Source of the DNA: Ceratodon purpureus
Taxonomy: Eukaryota > Streptophyta > Bryopsida > Pseudoditrichales > Ditrichaceae
Reading direction: 5' to 3'
NCBI GenBank assembly: GCA_014871385.1
Contig: CM026424.1
Coordinates: forward strand, 18,323,357 to 18,387,356
DNA length: 64,000 nucleotides
Shown here: in pieces, positions 1 through 64,000 of the stretch
How positions within the stretch are numbered: position 1 is the first letter of the stretch
How the letters are laid out: each line of letters starts with the position of its first letter
The notes under the pieces: generated by a model
The model's input: only the letters and a program-made list of their open reading frames with translations
Databases searched by the model: none
What the model was told of the DNA's origin: nothing
Translations under genes and position numbers: made by a program

Positions 1-264
1 AATCTGCAGTTACATTGCAGCCTGTTGCAAATGCTTTTGAGATGTCACAGGTGCAACGATGAACTGAGATCTTCCTTGTAAATCTTGCCAAAGTCACAGG
101 AATCGAGAGGAAGTCTGGAGCCCCACGGGCTTTAAATGCAGTTACATTTATTAACATGATGATTATGTTTTTATGTGGTGACCTGAAATGAGAAACCACT
201 GTTAAGACAAGGTGGTTTGTCTTTTTCTGACTCCTGCTTATACTGCTTTGAAATGTGATTGCAG

Positions 265-2817
265 CAAATTGCAATGCTTTCTACTCAGCTCAATGAGAAA
301 ACCTTTGACCTTGAGGTATGTGCGTTATATCTTCACATTGTTCCTGCCTTGTTCGCCTGCTTGGTGTGAAACACATCTCTGTTTTCCACGGCTGTAAATC
401 TTCAATGTGATCATATTTCTCACCAACAAGTGTTTTTTGCAGATACAAACTGCTGATAACCGCATTCTACAGGAGCAGTTGGAATCCAAGGTTATTATTG
501 TTATCTATTGCTTCATTTGTGGATGTCATCTGCACTTTGCGTATCTTTAATCTGTTGTCATTAGTAGGTGAACATTTTGAGTCGTTTCTATGCTCTTATG
601 CCTTACCTATTGCGCTTATCAATTAAATCTATGGATCATTACATGGACGATGAGAAAATCACGTCTCTTGGGTGGCTGTGTTCCCAGGATCTGGTCATGT
701 GAAGGCCTAGTTTTTTTATCGGGGTTTTCTCAGGAAAGTAATATGTTTTCTGTTGTGCATTGGTAGACTGGAGAGATTAACGAGCTACGTGAGAAAATGG
801 AAACACTACAACAGCAGCTCCAGACGGCTATGGTTGAAGGCAACGTAGGTCGACATAAGCAACTCAATACCCTTCTAGACAATCCGGAGGATATGGGGGG
901 TTGGTTGAATTCCGGAAGTTTGTCTGGGGAGCTTCGGTATGTGGAAACAAACGGATCTGATAGCGATAAATTTGAGCGCAACTCACAGACCACTTCCAAG
1001 GATATAGAAGACGGGGATGCAGTTCTGCAGTCACAAATCCTTATGCAGGTACATAAGTTTTAATGTTGCAGTTATATCTGGATTGTGCTATTTTTATTTC
1101 TCGTTCTTGAAGGAGTCATTCCCACCGTCTTCTTTCTTTTTAATCGCCCTTCATGTGAACCTCGGTTCGTGTGAAGCCTCGACTAAATTCCCACACTAGT
1201 GAGTATTGACTTTGCATGTAATATAATGCACAGAATTTAATATCACGTCGTCGTGCTCTTGAGTTTGGTAGCTTCCTGAATGTTTCAGCTTGAAGTAATT
1301 TCAGATAATTGATAAGCATCAGTGAGTTCCATTTTCATCTTTGTGTATACGTTGGTCTACTAAACGAGATGTTAAACATGTGGTAATTTAATTATATCCC
1401 TTGTCCAGCAATGACTTACCTAGCTCTTAAAACTGTATTTCAGTCTGCTGAGATTGAAAACCTGAAGCAAGAGAAAGAGAAATTGAAGTTGAGCAAGGAG
1501 AAGCTAAGGCAGGAGAATTTGCGTCTGGCTGAGGAGAAGGATAGTCTTCGAACTCGGAACGAGAAACTAGCCGAGGAGTCGGCTTATGCGAAAGAGCTTG
1601 CTTCACAAGCGGCTGTTGAGCTTAAGAACCTTGCAGAAGAAGTGACTAAACTTTCTTTTCAAAATACCAAATTACAAAATGATTTGATGCAATCTCAGGA
1701 AGTCACCTTTCAAAATGCGAAATTGCAAGCCGAGCTGGTAAAGCTGCAAAGCGAACTGAAAAAATCGCAGGAAACAGCATTTGCTCTGGCTTCAATGAAG
1801 TCACCAAGTATCACTGGGCGATCAAAAGCAATGGTCAATGGGGATACGCACGTCGATGGTGACAACACAATATCTGGTCGAGGTACTGTTTCCCGTACTA
1901 ATGGTGGTGGGAATAGAGGCTTAAATAATATGACCAGTAGGAACGGAAAGCACATCAGCAATGGTCATCACTTCGATGATGCAGATCCTGAGGCAGGTGT
2001 TGATGGACGTAAGAGAGAGGTTGAGGCAGCCAAAGAAAAAGAAGCAACCTTGGTTGCCGCCATGGCTGAGAAGGAGGCATCACTTCAAGCAAAACTGGAA
2101 GAAGCCAAGCAACGAGAAACGAATCTAGAGAATGATCTCGCAAGTATGTGGGTTCTTGTGGCAAAGTTGAAAAAGGAAAGAGAGGCAAGCACTAATCCGT
2201 CAACAAGGGCAGATCTGCAAGGCTCACCTCAGGAGTTTCAGACAAACGGCAGAAGCAATGGAGGGGTTGTAGATACCGACAAAAGCACAAAGCAGGTCCC
2301 GAGCAAGCACGCTGACGGCGAAGGCGTAGATGCATTAGCTGAACAGCTGGGAGGAACAGAGCTGTATGATTCACTTGGAAATAATTTCTGGAGTAGTGGG
2401 GCTGAGACCACTACATTAGATCAAGAAGAGCTATATCCTTCTTATTCTAATGGCACATTTCCATCACTCGCACAGTCAACAAGTTTTGGCTCAGCCGATC
2501 ATCCAGCTGATAGCGTACTTGACAAATCCAATCCGTTTGCCGAAAGACATGAAAGTAGTGGCCCAGCTCCGAAAGGAGCAAAAGAAGGGCTGCGTTCGCT
2601 TGAAGAGCTGAAGTATTTTATGGAAGAAGAACGAAGGAGAGGTTCAGAGCTAGGCACCCTAGTATCTCAGCTCAAGGCAAGCTCTGTCCCTACTGCATCT
2701 ACAAACCCATTCTTACCCCATCATGTTGCACAACAGAATGGCTCACCACACGCAGGTGCGGGTATCGAAGGAGGGTTGTGGACCTCCTTTGAAAGCAGCT
2801 CTTACTACAAGTCATGA
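265..2817 (+). CDS. Kinesin-7 (CENP-E-like, KIN-7D type) C-terminal half, 5' end outside window
   Basis: Four exons in one phase: 265-315, 443-490, 767-1048 and 1444-2817 (stop TGA 2815-2817), each bounded by AG/GT, giving 584 codons of the tail. The motor domain would lie to the left of the window. What is seen is heptad-rich coiled coil (QIAMLSTQLNEKTFDLE; KLAEESAYAKELASQAAVELKN), a low-complexity Ser/Gly/Asn linker, a second Lys/Glu coil ending in DLASMWVLVAKLKKE, and a disordered tail. The AKELASQAAVELKNLAEEVTKLS and MWVLVAKLKKE blocks are, from memory, hallmarks of plant KIN-7D-type kinesins, which are plus-end microtubule motors; some carry a predicted organelle-targeting leader. An ORF reading ATG at 1411 is intron sequence; the AG at 1442-1443 is the better start of the last exon. 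A further short exon before position 50 is possible but unproven. The family call is firm; the subfamily is from memory. Confidence 0.82.
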
Positions 2818-3200
2818 ACTTGTGAGAAGTATTGTTGAAGGAAAAGTGGAGCATTACATGTTTCCCTGGCTTGCCAGGTTTTTCTAGTTATTCAGCGACA
2901 GGCCTTTACTATAACGTTGAAACATGGATGTTGATATTTTCAAACGTCAGGATGCTTAATATTAGCTCTTTCATAGATAGCATGTTCATATGTGTACTGC
3001 ACCATTTTTTGATAGGTATAAAGCCATTGTTTAGAGAATTTTCCTGCACATGTATCGCATGTGCGGTTCAGTTTAATTTTTCTGGATCCATTTTATCAAA
3101 GGTGAAGCTCTTTGTTTTCAAGAGTTTTCTTACATCCTAGTTCCTCTGTCATAAAAATGTCTTGTTCCATTTCTAATTCTGTGTCTGGTAATCATTTTGA
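2818..3200 (+). other. Probable 3' UTR of the kinesin gene
   Basis: T-rich sequence directly after the kinesin stop codon. The open frames here are short and have no protein character. No clear poly(A) signal was singled out. Confidence 0.4.
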
Positions 3201-5740
3201 AGTGTGCACGCTCGTGGGCGTGCCCTGAGGTAAGTTGTTGTTGTTCTAAATTACAGTTCTATGAGGTTTGTTCACTTTGCACTTACATTCAATAAGCTGA
3301 AACTGGACAGGGAGGGGCCCGGAGAGAGCCTCTAAAGGTCTCAAACTTTCAACATGATTACTGAAGAACAAAGTTGGTCATGGGCCTGCCATGTAAGAAG
3401 ACTAGCACTCTGTTTTCTCCAGAAAAGTTGACGGTTGAAGAGAAGGCCCAATGGTGCTGGGACCACTTGACCTATGATGGGGAAGTCGAGGTAGAAACTT
3501 CTTTGCACAATCACCCTTCTCTTCTGTTGAATCATTTCAACTTATATCAATTTGTTGTGAAGAGATTCAATTCAAATCAAATCATCTCTCTAAGTTCTGT
3601 ACTTTCATGCAGTTATTCTTTAACTGGGTGCCGTCTTGGCGCATTTGAGACAACGGAGAACATGGGCCTACTTTAACTGAGTACCTCTGGATGATATCCG
3701 AGTTGATTTTATGAGGCAACACAGTCCCGGTTTAGAAATGCCTGAAGCAGTTTCATTTTTAAACGTCATGAAATAACTTATCGGATTCATTCTGCTTCAG
3801 TTGAGAGTTCGTGCTTGCTCACCTCCCGTATAGCTCTTCTACTCAGTATATCACAAGTCATCAACATCATTTAAATGTTGTGCATTCACTAAGTTACCAA
3901 CACTCATCTGCACACCAAAAGCTGATCATATATTTGATCAGCTCTAGAATTTTGGTATTGAAAAGTTATCTGCCAAGAATGTAAGAACTTGAGCAGAGTA
4001 GCTTCTAGTATTGTACAAGGGGCCTCATATGCATGATGAGGAAGTACAGGGAGGAGAGAGGGACACATGGACAAGACCAGAAAACCCAGGAAGGCCACCA
4101 TCCCTGCCTACCAAACCGAAATGACTTGGTTGTGCAATACGGACTTGGGTTTCAAATTTCTGACTCAGATACTTGGAATGTTGCTGGAACGTGGAGATGG
4201 TCTTACGTGGTGACGAACTCACCTTTGAAGGTATGATATTTTCAAATTCTAGTAATACGGAGCTTAACTTAGCGTGGTGGACCTCGATATCACAAGTCTC
4301 GCATGATTTGTAAGTCAAAGGTTGAGGACATTTCAATTGTCCAGTAACCCAATTCAGTCCTTGTAGTTCAGTGAAACTTGTGAACTGAACAATGCAATGT
4401 AGTTTACCAGTCCTCCAAACTGTAGATCACACCTGCCCTGATTGAGTTTGGTCTTGTTTAAAGTACGCTCTCGTGGACCCAAACACAAGTGCAGGAGGTA
4501 AGGAATGTGTGTTGGGTGCCCGAAGCTTTGAGCTTGTTACAGACATGCAGGTCTTCAGCTACCACACCAGTATTGTAGGGAGACTGGAACACTTTTCACT
4601 GTTGGAGGATCTGTATTATTCAACCCCCTAAAGCTCTTGGCCTATGGCTGTGTAGTCAAAATGCAAATTGTATTCATTTGAATGCTTCATGACGTTGTAC
4701 AGTAACTATAAAATGAATTGCTGTTAACACATTTATTTCATTTTATTCCCAAAATGAATATATTAACTGAGAGCCATAATTTTTCTCATATCAACTTCTG
4801 AGGTTTCACAGTAATTTCAAAAAATCAAGAAAACAATCAACAGTAAATGTTCACCATAAGTTAAAATAGAAATAAAATTTAAGGCACTGAAGACTGATAA
4901 TTTTTTTAGATGAGAACCTATTACTTTTTTTATTACTATACTAGATTTAATTATTTTACAGGAAAACATAATCTCCAAATATATCCATATTTGAGATTCA
5001 ATTTTTAAAAGATAAATGTTGGCACCATTTGTCATATAAAGACATCAATTCCTGCTAGACTAAACAACAATTTCAGTGTTATGATTATTAAGCTAGTAGT
5101 TTGCGAGCCCATCCGCGCTCAACGCCTAGGTTACTTCATTGTTTCTACATTCTGAGTCAAAAAAACTCAACCACTCCTTTGATTTTTGCAAAGGGCTCCG
5201 AGCGAGAGGGAGAGCTTTCACAAATTAGGGTTAGAAATGGTGCATAGTGTGTCCCTGCTTTATATACGCAGACTCCCGGTTTAATTCTGCATACATATTT
5301 CATAGGTTCCAGAATGCTAGGGAAATGCAACCGGCTGATGAGCTGGAGAGTTGCAACTTCAGAGAAAGGAATCCGAGAACATTATTTCTCATCCCATGAT
5401 TCCTTCCTGCATGAGTGATTAGGGAACCCAGTGCAATCAAGCTTCCTAATCCATCTTAATTTGGCTTATGAAAAAAAGCACCAACAGCAAACTCACAGCA
5501 TAATTGCATTGGAAATTCAACCCTTTGCCAATCATGCATCGAAACCTCTAAATTTATCAACTAGGCTAATGATTCCTTCTTCCTTGTCCCATGTTGCTTA
5601 TATTCTGATCATCCTTTCATATTTTTTCCTGTTGTTCACTGTTACTTGTTGAAACTTGAGGAAATTAGAGAATTAGTCTTGAGATCCTGTTAGAGATCGA
5701 TGCTATTGGAAGTTTTCAGCAATTTGGTTTTAACTTGGAT
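3201..5740. other. Intergenic, nothing recognised
   Basis: Small open frames only (for example 3374-3676 and 4033-4236), with no recognisable motif and no convincing exon borders. The stretch from about 4700 to 5040 is strongly AT-rich. Confidence 0.5.
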
Positions 5741-5995
5741 GGACTTTTGAGAAGAGTCCAAGGATTCAATTCCTTTTCTCCCTGATGAAGGTGTAATTTG
5801 GAATTGATCCAGTCAGAGGAGTCAGCTTAGTTCTGATCTCCGACTAGAAGTGTGATTTGGTCTAAAGATGAGTCAACTCCATGCTTCCTGAGAGGAAGTG
5901 CAATTTGGGAGTGATTGGTCAAGTCGTCAACCCCATTCTCCCATTCTCCCATGCTGTGAAGTGCAATTGAGGTTGGTGACAAGTTGACAACCCAC
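5741..5995. repeat. Degenerate tandem repeat, roughly 60-bp unit
   Basis: The pattern GAAGTGCAATTTGG or a variant (GAAGGTGTAATTTGGAATTG, AGAAGTGTGATTTGG, GGAAGTGCAATTTGGGAGTG, GAAGTGCAATTGAGG) recurs four times at about 55-65 bp spacing. Each is followed by a GGTC/GTCAACCC-like block. The copies are well diverged, so this is an old array. Confidence 0.55.
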
Positions 5996-7860
5996 TACAT
6001 GACATTGCCATGTACATGTACAGTACCCACCCACAAGTTTAGGTTTGTTTAAATTTTTAGAGAATTGCCAATCAAAATTACCAAAATTATACGCTTTGAT
6101 TCTAAGGTGGAAACCACACGAGAGGAAAGGCAGTGAGTTGGATAAATAGCAGTGGTTAAAATTAGCAAGTGGTTGCCACATGAGAGGAAGTAGGGGGAGT
6201 GGCAAGAATGATATGGAACAATTTTGTAGCTTTGGAATTTGCTTTGGATGTTGCTTTGAGATCTACATGGCAATGACTTGATACAATAAATGCATTTGAA
6301 AACTATCAGGCACTAATGTTTGGAAGTTCCACATTATAAGGAGGAAAACAAGGAAAAAGAGACTTTTCAAAAACAAAGTGCTATGTTGGAGTAAGTTGTG
6401 AAATATCCTTTGGCTCTCATGTGGTTCGGGCCTGATTTGGACAAGTTTGAATGCTCCATATAGAATTGAGTTTTGGTAATAAAATATATTTTTACTAGAA
6501 ATTCATACCTATGTTTTTTGTCTTTAACTTAAATACTTATGAATATCAATTTAATTACTTGTCGTTTTAAGAAAATCAATGAAAAGAATGAAAATCCTTT
6601 GTAGAACTATGTGAAAAACGATCATGAGTTTTGAGGTCATATTTATAAAAATATCTATGTTCTTTAAAGCGCCATAGTATTGGTCAAATTTCAAAACCCT
6701 TTGAATCCTTGTAAGCGGACGTATGGCCACGTGTTTTAGTGCTACTAGAAAAACTAGACAAATAACTACCAGTTAGCGCCACCTATCCCTTTAAGCATGC
6801 AATAAGAAAGAAAGATTCCAAGTTTTGTGGTTATAAGGCTACGATTATTTCTCTTCTTCCTTCATTCCTCTAATCTCTTTATTCATTTATATCTATACTT
6901 ATATTTACTTCATTTTATTTTTATTTACTTGAAACCTTACTCTAATACCATTTCACAACATATTTACATGTCAAGCCATTTTCTTGTAGGACATTGTGGG
7001 CTTTTTTGTTGTGAAATGTCAATTCTATAAATTTACTAGCTTTGGTTGTAATTGGTGGTATGCCAAACTGTGTATAGAATGAGAAACTTTTTACTTCTGT
7101 CTTTTTTGTTTGTTAGTTGGACTTACCTTTGATCTTACCTTTAAATTTAATTAAAGTCCAATTATATTATATTTTGCTTAATTCTCAAAAGTTTGCAGAA
7201 GTGGAGAATTAAGGTAATTCAAAATTTAGACTATAATATAGTTTGTTTTAAATATACTATTGATGGTTCAAGGCAGTGCCTCAAAAGAATCACACAGGGT
7301 GGTTTCATTTGTATGCTGGAATGTATGTTGGTGGTTCTTTTTGGAAGTGGATTTGAGGAATGTTTTTTTTTCTAGTGATATTTGTTTTTGAACCCATAAG
7401 AAATGCAACCTTCAGATGGAGGAAATCTCAAATTACTAGAAGCTATCACCAATTCTATTTACTACTATCCTCTTTTGTTGATCAGGATAATAGTTACTTT
7501 GATTGTTTGTAATATATTGCGCACTACTACCACAAAAGTTTGATAATTCTTAGGTTTCAGATCATATAGTTTTTTTTTTTTATAATTTTTTATATTTTTA
7601 TTTAATAATTTGATTGAAAAATAATTTATTACATATATCTTTATCTTTATTTTATTGTAAATATTTAGAGGAAGAATTTTAGATTTTACTTTTAATTTGC
7701 TTATTGAGGTTTGAAAATGGCAAATATTTAGCCCTTCTACTATACACTAGCAACACATTGTTGCATATTTTGGGTGACTATTGAAATTATTTTGAAATGA
7801 TTAAATCAAATTTTATAATTTTTTTTAAATCACATTTTTTCTCTCATTTATGTGAGGCAT
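5996..7860. other. AT-rich intergenic, nothing recognised
   Basis: Long A/T runs, especially 7560-7680. The open frames are short and of biased composition. I see no gene. Confidence 0.5.
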
Positions 7861-7861
7861 T

Positions 7862-8230
7862 CTAATCATATTGTGAAGGAAGAAGATCAAAAATTCTAAT
7901 ATTCAATATACTCTTTGTCTTAGTCATATTTTGGATCTTGGGCGTATCAATCAACGTAGTCTTTTGTTGGTTCTCCTCGTGAGGCTGTGGCTTCTTTAGA
8001 GGTTCATGAGCAACGTCGGGCACATACTTCCATGCTTCGTAGATAGGTAGGCCCGAGACAATGTAAGGTAATTGCTCCACGAATCTTTGGAACAAAAAAG
8101 GAGTGTTACTATGAGTAGTTTTGTTTTCTGATTCGTAGATAGGTAGACCCATGATGACAACAAATAAATAATTATAAGCGATGCAAGATGAAGGAGTCAA
8201 CAGATTGAATAAAGATGTATGAAAGCTCAA
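7862..8230 (-). pseudogene. Unrecognised ORF fragment with an internal repeat (GLPIYE)
   Basis: A 122-codon open frame on the minus strand in which GLPIYE occurs twice (IMGLPIYESENK and VSGLPIYEAWKYVPDV), about 30 residues apart. This suggests a duplicated coding module or a repetitive-element relic. No family is recognised and no start or splice site stands out. A second minus-strand fragment at 8714-8953 (with LRWKCPGPLMFSGRDLALQ) may belong to the same decayed unit. Confidence 0.25.
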
Positions 8231-11200
8231 AAATCAATAAATAAAGAAGTGAGCAAGGAATTTTTAAGTGATGTATTGTTGAAATTATATGACTCTTTAG
8301 TCTCCACCCCTACATATATCCAATATATCCAATCTAAAGTAAAGTGAAGTTCTAAAGTAAAAATAACAAAGTAAAAGTACTTTTGGAGTAAAAACAATTC
8401 TTAAAGTAAAGGGAACTAAAACAAAGGATAACCCAATAAAATAATTAAAAGAAATGCTTTAAGTTTAATAAATGTCTTGTAATTTGTAGAGAGGGAATAA
8501 AATTAGATGTGCACAACAAAATTGGATTTTATAGCTTTTGGGGTGGAGTTTCAACTCTTATCCAATCCCCCACCTCCTTAAATGCCTTCAACACCCTCTT
8601 CAACATGGAGGGACTTACGTTGCAGCCTATCGAGGTCTTTCCTACTCCCTTGTGTTGTGAGATCTCCCAAAACTCTAGTTAATTGAAATGAAATGAAAAT
8701 AAAAATTAAAAAATTAATTAATGCTTTGATAAACATGATCATATTGTAAATGAAGAGCCCCTGCTTGAAGGGGCCCATGGGTTGGGAAGGTGAGGACAAA
8801 GCTCGTTCTAAGCTGAAGGGCGAGGTCCCTGCCCGAGAACATCAACGGGCCGGGGCACTTCCAACGTAACCTAGTGTCATTCTTCAATATGTGCATATCA
8901 ATGATGCCCGGGTTTTTGTGCTCGAGGGGTTTTTCTATGTAAGGAAATTCCAATGAAAAACCTTGGAAGAGTTATGAGCACCAAATAACGCGAGGAGAGT
9001 TTCGTTTGAAATCTCCCAAAGGAAGTTGTAGGCCAAATAGTCTCTTGAGATGGGATTTCTTTGTAAATTACAAGAGGTCTGCCTCAAACAAGGTCTTAAA
9101 CAAGGTCAGCGCACTATGCATGAAGGTAGTGCCTCCCATGAATAGTAGCCAATGCTCAAACTGGTTATCTTCAATAAAAATATTTGTGAACGAAGAATTC
9201 AAGAATTTTGAAGTCATTTCAATGCATGATTCGTTTTATTTGCAAAATTTAATATAAATTGGACCCTTATAAAATTCAAAACTCTTACATGACTCTCTTT
9301 GTGTTTTTTAATGCACGGATCCGGAGCACCTCCCGCAGCATAACATGGGTAGGGAGGTCTTGCCAGGTTTTTCTCCCGGAATTTCTTCCACGCAGGAGAA
9401 TCCACTAGAAATCACACCGGATGAGCTCCTCGCAGTCAAGGCTCACGGCCTGGGAGATGCCCTTTGGATCGGGCCAGGCCGGAATGTGTCATTGTCCTTC
9501 GCCTTGGGACCCTCCTGGGCCATGAGCCCCTATCGGAAGGGGCTCTCCCTTTAAAAAGCAATAATTTGGAAATGTGCATATACAAAGTGCATTTGATATA
9601 TACCAACCCAAATCTCACATTATTGTTGCATTTAACACAACATAGCACTTGTAATGTAAGGATGTAATTTTGATTTTGGTCCAACAAAGGAGTGGAGTGG
9701 TTTGGAATAGAGTATTGTATCCATATATGTTGAAGAATTTATTCCAACAATACGATCCTGCGACACATGCATCACCGAGCGACACAATTGCTCCTCCTCT
9801 TCATGCTCATAGACCTTCCCCTTCTCTCCTACACGCACTGACCACCCTCACGTGCAGCTCTAGGACTTGGCCTCCTTATAGTTCCTCCAACCATGACGAC
9901 ATCAACACAAGAAGTCAAAAAAAAAAAAAAATCAGCACCTGCAGAAAACCATGCATCCTATGAAGAGAGGAGAGGCACGGCAGGCTGCTAGTTTGGAGAG
10001 GTTGAAGGCAGTGGCCGGCCTGGGCGGGTCAGCTCAACAGTCAACTATGGGGAGCAAACAGGCTTGTGGGCCGGCCAGGTTGCCGTTGGCGTGACCGTTT
10101 TTGCCAACGGTGGCCATGCTTTAACTGAGTGAGGTGCAAGTATCAAAATTGACTAGTCTTCTAAATTGGATTCATTTTAGGGTATATGATACATTAGCCG
10201 GGCCTATGGCCACGGATTCATAATGGTCATAGGGACTGTTCTGTTTTTTTTTTTTAAATTCTCTCTAATTTCCACTCTAATCGACTGATACTATTTTTGA
10301 AATATTTTTCTTAAAATGAAACCTTACATTTTCCATGGGCAATTATTTTTTCCGTTTTTTCAAAAAATCTGAAATTACTATGATTGTTTTAAGGCAATCC
10401 TTAAGAAAATTCACATAAAGTAGAAAACATATTCAATAATTCCAATTTTTTTCCATAGGCCTAACTTACATTGGAGTATATAATGGTGGATGAAAATCAT
10501 CCGTATCTCTAAAATTAGTAAAAGGTACCTCCATGATAATAGGTTTTGAACTTGTAATTGCTATAAAATAATTAATTTTAGTAATTTTTCAAAGTCGAAG
10601 GTAGAGTCAAAAGTAGACTTGAAAAACTTCATTTTCTTAGTTAAGCTCATATACAACAAACGCCATTTTCATGGTTTAAGTTAATTTTTTGTGGAAAAGG
10701 TCAAAAGCTTCAAAATACATTACATGGAGATCAGTTTTTACTATTTATTTTCCAGTGAAGACCCCAAATTAAGTCCAAAACCACCCCATGTTGGATATCT
10801 CCCATGCATGTGTTGTGTAGAAGAGTAGCAAGGAGGTGCAAAGACATCAATGGATGAAAATCCTCTTTTCCTGTTGAGATACAAGCCTTTTCAGTCATCC
10901 AAAGGCCTCAAAACGGCTCTGCCAGCGTTTAGGGGTTAACTTGTGTAGGATTGAGTCATTGAGAACTCTGGAGCCAGATGCTGGATTCAAAGTTTTGTTA
11001 TACCCTGACACCATGAGAACATATATACTGCATCTGTGAATGTACTGAAACCCATTTGAATTTTTTGATTTTTTGATTTTTTTGGGGGCACATGAAGCGC
11101 TTTTTGGCCTGTGGCACTCACAGTTTTCAAAATTCAAATGTGGCATTTGCAGTATATTTGAAACAAACCCCCTCAGGATTAACTGTGGCAATTCGAGCAT

Positions 11201-12530
11201 AAGAAACATACAGCACTAGCGTAACAAGTAATTTCACCAATCTAATTGGTTCCACTTAATACCTATTAATGTTTAACATCATCTGTGATCAATAATCTAC
11301 ATTCTATTGCCCTTGCAATGGTTTTGTGATGATTCTTTGCTCTTGTCCTTCCTCTAAGTTAAGTTACTCCGGGATCTCTCCAGTTTCATGATCTCTCCAA
11401 CTCCTGATCATCATATTCTAATTATTAGGATGGAATGATTACTGAGTCATGCAGTAACGATGATCATGGTAAGTTAGCCAAGCCAAGCACACATTCTGCA
11501 ACTCTGATTTCTTGGAGTAATGTTTAACAAATATCAGCAAATTATTTACTACTGAGGCAGTTTGTTCACGAATAAATTAGCAACACCCATAAGCTAAGCA
11601 TGGAATCCTCTTTCTTTCTCCCCAACGAGCGAGGTTTGGATGTCATGTTCTGTTGGGTCCATTTTTGTGGCCCTCCCCGTTTTGGCATTCTAGGATTTTT
11701 TTTTTGTTGGGTTTATTTTGCTGAATTTGGGGCCCATAAGCCTTAAAATTATTCTATGGAGGTTCTTTTGAGATCAAGAAAGTCCACACTTAAACATAAT
11801 AATAAGGGCAAAGATTTGCCCCACCCCTCCCACTTTCTCCCGAACCTAGGCTCTAAGCCACACTCAATGGGGGAATTTAGACACTTCCCACAAGCATCCT
11901 TGTGACCACAAACATCCCTTCTAAAATCTTGGAAATCTAGGGAAGTGAATAAATATGATTCTAAGGATGTACCATATATGAATACCAAACCTTAAACCAA
12001 GAGTCCGGGTATATAAAGCGGGGACAAACTGTGCACTATTTGGAACCCTAATCATGTGAGGTCTCTCCAGTCTCTTGGAGCTCTAAACGAATCACAGCAC
12101 TAGTCAAAATCATGTGACTCCGAATTTAGAAATAGAGGAGGTAACCTCGGCATTGATGCGGGGACTACCGGTTTAAGGTGAGCATTTGGTGTATTTTTGG
12201 TAAACTCTTCAAAAATTTATAACTTATTCATATAATGTCCAAATAATATATTTTGAAGTACATTAGTGTTATTTTCCTTTTGCTAATTTGTTCTAGTATT
12301 TTTTTAAATTCTATAAATAGAGAACATGCTCAAAATCCTTAAAGTCACGCTTGTAGGTGTTGCTACCTTAAGCCGTCTAGTTGACTAAGGGAATTTATTC
12401 TCTCTTTCATACTTTGCAGTAACATGGGCTGACACCGTCTGCATCTGGGAGGTTCAGAGCCCTGGCATGGAAATGGTTAGTTGGCCCATCATGGTTAAGT
12501 AACCACAGCGGCACACTGTAATACTAACCC
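8231..12530. other. Intergenic; two GC-richer patches, otherwise nothing recognised
   Basis: Patches at about 8750-8960 and 9300-9560 are GC-richer than the surroundings and look like remnants of a repeat, but I find no LTR, tRNA-primer site or polymerase motif. A TATA-like GTATATAAAG lies at about 12010, followed by sequence that could be a leader; no gene follows convincingly. Confidence 0.4.
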
Positions 12531-12532
12531 AG

Positions 12533-12640
12533 AATGTTAGGTTGAGGAACCCTTAACTGTCATGTTAGGTTGAGGAACCCTTAACTGTAATGTTAGGTTG
12601 AGGAACCCTTAACTGTAATGTTAGGTTGAGGAACCCACTC
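12533..12640. repeat. 28-bp tandem repeat, about four copies
   Basis: Nearly identical units beginning ATGTTAGGTTGAGGAACCC and ending in TTAACTGT follow head to tail; the fourth is truncated after GGAACCC. The copies differ at a single base at the unit boundary, so the expansion is recent. Confidence 0.85.
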
Positions 12641-13086
12641 CCCCCGTCAGTGTGAAGGACAACAAAACCTTGTAACTTAATCAAGCATGATTGTAAAGTT
12701 TAGTGCCTTATTCTTAAGATTGTTGTGGTTACAAAGAAAATACTGTACTTTATTGTATGTTATAGTCAAGGGCATAGTAGGTGCCTTGCACATAAGCTAA
12801 ATAAACCTCTGACTAACAACTTCAGCATTTTAGCCCACACGGCATGATAGTATTGATGAGGGGATTTCCCCTCCTAAAGAAATGAGGTTTATGAACAATA
12901 AAATTCAAAAATATGTATTTACCCTATTGGAAAATAAATGGTTTTTTTTTTTTCTGAAAAATTGAGTGAAAAAGTTTGTCATGACCAATGACTTACATAT
13001 ATACCTTATTGAAAAGCAATAAATATGATATGTAACCAGCGAATGTTAAAGTGGCGATAATTCGCCACATACGCTACCCAGCCACC
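12641..13086. other. Intergenic, nothing recognised
   Basis: No gene, RNA or repeat structure seen beyond a short poly-T run near 12943. Confidence 0.5.
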
Positions 13087-13757
13087 TCAACTCAGGTGAC
13101 AAGGTGGGGTCCCGGGTGGTGGCCAGGAATTGACGTCCTGGGCCACCCACCTTGCCCACTCCCCCCCGTCACCATCGTCTTCTTCATTTTGCATCTCTGC
13201 CATGGCTATATTCCCTGCGCCAATAATAGCACTTGTGCTCCTTCCTCGGATGCCGCATCGCCTATTACTGCACCTCTTACTGCTCCGATTGCCAGCTTGA
13301 TCTTCTATATATATGACTGGATTAGCAAAGAGATCCTCCTTTCTCGAATCTTGTGTAGCCGTTGTGCTTCCAAGCGCAGCTGAGGATGTAGCGCCCAACT
13401 TCATAAAAGCCATAGCCTCACCGCCTCCAATTTTGTGCACTGCTCCATTGCTCATTGCCATCTTGTTGACTTGTCGATTTGCGCTCATTTGAAGTTCTCT
13501 TCAGTTGTTCTGTGATGATGGCCACTTGATGCTCGCCATATCTAGGCTTCAAATTCTGATTTTCGAGTACCATAATCTCTGGTGCAATGGACATAATTTC
13601 TGTCCGCAGGTTTTGAACCTCCATCACCTTGCATTGATGCTTGTGAATCTCTTGTGATCATCATGGGGGGCAATTGGGGGCTTAGGGTTTTTGGGGGTGG
13701 GGACTTTGAATTGTGGCCTGAGTGGGGATTTGCGGCAGGTTTCAATTTTGAAACCAA
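13087..13757 (-). pseudogene. Possible decayed minus-strand gene next to the hAT relic
   Basis: Three overlapping minus-strand frames follow each other like one broken reading frame: 13757-13542 (Pro/Ser-rich), 13627-13418 (MEVQNLRTEIMSIAPEIMV, coiled-coil-like) and 13488-13087 (Gly/Ala-rich with an acidic stretch EEDDGDGGEWARW). Composition is GC-richer than the surroundings and protein-like. Frame changes at about 13600 and 13450 would be needed to join them. It could be the flank of the neighbouring hAT element read backwards. No family is recognised. Confidence 0.3.
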
Positions 13758-13936
13758 TGCAACCTCATGGGGACGCCAATCTGAACTGCATCCTGTGTTG
13801 TATTTGACTCAATTCCCATCGTTGTATTGCATCATCATTTTTCAGCATTGTGCTTTTGAATTCTCTCTTTCCTGTTTTCTGCTGATCAGTGTTTTTTTGT
13901 TCGAGACTTGTCTCCTGTGTGAGTTGTTGGCAATGG

Positions 13937-16790
13937 CTTTTGGTGGAGGTGTTGGAGCGATGGCGAAGGCGAAGCCGCGGCTGGGCTCCTTCCAGTAGCG
14001 GGCGCTGGCTTTCTCCGACTGAGGGGAGTTGAGCCACACAACGCTGGTTGAAGTTGTTCACACCCGATCCGTTTCTCGGAAGCACTAGCAGGCCGAGGAG
14101 GAGGAATCCAGCCGCGATGGCGAAGGCTCTAGCGGGAGCTCCAAGGAATTTTCGATGGCTGGCTCGGTGAGCGGAGGCTCTAGGTCTGGCGCGGGGGGTG
14201 GTGACCCTGATTGCCAGGAGGTGATCAACCTCTTTGACTCCCATGCCAAAGCAAGACCCGCTGCAGTGAAGAAGAAGAGGAAGAATGTTGGGCACCGCCG
14301 ATACTAGAGTTCGTGGGCAGTGAAGTATCCCTAAGCGGAGCAGATGCCATGTGAGTAGGACAACGTGGAGACTGTGCACTGTTCAATTTGCACAAAGGTG
14401 AACGGGGCCCCGAAAATTCTGATTGCCAAGGGTGATAATCTCGCCAAGCACCAAGGGTGGAAGAAGGCGAAATCTGATCTGCCTGATGGAACCAAGGAGG
14501 GGGAGTGGCGATGGGATTGAAGCTCGAAGCATTGCCGTGCTGAGCGGGTCTATGCCTCCACATCCGTAGACTCAGTTCTCAAACTTGTCACTGAGGGAAC
14601 TGTGAACACCTCAACAGACCACGAGAAGCACATTCAGTTTGCGGTGCTCTTCCACCTGCTTGCTAATGGCAGGCCAATGGTGGAATTTGAATCCATGCAT
14701 GAGCTCTTCCACTTTGTTGGAGTAAGGAGGCTTCCTTGGAAGCACTGGTCCGCTTCAAGTGGTTGGCAAATGGCTGAGTCTCTCCATGAGATAGTTATGT
14801 CCGCATCCAAGCAAGTTCTTTCGAATTCCAAGTTTTTTTCACTCTCCTCTGATGAAGTTACCACAGTGGACAATCAGGTTTGGATCTCCATACACGCCTA
14901 TGTTGTGGAGAGCTGGGTTTGGGTTCCTGATCTTTTGTCCCTTGAGCGTGTGGTTGAGGGCTGGGGTGCTCTTAATCTGACCCGCATTATCACTGAGGCC
15001 ATGTCTGCTGGCGGTTTGTCTCAGTCCCACATCCGGTCTGGTTTGATGTCTTTCAGTGCTGATGGTGCTTCTACGTTTTAGGGGAGGAGATCGGGGGTCA
15101 CCATGCAGCTGCAGCAGTTGCATGCACCGCATGTGATTGGGATGCACTGTGTGGCCACCGAACTAATCTTGTTATTGCATGCTTGTCTAAGGTCGCCTCT
15201 ATCCAGCGTATTAAGTCGCTCCTGCAGTCTTTGCATTTTTTTTCTCGAAGTCCCCCAAGCGTCACCTTGAGTTCACCAAACTGTCTAAGCTCTTGCAAAC
15301 CAAAGGAATGAAAATTCTTTGGAAAGTGAAGACAAGGTGGATTTTAATGCTCAGCCCTCTCAAACGGGTACTCTCTGAGTACCGCACCTTGGTTGTCAAG
15401 ATGTATTTAGACATGCACGCTGCGGCACTTGTGCCCTCGATCAAGACCAATTTTGAGGCGCTGGTTGACATTGAGATCCTTCTTTCTCTTGCATGTTTTG
15501 TACCACTGGTAGAGTCTGTGAAAAATCTCATTGTCTTTGCTCAGAGTCCCAATGTCTATGTCTGTGACTTTACAAGGGCGTTGCAGCCTTGCTGCAATGA
15601 CATTGACAGTTTGTATCGAGCTGAGGAAACTGCGTTTAAGTCAGACGCGTTTTCTCATTTTACCTCAATCTGTGACATGACGCATGATAGCATCAAGTTG
15701 AGATGGCAACCAGACATGAACGGAGGTGATGACCTATTAGTGTTTGAGGGCCACTTGCAAACTCTCGCTGGAGCCCACCTTAATGCCACTGTCCGGGCTG
15801 ATGGAGGCCGCTCTAGTGTCTACGTGATCCCCTCCATGTGGGAGCTTGTGAAGTCCAGTGTAAAACGGGATGTGAAATGTATGTGGCGAACTCAGAATCT
15901 CCAGTAGTTTGGCACCGCAACTTAATGCTACCATGCGTCATGATCCTTGTTTTTGTAATCTGTTTTTGCTGAATGCTTCTTGCCAGATCCTAGTACCGCA
16001 CCTTGTGTTGCTAATGTGTGTGTCTTTGTTGCCTGTTTAGTGGCCGCGGATCTCATAATCTCATAGCTCCATGACCTATTTCCGGCCAACCATGTGCTGA
16101 ATGCTTTGAGCATTGTGTACCCTCATTTCTGGCTGCTTGAGAATGAGCCGCATCTGCACCTCAATCAGCACATTTCGGTGATTACATCCACCTTCTGTAA
16201 CCCAAAACAATGCTACATGGGAGAGGCCTCTTCCTAGGCCAACGATGTTTTGTCCGCATCTCCTCTTGATGCACAGTTGGGGCTCTTCAAGCTGGCCATG
16301 GAAAACAATAGTGCTGCGGCACTAGCCCCATTTGACATGCACCTCAATCCACTAACAAAGCTCTGGCGAAAACTTAGTCAATCCACCATTCTGATTAAGT
16401 CAAGTTTTCTTGAATTTTCAAGCTGGCTGACAGAGCCATAAGAGCTACGGGTGTTGGTTGTTAGCATCTGTCTGCTCGGTTTTGGTAGGTGACGTGTGAG
16501 CTTATTGTGTGCTGGTTACTGTATGCCTTTCTCTTGTAACTATGAACATTAATTCTTTTTTTTTGTAACCTCGGTGTCTGCAGGTTCTTGGGAGTGTCGA
16601 GGATGAGCGCCTTTTCAGCACAGTGGCCTTTGTCAAGGGCCGGCTTCGAAACAGACTTACAGACCACCTTCGTCTTGTTGTTCGCATGTTTGCTCAGAAG
16701 CATTACACTTTGCAAACCATGCCATTAGAAGAAGCAATCAGTGTTTGGCACAAGGCCGTGAAGACCAAACGTTACGCTGTGCATGCTTAG
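13937..16790 (+). pseudogene. hAT-superfamily transposase relic (BED finger, catalytic core, dimerisation tail)
   Basis: Pieces of one hAT transposase occur in order but in several frames. A BED-type zinc finger lies at about 14370-14460 (VHCSICTKVNG then KGDNLAKHQGWKKA). The core is at 14602-15081 with LMSFSADGASTF, matching the conserved 'xxSDGAS' segment. A continuation at 15293-15907 has GMKILWKVKTRWI and RVLSEYRTLVVKM. A further piece is at 16250-16441. The C-terminal hAT dimerisation region is at 16583-16790 (LGSVEDERLFSTVAFVKGRL, RNRLTDHLRLVVRM). Stops and frameshifts separate the parts, so it is dead unless a few gaps are introns; a good acceptor (GTCTGCAG) precedes the last piece. 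I did not find convincing terminal repeats or an 8-bp duplication. Confidence 0.8.
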
Positions 16791-17674
16791 TTTTCCATGT
16801 AGTTTAAGACTTTCAGTATTTGATAAGTTTTCCCTCGTTTTTATCACTGTTCTTAGCATTTAGGCTTACCCTCTTGTTCCTTGAAGTTGAAAACTTTAAT
16901 AAAATCAAGGTTTCCTATCCTGTTGCATTGTCCCATGTGTCTTGCTCATTTTGCTTTTATGAAGTTAGTGAAAAAAAATAAAAACTTGACTGTGCTTCAG
17001 TTTGCTTTTTTCAAGTTAACTCAACCATAAAAATTTGTTCCAAGTCTGATATGGTTTTTTCAATCTCAAATTTAACCAAAAGATATAAAAGTTAATCAAT
17101 CGAAGTGTGATTGTGTTTTTATAAACTTAAACATAAAAAAGTAAAAAGAATGTAAAAGGTAAAGCAAAAGTCGCTAAAAGTGAAATTCGAAATTTAAAAA
17201 AAGAAAAGAAAAAAAAGAAATGGAAAATGTAAATAGCCAGAATGCTTCATCCTACAATGCTAAAATCGTAAAAATTCGCTCATTGGTTCTCCCCTTTAGC
17301 TCCTAATCCTACTCTCTCTGGTCTATTAGTAGCACTATTTAGATGTGTAGATTAATTATGTAGCGTCATCAAATGCTACTCAGTTCATCCACTTCGCACA
17401 GCTGGCTACCCACGGCCACTGGTCCTCGTTTTTCCACCTCCCCAAAATAGTTAAAAAAAAACGCTGTATGTAACTAATGCTTGTTCATTACTTTTTGAAA
17501 ACTATTGATATAATAATGTCTATGAAGTTGGTTGGTCAGCATACAAATTCCAAAAATTTGTATTGAACTAAACGATATCAGTGATATCTACTCAACACCT
17601 TAAAACCTAAAAAGCTTCATTGTGATGAAAAATTGAAGAGGCAAAAGTATCATATGATCTAGTACGGTAGCACC
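16791..17674. other. Intergenic, AT-rich, nothing recognised
   Basis: Poly-A-rich tracts near 16970 and 17150-17230; no gene seen. Confidence 0.5.
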
Positions 17675-18050
17675 ATGGTTGGTTGGTTTGTCTCAAAAAG
17701 TTAAAAAATAAAAAATAAGTATTCAAAAGATAGAAAGCATGATAAATTATTTTAAGTAAAATCTGACCATTCCTTAGCTATTTCTCACCCTCCATGGAAA
17801 AACCAACCTGGTTCAAAATAGAAATTTGGGATTCTATCATCAAAATTGTAGTCTACTAGTAGAATTGAATTTCTAAATGATTTAGCAAAAAAATTCAAAA
17901 TTCTATTTTAAACTAGTTTGATTTTTCCATGGAGGGTGAGATTTGAGGTTATTTTTGTACCATTTTTTTTATAAAACGTGAAAATCAATAACATTACTTT
18001 TTGAGAAACAAACCTTAACTTTTCAAAAAGAAATAAATGTTTGTTCAAAA
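17675..18050. mobile_element. Foldback / MITE-like inverted repeat
   Basis: The best-matched arm segments are CTCACCCTCCATGGAAAAA at about 17785-17803 and its reverse complement TTTTTCCATGGAGGGTGAG at about 17923-17941. Similarity continues inward (TTCAAAATAGAA against TTCTATTTTAAA). It also continues outward for roughly 100 bp: TTGTCTCAAAAAGT at about 17688 pairs with ACTTTTTGAGAAACAA at about 17996. Total span is about 375 bp with no coding capacity. The exact ends and target duplication are not resolved. Confidence 0.6.
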
Positions 18051-20587
18051 CTGCACGAACCCTATGCTGCGACAGTGTGGGTCGGATAAGCTGTTAAGGG
18101 TTAACACACAAATATAGTGATTCAAAAGAGTTCAACAACATGCTTCACCTCCAGGCTCCTCGCTCCGGTCGGCTAAAGACCCATTTGTATTTTAGCCTCC
18201 TTTTCCTTTTCTTCCAATGAAAAAAACTTTCATTGATGTGCCAAAACAAACAAGAGGAAAAAAAAAAAAAAAAAGTTTTACAACTGGCATGACAGTAATG
18301 GCAGTCAGATTGCAAGTACCCACAGGATTCTATAAGGTGAGAAATGCCCACAAGAGTTATATTCTTATCTGAAAAATAACCCTGAAATAAATTGAAAAAC
18401 TCACATTTAGGCTGTTCTATTTCTGAATTATATCTCAACACCTGCCCCTCATATCCGGGCCATAACCCCTCCCTACCTGCATTCATTCCCCATATAAAGC
18501 CAATCTTTACTGTTATCATTTTCTGCAACACTAGATAAGTGGGTTTATTTAGTGCAGGCATTACCCATTCACCATAAGTGCATCCAACATGGGTATCCAA
18601 GTCATGATTCTAAAATCCAAGTTCCTAATATCTCAATATTTTCAAGAATATTACCCATTGGTTCATATTTTTATTATTTTGGAGGATATCCAATATACCC
18701 CTTTTTAGTTATGGTAGCCTGGCAGTGGCCACTTGCACAGTAACCTCATTGGCTCATGGTCCTTTTCCCGGTACTTTTAAATAGTTCCTTTTGCCCATCA
18801 ATCAGACTGGAAGTCATCTTGTTTGCCTCAGAAGAAATGAAAAACTAGAGACTCACTCACAGGTCATAAGTTAGGCAGATATGCCAAAAAATAAAACTAA
18901 TAAAAAATTAAGAGAAAAGTTAGGCAATGGTTGGTCTCCAACTTGACTGTGCTCAAATTTAGACCCAGGTGTTTGTGTCAAAAAAGTGAAAATAAAAAAT
19001 GAAAATCTAGACTCAGGGTCTAGATTTCGTATCCGGGCTTCAAAGAGGTCCACCTACAACACAAATTCACTATCAAGTCAGACCTGCAGGTAATCAAACC
19101 AGGTCACCCAACTGCAACCTAACTCAACCAAATCACCGGTTGAAATTCCTTGTTTTAGGCTAAAATCTAAACAAAAGTTGAGATACTTAGGTCATACACA
19201 GATGGTACTCATGTAATGTCCTGATGAATTGTTGTTTTAAACCGGTTGTTTTTTCAAAATATAGGATATTTACTGATCTCAACTTAACCTGGAAGTACGC
19301 CAATGTAATGTAAATCTCCCAGCCCTCACTGATTACAAGCCCTGACCCAATGATACAGCCCAACCTATTGACCAACCACGACTTCCCTTGTCACTATTCC
19401 TGCAAATCATTCAGTGACCCCATGCAAACCCAGAGAATAATATTTCAATAATCAATCACTTGACGGTGTCATGAACACCCACAGCACTCATGAACCACTG
19501 TGGTGAACTCCAACTTACCCACCTAACCTCAACCATAATCACTCCAATCAGTAAAAAAACTCTCCTCTCCCTCCACAAAATTACAACCATCTTTTCCTTT
19601 TTTCTGTTGAGGCACACAAATTACTTCCTGCAACCCACAACAAAGCTAACAAATTGCTTTCGGCAACCCATCGCCGGAGAATTTTCCATCCGGTAGAGTT
19701 GAGATTTTACAACTGGGATCAAACCACCAACCCCTTGGTATCCCCGACAATTCCCAACGAATACCTCCCTCCATCATCTGCTAGCTTAAGGTCATTCCCG
19801 ATCAAAATTTCAACCATCTTCATAACACCAAAAAACTCATCTAAATCCAAAAAAAAAAAACTTCAAAACACAGATAACACTGCAAAAACTTAAAAAACAT
19901 ATAGATAAAAAAACTCATAGACAACTCTGCAGTAAATGGAATTCCGTACACAACAGTTGAACCGCGTCAAATTCTACGTAGGAAAGATTCATAGATTATA
20001 CTCCAAAAACCAGATCTACCAAAAGCGGGACCAAATCTACGGATATAAGAAAAAGGCGAGATTAGAATGTCCAGCTCCAGAAATTCGGAGCAGAAAGTAT
20101 GAATGAGTGCAGGTAGCAACGGATCGCTACAGCTCGCTCGCCATGGATAGAATCAAAACACGGAGCATCGTTGTTGTGTTCAGCTACAGGATCTGAGCTC
20201 CAGATGATGAGATGATGATGCAATCGATGGTGGAGTCGCAACAACTATGGTGGAACTTATATCAGGAGTGATCTGAGCATGGAGCTTGTATGTGTACATG
20301 TTTTGTGTATGTGTGTAGTTTTGTTGTAGTTTTGTGTGTATGTGTGTGTCTGTGAGGAAGATGTCTGTTTGAGTGCCGTGGATGTGTACCTGATCCATAG
20401 AATATAAGTTGTCTGCATATCACCATTATTGTTCCTCATTTGTGTGAGCTCAGTGATGGTTGTTTTTGTGTAGTTTTTATAGTTTTTGTGGAGTTTTCAC
20501 ATTTTTGTGTAGTGGTGGGCTCTTCAGTGGATGATTGCTAGTGATGGAGACATTGGTATTTGAGCTAGTTGGGAGGTTTGTGGAGGT
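18051..20587. other. Intergenic, nothing recognised
   Basis: Includes a poly-A run at about 18258-18274 and a TG-rich patch at about 20290-20350. No gene is supported. The last few hundred bases are the probable promoter region of the next gene. Confidence 0.45.
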
Positions 20588-20622
20588 GTGATAGGAGTTT
20601 GGAGTTTTGAGTTTGGAGTTTG
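20588..20622 (+). repeat. GGAGTTT-type purine-rich microsatellite upstream of the 7TM gene
   Basis: About four imperfect copies of GGAGTTT(G/T) in a row, about 160-190 bp before the start codon of the seven-transmembrane gene. It lies in its likely promoter or 5' UTR. A regulatory role is not shown. Confidence 0.45.
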
Positions 20623-20776
20623 GAGCCATAGCCGGGATCTTTTGGGAGCTATGTGGGTAGGTTTGAGGTGAGGGAGTTGCTAGAGGTGGGGGTTTGTGTT
20701 TTGGGGGAGAAGTATGTGGAGGAGGGTGTAGTGTTGGGCAGTGGGGTGTGGAGTGAGAGGGAGTGAGCAGGAGGCG

Positions 20777-23700
20777 ATGGACGCGGCCATCAATCATGTG
20801 CAGAGGCCTGTGGTGATCGCCAGCCTGAGCGAGTGGGAGGAGTCGTACAGGCCGCTGCCTTACCTCTTCTTTGGCCTCTTGATCACATGGACGGTGTTGG
20901 TGTTTATGTGGACGCTCAACACCTGGAGCAAGCGGCGATGGCAGGTACTAAGCAACCGACGGATTACTCACCGAGCTGAAACATAGCCCATCTTGTCCAA
21001 CATTCGATCGTGGTGTCAAACATCCAAAGCACTTTACCCATCTAGACCCAGCTGAACTATTTCGTTTAGCATCATAAGAGAGTTGAGCAATGGAATCTTT
21101 GGCAAGCTCCCCGCTAGCGAAGAACAAGGATCGGTAGAAAGCTCTCCTGATGAGAGGAAGTGCTTGCAAGCCGAGGCAGATTAGTTTCCATTTCGTTTTC
21201 GTTGCCAACCTAGTACTGGTTCTTTCAAATGGCCATAGAACTCTTTTTTGTGGTCATTGTAGTATTGGTAGCTCTGGAGTTCGACCTCATCGTCAAACGA
21301 AACGTCTTATCAATCAGCCGACAAGAATGAGTAGAACCTTCGAGAGTCGGGGCGGTTTTGGATGACATTGAGGTGATAGAGAGCTGGGAATTCTTGAGTA
21401 ACCTAGTGAGTAGACGGGACTTGAAGGGGTTTGATCTTTGATAACACGGTGGGTTGTTTGGAATTGCAGACGAGTAATCTGCAATGGATGTTAACTGCTG
21501 TTCCAGTGCTCAAGTCGCTTGTTCTCGGTCTCTCCTTCGTCTTCTGGTACATTCTTCAGCACTAACTTTGGCTTAAGACGTTTTGAAGGTCGCTGGGTTT
21601 GGAGTTTTTGATAGGGTGTGATCCTCGTATCAATGCTGGTGATTCGCCACTAGGCTTGTTAGTTTTGATTCGACTGGTGTGGATGTATTGCAGTTGGATT
21701 GATAGTGTTCTTAGGGTAGCAGGGAATGCTGTTCTGAGTTTCTATGAGCAGAGGTGGAAGTGGATATTTGATCTGAGTAATCTGATGAAGTGGGTTCTAG
21801 AGAGAGAGAGAGAGGGAGTCTTAGATCACTGATTTCGGCCCAATATTTTTTTTTCTGAATTGTGTGTGTTCTGCTGTAGGTATTCGTGCCTGAATTTGAG
21901 CACCTGCTCATTTTGGGTTGCCTTCGGAGTCTTCGTGTCGCGGATCTTCTTCGAGACTGCTTGCTTTATTGCTTTCCTCTTGATTGCCCATGGCTACTGT
22001 GTTATGCACGAGCAGCTCTCTGTGTCGGAACGTCGCGGCATTGCTGGTCTAGCCTCGCTCCTGTACCTGACCCTCACCGGCTACAAGGCTGCAGTTCCTC
22101 AGTTCGCCGTGAGTATTTCCGTCCTTTCCATTTTCTTGCCTGTGTTCCATTGTCGACTAGAGAGGGACGTGGATTTGCTCGGTCACGCTGAATGATGATA
22201 TCGTAAGATTTAGGGCAGGGGAGTTGTTTGTTTGGTTCCAAACTCCTCGAAGTTGATATGTAGACGCTTTATCCTTCGGCTGTGCAGGTTCTGGTGGTAC
22301 TAATTTATGCGTTGCTACTATACGTCATTATGATTCACATCGCTCGCAACCTTTCAATGCTCAAGGAACAGTTGCAGCAGATTCAAGACGAAGGCGTTCA
22401 CATGATGCACACTGCTGTATACACGAAGTATACTATGTTCAAGTAAGTGATTGTTTACTTATTGTTTGATAGCAGGGGGTAAAACTGTTCATCAGATTAT
22501 TTTAAATCCTTGGTAAATATCATTCCTCCCTTCAGAGTACAGCGTTGCTGACCGCAGAGCTCTTCCTTTCTCTTGCTGCTGCAGGAAGTTTCAGCGTGCA
22601 ATGCTGATGATAGTTGTTGCCGAAATCTTGGTAAGTAATTGTTCTCTCGCCCTTGACCTGACATCTTTTTCGTGTTCGCTCACAATCTGTGGTTACCAGT
22701 AGCAGCTAGTGACCTGAATGTGGGACATAATTTCTTGACGAACGTCTTATTAAGCGTCATTATTTGGGACACTGCTTATTCTTGTAATGCCTTCCTGTTT
22801 CAAAGCTTGGTCTTCGTCTTCGTAATGTGACTACGAAGGAAATGGGATACGCAATATTGGTGGTTTGAGGTCCGAGGAATGAGATTTGACGTTTAGGGAA
22901 CCTTGTCATGGGCAGATGCATGCACGGGCGGATGGCTTGGCCAGTGAGTACTGGGTTCGCCTACTCGTTCGAGAGTTTACAGAGATTGGCATCTTCTTCT
23001 ACATTGGGTTAGTATTCACCTCGATAACATCTATTTTGGTCGAACTTAGTCGACTGTGAAGCCTTTTATTTGCCAGATGATCTGCAAAGCAGTTAACAAG
23101 ATGACCAGATAATAGTATTTTGTTTCTCTTCCTCTTCCCCATCTTTAGAAATTTCAATTCTTCTCTTTCCCATGTCCTCCTGTTCTGCAGTAATAGTTGG
23201 CAACTGATTCTAGAATAACCCTTCATTTGCAGATGGACCTTTAGATCGAGAGAGATGACCCCATTTTTCACCGTTATTCCAACTCTACATCCTTCTGGTC
23301 AACGTATCTTGCCACCTATTTACAGTGTGGTAAGGCTCTTTAACCGCACTTATTGCACGTTTATAAAGTTAATTTCATGATCTCACTTGACTTCGTCAAG
23401 TACAGTGTGAGTACAACAGGCTAAAGTCTCTAGTCATGACCTTTGCAGGAAATTAATGAAAAGCAGTTCAACAACTTGGATCATAAAGAGTGGCACATTG
23501 GAGTGGTGAGCCTCCCCTCATTATTTTTCGTGTCCCAATCAACTAAGTTTGCTTTCCCTCTTCCATTTGGAGTTTATCCTATTTTCATAATACAGTGATT
23601 TAAGATATCTTGCTTTCTGGGAATTCCCACATTGTAGGTTGAGATAGATTGCTGCATTCTGTGCAGTAAAGCCCAATCCTGGATTAAAGAGGTTTAATCC

Positions 23701-24345
23701 CAGAGACCTTGTGATAGGGCTTCCATACAACCTCACTGATTGTTTGTGGTTGAGTAGGGAATATTTGTACCTTGAGAAGTATCTGATGGTTCTTATTGCA
23801 TCTTGCAGCCCACCTCGATCTCCACAAATGATGGTACACACGGACCGGTGTTAGTGATAGTGCAGAATCCAGGCATGTCTGACTTTGCATTTAATGACGA
23901 GTTTGTCAAGGAGCCCAAAAAGCTAGAGGGTGCCTTCAGCATCTCTTCCAACTTTCAACAGACGACATTTCCCTCCCATTCATCAGGGACGACCCTCATG
24001 CGGGCCGAGTCATCTTCAGCTTTAATCGACCACGACGGATTGCAGCTCCGGCTACGAAGTTCTGGGGATCTCTTCTCAAGTACAGAATCTGGCAGTCGGA
24101 GAGAAAACCAACTCCCAGGCCCTTTCGAGCGTGCTGTCAAGGAGGGTAGCAGATGCATTGATGGCAAGGAAGACAGGAATGGCATGTTATTCGCGAATGA
24201 GGTGGTGGTAGATGTGAAACCGCTGAAGAGCTTCTCATGTCTTTCGTTTGAGAATTCTTGTGGTGATACACGAACGCTTCATTCAAGATCAAATTCAAAT
24301 ATGAGCTTGCAAGGGTTCGCTCCCCACCTATCGAGTATTGTATGA
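20777..24345 (+). CDS. Seven-transmembrane protein, probable GOST/LUSTR (GPR107-like) family, 485 aa
   Basis: Nine exons with consistent phases: 20777-20944, 21470-21546, 21880-22108, 22288-22442, 22585-22630, 22916-23007, 23233-23329, 23449-23505 and 23809-24345; stop TGA. The first ATG in the coding frame (20777) gives MDAAINHVQRPVVIASLSEW. Hydrophobic helices follow: LPYLFFGLLITWTVLVFMW, VLKSLVLGLSFVFWYSC, FETACFIAFLLIAHGYCVM, IAGLASLLYLTLTGYKAAV, VLVVLIYALLLYVIMIHIA, AMLMIVVAEIL and FTEIGIFFYIGWTF. After them comes a roughly 190-residue Ser-rich, probably cytosolic tail. The FLLIAHGY...LSxxER block resembles the core of GOST/LUSTR proteins, which act in Golgi/endosomal trafficking. The lumenal GOLD-like domain usual for GOST proteins is absent, so either an upstream exon was missed or this is a short subfamily. 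Gene structure is firm; family is likely but not certain. Confidence 0.72.
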
Positions 24346-26095
24346 TTCTAGTCGACCACATGTCACACCCTTTTTGTTCTTACAACAAGCTACTTTGTGA
24401 AAGCATGGTTGCCCATGCGGACAATTAGTATGGTGTAAACTAAGAGCTCTCAATCTGTTCTAGACTATTCGATCTGGAGGCCCATCTTTTCATGGACTAG
24501 GAGAATAAATAGTTGTACGATGTACATATGTAGAGTAGCCCAGCTTTTCTTTGAGTTCCATTTCAACGCGGGGAATTTATGGTAGTATAAATTTTTAGTA
24601 CATCTTTATATGATATTAGAACCTCGTGCGCGGGACTGAACACGCGAAGTGCAGATTCGTGACTAAAAAGTCACGAGTTGTGTGTAAAACCATCTGCTGT
24701 AGAGCTTATTCTGTTCGTGGCTTTCTGCCACTCAGAACAGTTGTACTATACCCATGCATACAAAGTATGCATTGGAAATCAAACCCAGTTCATGAGTACT
24801 TGACTGACTACTTGTAGTCCTCCGCTCAAGTTGCGAATGTTTACTTGAGTCAAAGATCTAGCTGCTGAATTTCAGCCTTAAGTTTTGGTATGTTTGTTCC
24901 GAAAAGCAACAGAACTTTTCTGCTACAGAACCAGTGTTCACGATGTGCCTTGAGCTTCCCTTTTCCAACTTATGCGCTCACAACTATTTGGTGTTTTTTA
25001 AGTGCAGCAGAGTACCTGGTATGGCACGAAGTCCATCAGTCAGCGACCTCAAGACTCAAGCCATCTGACTACTGGAACATGGATTGGACTCTGCCGACCA
25101 AGTTAGCTACTCATTGCACATTCATTCTCTTTGCAGGCAAGAAATCTTCCCCTCTTCCTGCCAGTGGAGTCTTTGTTGTTAGTGTCAATTGTTACTCTTT
25201 TGAAAAATCTAAACACTGGTAACTTAGTGCTCATTTTCAAGCTCGGTGAAGGATAATTGATTCGTGAGATTCCTCGTACTGATGACTTCATATCGTGGGT
25301 CCCTGTTTTGAGCTGTAGTGACCTGAATCGGTGTCGGCACTATGACTTGTCTCTTGAATCATTGTTGCAATTGTTTTGTTTTTTTTCCCTGATTGACTGA
25401 CATTGTTAGACCCCATTGGTACGCTAACCTGGAATCCAGCTCACTCCAGTTACAGGTCCCTCTCCTTGTTTGTCGTCTGAGCCCAGCATCCGCTGATATT
25501 CCTTGAACATGCTTTTGTGAGGCCTTTTGTTGGGTATGGCAGGTGGGCTTTATGTGCAGGAACGGGAACACCTAACTTATCCAGGAAAATGCAACTGGGC
25601 AGTCATATCCTTTTTTTGTATCATGATTCATGACATTCTTCGGGGATAAGATAGAACATGATGATCATCATTTGTGTGTCATGTTTGCTGTTCCCAGGTT
25701 CGATAATTCTTGGTTGAATACTGAATTTTTTCTTTGCCATTAATGTTGTGCACCTGCGTGGTAGTACTCTCCACATACATATCCTGTTGGGGCTGCTTTT
25801 TAGTTTTATTTTCATTTATTTTTATTCTATTAGAAGGGCGGAATTTCGTTGCAAAAAGTAACACGAGATAAAAATGGATACAAAGGGTCCTGTAGCAACC
25901 CAAAAGTGTAATACCAAACAATAGCACCAATATATTGGTTTTATGATATGTAAGAGTATCCTTAAAGTTACCTTGGTATTTAAAAAGTGGTACAAAACTT
26001 TTATTTCATTCTACCATTATTTTTATATTCCAAATAGTTGGGAGGCATTCTAGAAAAGCTTTATAGTTTCTATATGCATGGAAGATACAAAGAGC
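24346..26095. other. 3' UTR of the 7TM gene, then intergenic
   Basis: The first few hundred bases are probably 3' UTR. Small frames at 24626-24817 and 24890-25222 have no recognisable motif. Nothing else seen. Confidence 0.4.
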
Positions 26096-26522
26096 TAAGG
26101 TCGAGGTACCTATAACCGACCAGTTAAGAGATTTGCCACTGAGATTGGAGGTGTATAAGTTGAGGGAGACTTTTCCTTGAAGGGGAAATAGGTTTAAGGA
26201 GGAATGCAACTTTAAATGTCATGTTTACTTCAATATTTAATTTACTGTGAATTTTGAAAGACATTTTTTTTGTAAAACATATAATCTATATGTAGGCCCA
26301 CCTAAAACCGACCACCATGACACCAAAACTTGATCATTCTGCCACTACCAAAATATTCCCATATGATTCCCTTTGGTTCTCTTTCTACCAATCATGCTTG
26401 ATACTTTCTTCTAGATCTCCCAAAATTTTGAATTTGAAAACTGGTCAGAAATGGAGGTCGGAAATGGAAAAGTCTACTGATTAGTTATGGGTACCTGGTC
26501 GGCTATGGGTGTCTCGACCTTA
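26096..26522. mobile_element. MITE-like element with about 28-bp imperfect terminal inverted repeats
   Basis: The left end TAAGGTCGAGGTACC...CGACCAG (26096-26123) is matched in inverted orientation by the right end CTGGTCGG...CTCGACCTTA (26495-26522), roughly three quarters identical. The interior of about 430 bp has no coding capacity. A TAA/TTA flank would fit a Harbinger-like MITE, but the target duplication cannot be separated from the repeat. Confidence 0.55.
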
Positions 26523-27603
26523 GGTATAGCCTAGACATTCTGGTAGCCATGAGACCGGAACCGGCATTATTGGTTTTGTTTTAAAATTCTCTCATGTGGA
26601 TCTAAGGCCAATTTTCATAAAATCACCAACTTAAGGATTCTGAGTTTTTTTCTGCAGATTTATTTCTGGGTATATTTATCTCATGCAAGTTTTTTCTAAT
26701 AGAATGCAAATTTTTCCGGAATTTTCTTCCTAATACTAAAACACGAGGTAGTAGTTTGGAAGTGTGTGACAGGGAGTGTACATAGCCTCCCCGGGCAGAA
26801 TACACGCTGATTCTTTTGAAAAATAGCCCCCCCCCCCCCCCCCCCCCTATAATGCATTACTGCATTGACTGTACACTCTCAATGCACGGGGAATAAGAGA
26901 GGCACAGGGAAGCCAGAACCTTGAAACTCACTAATTATATTTATTATTTATTTTATTTATTGAACAATTCAATAAATTAATTTTGTAATAAAAATATTCT
27001 TGATTTTTTTATACAAAACTTAACTATTATATTCATGATTTTCTAATAATCAAAGACTAATTTTATTAAATAAATCAAGTGACTATATTTTTATAAATAA
27101 ATTTGTATAAATGGTTTTTTGCATCCTAAATTTTTGATTTTAATATGTTTGAGATTTATATGTTTTTACATTATCTCAATGAATATAGAGGCTATAAAAC
27201 CCAATATCTAATGTGGTCAAACCCTACCTACCCTGCGGTTGTTGTTTTGAGTAAACCCTAAAAACTCAACAAGCAATGAGTCCTATCGAGCTCGTTGCCC
27301 TTATTCAAATCCTTCTTGCTCCGCTTGGTGGGTTTGAAATTCCTAATGTTGCTCAAATATTTTTATGAGAAATATATAGTTTATTTATAGTATTTTATTT
27401 TTTTTTATTTTTTTTATTTTTTTTTATTTTTTTTTTCCGATCTTTTCTTTTTACCTTTTAGGAGCTGTTACATTACACAATGTGAAACTGTATATTTCAT
27501 TGAATCCTTCATGAATGTCTCTTTTCATCCCCTTCCACCACTTGACTCAGATCTATTTGTCAATTTGTCGGTTGATAGTCTATGCGCATTCCCTGTGACG
27601 CAC
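26523..27603. other. Intergenic, with poly-C run and AT-rich tract
   Basis: An uninterrupted C run of about 21 bases at about 26827-26847 is followed by A/T-rich sequence to about 27440. No gene. Confidence 0.5.
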
Positions 27604-27676
27604 TCCCAAACGTTGTCCTCCTAAAACACCCAAACGTTGTCCTCCTAAAACACCCAAACGTTGTCTTCCTAAAACA
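27604..27676. repeat. 24-bp tandem repeat, three copies
   Basis: Three head-to-tail copies of CCCAAACGTTGTCCTCCTAA plus AACA; the third copy has one C-to-T change. Confidence 0.85.
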
Positions 27677-28317
27677 CTAGTGGAAAAGGTCTACAACTAC
27701 ACCATTTCCACTAGTGAAATAGATACAAATTTCTAAAGGCAAAAGTACTTCGTGACCCAAACTTGATCTATAGGTTTTTCCATTGTCACACCGTGTGGTA
27801 CTAATTTTTGCTCATGATGATACCCAAAACCACCAGCTTTTTCTTTGCAATGATTGGTCAGTTTGAATTGTAGAATTGGTGGTTCTGGGTCTCAACTATG
27901 GTGGCCAAAGAAAGATCTAGAGTATGTGGCTCAGAAACCGCTGTGATTTCAAATTGGTAGGCTTGGTGGAGAGCTATTAAAGGAATGAAATTTTGGAAGA
28001 TGTGTAAAGTATTCAGAAAATTGGACCATTTGGAATTATTAATTTTGGATTAATATTGAATTAATTATGAATTTTGGAAAGAGAACTTGTAGGTGGCTCA
28101 AAAACTGCTCAGCCCTAAAATGTATGCCATGATTACATAGAAATTTAAAGTGAAGCTATAATGTACCTCCTGCTTGGATAGGTATAGACTGCAGCGCGTG
28201 GGTTTTGAGCCACATAATATACATGTCAGAAATGGGGAAGGTGGTGGTTTTTGGACAGTCAACTGAATTTTTCTACGTGCAACTGTACCAGTGTCTGATC
28301 AATTCATCCATGAAGAT
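27677..28317. other. Intergenic, nothing recognised
   Basis: No gene or RNA seen. An ORF at 28205-28423 overlaps the following inverted repeat and has no recognisable motif. Confidence 0.45.
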
Positions 28318-28666
28318 TAAGGTAGAGATGGGTATTCCTGTGAGGGTTCTAATTCCGTGGCCTATCAGTGCACCAATATCTGAGCAGAATGCACCTGACT
28401 ACCACACTCAGCAGATTGTGTAACAACCTATCATGTTCTCCATGCAAGAATCTTTGTATTGCATATACCTACTCACGGAAATAGTGGTCTACAATGTTGC
28501 ACTTCAAATATTCATGAAAATCTGATAAATTTCGAAAAAAATATTAAAAAATCAGATTTGTAATTTTCGACCTAACTTCTATTTGTATAAATTCTATCCC
28601 TATAGTTTTCTCAATCCCAAATATGCTGAATGGCTTAAATTGACAGGAATACCCATCTCTACCTTA
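28318..28666. mobile_element. 349-bp segment bounded by perfect 24-bp inverted repeats
   Basis: TAAGGTAGAGATGGG followed by TATTCCTGT at 28318-28341 is exactly reverse-complemented at 28643-28666. A perfect match of this length 300 bp away suggests a small non-autonomous element or a recent inversion. No target duplication is evident. Confidence 0.55.
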
Positions 28667-29335
28667 GTTGGTGTTCACTCTCTGGGCAAAGTGGAATCAT
28701 GCCAATGTTTTTTATTCCAGACACCTCTAATTTGATTTTTCTCCAAATCTGAGGCTTTAAACTGAAACTTCAGGAACTTTTAATCACTGATACCATGAAG
28801 TGATGAACCAATGTGAAGAACGTTGTGATGCAGATGTGACATTCTACATTGTACAGTACCCAGAAGAAAAGATACGCGAATTTTACTTATCTCCAAGTTA
28901 ACTAGAGTATGGACATTGAACTTCAAGTGAGCACTACACTTTCACTTTGTGAGCAATTCCCTTGGGGTTTTCACCTATCTTTGGAACTAGAAGTAAGGTT
29001 GTGAAAAGTAAATGGTTTGTGTCTAATTATAGAAAAAATCTATGTAAGTAATAATTCTCCATTGCCCTATCTATAGTGTGTCCACACCTTTTTCATGCAT
29101 TAACTATTATTAGGCCTCATTATGGTATAATAATGTTTTCGGCCGCTATTTAAAAAAAATATGTATGTGATATTGAATTCTGATTGCTTTGTAAGTTGTA
29201 GGGTTAACTTTTGAGATGATTGTGGGTGTTAGCCTGACTTTGTTTAGCGTGTGGTATATTATTCTTGTTGAAATAAATTTGTTTGGTGTTGTAGGTAGGT
29301 TGAGTGGGATAATCTTTTGAGAAAGATGAAGACTA
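28667..29335. other. Intergenic, possible left flank of the Tc1/mariner relic
   Basis: A motif CCACACCTTTTTCATGCATTA at about 29080 weakly resembles, inverted, TAATTAGTGCAAAAGGTGG near 30340. It may be the left terminal repeat of the mariner element. No gene. Confidence 0.3.
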
Positions 29336-29339
29336 GAGT

Positions 29340-30360
29340 GTTGACAGATGTTGACAGATGCTGAGAAAGGACAAGTGGTTGGAATGCACAGAGCTGGAAG
29401 CAAAGGTGTGGAGATAGCAAGAGAATTAGGTATGGCCTCTTCCACTATTTATGGTGTTATAAAAAATTTCAAAAAATGAGGAAATGTGAAGTCACCAAAG
29501 CCATCGGGTAAGCCTCGAAAGTTTACACAGCAGGTTATGAGACAGTTAGAACGCCTCCTTAGTAAAGATTGTCGAAGACCACTCACAGAAATTACAAATG
29601 AGATGGCACGTATTGCAAAGGTTAGTACTCGTACTGTAAGGAAAGCTTTGTACACCCTTGGTTATAGAAGCTGTGTTGCAGTTAAAAAAAACTTTTTCTC
29701 AGTAAAAAGCATATGGTAGACAGGTTAGCATTTGCTAAAGAGTATAAAAACTGGACAAAGGAGGATTAGTAGAAGGTTATTTGGACTAATGAATCATCTT
29801 TCGAAATAGGAAGGAGTTTTAGACAAATTAGAGTGTGGCAAAAAGCTTATGAAAGATATTCAGATAAATGTCTAGTACCAACTTTCAAGTCTGGGCGTAC
29901 GTCGTTGATGGTTTAGGGTGCTTTTAGTGGCTTTGAAAAGGCTCTTTTAGTAATCATACCTCCAGATAAGCGAAGTGCAAGTGATTTTGTAGATTTTATT
30001 TATGATGGCACTTTAACTCCATTTTATTTTATCCATCATCATTACAAAGACATATTGCTTATGGAGGATGGTGCTCTGGTCCATTGCAACAATTTGCCGA
30101 ACAAGCGGAGAGAAAAAATGTATATAAAGAAGTTGAAGTGGCCTGCCAACTCTCCAGATCTAAATCCAATTGAGAACCTATGGAAGATTATTAAAGATGA
30201 AGATTAGAGTACATCCCGGCCACACAATGGAGAAGAAATGGTGGAATCACTTCATAGAATATGGGAAGAGATACCTTTAGACCTCTTAGAAATCCTTATT
30301 GATACCATGTCTACACGTATAAAGGAAGTAATTAGTGCAAAAGGTGGAAGTAATTAGTAC
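29340..30360 (+). pseudogene. Tc1/mariner-type transposase relic
   Basis: A nearly full-length transposase reading frame with several internal stops and at least one frameshift. The N-terminal paired-like HTH is visible (GSKGVEIARELGMASSTIYG, then a second HTH RIAKVSTRTVRKALYTLGY around 29600-29670). The catalytic segments follow: VIWTNESSF at about 29775, where the usual first Asp (WTDE/WSDE) is Asn; [12 protein letters not shown] at about 30060; and [20 protein letters not shown] at about 30140-30200. Stops fall at about 29477, 29767, 29914 and 30205, and a frame change at about 29690. It is inactive. The tandem GTGCAAAAGGTGG / GTACAAAAGGTGG at 30337-30370 probably belongs to the right terminus. 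Confidence 0.88.
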
Positions 30361-30915
30361 AAAAGGTGGTAGTACCAGATTTTGAGTACTATATAGGAAA
30401 AAGCAAATTTTGTGTTGATTTTGGTTTTTTTTTCTATGTAAACAAATATTATTTTTGAAATAGAGTCTAAAAGTTTTCAAATGCAATTTTTTGCATTGAA
30501 TTCCATGAATTTTAACCTTGCATGAGCTCACCAAATTAGCTGTTCAGTACATTTTTCTAAAACAATTTAGAGAATCACGTATCTTTTTCTTCCGGGTACT
30601 GTATTGTACGGAGAAGATCTCATTAAGAAGATGGACTCTTTTGTAATTTACCTTGCACATAGTTTCTCTTATTATTTGATGTTTAAAATATCCATATACA
30701 AATTGTATTTCAGATTTGATTTTGAAATCCATATGCTACTTCTAAATTTTTAAGCAATCTAAATTATATAATCTAGATTTAGCCCATTTTCTTTTCTTAC
30801 ATTAAATATTTTTTGGCCACCACAAATTACAAATTAAACTCTGAGATATTTATGAATTTTGACTCCCTTCCTTCTTCCATGAAGTAGTAATTAGCAATCA
30901 TGGGAGTTTACCGGT
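30361..30915. other. Intergenic, AT-rich, nothing recognised
   Basis: Short minus-strand frames (30286-30534 and 30544-30732) have low-complexity translations. No gene supported. Confidence 0.45.
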
Positions 30916-31257
30916 TTAGATTGTATCTGGCTTGGGTACATGGGCTTGTACATAATCATACCAAAAATGTGGAAATTCCAAACTATTTAGCTCTTTGATG
31001 CCCTTATCACGAACCTTACTCAAAACAAATGGCAAGGTATTTATAAAATCCGCTATACACATTTGGTATTCATGGTTGGCATCCTCGTTTTCCTCTAGAT
31101 TAACAATTCTTAAATTGCATTTGTTGGAGATGGCCTCTTCAATGGTGCCAAATTCCATATAATCCCACCATGGCATTGGAAATCCCAAGCTAATATTGAT
31201 TCCTTCTTCCTCCGTGTCTTGTACCTTGTGTAGAATAATGGGCAATGCATCCATCAA
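30916..31257 (-). pseudogene. Unrecognised ORF cut by the 18.5-kb element (left flank)
   Basis: A 113-codon minus-strand frame abutting the left terminal repeat. It contains two related modules: MDALPIILHKVQDTEEEGIN...GFPMPWWDYM and INTLPFVLSKVRDKGIKELN...EFPHFWYDYV. These look like a roughly 70-residue tandem protein repeat of no family I know. A matching minus-strand frame lies just outside the right terminus (49850-50065). Removing the element and keeping one TA leaves an open frame of about 30 codons running into MDALPII, but not in the same frame as the right-flank ORF. The pre-insertion locus may already have been decayed. Confidence 0.4.
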
Positions 31258-31260
31258 ATA

Positions 31261-31305
31261 ACACCATATTCGTTATTTTGGGAGATTTATCATCTCCCAA
31301 AATAA
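31261..31305. repeat. Left terminal inverted repeat with subterminal hairpin
   Basis: The 26-bp TIR is 31261-31286. Its inner 14 bases (TTATTTTGGGAGAT, 31273-31286) are followed after a 5-base loop by their perfect reverse complement (ATCTCCCAAAATAA, 31292-31305), so the left end alone can form a stem. Confidence 0.9.
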
Positions 31306-32231
31306 TGCATTAGGTGAGGTCGAGTTAAAATGGGCACAATGCTCCCATACTTGGCAAGGAAAAGCTTATAAGCAATTTCCATTAATTTGGGACATGATCA
31401 CACAGTACTAATGAGAAATGAAAGAAGGTAGTGGTTTACTAGAAATACTTGAAAAAATACAAGGTAGGTCGAACCACCCTAAATGAACATCAAACAAATA
31501 ACAAGAAATGGACACAACGGATATGCGGGGAAATCTTATATTATATATATGTGTGGAAATACAAATTAGGTCGACACTCCTTAAATGTTGAATCCGTGAC
31601 AGGCTCTTTCAGACCTGTACAAACAATCAAGTTGTTCGACTAACATAGCTGCCTACAGTTTCCGGAGTATGATATGCAATCCAAGAACATACGGACTTCA
31701 TAATAGTCCCATGCCAACAAATGTATGTTATCGGCTCTACTTCAGAGATCCAAACTAGGAACTTCAACGCCAGATGTCGTTTAGGTCGCCTCGACCTAAA
31801 TGGCTGTTATGTGGCAGTACATATGATATAGAATCAACGCTTTAGGCTACTAAGTAAAAATCTACACTAAGAACTGTAGGTGACCTGTTGGTATCCCGCA
31901 CTCGTAAAGTACGAACTTCAACTCCAAATGCAGTTTAGGTCGCCTCGACCTAAACTGCGATCTATAATGTGGTACACATGATAAATAAGGAATGGACTGA
32001 AACACTTAAGTAGTGATTCCTCCAATTAAATATATGTAATTAGCTAGTATTCAAAACATAAATACGCTAGAACTAATACGCTATAACTGATCAGGTCGAC
32101 TCGAGCTAAACATCTACCTTTGTCTTGAAAACAGAAGGGACGAACGGTATTCAGTTCAGTCGTCTTCAAACGAATATAAGGGATCTGACTAAATTCAGAA
32201 CTTCAAGACCACCAACTTCAAAGCTACATGT
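31306..32231. other. Left subterminal region with GGTCG-type palindromes
   Basis: Non-coding. Variant palindromes with TTTAGGTCG arms lie at 31780-31800 and 31932-31956, and a half-matching copy at 32092-32111. Two imperfect repeats around AAATACAAGGTAGGTCGA (about 31457) and AAATACAAATTAGGTCGA (about 31558) are spaced about 100 bp apart. These are candidate transposase-binding subterminal repeats. Confidence 0.6.
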
Positions 32232-35069
32232 TTATTCAGAATCCGGAGACAGAAATCTCTCCAAGGAGGCCTTTATAATGTCCAGTTGTTTCAGTGGGAT
32301 CTTCAGCGTTGGATCCTTTCCTACGCCCCGCTCGTTGACATTTTTTTTAACTTTGGATTTCCAAGCTGTTATGACTGCATCAGTACTCTGCCACGACTCG
32401 GGTACATCCTTCTCAACTGTCCAACGAAGTCTCCCATCCACATCCCAGCCGGTATAGAATTTCAACACATTTTCATCTCGGGAAATTGGGCGGTAGAACT
32501 CTACTTGGAGCGTGTTTGGGAGGTCAGGGTTCGAATTAGGGTCAGTCAAGGCCCGCGCAAGCCAAAAAGGACGATCGTCTTCATCGCAGGGTCGTAATGC
32601 TAAGAAGTACCCTGCAAAAAGGTCTCGCGCAACACGGAACGACGGTCCTGGGCGATCTCGTTTGTGACCAACAAAGTGATCATCCTCTGCGAACTCCTCG
32701 CGCAAAGTTCCATCTTCCTGAAACTCGTCTTCGACAGAGTGAGCGAGCCGCGTGGATGGCCAAAAACCATGCTCCAAGGCGGGGACAACATCAAAGGGAA
32801 TGGAAAGAGCCTCTTTAACATCGTTCCAATAATATGAGAGTGGCTCATAGATTCTTCTGGACTCGACTGAATCCGAAGATAGCCTCTCCCAATGATCTAC
32901 AAAACCCGACAAGCCCTTAATCACATCAGGCAGGTGCCGCATCTCGCGAGGCGCCACGGCACCAGGAACACCACGGGGCCATAAAGATCGACCTTCTGAA
33001 TCCTCCTTCCACAACTTGATGCCACAACCATCTCCTTTTGGCAACCAGTCGTCGTCGTGACAGAAGATTTTATACTTCATGACTGGGCATCCTGAAGAAT
33101 CTACATAGAATTTGAACTGATGAGCTTTAGTGTGACCCATTAACGTATCGTCGCCATCAAGCATCCACTCCGCGATGAATTTCTTGAAATCTGGGACCTC
33201 CTGAATAAGATGCGGAATTGTTGGTACTGCTTCATGTTTCATGAAGGACTTCATGAGGAGAGGTACAGTGGGGAAGTCCTCCCTTCGCAAAGCCATGCTC
33301 CATCGCCCGAAAAGGGCATCAATATCGTCATGAGTATGGCCGACCAGCATGAAATTCACGTACACTTCGCGAAACACCCGCTTCGCGACTAATAGGGACC
33401 AGAATGAAAATACAAACCTATTCTTGTTATCACTGACAGCGTTATCCATTTGGACGTTCAGAATGGGAGGCAAGGGTTTAGCAGCAACAGGAACCTCAGG
33501 AGGAGGGCCAAGAGGATCCAAACACATCTCTGAACCATGCAAAAGCGCGGCATACAATGGGTGGGAAGGATTCTCTTGAAAGAGTTCCCTAGAGGTGGAT
33601 TTAGGGGGTGACTCAAGGTCCCGAAGGAGCTTCGCAAACGATCCAACCGTGTAATTAGCGTCGTGTGAGTAAATGTCAAGGCCATAATGGGCGTAACGTT
33701 GGTCCACATGCCCATGAGCAAGCATTCCCGTGACAGCGAGAGGAAGCTTCATGAGACCGTCTAAGTGTTTGACCTTGTGGGATAACGCCGGCGACGCCGT
33801 CTTCGAATGGTCCATTTTGTCATGCATAATAGTAAGAACTTCATGCGGAGTAGCCTTCGACCTGAATCGATTTAGGTAGTACAAGTCCCTATGCGCCATT
33901 GCAGAGTCATTGTGCAGCCTCATTTTCTTAGACCACAACAGGGACGCCTGAGATCCTGTAACCGTTAACTTCTTCTGGGACTGGAACTCATCACATTTTG
34001 AGCATCGAGCGAAGTTGTCTCCTGCTCGTTTGGCGTAATATTCTGGATAGCTAAGCCTCCTGATCTTGCTCAAGTTAGAAGCGGACATAGGAGGCAATCC
34101 GCAGTCCGCTAAATGCTCATCGAGGATGGGAATCTGTTCCTTCCATTTGAAACTGGAAGGCAGAACTTTAGCTACAACTGTCTCCCCTGAAGGCAGAACA
34201 CGACTCTTGTGGGGCATGTGGTCGGCATGCCTGTCCAGGATGGCCCCTAGGACGGCAGTTGCTACCACTGTGTGATTTCGAGGTTTACGTAAACCAGTAT
34301 TACCGTGAAATTGAGCCTCGAAACCAGCAGCAGCATACTGGGCATTTCTATAGAATGTACTGGAGCTCACTCCCATAATCTTCATCCAGGCGAAGGGGCA
34401 AACATCTATGCCCTCCAGAGTCACCACACTCTTCCCCGCTGAATTCTTGTGGATCTGTCTATGCACGTCGAGTTTTATGTGATTACGGAACTGCACTGTG
34501 GTCTTGTCGTACATACGCGACCGTAGACTAGAGATTTTATCTCTGGGATAGTGTTGGACGCATAGGTGAGCGCAGCACGTGTTTGCCGCTACAGAGTTGA
34601 TAGATGGCTGGGTCATCAGAAACTCAGCGTGACGTGATATAGGAGGGGGGGTATTCCTAGAGGAGTTATCATACGATCGGGTACGATCTCCCAGGGATCG
34701 GTTACGCTCCACAACCCAACGGTTATACACATCACGTTGACTATGGTGCTCTAGGCTAACTCCATTTAGATAGACGTGGCTGATAGGCCACGTTTTGAAG
34801 GAGTACCTCCAATCATCCTCTGACTCTTCTTCGACCAAAGAACGTGATACCTGGACGACGACAACGGAATCACCAAGGGGACCAACCGTGTCAGATACCA
34901 AGCTGGACCGTGGGTTCCGGATCAAACCTTCTGCTAACGGGATATTGTCGTCACTATATATTGTTACAGTCTTGTTCTGCCATTGTCTTGAGGGTACAAC
35001 CACGAAGTTTGGAAGGTCTGGGTTTACGGGCACTTCAACGGGAACCTCGTCATCTGAGACATAGTCCAT
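32232..35069 (-). CDS. Transposase-like protein of the element (DUF7869-type RNase H-like core), 945 aa
   Basis: One long open frame beginning MDYVSDDEVPVEVP, with the ATG at 35067-35069. An acidic N-terminal region (1-150) is followed by a mixed helical region with a helix-turn-helix-like segment (MKIMGVSSSTFYRNAQYA). A CxxC knuckle (ARCSKCDEF) is near residue 355, and HDKMDHSK near 415. The core is LNVQMDNAVSDNKNRFVFSF near 540, then VGHTHDDIDALFGRW near 580. From memory, 'DNxxxxNKN...VGHTHxDID' is the signature of DUF7869-type proteins, seen in plant, fungal and arthropod repeat elements; I regard it as an RNase H-fold transposase. The D415/D541/D583 set is a plausible catalytic trio, which is inference. 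The C-terminus has a Tudor/chromo-like patch (FWLARAL...VEFYRP...W). The frame is uninterrupted, so the protein could be functional. Confidence 0.75.
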   Translation of the reverse strand: MDYVSDDEVPVEVPVNPDLPNFVVVPSRQWQNKTVTIYSDDNIPLAEGLIRNPRSSLVSDTVGPLGDSVVVVQVSRSLVEEESEDDWRYSFKTWPISHVYLNGVSLEHHSQRDVYNRWVVERNRSLGDRTRSYDNSSRNTPPPISRHAEFLMTQPSINSVAANTCCAHLCVQHYPRDKISSLRSRMYDKTTVQFRNHIKLDVHRQIHKNSAGKSVVTLEGIDVCPFAWMKIMGVSSSTFYRNAQYAAAGFEAQFHGNTGLRKPRNHTVVATAVLGAILDRHADHMPHKSRVLPSGETVVAKVLPSSFKWKEQIPILDEHLADCGLPPMSASNLSKIRRLSYPEYYAKRAGDNFARCSKCDEFQSQKKLTVTGSQASLLWSKKMRLHNDSAMAHRDLYYLNRFRSKATPHEVLTIMHDKMDHSKTASPALSHKVKHLDGLMKLPLAVTGMLAHGHVDQRYAHYGLDIYSHDANYTVGSFAKLLRDLESPPKSTSRELFQENPSHPLYAALLHGSEMCLDPLGPPPEVPVAAKPLPPILNVQMDNAVSDNKNRFVFSFWSLLVAKRVFREVYVNFMLVGHTHDDIDALFGRWSMALRREDFPTVPLLMKSFMKHEAVPTIPHLIQEVPDFKKFIAEWMLDGDDTLMGHTKAHQFKFYVDSSGCPVMKYKIFCHDDDWLPKGDGCGIKLWKEDSEGRSLWPRGVPGAVAPREMRHLPDVIKGLSGFVDHWERLSSDSVESRRIYEPLSYYWNDVKEALSIPFDVVPALEHGFWPSTRLAHSVEDEFQEDGTLREEFAEDDHFVGHKRDRPGPSFRVARDLFAGYFLALRPCDEDDRPFWLARALTDPNSNPDLPNTLQVEFYRPISRDENVLKFYTGWDVDGRLRWTVEKDVPESWQSTDAVITAWKSKVKKNVNERGVGKDPTLKIPLKQLDIIKASLERFLSPDSE

Positions 35070-35073
35070 TGTG

Positions 35074-35618
35074 CCTGAAATGCAACAGGCCCAATTCTGT
35101 TAGAACATATTATACTCCTTAAAGAGAATTAATCTCTAAATTTGTAGGGAAACGTATCCCAGGCGCAGTTTAGCTCGAGTCGAGCTAAACTGATCCTGGA
35201 CAATGGGAAGCATGAGTTTAGCTCGAGTCGAGCTAAACTGCTGCTGCACTTTGGATGCAGAAGTTTAGCTCGAGTCGAGCTAAACTCATGCTTCCCATTG
35301 TCCAGGAGCAGTTTAGCTCGACTCGAGCTAAACTACCGCACCCATAGGGCGCCAGAAGTTTAGCTCGAGTCGAGCTAAACTTCTGCCGCCCTTTGGGTGC
35401 GGTAGTTTAGCTCGAGTCGAGCTAAACTGCTGCATCCAAAGGGCATCACGAGTTTAGCTCGACTCGAGCTAAACTCATGATGCTCTTTGGATGCAGCAGT
35501 TTAGCTCGACTCGAGCTAAACTACCGTCCGCAAAAGGCGGCGCTTTAACAGGTGCTTCCATCTTCGGAATTCTGAGTCGCAGACTCAGAGTACGCTTACG
35601 GTGTCCGCTCTAAAACGT
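35074..35618 (-). promoter_or_regulatory. Predicted leader exon and 5'-UTR intron of the transposase gene
   Basis: On the minus strand an acceptor TTGCATTTCAG ends just before GCACAATGG, the start-codon context. A donor GTAAGCG borders a 19-base exon at 35600-35618, itself preceded by a CTTCTTACAG acceptor. This predicts an intron at 35075-35599 that contains the whole 8-unit palindrome array. The splice sites are seen; their use is unproven. Confidence 0.5.
35165..35523. repeat. Palindrome array A: eight 25-bp palindromes at about 47-bp spacing
   Basis: Each unit is AGTTTAGCTCGA, one central base (G or C), then the reverse complement of the arm. Units start at about 35168, 35215, 35262, 35309, 35356, 35403, 35450 and 35497. 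The central base runs G,G,G,C,G,G,C,C on the plus strand. The roughly 22-bp spacers are themselves arranged as inverted pairs. For example the block TCCTGGACAATGGGAAGCAT (about 35191) recurs inverted at about 35288, giving nested palindromes. Confidence 0.95.
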
Positions 35619-36117
35619 CTGTAAGAAGGAAAGAGAGACACTGCAAATACACCATGACTTGAATCAATGGAAAGCATACAACAAGCAGATATCAATGAAG
35701 TGTACTGATGATAGGAGAAAACTAAAGAGAAGACGTACAACAGAAACGGCGCAATACAGCTTCCGCCCAGAAAACAACAATCTCCAAGTGAGCGCCGAGA
35801 GCTCCTACAAGCGAGAGAAGCAAGTGAGTAGAGAAAAGACTTCGAGCGGGGACGATTCCAGAGGTCATTCTCTAACGTGTGACCGTTTTCATGCCGCTTC
35901 AGTTTTGAAAATAGGCGGGAATCATGCATGACCATTCGACCCTCCACATTTCGGGGTGTGAGAAAGCGCGGGAATTACCACTTTCCACACTTCTCGGCCC
36001 TTTAGATAGATGCAGATGCGAAATATTTGGTGCATTTAATCAAATGGGATGGGTTGGAAGTCCCTATAGCGCCAGATAGAGTGTTGACTTATTGCGGCGA
36101 ACTTTTCTTCCTCTATC
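35619..36117. other. Region upstream of the transposase gene, no gene seen
   Basis: Probable promoter/leader of the minus-strand transposase. Both strands have an approximately 100-codon open frame here (35585-35947 -, 35659-35931 +), neither protein-like. Confidence 0.35.
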
Positions 36118-36205
36118 AGGGTTCAGGGTTTAGGGTATAGGGTTCAGGGTAAAGGGTTTAGGGTCTTAGGTCCAGGGTCAAGGGTTTAGGGTATAGGGTT
36201 AAGGC
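36118..36205. repeat. Degenerate plant telomere-like repeats (GGGTTTA type)
   Basis: About ten imperfect units alternate GGGTTCA, GGGTTTA, GGGTATA, GGGTAAA and GGTCTTA in a row. It is an interstitial telomere-like tract within the element. Confidence 0.75.
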
Positions 36206-36739
36206 ATTTTTAGGGACATTAAATATGTCGTACATGGAATAAAATTAAATCGAAAATTGTTTGGACCTAATTGAAATTCGTGAGTCTGGTTGATACAGGG
36301 AAGTACATCGTTGCAAATATTCATACCTCCATTTACTAAATATGTATTTTTGCTCAATTTCATTATTACATATGATATATGAAATCAAATCATTATAAGT
36401 CAGTTCATGAATAGTTCTTGATAGACCTAGGTAGATATGTTTTTAAATTTAGAATTATTTATTTATTCTACAAATTAAGTCAGATATAATTGTCATATAT
36501 TATGTATATATATTCATGTATTTTTATTTATGTCTCTATTTATTTCATAATGTGTTCTTTACGCCGTGAATGGTGTAGATTTGTTCTTTCGTTTCTGGAA
36601 CTCTACATCTTAAGATGTATATTTTTAATATACATGTTAGGATTATAATATGTATAATATAATGATATATTCATTTACAAGTAGGTACTACTATATTCAT
36701 TAACAATTTAATGTCCAGTTAAAAATAGTACGAGAATAA

Positions 36740-39700
36740 TTAAGTAAAATCTAATGTATACAAATCTTAAAATGATATACAAGTATATTCAAGTATATAC
36801 GAAATACATTGTTAAAAATAATAGTATTAGATTATAGAATTTAATTCATTTCTCATGGCAAATTATATACGTTTTTTAGAATATTGAATTTTTAATATTT
36901 AATCATGAGACGCAAATATTTGAACCATGGTATGCCTTGTGTGATAGGCATGGGGTGAAAGTACGTTGACCTAAATGTAAGCCTAATTTTCTTAAAGTAC
37001 ATGATAGTATCATAATCAAATTATAATATAATAAAATAGTATAGTATATCAAGGCTCTAATATTTTTATTTGCAATTTTATATTTAATTATTGATTAAAA
37101 TATGAGAATAATAAAACAATATTCAAGTATATACAAATCTAAAAATGATACACAAATATATTCAAGTATATATACGAAGTACATTGTTAAAAATAAAAGT
37201 ATTAAATTATAGAAATCAATTCATTTATTATGGCAAATTCTTTATATTTTTTAAAAGGTTTATGGTTAATTATATTTATTCCTGAGAAGCGAATATTTAA
37301 ACCATGGTATGCCTTGAATGGTAGGCATGGAAATTACACAAACCTTAATCAATTCATTAATGTTCTACCTTGAGTTCTATTTGTACAATTTTAGTACATT
37401 CTAATAAGAAAGTGGAATGTTTGGTTCATTCATTTTTTTAAAAAAACTCATAAATTATGGATTCAAATGAAACGTTTTAAACCAATGATCATAATTATAG
37501 TTGTAGTATTAATATATATTATCGGGAAAGGCTCTAGATGCTTGTCTAAGCTTACAATCCCATAAATCAATTCTTTAATAATAAATAAAAATGACACATT
37601 TAAGTAAATCCGGACTTTCGGAAGCCCACATCGGTCAAAGTCCCGTTACCGAGTCTGGTCAAAGTCCCGTGCGTTACTCTGGAACATTCGGCTTTCCGCT
37701 CATGCTGCTTCATAAGCATAAGTTCCTTTGGGCGACGAAACAGTTGTTTCATTCTTAGTTTCCCTTCTATTTCATTTACTTGTAGTTCATTTGCTGTGAT
37801 GAGGAGGTCGGGCGGTGGTTTTAGGGTGTCAAGTTACCCGCAAGATGAGTGGGAGGTGGTTGTTTTTCCACAAGGAGTGGAGGAGCTTCGTCCCTGGTTT
37901 ATGGCTGTGGAACGCGCCCGTGGTCGCGGCGTGGAGATTCCCCCGTGGAACCTCATTGCACGCCTAATGCAGCCCAGTGTTGAGTGGGATTGGACTATTG
38001 CACATGGTCTAGAGCAACTGGAGATTATGAACGCCTCGAACATCAAGTTTCCCCTCACCTCCGGCGAGGGCTTCTCTCTGCCTGATTCTAATGAGGAGGG
38101 GAGCGAAGATTTGGGGAGCCCACCACATGAATGAGTAGGTGAATTGTTATCTCCTCAGAACCCTTGACCTTGTCCTCAGTTTGATGTTTTCATAATAATA
38201 GATTGCGTTTGCTGTATGTGGTGCGCAGCATTGTAGTGGCTCATGCTGTGTTCGTTCTGATTGTTAGGAGGATGAGTCCTTGCTTTTGACATGCACTTTT
38301 CCGTTTTGAACCCTAAACATCATACCATCTGATCCTGTTTTATCTTTTCTCCAGAACTCGCAGGCATCTTCCATATACTTCTACGATTTTACTTTTTGCT
38401 GCTATTCAACTCAGATATGGAATGGGGACTCCAGGAGTAGTTAGCACAACCGTTAGATTATACAGTATTTGGAAACCGTAGATGTGAAAAGAGATGACTT
38501 TCATCTTTTGGTAACTTTTGCTGATGGTATTCACCGTGTGGATTGTAAACAATTTCTGGAATGGAATGCCTTCAAAACAGGGCTCTTCTAGACGAAAACT
38601 AGTGTTTCATCTGATGCTTTCATATTTCAATATTTCGTATTCTTATATGTCCATGCTAACTAGTAAATGTAGTAGTAAATTTCGTTTGAATCTATGAATT
38701 ATGAATTTTGTATTTTAAAATTATGCAAATGAAGCAAGCATTCCACTTTCTTATTAGAATGTAATAAAATTGTAAAAATATTAGTCAAGGTAGAACGTGA
38801 AAGAATTGATTAAAACTATTGTAATATACATGCTAATCATACAAGGCATACCATGGTTAAAATATTCGCTTCTCATGAATAAATATAAAAAACCCTAAAC
38901 CTTCTAAAAAATATAAATAATTTGCCATAATAAATGAATTTAATTCTAGAATTCAATACTATTATTTTTAACAATGTACTCCATATATATACTTGAATAT
39001 ACTTATATATCATTTTTAGATTTGTATATAGATTTGAATATAGATTATAATTCTAGTATTATTATCATTAATTAAATATAAAATTGTAAATGAATATATT
39101 AGTATCTTAGTAAACTATACTATATTATTATATTATAAATAAATTATGATATCAACATGTACTTTAGGAATATGATGACAACATTTATGTAAATATGTTT
39201 CCAATTAGAGTTTATGAAATTCATTTTCATTGCTAATAGTGTAACCATATTTGATGCTTTAGTCAAATAATTACAAACTATTATTACATAAAAAAAAAAT
39301 GTACATTTTCATCCTTTACAATTGATCATAATTTGTCCACTTCGAAGCTCGAAATTGTGTATTTTTTCAAAACATCCAAAATTGCGTGCAATTTCTTTTG
39401 AATAGAATTTTAATTTATAAACCCTATTTGTTTATTCTATATTATAATATTTCCATATCTTACTGTAAATTTAGTACCGGGGAGGCTAAAAGCTAATAAA
39501 GACAATAAAAAAACATACTTCTCTATCTTTCATTCATAGATATTCAGAAATCTAAATCTAATGTAGATTCACAAATTTATATGAATCCATGTATAATCAA
39601 AAAGCAATACCAACTGTACATAATGCAAGCATGTTTTGAACCATTGTAAAAAATTACCAATCCTTTTCATCTGAATAAAAAAAAAATGAGTTCCCTATCC

Positions 39701-40215
39701 TCGTACTTTAATCATTAATTAAATATGATATTCTAAATGAATATATTAGTACCTTAGTATACTATAATAATTTATTATATTATTGATAAATTATGATACT
39801 AACATGTACTTTAAGAGTATGATGAAAACATTGATGTAAATATGTTTCCTATTAGTTTATAGTGAATTCCTTTCATTGCTTATTAGAGTATTAACTTCAT
39901 AGATCCAAACTAGGATTATTGTGTTAATTAAATTTAAAGACGTCTCATATACGATTAATATTAGTAAAGATAAAATATACGTTAAAAAAGTAGAATATTT
40001 CCTACTCATGAATATTTGTAGTTTTGTAGAAATTAAGTTTCTCTTATAAGAAACTAATTCGTACAAAAATATTAGATTCTCTTGACCATAATATTAAAGT
40101 AATGTAATTGCACCTTAGTAGATAATAATGAATATTTACAAAATTTTAAATATTTGCTTCTCATGAATAAATATAAAAATTTCAATTCTCTAAAAATTGT
40201 TATTAATTTGCCTAG
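36740..40215. repeat. AT-rich core with multiple direct and inverted copies of a roughly 440-bp repeat
   Basis: A block containing ACCATGGTATGCCTTG and a run reading AAGTACATTGTTAAAAATA occurs in direct orientation at about 36740-36960 and 37120-37330, and inverted at about 38830-39030. A second block (containing ACATGTACTTTA) is at about 39070-39180 and 39710-39830, and inverted at about 36985-37080. The best pair of long inverted arms is about 36990-37470 against 38690-39170. They share, inverted, GTACATTCTAATAAGAAAG / CTTTCTTATTAGAATGTAA. A partial further copy is at about 40135-40200. Confidence 0.7.
37799..38134 (+). CDS. Hypothetical 112-aa protein between the inverted arms
   Basis: A GC-rich open frame in an otherwise AT-rich island, beginning MRRSGGGFRVSSYPQDEWEV and ending in an acidic tail (DSNEEGSEDLGSPPHE). 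The middle (RGVEIPPWNLIARLMQPSVE) looks helical. No family recognised. Just upstream, GGTCAAAGTCCCGT occurs twice (about 37634 and 37659). It sits almost centrally between the long inverted arms, so it may be cargo of a nested element. The ATG at 37799 is chosen because the frame has no earlier ATG. Confidence 0.45.
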   Translation: MRRSGGGFRVSSYPQDEWEVVVFPQGVEELRPWFMAVERARGRGVEIPPWNLIARLMQPSVEWDWTIAHGLEQLEIMNASNIKFPLTSGEGFSLPDSNEEGSEDLGSPPHE

Positions 40216-40341
40216 TTAGATTTTGTGCTTGCTCAAGTGTCTATACCATTTTATAATATCATATATTAATACTACAACAATGTTGTCCATTGATATAGGA
40301 CAATACATTTGAATCCATAAAATGAGGATTCTATTTTTCGA

Positions 40342-40353
40342 ATATATATAAAA
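40342..40353 (+). promoter_or_regulatory. TATA-box candidate for the right-arm gene cluster
   Basis: ATATATATAAAAG lies in the spacer about 100 bp before the sequence turns abruptly GC-rich (from about 40455). That GC-rich stretch is the probable untranslated leader of the ParB/methyltransferase-like gene. Position and motif are suggestive only. Confidence 0.35.
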
Positions 40354-40454
40354 GAGTAAGAAAATTAAGTTCCGTTTCTGTATTTGAGAAAACCAAAAAA
40401 ATATTTGCTGAACGAAACTTAAAATAAAAAGGTAGAAAACAGTAAAAAAAAGTG

Positions 40455-41786
40455 AAACCTGCGGGGACGGGGTAGTGAACCCCGCGGTGACGGGGCCAGG
40501 GGATATGGCGGCGCGGTCATGGGTCAGTGCGAGGGGGAGGAGCTCATCCCCACCGCGACCTCGTCCACAGAGTGTTTCTTTGTTTCCTCCCTTTCTCTGT
40601 CTGTGTCTGTGTCTGCGCTCGTTTCTTTGTAGTGGCGGGAATATATTCCGTGAGAGACTGTGTAGTAGAGTTGTTTTGCGCGAGTTTTCAGGGCTTCCTC
40701 TGCTCCATTTCCTTCCTCTAGAGTGTGTGACTTCTATGTTTGAAGTACTGTTTGTCTCTAGGGTGTAGGTTTTAGGGTGACGGTTTCAAATGTAAATGCG
40801 CGGAGGGAGTTGACAGTGTTTTGCGCTTGAGCTTGTGCTTATTCGAGTTGTTTCACGGATCTCTGTTAGGTTTTCCTGTGCTGGGTTCTTCCTCGCTCTG
40901 TAGGGTTTAGGTGTATTTCATATCTGTCGTTCTTGTGCGAACTTCTTCGGTGCTCTGTGGAGGCGTGCGGTTTGGATTGGGGTTTCGGGAGGGGTGGAAA
41001 ACAGTCTTGCGGCGCTAAATATCAGGTGCGTAATTGATCGTGCCTGTGGTTTCTTTTTTCTTTCAGTTCAATTCCATTGAATTTCGCAATTTAGGGTCTT
41101 GTCAATTGAGTTTTTTCGTTTTTTTTTTGTTTCAATTATAATTCTTTGGCATGATCTCGCTAGTTTAGGATTAGCATCCTGTAATTTTCGTACTGAATTC
41201 TGAATTGCGTGTGTCTGTTTATGTTCGTACTCTTTATGTGTTGTATGTGTGTTTTCTGTGGAAGAATTCTGTTTTGATCTCGTATTCTGTGTGTGTTCGA
41301 ATTTAGACTTCTGTTTGTGTTTGAATTATGAATTGGTTCGTCTACTGTGTGTGTCTGTTTATGTACGAATTCAGAATTGTGTTCGTGTCCTGTCTGTGTA
41401 TCTTCGGTTTCGAAATCTGAATAATGTTCGTTTTTGGTACGTGTGTGTATGTTTGAGATTTAATGTGTGGTTCTCAACAGGATTGTGTGAGTGCATGTGT
41501 GTACCATAAGAAAAACAATAGCATATTCCTTGCAGTTAGGTTAATTGATGTCGAGGTTGTAGTTATGTTGAGAACAGATTTGCTACGTTGCATTAATTTT
41601 GGCGCCAATGTTTTGAGCCATATGTGTATGTGTTATGGTAATCTGAACGACTTTGCTTATATTAGAATCTTCTGAAAAAGAATCCAATTACATTTGTACT
41701 TTTCTCCCGTATTTTTCGGTAGCAATCTTGAACGTTTCTAATATTTATCCCATCTTCTGATCCTCTGCAACCATTTCTTTTTGCAG
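40455..41786 (+). promoter_or_regulatory. Predicted 5'-UTR exon and first leader intron of the 1253-aa gene
   Basis: A GC-rich leader (40455 to about 41023) ends at a donor AAATATCAG/GTGCGT. It is followed by T-rich, GTGTGT-rich intron-like sequence and the acceptor TTTCTTTTTGCAG at 41786. Open frames inside (40475-40768, 41249-41509) are low-complexity and not considered genes. A short GC-rich hairpin (GGGGTAGTGAACCCC) is near 40470. Confidence 0.4.
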
Positions 41787-41842
41787 GCAAAACACGTTTG
41801 CCATAATTTCCAAGAGAGAAACAGGAGCTAATTCATCTGGAA

Positions 41843-44800
41843 ATGGCGGATAGGTATAAAACCAAATGCCAATATCATATACTCCTCATGAAAAAGGCTT
41901 GACTGCAGTGCTGCAATGTCAAATTCAACAAAAACAGAGAATAATGCAATATATTTTTCATAAAACTGACGGAAATTCGATCATAAAAGCCAACAGTTTA
42001 GCTCGACTCGAGCTAAACTGGAGGTACAACTCTCCTCCACATCCTGGGAGTTGTACCTCCAGTTTAGCTCGAGTCGAGCTAAACTGTAGGGCTCCCATGC
42101 TCAAAGCCCAAGCAGTTTAGCTCGACTCGAGCTAAACTGCAAGGCTCCCATGCTTAATCCCAACAAGTTTAGCTCGACTCGAGCTAAACGGCTTGGGCTT
42201 TCAGCACGGGAGCCTTGCAGTTTAGCTCGAGTCGAGCTAAACTGCTGGGATTCAATGGTCAAAGCCAAAGCAGTTTAGCTCGAGTCGAGCTAAACTTGTT
42301 CGGCGCCATGCTCAAAGCCCAAGCAGTTTAGCTCGAGTCGAGCTAAACATCTTGGGTATAAGCATGGCATCCCAGCAGTTTAGCTCGACTCGAGCTAAAC
42401 TGCTTGGGCTTTGAGCATGGGTGTCCAGCAGTTTAGCTCGACTCGAGCTAAACTGCAAGGCTCCCATGGTCAAAGCCCAAGCAGTTTAGCTCGACTCGAG
42501 CTAAACTGCAAGGCTCCCATGCTGAAAGCCCAAGCCGTTTAGCTCGACTCGAGCTAAACTGCAGGGATGCCATCGGTTACTTAATTAATAGAATAAACAT
42601 TTAGCTCGAATCGAGCTAAATGGCTTTGAATTTGTCTAATGGTAAATGTCTCCTCCTTGCAGTGAGGAGAAAGCAAGGGTAACTGAGGCGCTACGACATT
42701 TCTTCAAGCCTGTTCCTATATCTGATTCAGATGACGATGACGGGGATGACTCAAGCTCATACGAGCCGTGGACCTTCAAAGACCCCACGAAGGTCAAACA
42801 TTGGACTCTGCGATGGGTTGCATACACCCCATATCTTACCTTCGCAACCATTTTCAAGGGTGAAGTCGATGATCCCCACGTCATCGACATGGATACAAAG
42901 GTCACCGAGTGTGACAATAAGGGAAAAGACGAAATCAGGATCCTCTGCTCATCTACCGGGGCTAATCCATACCTCTTCTCCATAGTAGTAGACGTAGCGG
43001 AGAACCTCTTCGACCCCATTTCCTTAATGGAAAGTTTGTCCAATTCACCTTTCGAGGAGATAGTGTCCACGATGAGACAAGAAATACTGGACAAGAAATG
43101 GGCAACAAAGGATGGACGAACTCTCGGGGCGAAATCCCTAGCGTGGAAACTGAGGAATGTCGTCTGCACCCTTGCTCTCCGCGCAACGGAGGCAAAGGTG
43201 AAGCAGAACCTCGGAAAATCTCAAGTTGACGTCTCTGGAGTGACAGCAACCGGGAGTCACATGGGGAGCCAACAGACAGGACGCAGTAGGGGGAGAGCGA
43301 TAGTTCCATCCCAAAGCCGAGGCGCTTCTGCAACTCCCACGCCCCACTCACCATTGAAGAAGAAAGGACTCGAGAAGAAAACTGACAAGCCAAAGCCCAA
43401 GAAGGACTTGCTCTTATCTGCGGAGGACTTGGCAACAAGTTTGAACTCTGTTCTCGGGGAACTCCCCAAGGTGAACAAGGCTGGAGAGATCCTGGACTTC
43501 GACAACGCCAATCGCATTTACCAGAATTTCTTTTCAGATTGCCAGGACGAGTTTGTCTTCAAAACGAATGGGCAACCAAAGAAGTTCAGTGTGGACGTGA
43601 CGCGGTGCAAGCCCGCACCGGCCGCATGGACTATCCGTGCGTATGAGAAGCGGGGCATGGAGGAGATGAAGAATTACCTGGTCAACATGCCTGATAGGGG
43701 TCAAAAGCAAACCCTGTGTCTGATGCCAGACACAAAGGCTCGACCTCAACAAGAATCGGATCTGGAAGGCTGTGAATTCCACATCATTAACGGGCAACAC
43801 AGCGTGGCGGCGTCCAAATCTCTCATCGAGGATAACGCCAGTGAGGAGTTGTTGAGGGACTTCAGGAGGTGGGATGCGTACATCGTGTGGACGAAGGATC
43901 ATGATAAGCTGCGAAAGATCTCAGCATTCTATAATCGGGTGAACCATCTCGCACCCTTCAAGCCAACTTGGGCGAGCAATATACTTGCCGCTAGAAAAGT
44001 GTGGGAGAAATATGGTAAGCCCCAAAAGAAAAATGCTGCCGCTGGTGCTGCGGACCGCAGGAGTACAGGTCCGAAAAGTAATCCAGCTTCGAAGACATAC
44101 GAGGTAAGTTCACTGATTCATTAGCATTGGCAGTTTAGCTCGACTCGAGCTAAACTTCCTGCAGTTTAGCTCGAGTCGAGCTAAACATTGATAATCTTTT
44201 TCGTTTTCAATATTCTGGTATATCTCGATCAATTTAGCTCGAGTCGAGCTAAAGAATAGTTCCGAGACAGCATCATCTAAGGTTTCTTCCTGTGAGTATG
44301 CAGAACTTTTTGAATGCTATCAGGGAGCGCTTCGCTATGATCGATGTGGCGAAGCATCAAGCCATGGTGGCGAAGAAGGGAGGGAAGAACACAATCTCCC
44401 TAACAAACGAGCTGTTTATCATCACATCCAGTGATGAAACATGGGACCTGTGGAAGGAGGTGATCGCGTCTGCGGCATGTGGTGGACTCATTGATCCCGA
44501 CAGCGAACCTCCACATAAGAAATTCTATGAGAGGAAGGGGTTCGTTCCGGACAAGGATGGGACGCTTCCGAGGGAGTTCTTCAAATGGCTCGGGAACTTG
44601 ACAGAGGCAGATCACCAGAAGATGTGTAAGCACATCCTGCATAAGTCTGGGCCAAGTCGGAAGTACACATATCCGAAGGTGACCATCAAGCAGAATACGA
44701 GTGTATTGGAGGACTGCTACTCGGTCAAGGAGTGGGCGGAGCGGAGAAAACGTAAGGCTGTAGCTCAAGCGGAGTTCAACAACATTAATCCAACGCTCCA

Positions 44801-46748
44801 TTTATTCAAGAGAGACGGCCTTGATGTACCCGCTTGGAAGCACTTCAAGAAGACTTACTTTGTCTCCAAGGAGTCGAAGCACGTTCTGCTTGATTGGGGT
44901 ATTCCAGACTCGTACTGGACTAACTCCAGAGCTACACAGTTCCGCAACAAGACGGCCAAGGATCTCTCCCCATATGCGGTTGAGTTCTTCAAAACCTTCC
45001 TGAAGGTTCGACATGCGTTTAAGTGTCCTTCAGCTGAGATGTGGTTCCTCCCATTCGTCAGGGAGCCTCGACTGTCCTTCGGATCCTGGCCCTCCGATAT
45101 ATGGAGGTTGGCGGGCGGCGCACTCACATTCGGAATCATCGACTTCCGGTTCCTCCCAACCTACAAGACGAGGCAGAACTACACTTTGGAGAACCCCTTC
45201 TTCATGGAGTTCTTCAATATGATCGAAGAGTATGGGCAGCCCCAGTTTAACGATGTTCGGCACTGGCTACTCATTTGCGGAGACGATGAGGACTTCGCCC
45301 AGGTGCTCACTTGGGTGGAGCGAAACACCTTGAGTGGTCGCAGAAGAGTCCCTTCTGAGTATTTACCCGCTCCTAACGAGCGACTTGGCGGACACCCCCC
45401 AAAGAGCAGAATCGCGATGGAACCCGTCAAACTCCTGTTTCTCATTGATGATAATTTACTTGAGAACGTCGGGTCAACGCCAGAACCTCTGAGCGAGTAC
45501 AGAACTCCGGACCACCCACTGTACAAGGACAACAGGAAGTTCAACGAAAGGAGGTACGCAATGTATCCATCCGAGTTAAGGATGGAGTTCTACCTGCAGG
45601 TCCTCGACACTTTCCGCAGTACTGGGGTGGCGATTTATCAGCTCTATGCGGGAACGAAGTCCCTCATAGCCGCCGCGGTAAGTTTCCACACTTTAGGTCG
45701 AGTCGAGTTAAATCGTTCCACTGTTTTGATCACATGCACCATGTATGCACACACTTCCACACTTTAGCTCGAGTCGAGCTAACCGTGTTTACCTTGTCTT
45801 TGTTTTCTTCAGATGCTCTCGATCTCGTCTTTCGTGGTCGCGGACGATAGTGACTCTCCTCATATGGTCGAAGCTCAGGCACTTGGATTAACTCTGGACC
45901 CAACCGATTTTAGTGTCGACGCTTATTTTGTCGATAAGGAACGGTTTCCGGAATACGGCAGAGCCGTGCGGAAAGGGAAAGGCAGAGCTGCGGAGGAGGG
46001 TGACGATGTTGATCTGGAGGAGGATGCCCCCACCGAGGAACAGACTCCCTCCTCCAGTGCTGCGGACATTAGCAATGAGAGCGATGCTCCGCCTTCTGAT
46101 CCGGTAAGTCAGACAGCATCTGAGGGTGGAGTGGGGAGAAGACTCGAGTTTCCAGACGTCGACATTACACGTACGGACGATGAGAGACCGGGTTCTGCAC
46201 CGGAGCTGGGATCCGGAAGTGGGAGAAAGACTGCCGCTGCGCGAAGTACTGGAAAGCCGGCTCAGAAGAAAAAGAGGGTCAATCCTCCAGCTCGGCAAGC
46301 CTCCCCGTTGGGGAGAGCCGCTCCCGATCCGGATATTCAAGCTATTCTCGCAGAATTGCAGGCGACCAAGGACAGGAATCAAGCATTACAAGATCGGATG
46401 GCACAGCAGGAAAAGGATATAGAGAAGACCGTGCAGGCGGCACTGCAGAATGTTCTGCAAGGCATGGGTAGTGCCACTCTTTTCCCGAATGCGGGTCCAG
46501 TTCTGCCCAATGTCCAGCCGATAGGTAGTGCCCTGCCTACTTCGCGAGTACTTGAGATTTTGGGCTCCCCTACTGGTGGTGCAAAATTGCCAGAGTCGGA
46601 TCCGAGTCCCGCATCAGTGCCTGAGCCAAGCCATCATTCCACCGACCAGGTCATGCGTGACCGTAGTCCCAGTCCTCCCCGTTCTCCCTCCCACAATCAG
46701 ACTCAGGGAGATGCTCCCGAGACATCTTCAGGTCCCTCCCAAACTTAG
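41843..46748 (+). CDS. ParB-like plus degenerate amino-methyltransferase-like protein, 1253 aa, four coding exons
   Basis: Coding exons are 41843-41853, 42663-44103, 44304-45677 and 45813-46748 (stop TAG), all in phase with GT-AG borders. The first exon gives MAD and splices as AG/T to read MADSEEKARVTEAL. Residues about 1-200 are unassigned, followed by a basic Ser/Pro linker. Residues about 290-480 contain FHIINGQHSVAAS near 379, matching the 'DGxHRxxA' strand-turn-helix of ParB/sulfiredoxin-fold domains. Residues about 485-960 end in YPSELRMEFYLQVLDTFRST then YQLYAGTKSLIAAA, spliced to MLSISSFVVADDSD. This has the layout 'KPxxLLExLIxxFSxPGxxVxDPFxGSGTTxxAA' of N4/N6 amino-methyltransferases, but the SAM loop is altered and no DPPY-type motif is seen. 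A coiled coil (about 1118-1155) and a Pro/Ser tail follow. Fusion of these two domains is known in prokaryotic and phage proteins. Splicing is strong; domain calls are inference. Confidence 0.68.
41854..42662 (+). repeat. Palindrome array B: twelve palindromes inside intron 1 of the 1253-aa gene
   Basis: Eleven AGTTTAGCTCGA-(G/C)-inverse units start at about 41997, 42061, 42114, 42167, 42219, 42271, 42325, 42377, 42429, 42482 and 42536, at about 53-bp spacing. A twelfth, diverged unit (central A) is at about 42601. Spacers are copies, in both orientations, of a block like AAGGCTCCCATGCTCAAAGC. The intron is bounded by AG/GTATAA at 41854 and CCTTGCAG at 42662. The central base on the plus strand runs C,G,C,C,G,G,G,C,C,C,C,A. 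Confidence 0.93.
44132..44253 (+). repeat. Three palindromes inside intron 2
   Basis: Copies at 44132-44156, 44164-44186 and 44233-44253, all of the TTTAGCTCGA arm type, lie within the 200-bp intron 44104-44303. Confidence 0.93.
45692..45782 (+). repeat. Two palindromes inside intron 3
   Basis: Copies at 45692-45712 (TTTAGGTCGA arm on the left, TTAAA variant on the right) and 45763-45782. Both lie in the 135-bp intron 45678-45812, leaving almost no other intron sequence. Confidence 0.9.
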
Positions 46749-46850
46749 ATTTTTTGAACTCGGAATTTTGTAGATGAGGTGTTAATACCGGAGTAGTTCA
46801 CTGAAATGTGCATTTTGTACCAAAACGATTGTAATTAATACAAATGGGCT

Positions 46851-46873
46851 GTTTAGCTCGACCCGAGCTAAAC
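46851..46873. repeat. Single palindrome between the 1253-aa gene and the HAD gene
   Basis: GTTTAGCTCGA with its inverse, centre changed to CCC. It lies 100 bp after the stop codon of the upstream gene and before the first recognisable exon of the next. Confidence 0.9.
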
Positions 46874-47008
46874 TGTTCAACTTTTTACCAATCCCTTCTA
46901 TGTCACGTTCTTTGATCACTCTCTGATGATTCTATAGTTCTCTTGCAATGCCCAGGTCACGAAGTGAATGAGGAAGTGGAAGATCTTCGGATCCTGGATG
47001 ATGTTGTC

Positions 47009-48122
47009 ATGGCCCAAACTGCGGATGAGCCTGGACGCACAAATATGGATTTAGATGTCACGGCCCAGTGTTCTCTGACCTTGCCAACGTGCGTAGAGGT
47101 CATTCCTAACGATCAACCTCAGAATTCATTAGGGTCGATGGGTCCTGTGGAGGATCGGGATGTTGTAGAAGGCCAAGCCGAGGATGCTCAGGTATTTCAT
47201 CTATCATTATATCTCGTTGCACTATTTCCTTCGAGAATGACTTGCCTTGCGACTGTCCTTATTGTATCATTCGTATAACCCCGTCCTAGTATAATATAGT
47301 AATGTCCATCTGTCATCGGTATTTCCTCTCCAGGTGCGCGAGGCATCTGGATGTGACGTAAGTTCTAGTGAAGAATTGAGTCCTGTCCCGACAAGACCTC
47401 AGAGTGGTTGGTTGAACGTTGTCCTCGACCTTAATGGAATACTATGCTCCAGTACTCCTAATTGGCCTGGAAAATCATTCGTTAGCCATGACCTTAGCAT
47501 CCACTCAGCGTCCAAGCCAGCAGTCGTGGGCCCCAAGCTTGTTTGTGTCAGGCCCAATTGCGCTGAATTCCTTCGTCGGTTGTCAGCATTCGCAACCATA
47601 ACCGTCTGGAGTTCGATGAAGACTTCGACGACAAAAATGATCTGCGACTATATGTTTGGTCCGATTCGTCCTATCTATCCGCTCAGAATTCTAGGTCAAG
47701 AGGACTGTCAGAGAGTTCCTATGGGCGTAGATTTTCGAGGTCGTCCGATATATATGAAGGAACCCGGGACTCAGAAGGACATCTTCCTGAAGCCGATGTC
47801 CGATGGTCTCTTCCGTAAATTTGGTGGCATATATTCCGAAGCCAACACCATTTTCATCGACGACAGCCCGATCAAGCACTGTCAGAATAATTCTTACAAT
47901 GTCCTTCTACTCTCCACTTGGAACAACCAGAATCCCGATGCCGCAGATGATCGTTTTTTGTTGTCGAAACTTTTGCCATATCTTGTAGACCTACACCACT
48001 TTGTGGGGACAATCGCTAGATTCAGGGCCGAGCGTCCGATCGGGAAGAAAATGTATTATGATGACCGTTCTACCTGTGAACGATACGCTAAGATTAATGA
48101 GGCAATTAGTCGTAGACCATAA
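47009..48122 (+). CDS. NIF/FCP1-type HAD-family protein with altered DxN motif
   Basis: Two exons are visible: one ending at about 47190 (GAGGATGCTCAG/GTATTT) and 47334-48122 (stop TAA). The first is acidic (VVMAQTADEPGRTNMDLDV). Its coding part may begin at the ATG at 47009 or in an unseen upstream exon joined at about 46955. The second exon has HAD motif I as VVLDLNGILC, motif II-like TITVWSSMKTS, and motif III/IV IFIDDSPIKHCQNN with a conserved C-terminal LLSTWNNQNPDAADDRFL. This is the order of NIF/FCP1-like (CTD-phosphatase-like) proteins. The catalytic nucleophile Asp is kept, but the second Asp of DxDx(T/V) is Asn, as in some plant relatives (from memory). Activity may therefore be altered or lost. 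Its role in the element is unknown. Confidence 0.72.
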
Positions 48123-48463
48123 TTTCGCATGGTTCCGGTTCTCTACTTTGTGAATAGACATTTCATCACTGCCGCGCACCTATTAGTATGTTGAACATCT
48201 TAACCACTTGCGTAATCTTTGTATCCAGACTACTCCTTTTGTAATACGAAGATCATATTTCTTTCTTGATCTACTCTGCCCCTTGCGACGAACCCTTATC
48301 AATTGCTGAATTATTGGTGGATGTATGTTTCTATTCGCTTTGTGTATTGCAGGATAATGCATGTCGAGCCTCTGTGGATTCTTTGAATTATGCTTATGGC
48401 TGCGGGCCCTCTCTACGTAGCAGAGGGCTTCTGTTGCAATCCGTTGCAACAGCGCAGTCCACG

Positions 48464-49183
48464 ATGGACTATTCAACTATGGCTGTCGACGAAGGGGTTG
48501 TGGACAGCCCGGTTAACCTGTCCGTTCCCAAGACCCTGAAATCCCCTTCTCCTATGTGGCCACGGACCGTACTGCATGTTCTATCTCCGAAACGACAGAG
48601 TTCTACCCCTACGAAGCGTGCTCTTTATAACAATGTGGAGGACATGCCGTCACCACCACTGGCAAAGGTTGGTTTTCATTCCTCAGTATTCACTCTTCAT
48701 TCCTTTCTGATGTTTCATTCTTGTAAGTTTCTTTCGTGATGTTTCATTCTGATGTCCTTATTTTAGCTCGATGCCACCTAAAATGATTGATCTTCTTATA
48801 CTCTCGTCTAGGTCTAGTCCTAGCTTATGTAGGCCTCCTCGTTCAAGGTCCGTTTCGACCTTTACAATTGCACTCAGCAGTTTAGGTCGATTCGACCTAA
48901 ACCGAAATCTCTTCCCAATGCTAACTTATCCCCTTTGCAGATGCCGAGGCTGCGATCAACAACTACTGGATCCAGGGCAAGGAAGTCCGCCGACTCCCAC
49001 TCTAAACCATCCAGTACCCGTCGCCACTCTCTGCCAGAGTCAAGCATCGGTGACAGGCGTAGGCAGAAGTTGCAACGTCTTCTTGATAGTCCAATGATGC
49101 AGGTTGAGGGAATGTCGTGGACACGTCAGCGCCAACGGGAATTTGTCAAGTCAAGAATTGAGGCTTACGGAGGGACTCCATAA
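48464..49183 (+). CDS. Small basic protein, 148 aa, two coding exons
   Basis: Exon 48464-48667 (MDYSTMAVDEGVVDSPVNLS ... MPSPPLAK, donor AAAG/GTTGGT) joins 48941-49183 after TTTGCAG. It continues MPRLRSTTTGSRARKSADSH and ends EFVKSRIEAYGGTP, stop TAA. The exon may extend upstream to an acceptor near 48353 (GTATTGCAG) as 5' UTR. Rich in Ser, Pro, Arg and Lys with SPKR/SSTPTKR motifs, it could be a nucleic-acid-binding or nuclear protein; no family recognised. It is the last gene before the right terminus, and its intron carries one palindrome (48881-48901). Confidence 0.55.
48881..48901 (+). repeat. Single palindrome in the intron of the 148-aa gene
   Basis: TTTAGGTCGA, one T, TCGACCTAAA: the GGTCG variant, perfect arms. 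It lies within intron 48668-48940. Confidence 0.92.
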
Positions 49184-49739
49184 CCATATAGAGGATACTA
49201 TGTACTGTATAGCAATGGCGCAGACAATATAGACGATTAAAAGACTCCTCTGTGTTATTTCAATGTAATTATGTTTTGAATAAAACGATTGATCTGTTTG
49301 TCAAATTTTCTCGTCTGCTATTTTTGCCTCATTGTCTTGCACACTTCTTGTGTTATTCAAATTTCCGAATGTAATTTATGTGAGTTGACATTGCCTTTTA
49401 TTGAGACCTTGGTTTAGAAAAGGTAATGGATAGTTACTACTAAAATTACAGGGGACGTGGTATATTCTTTTTCCTTGTTTATATTGCGTTTAGGTGTGAT
49501 CGACCTAAATGACTTAATCATCATCTCTATTTAAACATGTTTTTAATGGATCAATGAACATTACTAAGTTTTCTCCTGTATGTTCGTGCATTTAGGTCCA
49601 CTCGACCTAAATCACATGGGCCTCATTGTTCCTTTAAGGTGTTATTAATGATTCAATATTGATTTCCGCAAGATTGAAGTAAATGGGAGATGACGAATGT
49701 CGCCATTTCTCTGCACTCTGATTTCCCAAAATCAAGAAT
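49184..49739. other. Right subterminal region with two GGTCG-type palindromes
   Basis: Non-coding. Imperfect palindromes at 49489-49509 and 49591-49611 mirror those near the left end (31780-31956). Probably 3' UTR of the last gene followed by subterminal binding sites. Confidence 0.65.
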
Positions 49740-49765
49740 ATCTCCCAAAATAACGAATATGGTGT
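49740..49765. repeat. Right terminal inverted repeat
   Basis: Exact 26-bp reverse complement of 31261-31286, followed by TA at 49766-49767. Confidence 0.92.
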
Positions 49766-49849
49766 TAAATCCAAAATGCCCAAATGATCAACACTTGTAG
49801 TGGTACCATTAGTGGGAGAGAGATCTTCCTCAAAAGAAAGGTTTGCTTC

Positions 49850-50065
49850 TTATTCATGAAGATTTTGAAAGTGACAATTGCCTTCATTTATGGCATGGAA
49901 TTCTTCCAAGTCATTGATAAGTCCATGTGACAATGAATTTGGATTGTCTAAATTTTCCTTGACATTGAGCAACTCAAGTAGAATGTTTGTGAGGGCCTTG
50001 TCATTCAAGGTATGTGTATCCATGGCAACTTGTTGATTGTAGGTGATATGCTCCATGACCTTCAA
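49850..50065 (-). pseudogene. Unrecognised ORF in the right flank of the element
   Basis: A 71-codon minus-strand frame (MKVMEHITYNQQVAMDTHTL ... EFHAINEGNCHFQNLHE) ending 85 bp from the element. It has the same strand and style as the ORF on the far side of the insertion (30916-31257), so both may be parts of one interrupted, decayed gene. No family recognised. Confidence 0.35.
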
Positions 50066-51904
50066 ATTGGATTTTCTTTTACTATGTATGAATGTAACTT
50101 AGTATACCATAAAACTCAAGGAGAAGCTAGACTCCTCAATGTGACTAAGACTATGAAATGATCAATGCAAGAAGTAGAGAATGACTCATTCTAAGGTCCA
50201 AGGTGATCTTATATTGATACTTGGTACCTTGGAGAAAATGCAAAAGTAGGAATGATGTTGCTTGTAGGCCAAGTTTGCTTAGTCACAGTTCTTAGAAAAA
50301 GTAAAAAGTAAAAATGAAAATGATTATATGTTTAGACTTGCAAAATGTAAAAGTAGAAAGCCCGTCTAAGAAATTATGTATTATTATGCAACAATGATGT
50401 ACATGATACAAATTACTCAATTATACATTATGGATAGATTCAGGTCATTATTTGCTTTAATATATTGTAAACTTCATTAGTTTATAGATGAATAATTTTT
50501 GTTATAATGTTGGATGAAGTCATAACACATTGATAAAATTCACTAATTTGCACTTTTTAACTTATTATGTATCTATATTAAAGTGAAATATGGAAGAAAA
50601 AATTAGAAAAAACAGTCATGGCATTTGTATGCTTCAGAAGTACTTCTGTTAGCTCTAGTCTGATATCCAGCTTGATGGATTGCAATCTCGGATTGTAAAC
50701 TTTGCAGACTTGGATTTGCTTGAGTGACGCGGGAAGATGCACTCTTAAAATGAAAATCGTCTAGTATGTTGCCGTCACACACTCCTTTTGGAATAGTTCA
50801 TTTCGGAAGTGAAGCTCAAGTGATTGTCCGGCAATGGTCACGGAATAAATTTCTTTGACGGACTTGCTTCCGGGTAATCCTGAAAAGGATGCTCTATGCT
50901 GGAGTTGAAACGGTTGAACGTCTTCACCAAGGAACAAATGCTGCTAAGTTTTTCAATGTTTTCTTGTTCTCGATGGTGGGAAGAAACCATGACCTTGGAG
51001 ATTAACTTACCAGATTGTAAATGCGACTTATGCACGATTATGTCTGGTCAAGGAGACTATTCAGAGCCAACTTCAGGGACTTCACGCATATCACATGAAA
51101 CTATAATTTGGTTTGCTGTGAGGGGTTAATTGCAAATGAGTAAGCCTTCCATTCAGCATATTATAACCAACGTGACATGATCATTCACACCTAGATTTGA
51201 CATATGCATCCATGGCTCCAATTCTGGATGCAAATCTATATTTGATTAATTGACGAGGTGCTCTTAACGATACGTTTAAGAGCGCAGCATCAGTCATTTT
51301 ATATGCTTTGACGCAAGGAAAAGAGCAACCGATGTGGAAGTGGTTGTTTCCGGGACCTGCATATGCTTGATGGTCGCCCCAATGCACGGGGAGAACCGGC
51401 AGCTAGTTACAGATCAGCCGACCAGAATTGAGATTCAGCCGGTTGAACTTGAATGTCTTAGGCAAATTTTCAGTTGAAAAAACTAAAAATCATCCATGTA
51501 CTATATGAGTATTAGACAAGTATCACCCAAATATTGTCAAATTATCATCCAGGTATCATCTCCCTTAACAGAATGAGTTAAGAGAATGAGAATATTAGCT
51601 GGGTTGAGTCCAAAATCTCCCCGATAGCTGGGTCGCCCTTGATCAAAGTGCACTTGACGCTCCTATTCATTAGCGGCTTCGCATTGTCTTTTCGCAACAG
51701 AAGGTCACGGTTCTTGTGATCAGGCGTGAGAGGGCAATAGCCGCTGAGATTAGATTAAGTAACTGACCGAGGTGGAGTTGCCTAGCTAGAAGGTTAATTC
51801 AATTTGGGGACTACTAACGTCTGTGAGCTTACTAACGTAACTTGGAGTACTTCTCTTTGCCAAGTCCTGCTTGAATTTGCCTGGTGGTCCTTGCAAAATC
51901 TTAT
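50066..51904. other. Intergenic, nothing recognised
   Basis: A segment at about 51370-51400 (GGGGAGAACCGGCAGCTAGTTA) resembles the interior of the MITE at 61771-61997. Otherwise no feature seen. Confidence 0.4.
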
Positions 51905-52170
51905 CAAAATTTGATAAATATTAAAAAATAAAATTCAATTCAAATCAAGGTAAGAAAGGCAAGGCTAAAAAAGTTTCAAATTATTTTTCATTAAAATCCA
52001 AAAATAGAATTATATTCATGAACATAGAAAGCTTCTTTTTGTTCCATTTCAATAAGTCAAGCAAATGGTACAAAAAGCCATATTTTCTGGGCACTTGCAA
52101 AAATTCCAAACAAACAAAAACCTTTAAAAATTTCATCTTGAATTTGATTCCAACAATTTTCAAGAAGTTC
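51905..52170. repeat. Dispersed repeat, copy 1
   Basis: Shares an extended series of blocks with 59585-59870 in the same orientation. Examples are AAAAATAGAATTA, GGAAGC/AGAAGC followed by TTTTTGTTCCATT, TACAAAAAGCCA, CACTTGCAAAAAT and ATTTCATCTTGA. About 70-80% similar by eye. Confidence 0.7.
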
Positions 52171-52911
52171 TTCAAAGAGCTAACAGACGGAGTGATGAGA
52201 TGAGAGGAAGTTAAGTTTCCATTACACTCTACCTCTCAATATCATCACACCCTTTGTTATGCCCAATAATGTGATAATATCAAACAGTGATAGTTAAAAT
52301 AAAATCACATTTACGATGCAAATATGACATTATCAAATTTAGTGTAACTAAAAGCATCTCCACTTCTAAGCCCCAAAAAGCCCATGCCTCTTCCTGCCAG
52401 TTACCGATCATAGTAGCTTGGATCATGGCAGCCAGAGAAAAAGTCGAGAAAAAATGCCACCTCGGCTCAATGAAAAATGCCATACACATTCAGTAACCCA
52501 CATTTGCAGAAATGCATATTTTTTATACAAACTGATTAGCACTCTTCGGCACTTATTTAAACATCAGAACAGCTACGTCAGGACAGCTTGAATAACAATC
52601 TTCTCAAGCCAACACCCCTGAGCACCTGCTTTCAACGTGACCATGGCTTCCACAAAAGGAACACTTACCTTTAAATACTGCCAGTCATTTAAGCTTTCGA
52701 CAGTATGCTATCCTCTCCCTTGCTATCACGATCCCTCTTTCCAACACGTTATAACTGACTTTCTTCGAATCCCTTTAGCTTCCAGGCACTCGGATTCCTG
52801 TGCAAACCATCAGGGGATACTAGTCAGCTTGTCAACGAATATATTACGACGTCCAGAAAACGGCACAACACTGCATTTTGATGCACAAAGATCCCAATTG
52901 AAACAAATCAA
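52171..52911. other. Intergenic, nothing recognised
   Basis: Small complementary open frames at 52280-52496 and 52637-52915 lack motifs. The right part may hold the 3' UTR of the lipid-transfer gene. Confidence 0.4.
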
Positions 52912-53301
52912 CTAAATTGTAACAGATGCAGAGTGTAAAGGGATCATCAGCATCAGTGTAAAGGGATCATGTGTTCCTTGGCAGACAAACCCCCTGGGCA
53001 CAGCGATGCGGCATTTCTGGGGGATGGCAAGGGCGATTCTGGGAACCACTCCATTGGACTTGGCCAGCGGATGGTTCAGCAGAGAGCATAGGCACTTGGC
53101 TCCGGGGAGCCCCTTGCCCATGTCAGCAATGTTAGTGCAACATTGTCTGGAGGGCGTCACTTTGGCATTCTTGCTGGCTGCCATGCAGGGCACCAACTGG
53201 AAGATGTCACAGCCAGCTGCCTCAGACGTGATCACCATCTTTGATGCCACCAGGAGCACCACCAAGCACACGGCAGCTGCTGCTGTTACCTGGAGCTTCA
53301 T
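52912..53301 (-). CDS. Non-specific lipid-transfer protein, DIR1/type-2-like, 129 aa, secreted
   Basis: Single exon from the ATG at 53299-53301. An N-terminal signal peptide (MKLQVTAAAAVCLVVLLVAS, cleavage probably near SEAAG) is followed by the full eight-cysteine motif: C-x7-C (CDIFQLVPC), CC (SRQCCTN), CxC (AKCLCSL), then C (PQKCRI) and C (RGFVC). This is the prolamin-superfamily fold that binds lipids in the apoplast, with the short spacing of DIR1-like or type-2 proteins. The tail after the last Cys carries a 23-bp tandem duplication that shifts the frame and lengthens the C-terminus. A TATA box (TATAAATTTA on the minus strand, 53421-53430) lies about 120 bp upstream. Confidence 0.9.
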   Translation of the reverse strand: MKLQVTAAAAVCLVVLLVASKMVITSEAAGCDIFQLVPCMAASKNAKVTPSRQCCTNIADMGKGLPGAKCLCSLLNHPLAKSNGVVPRIALAIPQKCRIAVPRGFVCQGTHDPFTLMLMIPLHSASVTI

Positions 53302-53420
53302 TGCGTGGCTTGGCAGAAAGAGATCTTAGTGTTGAACTGAAGAGGAGGGAAACACAAGCTGCTAGAGCATAAGACAGTGGTGGTTGGGAGGATGGCTTGA
53401 AGAATCACCGCACCTTGTGT

Positions 53421-53430
53421 TAAATTTATA
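53421..53430 (-). promoter_or_regulatory. TATA box of the lipid-transfer protein gene
   Basis: TATAAATTTA read on the minus strand, 120 bp before the start codon, leaving room for a leader of about 90 bp. Confidence 0.6.
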
Positions 53431-54150
53431 CCGTTTATGCTTGGGTCATGACCTAATTTTTATGATTAATGAGTAATAAAAATAGAACTTACATTAGTTC
53501 AAACTCGCCTCTTCATTCACCGTCACCTTCTCAATGTAGCTTCACTGCCATTCTAGGTGGATGAGCATTCAATAGATTCATATATTATATCTGAAATTCG
53601 AGGTACAGGAGAGCTCCATTCTTGGTAACTGTGCAGATTCACATTATAAAGTTAGTCGTAAGGAGATTCTACAGTTGTTCGGGAGATCAGTGGTAGCTGG
53701 TGGTGTTCACTGGCCTCAACGTTGAGATGTCAGCTGCTTTTGTGAATGGAGAGTCGAACTTCTTGTTATTAGAGCACCAACTAATTTACCAACTCCATTC
53801 TCCTACAGACTTTTAAAATCACTCTACTCAATTCACATTGCTCCCATAACCTATTGAATGTTTGTACTCCGTATACTACCAAACAGATTCACACACACAT
53901 TCAGGTAGTTACAAGAATGGCTAAAACTACATTACTTCAACGGTGAAAGATTACAAGAAGTAAGAGAGCTCTTGCAGCAGATCAGAGTCAGCGTATATGA
54001 ATTCTAGGGCAGCATCCATGAATGCATTTCATCTAAATGCTACAGTTCCTGATACTACTATTCACTGTTCTAACTAACCACACAACCAAATAAGTAGCTG
54101 TCTTCACTTCAACAAGTAACATACTTGACCAGAAAATAATGTTCATCGCG
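53431..54150. other. Intergenic, promoter of the LTP gene and 3' side of the F-box gene
   Basis: No additional gene or repeat seen. Confidence 0.45.
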
Positions 54151-55602
54151 TCACGGGACAACAGCAGGGACTGGTTCAGCAACCGAAGGCACTGGAAGTA
54201 ACGTTAAGGCCATCATGCATCCGAACAACCCTACTCGCCTCGCTTGATCCAGACGACCAAGATCTACGCTTTTCCAATCGGGCAATATATGTTCCCATGA
54301 ACGCGTCGACAACCGGAATGCCACTGAACTGCCAGACACGGATGTGAACACGATGCACCCATCATCGGTCCCAATCGCGAGCACCTTCGGACTACCATTG
54401 ACATCAATAACACGTTGACGAGCAAGGGAAATCTCAGGATTAATCAACCCACTAAGATCAATGCGGTTGGTTGGCACAACCTTTTCGCATTTCTTGGACG
54501 CAAGGTCCACCTCCCAGATTCGAATTCTCTGCCGCCCAAGTGGAGGAATATTCCCATAGTTTGGATCATCCCCGGCCTGCATACACATAAATTTTGTGTC
54601 TTCCCAGACGGTGAAGAACAAACGCCCGGAGCTCGCCACCAGTTGGGGGTGCTTGAATCTGCGTTGCGTGAAATCCCGGACATGTGGTATGTTCTCCACC
54701 TCCAAGTCAGTCCATAAATCCTGGTCCGTGTCATATACAAACAGCTCATGACGGGTCTTGATTTCATACCTGATTAGGATGGTGTACACCATCTTGTCAA
54801 TCTTCAACATGTGACACATTCTATATTGTATATCCAAACCTGTCTTGAAGCTTGGTCTGGAAAGTTCCTGCCACCTCCCAACCTTGGAGTCAAAGAAGTA
54901 GCGGTCGTTGACGTTGGAAGATTCAAGGTTGAACTGCTGCAAGACGAAGAGCTTGAAGCTGAGGTGGTCGTCCGCAACCACCATTGTGAACCAGGCGTTT
55001 CGTTCGTGACTACAGCGTACTGTTTTGCTATTGAAGCAGGGGATTTGCTGGAAGGATTTCGTGACTGGGTTCACAACATAGATGGTTGTGTCGTGGCCAT
55101 TTTCCCTCCTCCAGAGCACGCAGATGAACCCCTTGTCAGCTGCAAGGTTGCTCCGTATGTATTGAGATGCAGGAAGAGAGCTCGGCCTTCGGCGGTTGGA
55201 GAGGATCTCAGTGTCTATGGACCTGTGTCTATTCATAGGCAATCTATTCATAAAACTGTCATCGAGCAAGTAATGCTTATGAGTTTTTGTGTCGCAAATC
55301 TCCCACTTGTTATAATGTCCTTGCTCTAGCTTGAACTTCTCTGCAGCGATGAGCATGTAGGGAACATCCGATTTTATCGACTTTGCAAACTCCGGTCCGT
55401 AGATCAACCGACTCCATCTCTTGCACACTGCGCGGAACCGACACAGGTCTCGTATCTCCATGACTGGAAGAACCTCTTCGAGGAGAACATCTTCCTCCAG
55501 TTTTTCCCAAATCTTCGCGTCCATCACTACTGCGTCACTAGTCGCTTCAGCCGCTCGCTGTCTCCTCCTCCTGGGAGAAAGCATCATGTTGCTACAGAAC
55601 AT
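54151..55602 (-). CDS. F-box protein with probable beta-propeller (kelch-type/F-box-associated) C-terminus, 483 aa
   Basis: Intronless frame beginning MFCSNMMLSPRRRRQRAAEA. The F-box is at about residues 30-75: WEKLEEDVLLEEVLPVMEIR, then the conserved DLCRFRAVCKRWSRLI. The remainder (about 90-470) has repeated strand-like segments (YVVNPVTKSFQQIPCF, YFFDSKVGRWQELSRPSF, FVYDTDQDLWTDLEVE, FRLSTRSWEHILPDW), as in plant F-box/kelch or F-box-associated propellers. Such proteins are the substrate-recognition subunit of SCF ubiquitin ligases; the substrate cannot be told. A second in-frame Met at residue 6 or 7 could also serve as start. No frame damage is seen. Confidence 0.87.
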   Translation of the reverse strand: MFCSNMMLSPRRRRQRAAEATSDAVVMDAKIWEKLEEDVLLEEVLPVMEIRDLCRFRAVCKRWSRLIYGPEFAKSIKSDVPYMLIAAEKFKLEQGHYNKWEICDTKTHKHYLLDDSFMNRLPMNRHRSIDTEILSNRRRPSSLPASQYIRSNLAADKGFICVLWRRENGHDTTIYVVNPVTKSFQQIPCFNSKTVRCSHERNAWFTMVVADDHLSFKLFVLQQFNLESSNVNDRYFFDSKVGRWQELSRPSFKTGLDIQYRMCHMLKIDKMVYTILIRYEIKTRHELFVYDTDQDLWTDLEVENIPHVRDFTQRRFKHPQLVASSGRLFFTVWEDTKFMCMQAGDDPNYGNIPPLGRQRIRIWEVDLASKKCEKVVPTNRIDLSGLINPEISLARQRVIDVNGSPKVLAIGTDDGCIVFTSVSGSSVAFRLSTRSWEHILPDWKSVDLGRLDQARRVGLFGCMMALTLLPVPSVAEPVPAVVP

Positions 55603-55640
55603 CCAAGCTTTCGATCGTTAACCCTTAGTTCTAGACAATC

Positions 55641-55895
55641 GTTTAAAACTCTTACTGCAGCTCCAAAAGCAGACAGAGCGAGCTTTCATATACAACAACA
55701 CCCATTCTATTCAAGTCACTCCCTCACTGCAACAAATTCCTACAGCCCATATATGCACTATCGAGTATCCTAAACTCTCACTGCAGCTCCGAAATAAGAC
55801 AGAGCGAGCTCTCATCCACAACAGCACCTATTCTATTCAAGTCACTCGCTCAATGCAACAAAATCCTACAGTCCAAGCACTATCGAGTCTCTGAT
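55641..55895 (-). repeat. Tandem duplication of about 128 bp upstream of the F-box gene
   Basis: Copy 1 (about 55645-55770) and copy 2 (about 55773-55895) share CTCACTGCAGCTCC/CTTACTGCAGCTCC, AGACAGAGCGAGCT, ATTCTATTCAAGTCACTC, TCCTACAG and GCACTATCGAGT in the same order. It sits in the leader or promoter of the F-box gene. Confidence 0.85.
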
Positions 55896-56674
55896 ATAGG
55901 AGTGAGAACTCATCAGAGATAGGATCAACCGTGAACAACTGATCAAGCAACACCGCTAGTATGAAAGCGAAACAAGAATGGCAATTTACAGAGCGGCAAG
56001 TATTCACTCACAACATGCATCCAACATCAAAGAAACTATCCAGGGATGGTCAATGGAACTAGATTTTTTTTCACAAGCTAAAGTCGAGCTCTGCTATGTC
56101 AGCAAAAGGCTCAAAACGGCGATTAGAAATATTAACATTATACCACTTGGGTACTGCGACTACAAAGATGAAGACATTGACGATCGATCACTAGCAAGAA
56201 GAATGCATGAAGATTGTTCACCTGGACAAACGTAGCCTTCAATTCGAACTCCTTCTCTCCAAATACTCCAAACAATTCCTCCTCTGCAAGCCACAGAGAG
56301 CTCACAAGCTCACAAGCATCGGCAAAGCCTGAACTGCCATGGCCATGGCCTGGTTGTGGAAGAGTTCAAGTGCGACTGCTGCGTACCCAAAACTTTCCTT
56401 GCACCTAGAACCAACATTATTGTAGTAGACCCAAAATCTATGCCTTTGGCAATTTTGTACACCTCAATGTAGGACTCCAATTCTGTTTTGGGGGCTGGCG
56501 TGAATGAAGTGTTTGTTTGTTGAGTACTTTGTGTAATTTCTATCCACAACAAAGACTAGCAGCAATGATTTTTCTGCGCATGTGAAATTAAATGTCTGAT
56601 ACATTGTGTCAATCTACCAGGACAGAGCTTGCAATTTCACACACATGGAAGATGGTGGCCTTAGTGATTCTGAA
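55896..56674. other. Intergenic, nothing recognised
   Basis: Short frames at 55978-56235 and 56310-56552 have no motif. Confidence 0.4.
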
Positions 56675-57290
56675 GGGCCAACTGTTGAGCCTAGGTGTAC
56701 TGGTTATAATTAGGAGTACCATAAATCAAGCACTGGTAGGTTGGAGGTAACTCAAATCAACACAATTCTTTGATTTTTTTATCAAACTTGCAGCAATCTT
56801 GTGTGCATGTAGATTCAAATTTCCAATACTTTGAATTAGTCCTCCTGGACCAAGACAAAGACTGTAGTGTCATATAGTACGTGTAAGGTAGAAGTACGTA
56901 TATGTGTGAGAAGAGAACACCAGTAAATGTGAAGGACCAATTGTTGAGCCTAGGTGCACCAATAATTATAAGTACAATAATGACAACGTCGAAGTAATTC
57001 AAATTGACACACTTGACAACAATCTTGTACATATGTAGATTCAAATGTCCAATATTTTGTGTTGGCCTATCAGGTCAAAGATTGTAATTTTATATATGTA
57101 TAAGGTAAGAATACCAATAGATATGAAAGACAACTGTTCAGCTTACGTGTATGTCCAATCAAGAGTATCAAATAATCTATACTAGCATAAATTACAAGTG
57201 GTAATATTGAAAGAATTCAAATCAACACAATTCCTTGATTTCTTATTAATTTGCACATGGTTGCGATAGCCTTCTAATATCAATTTGTAA
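56675..57290. repeat. Three degenerate tandem copies of a 200-250-bp unit
   Basis: The order GGCCAACTGTTGAGCCTAGGTGTA / ATTC/AAATCAACACAATTC / GTAGATTCAAAT.TCCAAT.TTTG recurs starting at about 56675, 56932 and 57125. Similarity is moderate and the third copy is partial. Confidence 0.65.
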
Positions 57291-59031
57291 AACTTTTGTT
57301 TTTAGGCCATTAAAAATTTACAAGAAAATTCAATACAATTTTAAAAAATTGAAATTACTTTTATCAATATTCTTTATGACTATCCAATTTTTGTACATTT
57401 TTCACACCAATTGTGTCATTTAATCAACAAAATGGGTTCAAACTTAGTGATTTTTAGTGTTGCTACTTTAAACTCAAATTAGAAATGAAGTAATTTGTAA
57501 AGGAAAATCGTTACTGAAATATATTGTCATTTAATAATATATGATTTTGTAAGTTATAGTAATTTTAGTATATTGTTTAGGTTGAAAGTAGAATCTTAAC
57601 TAGGAGGCCAGATAGAATCAAAACCGTAGGAGAAATTAATCTAGTTTATCAATCATTTGATTCTTGTCTTTAGGTTGTTGGTAAATGAGTGACATCTTTC
57701 TAAGCCTAGATTTATTATCCAATGTTTACACAACTATGAAATTTATTTTTGTTCTATATTTTGAATGTCACCTAGTCTTTATATGATCCAATCTAAATCT
57801 TGTATTCATCTTGGTTCTAAGCAAAAAAAATTGAATAAAATCAAGTGATTTGTAAAAAGTTATCTATTGACACTTTGCAAAATCTATATATCTGTCATCT
57901 TATGTAAAGTATCTTGAGTGGATCTCCTACCTTATCTAATAGTAAAGTAGGTAAATTTCCATTTTTAGAATCTATAAATATAAAGATCATCATTAATAGT
58001 TAAATTGCAGATATATACATTTTTGAGTATACATCCCTTACACAAGTTTTGGTGTTCATACGTGGACTCTAGAGACTTAATATTTGAATCACCATTGAGC
58101 ATCAAAGAGGCATACATTGAATTTTTGGAAAATGAATAAAACTCATACAATAAAATGGATTTCAAAAAGAAGACACCAATGATCATTGATTAGCTATAGA
58201 TAGTCAATGAAATTAATAAAAATCCTTGATGTAGTTTGAATCTATGCAATTCACAAATATTACACTTCAAAGGCAAACACATAGTACCCTTTCTTATGAA
58301 AACACCCTATAAAGATGACATAATGATTTGTAAGATATACTAATTTATTTATTTTGATTAATTACTTTTGAAATAGTTTGGAAAATTAATCATGGAAAAC
58401 ATTGTTTCATATAGACTTGTTGATCTCACTATAGCCCTCTTTATAACTTCTGCAAAAGTCATAGAATGTTCTATTTGGAATCAATTTGGTATGTGAAATA
58501 AGTATTCAACTTGTGCATATATATACGATTCAGAAAACAATTTGTATGAAGAATATATTTTGGTGTTATAATTTGGAGACTTCAAAGTGAAGCAATCTTA
58601 GCAAAGTAAATACAATATTTTTCATTGACCAAAATTATCAATTTTGAAGTAAATAACTATACGTAATAGCTATAAAGTTTTAAAAAGTTGCTTATATACA
58701 TGTATGAATTGTAAGATTGCTTGAATCATAGATGAGTTTTTAAATGGTCACCATTCATATTCTACACAATCTAGACCAACGGATTAAAAATCCATCTAAA
58801 TAAGCTTTTAAATGTCCTTTTCCAACATGTATTTCATCCTTTCCTCCATTCCCTACACCTCTAAATAGAAATTATTTAATGAATTAATTCCATAGTAAGC
58901 AAAATAATGATTAAAGAGACAATTAGCTAAATGATTTAGTTGTATGCATTGTGCTGATTTTTAAGTTTCAAACTTCACTTTTAAAGATTCTTTTAAGAAA
59001 TATAGGATTATGAATTAAAGGCTCTATACCT

Positions 59032-59034
<3 letters not shown>
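57291..59034. other. AT-rich intergenic, nothing recognised
   Basis: Only one short frame (57965-58186, minus) without motifs. Confidence 0.5.
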
Positions 59035-59114
<80 letters not shown>

Positions 59115-59140
59115 GTATATGTATATGTATATGATGTATA
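59035..59140. repeat. (AT)n microsatellite grading into TATG repeats
   Basis: About 33 uninterrupted AT dinucleotides, then TATG/TATATG repeats. Confidence 0.97.
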
Positions 59141-59584
59141 TCTATATAGATGGACATGTGTGTTTTATCACTAATGTCATAATTGGCAATAACAATTGTG
59201 TTGTGGAGAGAGAGGAGAATTTTTGGTCCAATTAAAATAGTTGGCATGCTAAGTCACCTTGTAACTCTTCTTCACGACAAGAGTTTCTGCTATAATATAA
59301 GGGATTTTGTTAAATTTAAGGGTGTTATATCACCTACTCTAACACCCTTATTGTTAACTTGTGTATTTGAAAATTTTAAAGACTAAGAATTTTGATTTTA
59401 GAAATAGATAATTTTTTCAGCCTATTTTTTTCAATAAAAGTATTTAATCCCTAAAGAACAAACATATCCAAGACGAGTCTAGTGAATTTGGAAATGTACC
59501 AATCACTTCAATATAATTTTTTCTTTTTTTGAAATTTTAATGAAGGTAGATATGTGTAAAACCTTTCCAACAAAACAAACCTCA
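59141..59584. other. AT-rich intergenic, nothing recognised
   Basis: No gene seen; the frame at 59183-59386 is without motif. Confidence 0.45.
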
Positions 59585-59870
59585 TCAAGTTTTGATAAAT
59601 ATTGAAAGAATTATGAGGTTCTTAAGATTTTAGTTCAAAACAAGGCAATAAAAGCACTGCTAAAAAAAACTTCTAATTATTTCTCAAAAATCTAAAAATA
59701 GAATTAAATTTAGTAGTTTTCTATGTAGATAGGAAGCTTTTTTTGTTCCATTCTAAGAAGTCAAGAAATTGATACAAAAAGCCAAATTTTCTCGGCACTT
59801 GCAAAAATCCCTCCAAAACAAATCCTTTAATTTCATCTTGAGCTTGATTTCAATAATTTTCAAAAAATAA
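59585..59870. repeat. Dispersed repeat, copy 2
   Basis: Second copy of the block at 51905-52170, same orientation, with small insertions. Confidence 0.7.
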
Positions 59871-61764
59871 GAGAAGGAAAAGATTACCATAGATTTTTAC
59901 CACATTCTCACCATTGAAATGAACCCCTAATGTCAAATGCCCTCAATAATGCAAAAAACCCTCCAAACTGCGCTCTTTAAATGCAAGGTGCAAATTTCTA
60001 ATTTTGATGTATTTTTGAATATGCAACCGTAAAATCTTGTACCTAACTTGTATGTGCATATGTATGTCAAATCTTAAATTCAAATTCCTTACCAATTGTG
60101 AGATCATAATGTTTAAAGATGGAAAAAATGGTTTTTGTTTGTTGGAAAAATGGTAACAAGTTTTTTGAGGGCCAAAAAAACCATTTTTGGTAGAAAATCT
60201 GATATGAAGCTCTTCAAATTCTTGTTTTTAGGTGAGTTAGGAACATGCCTTTGCAATTTTTACCCTCATACGACCTATAAAACCTAAAGAAATGCTTGAT
60301 TATTCACATAGAGCTATGCTGAAATTCAACTACAAAGGCCAATCTTTGACAATAAAAAAGGCATGCGAAGAATAATTGGATTGAAAATTCAAACTGTGAG
60401 ATCATGCCTTAAAACTTTATTTACTCGAACAAAAAACAAAACTTGACAAAAATGAGAGATCTCAATTTTTGGTGAATTTTTGAAGTTTCTGCAATTTAAT
60501 TGATTTTGGGCAGTTTTTGAGAATAAATGAGCATATACGGCAGTTATGGAAAACTCTACAATCCGCCAAAATTAGAAATTTCATTTTATCTAAATTTAGT
60601 AATTGCGAACCTGACTAGACTAAAATCAACCCTGATGTAGGTTAATTTCGACATTAGGGGTTAAGATTATTATATTTTATACTTATTTAATTGATGGTTT
60701 AGGTTTTATTATCATTTTATACTTCTATGTACCTTGTAAGTTTTTGAAAAGTAAGTGATCAAGTTTATTCTTTTGAATCATTTACTTATGACAATACCAA
60801 GTTTCTCAATTGATAACACAAAGCCATATTTTTTGAAAATTAAGAACAATTGAAATTTGAGCTTTATAAGGAATTGAAAACATTTGTTCTTGAAGTTTAG
60901 GGCCTATGACCTTGCAATTCATTTATAATTAGTTAACTTTTGTAATCATTTGGAGATAGATTTTTTTACAACGATAACTATAAGATTCTAAGGTTGGATT
61001 CATTAGAAATGTCACAATGTCAAATCAGATAGCTTGCTTTATCATGAGGTTTTAAATGATATTTTTGTGGGGAAAATAGTTTGTTTTCTTGAAGGTTAAT
61101 ACATGTCATGACGTATTCAAACAAAATGCAAATTTGACAAAATAATGGATTGCAACATGTTCCATAAACATATAACAAAAAGTATTAGAATACTATAATC
61201 CATTAGATACGTCTTGAACACATTTTTTTCAAATTCATCTATAACTTCAATAAAAATATTTGAGGTGTGCGCATAAAATTAGTATTTAAAGACTACGGAG
61301 TGAAGGAAAATAAGGGAAAATTTTATATAATGCAATAAATAAAAATTATTTGAAGTAGATTGATAATTCTAAAATATGTTTTCTATACTGTAACACCTTA
61401 GCAAGTCTATTCTTAAATAATTCTAAATATTAAAAATATTAAAAATGGAAATTATTAAGACAAAAGAACAACAAAAGAATAAATTAGTTTTTACAATATT
61501 TTGTCATTTCTAAGCCATTTAAGGTAATTTTTACTTATTTAATGCCAAAAAACAATAGTTGAGAAATTCAATTTTTAATGGACAAACCTTAATTTTTCAT
61601 ATAAAATAAATATTCATTTGCTGAGGACCAAACCTGCTATGGTGTTAGGTACATTGTACTCTCTATTTAGAAATCGAAATCAAAATTAACCTTTAAAAAA
61701 CAAGTGGTTTTGGAAGTTCCAAAACCCAAAACAACCATTTTTGACCACCTTGTGGGAACGACGG
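59871..61764. other. AT-rich intergenic, nothing recognised
   Basis: Nearly devoid of open frames longer than 60 codons on either strand; no RNA gene seen. Confidence 0.55.
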
Positions 61765-61770
61765 TTTGGA

Positions 61771-61997
61771 CCACTGTCCGGGAAGAGCCGGCGGTTAGTT
61801 ACAAGGCTACCGGATGGGTTTGGAAAATAACTGGTAGATTTTCAAGGATAGAGGCAAATCACCGGATCAAATGATTGAAAAATAATTATATTTAGTATTC
61901 ATAGACATGATAAACTGGGTATAATCTACAATAACCGGCTGCTTTTTGAAAATAGTGGAAATAGGCTGGTTGGCTCAGAAACCTTCCCGAACAGTGG
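61771..61997. mobile_element. 227-bp MITE with 15-bp TIRs and TTTGGA target duplication
   Basis: The ends CCACTGTCCGGGAAG (61771-61785) and its near-perfect inverse CTTCCCGAACAGTGG (61983-61997) are flanked on both sides by TTTGGA (61765-61770; 61998-62003). One mismatch in 15. The interior contains GCCGGCGGTTAGTTACAAG, similar to a block near 51390. Confidence 0.8.
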
Positions 61998-62003
61998 TTT
62001 GGA

Positions 62004-62947
62004 CAAAGAATAGTTGCTTTCTTTAGACATCCAACCATAAGATCTTGTACTTTACCTTCTTTAGAAATACTAATTAAATTACATGTGACATTGTAACTCT
62101 CTAAAATTGCATTGCATTATAGCTTTTAGTCTTAAATATGTCATGTGCAGTCTTACATCTTCTAGGTAGTAATTTCTACTTGATTACGAGGACATTGGTT
62201 GAGCTTGGTGAACAGATTAGATAGTCAACAATGTTTAAAAGATACTTGAAATTCTCAGATCATTGTGTCGGCGAGGCAGCGAAATTGAAATTGGTGTGCA
62301 ATCAAATTTCTCCACTGCCCTGTCTGTCTCACGCATCGGGGTCTCGGTTGCTTGGTATTGGACGTGCTTTAGCATTTGCTCAGGATTCCAAAATTTACTA
62401 CCTGAATCATCGGTATAAATTGGTAGTTCGCGACGATCGTAGAAACTGTTCTTGGATTTAGCTGATGTCAACAGAACTATAAACTTTTTGATATGACTCG
62501 ACTCATAAATGGTTTTTGTCATTCATTTCAAAAACTCAGAAAACTTTGAGGGCAGAAATCAAGCGGTGATGGAAAGAAAGTTCTACTTAAGAGCAACAAA
62601 GAGTACTTAACCAATCCTATTACTGCATGCTCACTCGATTTCGTTTATAAAATTACATGTATAAATGCACAACCTAAGCTTCTAAGGGCGGCCGATACTT
62701 CTCTCATTATATTGTATGCAACGAACAAAGGACATTCTCAAAACCTATTAGGTACTAGGTGCCAGGTACAAATTTATGTTCATCCACAGCTTATTTGGCA
62801 GCTCAAAGGTCCTCCACCAGACTTACACATTTTGAAAAGTTAGGCTACGACTCTACGTTATGTGAGTCGTGACCCTGGTCGCCAAATCATCCACCATGGA
62901 TACTGAAGTTATTATCCATGGATTAATTCATTGGAATTGGGTTGTCT
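62004..62947. other. Intergenic, nothing recognised
   Basis: Frames at 62231-62461 (+) and 62235-62522 (-) overlap and have no motif. Confidence 0.4.
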
Positions 62948-63304
62948 CTACCCGCAAATTGCAAAAGAATATTTTGCCATTTCATTTCCTGTAAATCTAT
63001 GAAAAAGGACACATCTATGGCTCTTGACACGCTTCTCTCTTGCCATTTGTTTTAGATGTTTTGCAATGGTATGAGTCGGGTTCAGTTTCTGCATCACCAT
63101 GAGATTGCTATCCAGGCCAGCTCGAATCTTTTCTATATTCGATGCAGTCTCGAGGTCTCTCTGCAGTTGTGAGTTTGAGGATCCGGCCAATAGCTCCAAC
63201 ATCTCTTCTCCTCGCCTATTTGGGTCCTCCTTTGGAAGAATGAGGTGCTGTGATGTTGTTGCTTCCTCATTCCTCCCACCGATGTTGTCCTTGGAAAATA
63301 AAAT
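62948..63304 (-). CDS. Possible 3'-terminal exon of an unrecognised minus-strand gene
   Basis: On the minus strand an acceptor-like TTGTCTTGTTCAG is followed by a segment open in two frames. One ends at about 63106 (GEDVGAIGRILKLTTAERPR). The other runs to 62948 (EKMLELLAGSSNSQLQRDLE then IEKIRAGLDSNLMVMQKLNP), helical and more gene-like. No upstream exon was found before the tRNA genes. Family unknown. Confidence 0.3.
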   Translation of the reverse strand: MLFSKDNIGGRNEEATTSQHLILPKEDPNRRGEEMLELLAGSSNSQLQRDLETASNIEKIRAGLDSNLMVMQKLNPTHTIAKHLKQMAREKRVKSHRCVLFHRFTGNEMAKYSFAICG

Positions 63305-63309
63305 CTGAA

Positions 63310-63775
63310 CAAGACAACATACTAACTAGGGACTGATGACTACCTCATACAGCAAGGTCCAGCAAAATATCCGTTATCTATCAAAATCCAATTACAATCT
63401 GGAGGCCATTTATGGAATTTTATAAATGAAGTGCATGATCAGCAGTAGGGTACATATTTGTATAATAAAATTGAGACAAATATAGTAAATGAGCATTCTC
63501 TTCGTGCATGAGCCTACTGTTTATTACAACAGACGGCATTTTTCAACACTTTCTTGGTTAAAAAGCATACTCTGTAACACCAAGTTCAGTCAGAAAAAAA
63601 TATGGTAATGGAGTTTTAAAGGAAACTGATTTGTGAAAGGTACTGAAAAAATATCACTCACAAGCAAGCGAAGAGGAAAAAGAGAAGCGGAACGCCACAG
63701 TACATGTTCCTGATACCCGGCATATGAACGGGTCCGATACCACAGTCATCTCCGTCCGGGTGCTGAAGGGTCCCG
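63310..63775. other. Intergenic region before the tRNA pair
   Basis: No gene seen. Confidence 0.4.
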
Positions 63776-63849
63776 GTTCTCGTGGTGTAGTTGGTCATCA
63801 CGTCAGTCTAACACACTGAAGGTCTCCGGTTCGAACCCGGACGAGAACA
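63776..63849 (+). tRNA. tRNA-Val (anticodon AAC)
   Basis: A cloverleaf folds without mismatch in the acceptor stem (GTTCTCG with CGAGAAC). The anticodon arm is TCAGT-CTAACAC-ACTGA with AAC in the loop. The T arm is TCCGG-TTCGAAC-CCGGA, and the discriminator is A. The D arm contains the A-box-like TGGTGTAGTTGG and the T arm the B box GGTTCGAACCC. No intron. It agrees closely with plant nuclear tRNA-Val(AAC) as I remember it. Confidence 0.95.
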
Positions 63850-63893
63850 GTGCCGACTTTTCCGTTGTAACTTGGTGGGCCCCGGTTAGGGAA

Positions 63894-63921
63894 CGACACG
63901 TGTCGTAGGGCGACACGTGTC
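63894..63921. promoter_or_regulatory. Duplicated CGACACGTGT palindrome (G-box core CACGTG) between the two tRNA genes
   Basis: CGACACGTGTCG at 63894-63905 is itself a perfect palindrome. CGACACGTGTC is repeated at 63911-63921 after a 5-base gap, directly before tRNA-Phe. CACGTG is the plant G-box core; use here is unproven because tRNA genes have internal promoters. Confidence 0.5.
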
Positions 63922-63923
63922 AT

Positions 63924-63928
63924 GCGGG

Positions 63929-63971
<43 letters not shown>

Positions 63972-63996
63972 GCGTGTTCGATCCACGCTCACCGCA
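63924..63996 (+). tRNA. tRNA-Phe (anticodon GAA)
   Basis: GCGGGGA acceptor with TCACCGC (one G-A mismatch, which I recall in plant nuclear tRNA-Phe as well). D arm GCTCAGTTGGGAGAGC, anticodon arm CAGA-CTGAAGA-TCTG with GAA, T arm GCGTG-TTCGATC-CACGC, discriminator A. No intron. Confidence 0.96.
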
Positions 63997-64000
63997 TTCA

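Follow-up and report, generated by a model that had tools for sequence, protein, structure and literature searches.

TNPA sites serve Spm/CACTA elements as transposition signals, and the Mutator-like VANDAL elements are defined by models of the MULE transposase and of VANC-type proteins. In the parts of PMC5735166 that describe it, the VANDAL motif has 9 bases and one orientation. According to passages of PMC12730594, Lanisha, which Maumus, McDaniel and Carey proposed in 2020 as a superfamily of DNA transposons, is EnSpm-like; from the second D to the last E, the CMC/CMCT clade, which includes Lanisha, carries C(2)C and H(3-4)H, and its ends are mostly 5'-CA..TG-3'. The same passages give target duplications of 7 or 8 bp for KDZ (Kyakuja, Dileera, Zisupton).

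The locus described here lies in a 64-kb stretch of moss DNA (the window) and is a unit of 18,505 bp bounded by two exact 26-bp inverted ends with TA outside each, as the sequence-only reading had reported; the inverted match is 28 bp once the flanking TA is included. The 26-bp end sequence occurred only twice in the window at up to 3 mismatches, whereas 100 shuffles gave a mean of 0. That the unit is a large DNA transposon carrying intact genes is well supported by the paired exact ends, by a transposase-like gene whose frame is open and whose product is predicted to have an RNase H-type core, and by the second gene's 16 protein clusters in Ceratodon purpureus. This part of the sequence-only reading stood; its TA target duplication is one of two fits, and its multi-gene cargo is a misleading term. 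The features are as follows.

31259..31260, no strand: left TA, read either as a target duplication or as the outer 2 bp of an inverted end 28 bp long
31261..31286, plus strand: left terminal inverted repeat, 26 bp, exact
31780..32110, no strand: left subterminal palindromes at 31780, 31934 and 32090, GGTC...GACC type, the third a hybrid
32232..35069, minus strand: DUF7869 protein, 945 aa, single exon, PF25273 at E=1.5e-42, predicted DDE/D transposase
35169..35520, no strand: palindrome array 1, with 8 copies at a period of about 47 bp, located upstream of the start codon of the transposase, spacers in inverted pairs
41843..46731, plus strand: large gene, first part, exons 41843-41853, 42663-44103, 44304-45677 and 45813-46731, from a splice model and Ceratodon homologues
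41997..42620, no strand: palindrome array 2, with 12 copies at a period of about 53 bp, within intron 1 of the large gene (41854-42662)
44134..44253, no strand: three palindromes, intron 44104-44303
45692..45783, no strand: two palindromes, intron 45678-45812
46852..46872, no strand: one palindrome, intron 46732-46955, weak donor GTCCCT
46956..48122, plus strand: large gene, last part, NIF/FCP1-like domain, exons 46956-47191 and 47334-48122, PF03031 at E=1.3e-13
48353..49183, plus strand: small basic protein in two exons, 48353-48667 and 48941-49183, with a tentative start
48762..48901, no strand: two palindromes, intron 48668-48940
49489..49611, no strand: right subterminal palindromes at 49489 and 49591, GGTC...GACC type
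49740..49765, minus strand: right terminal inverted repeat, 26 bp, exact
49766..49767, no strand: right TA, same ambiguity as the left TA

The TA target duplication was not established. Since TA is self-complementary, TA with 26-bp ends and AA with 28-bp ends fit both ends equally, the latter perhaps better. The flanks were joined under four assumptions and the frame across the junction was read for each, giving 154 aa (TA duplication), 140 aa (AA duplication), 120 aa (no duplication, 28-bp ends) and 142 aa (no duplication, 26-bp ends), so frame length did not discriminate among the four joins. The peptide GILDLMDALPIILHKV was read only in the AA join and aligned without gaps to CIADFINTLPFVLSKV further along the same frame (7/16 identical), in a single short comparison found post hoc. 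Judged by the interrupted flank frame, the evidence leans towards an AA duplication.

The gene taken for a transposase was confirmed as intact, with an open frame of 945 aa and no internal stops. An RNase H-type core was predicted at about residues 411-596 by AF2 and structure comparison; D420, D542 and D584 are conserved, a C2C pair precedes the first D, and the C-terminal part, about 809-929, is possibly BAH-like in the predicted model. Homologues of the protein were 33-99% identical. When eight frames were scanned with Pfam at E<=1, the transposase frame matched DUF7869 only, and no DDE_3 or similar ITm profile; the word DUF7869 occurred in 0 of the 5.39 million papers searched, which thus describe no role for it. 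As a control, the Tc1-like fragment at 29917-30207 of the window matched DDE_3 at 1.4e-9. Intact frames and relatives 98-99% identical make it plausible that the element is young or active.

Where four genes had been proposed, we found two divergent transcription units, possibly three: the DUF7869 gene on the minus strand and a large spliced gene on the plus strand, in which the ParB/methyltransferase-like and NIF parts belong to one gene. GT-AG introns join the exons of the ParB/methyltransferase-like part, and annotated Ceratodon homologues continue from this part into the NIF domain, with a PF03031 match in 15 of 16. An annotated Ceratodon protein shares 98% identity with the large protein, which places the host in Ceratodon purpureus or a close relative. 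The first part of the large protein contains a ParB-like motif, INGQHS, recognized by eye, and the ParB-like part gave no Pfam or NCBIfam match. A beta-class DNA-methyltransferase-like fold was predicted by AF2 (frame 44253-45767), with motif IV reading DFRxxP[GT] and motif I FxGxK; the usual motif I, FxG[ST]G, was found in 0 of 55 sequences, the motif I region being present in 42-43 of them. In the NIF/FCP1-like domain, DLN replaces the usual DLD. The exons of the small basic protein may extend the large gene as an additional set; the small-protein motif DNACRAS was found in one of 16 large-protein homologues.

The term multi-gene cargo is misleading for this arrangement: exon homologues (25-98% identity) and transposase homologues (33-99%) span a similar divergence, and the large gene is thus probably one of the element's regular components. 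The transposase homologue P0030 and the exon homologue P0149 lie on contigs that are both 224,779 bp long, a pairing by size alone and the sole case noticed.

A single 21-bp palindrome, TTTAG[CG]TCGANTCGA[CG]CTAAA, occurred in 33 copies at up to 3 mismatches (0.01 expected), all located from 31780 to 49611 inside the element, and was absent at that threshold from the remaining 45.5 kb of the window. It had been said to run through everything between the ends. The single family and its extent were borne out, although no copy starts within coding sequence and a stretch from about 35.5 to 42.0 kb is free of it. Array 1 is assumed to sit in a leader intron of the transposase gene.

The palindrome was also detected in a relative, L001, a record titled as a cyanobacterial genome that appears to be stray moss DNA. 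The related transposase gene there has 67.7% protein identity and silent sites are saturated; in the non-coding flanks the same palindrome was kept and little else was conserved (one of the L001 comparisons was run with the low-complexity filter off). Palindrome traces were found in intron read-through, at the counterpart of intron 45678-45812, of homologues 36-98% identical. Palindrome peptides were not enriched in 16 full-length proteins (2 matches, shuffle mean 1.3) or in 103 transposase homologues (2 matches, shuffle mean 4.25); the peptides, used for the intron read-through as well, were picked after some tails had been seen, so the counts from both are descriptive.

An apparently intact transposon with 33 copies of a palindrome that a distant relative has kept may mark and protect its own DNA. 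Our main reading, with a probability of about 0.5, is an autonomous moss cut-and-paste transposon whose own protein binds the palindromes and marks the element against silencing, as in VANDAL/VANC. The DUF7869 protein, judged by its fold and the ends, would be the transposase, recognizing the inverted ends and moving the unit with a 2-bp target duplication, and the subterminal palindromes would probably assist end recognition. The large spliced protein, or one part of it, would bind the palindrome as a dimer. With palindromes arrayed in intron 1 and upstream of the transposase start, and present alone or a few together in most of the other introns and in the two subterminal regions, such binding would coat the non-coding DNA of the element and could keep its promoters and introns open against host silencing. 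Since the methyltransferase-like domain lacks normal catalytic motifs and NIF has DLN for DLD, both may serve for binding, with DNA and the transcription machinery as targets.

The palindromes of the same transposon could instead be transposition signals only, for the transposase or an accessory protein. Sites of the GGTC...GACC type are indeed concentrated in the outer 900 bp or so at each end and internal sites are mostly of the GCTC...GAGC type, as if there were two classes. However, 20 of the 33 palindromes are intronic, 18 of them no closer than 2.8 kb to either end, and eight more lie in one array upstream of the transposase start, where movement needs none; we consider this explanation unlikely, but a serious one.

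Foldback structures, either intron hairpins in RNA or cruciforms in DNA, might affect splicing, small RNAs or replication. In array 1 the spacers repeat one another in inverted orientation (three pairs, similarity 0.92-0.96), so long hairpins are possible, and array 2 could form hairpin arms of 150 nt that are 89% complementary. Yet the 14 sites outside the arrays are complementary close to the centre, where an RNA hairpin needs a free loop (12/14, 12/14 and 14/14 at steps 2, 3 and 4; 9/14 at step 1), for which a two-fold DNA-binding protein would account better, and foldback is improbable as the explanation.

An integrated virus- or plasmid-like replicon, with parS-like arrays and a ParB-like large protein, is very improbable. 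The ParB-like motif, the methyltransferase fold and the palindrome arrays do resemble plasmid partition loci, but introns run across the large gene, no polymerase, capsid or packaging family was found among the eight frames scanned with Pfam, and no confirmed relative turned up among viral contigs with the palindrome, the transposase (as single sequence and as alignment), the ends or an exon alignment as query. It is hardly credible that two ends of short non-autonomous elements flank unrelated genes by chance: one copy alone is readable, but a single palindrome family fills 31780-49611 and is absent outside, and the same palindrome accompanies the related transposase gene in L001.

A whole domain family would acquire a function if its moss DUF7869 members are indeed the transposases of intact elements of this very large size. 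In a self-marking element the palindrome would be a direct handle on escape from silencing, predicting a binding site, a protein and a phenotype. We propose, tentatively and at less than even odds, that moss DUF7869 elements form an undescribed self-marking superfamily, in which a dimeric protein encoded by the element, combining a repurposed DNA methyltransferase fold with an FCP1-like domain, recognizes a long-constant palindrome, which spread by array growth through the element's non-coding DNA, and that sequence-specific anti-silencing arose independently outside flowering plants. UG or VG locus tags, read as U and V chromosomes, occur in 12 of the 16 Ceratodon clusters of the large protein, so the family may bear on moss sex-chromosome growth.

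The authors of Lanisha work on Ceratodon, and Lanisha may therefore come from the same moss. With D542 and D582/584 taken as the second and third acidic residues, no cysteine lies in D542-D584, and the element is set apart from CMC/Lanisha as described in passages of PMC12730594; its ends, ACACC or TAACACC, also differ from the 5'-CA..TG-3' given there. The flanks share at most 2 bp, unlike the longer duplications those passages give for KDZ. The moss element differs from Tc1/mariner (IS630-Tc1-mariner) in its 18.5 kb and two genes, and a TA duplication fits its ends no better than AA; no sequence relation was found and no DDE_3-type match was obtained, though the Tc1-like fragment in the same window matches. 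Compared with the beta-class N6-adenine/N4-cytosine methyltransferases (M.BceJIV, CcrM, MTA1), the moss domain has DFRxxP[GT] and FxGxK in place of the usual motifs; an active enzyme of this class was rejected, as the usual motif IV, [DNS]PP[YFW], was found in 0 of 55 sequences.

Membership in VANDAL was rejected as well: MULE transposase and VANC-type models had no match in the eight frames (Pfam, E<=1), and no common protein family was found, only DUF7869 and NIF passing Pfam cut-offs. The organization is nevertheless alike. In the parts of PMC5735166 that cover VANDAL21/Hiun with VANC21 in Arabidopsis, an element-specific short motif likewise occurs, often in tandem arrays, mainly in non-coding DNA including introns and regions upstream of genes that the element itself carries, and there is likewise at least one extra gene beyond the transposase. 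Motif binding is proven for VANC21 in that account, whereas the moss palindrome is a putative binding site, and the short single-orientation VANDAL motif contrasts with a 21-bp dyad in the moss element. The VANDAL motif, as described there, differs between related families, whereas the moss palindrome persists past silent-site saturation.

The element measures 18,505 bp within the 64-kb window (31261-49765) and is bounded by 26-bp repeats that match exactly in inverted orientation, as described in the sequence-only reading; the match reaches 28 bp with the flanking TA included. At up to three mismatches the 26-bp end occurred twice in the 64-kb window, whereas 100 shuffled versions averaged 0. 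We place the probability that the element is a transposon at about 95%. Remains of a Tc1-like transposase lie approximately 1 kb to its left (29480-30207, plus strand; DDE_3, E 1.4e-9; HTH_Tnp_Tc3_2, E 5.4e-5, the latter under its cut-off).

TA is present at both ends, as had been stated; as the target duplication, it has a rival in AA. When the flanks were joined, the frame spanning the junction was 154 aa with TA as the duplication, 140 aa with AA, and 120 or 142 aa with no duplication. Only the AA join created a stretch that could be aligned, gap-free, to a repeat located later in that frame, with identity at 7 of 16 residues. We lean tentatively towards an AA duplication with 28-bp ends rather than TA. 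A reading frame that contains an internal repeat (30916-31272 and 49634-50098, minus strand) may have been disrupted by the element; this frame has a stop in its right-flank portion, and Pfam matched neither of the two segments searched (30916-31272 and 49850-50098).

Two divergent genes were delineated:

32232-35069, minus strand: DUF7869 protein (putative transposase), 945 aa, single open frame, Pfam DUF7869 E 1.5e-42
41843-41853, 42663-44103, 44304-45677 and 45813-46748, plus strand: joined exons of the large gene, 1,253-aa open frame

Annotated Ceratodon purpureus homologues of the 1,253-aa frame formed 16 clusters with 73-98% identity in the best local alignments, which spanned 66-100% of its first 960 residues. 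These protein models are possibly predictions themselves. The ParB/methyltransferase-like and NIF parts, previously read as separate genes, are most likely one gene, despite a stop at 46748 when the donor near 46731 is read through, because 15 of the 16 clusters matched NIF family PF03031 (best E 2.3e-12; E up to 10 accepted) and three of the five clusters inspected at the junction (P0104, P0107 and P0117) joined ETSSG to HEV, as would follow if an intron were removed between about 46731 and 46956. The junction was predicted differently in the other two, P0105 and P0119. The small basic protein, which may have a gene of its own or belong to the large one, had its motif in one of the 16 clusters, P0119. 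Counted by cluster and not by copy, nine locus tags were UG, three VG, three autosomal (5G, 9G, 11G) and one unplaced (N); we read UG and VG as the U and V chromosomes.

In the AT-rich middle of the element, which is free of palindromes, two 303-nt arms (37128-39030) face each other in inverted orientation across 1.3 kb, with 87% complementarity; the open frame between them (37604-38134) had no Pfam match, and this segment is possibly a nested insertion. Degenerate telomere-like repeats (AGGGTTT) lie between the divergent genes at 36116-36204. GCGGGAA motifs, which we take to resemble E2F sites, were located in both presumed promoter regions (35915, 35968, 40635) and also at 45648 and 50729, and are thus not exclusive to presumed promoters.

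The 21-bp palindrome TTTAG[CG]TCGA-N-TCGA[CG]CTAAA was present in 33 copies between the element ends at up to three mismatches (0.01 in shuffles), with none in the remainder of the 64-kb window. A single family does mark the element, as the sequence-only reading had it, but not throughout: besides the free middle, none of the 33 copies started within coding sequence, which occupies about 8.2 of 18.5 kb with one exon end set at 46735 and the small gene included. Intron 1 of the large gene holds 12 copies, three other introns hold 3, 2 and 1, and intron 47192-47333 holds none; the small-gene intron (within 48353-49183) holds two, an array of eight lies upstream of the transposase start, and the remaining five are close to the element ends, three on the left and two on the right. 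Up to about 900 bp from either end, copies mostly have the GGTC...GACC form, and further inside mostly the GCTC...GAGC form; in 30 of 33 the two arms agree in this choice. Arms were complementary in 30-33 of 33 copies at steps 2-10 from the centre, and in 28 at step 1. Array spacers were found as inverted pairs; those at 35169-35520 include mutual inverted copies, as would arise if array growth involved inversion of units about the palindrome.

Fifty-four stretches fitted our search patterns, and one, the 4,327-bp contig L001 (CADCWO010000071.1), encoded a transposase relative of 944 aa (67.7% identity over 943 codons). Its record is titled cyanobacterial, and the moss-like gene probably reflects assembly contamination. 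Silent differences from the window transposase were 0.845 per site, beyond saturation, with a dN of 0.235. The gene contained no palindromes; its flanks contained five (two exact, one with one mismatch, two with two; 0.01 expected), with arm complementarity at 4, 4, 2, 5 and 2 of five sites at steps 1-5. By BLAST, these flanks gave 196 matches to the window at E<=1, of which 191 overlapped palindromes; the best of the other five had E 0.047. The element ends were not found on this contig. Because the palindrome there outlasts nearly all other noncoding sequence, it has the look of a selectively maintained protein site with two-fold symmetry.

A second, independent line of evidence came from 54 predicted proteins homologous to exon 44304-45677, of which 28 extended past the splice site by at least 8 residues encoded by the following intron. 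A translated palindrome (at most one substitution) was present in 13 of these tails, from relatives 36-98% identical, and absent from 15 by the same rule; the coding parts of all 54 gave five matches in 22,371 residues. The 54 proteins together had 20 pattern matches against a shuffle mean of 1.1 (maximum 5), with patterns fixed after part of the tails had been inspected. Neither the 103 transposase homologues (2 matches, shuffle mean 4.25) nor the 16 full-length proteins (2 matches, shuffle mean 1.3) showed enrichment, which is what coding sequence should give.

By its ends and predicted RNase H-type transposase, the element is of a known kind of transposon, and it may already have a named Repbase entry. 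Our literature search found the name DUF7869 in no paper, and none of the papers listed described a methyltransferase-fold protein together with a dispersed palindrome of deep conservation. The moss transposase lacks the signature given in PMC12730594 for Lanisha, the closest candidate among named transposons.

We propose that the transposase would act on the element ends, and that the palindromes would be bound by a protein encoded in the element, most likely the large one, which would keep the element open. Binding by an element protein is likely; anti-silencing as its effect stands at even odds. The proposal draws on Arabidopsis (PMC5735166), where VANC21 binds a 9-base motif arranged in tandem arrays in introns and upstream regions of VANDAL21, the element that encodes it, and methylation is lost at those regions upon binding. 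The motif layouts of the moss element and VANDAL21 are alike in kind.
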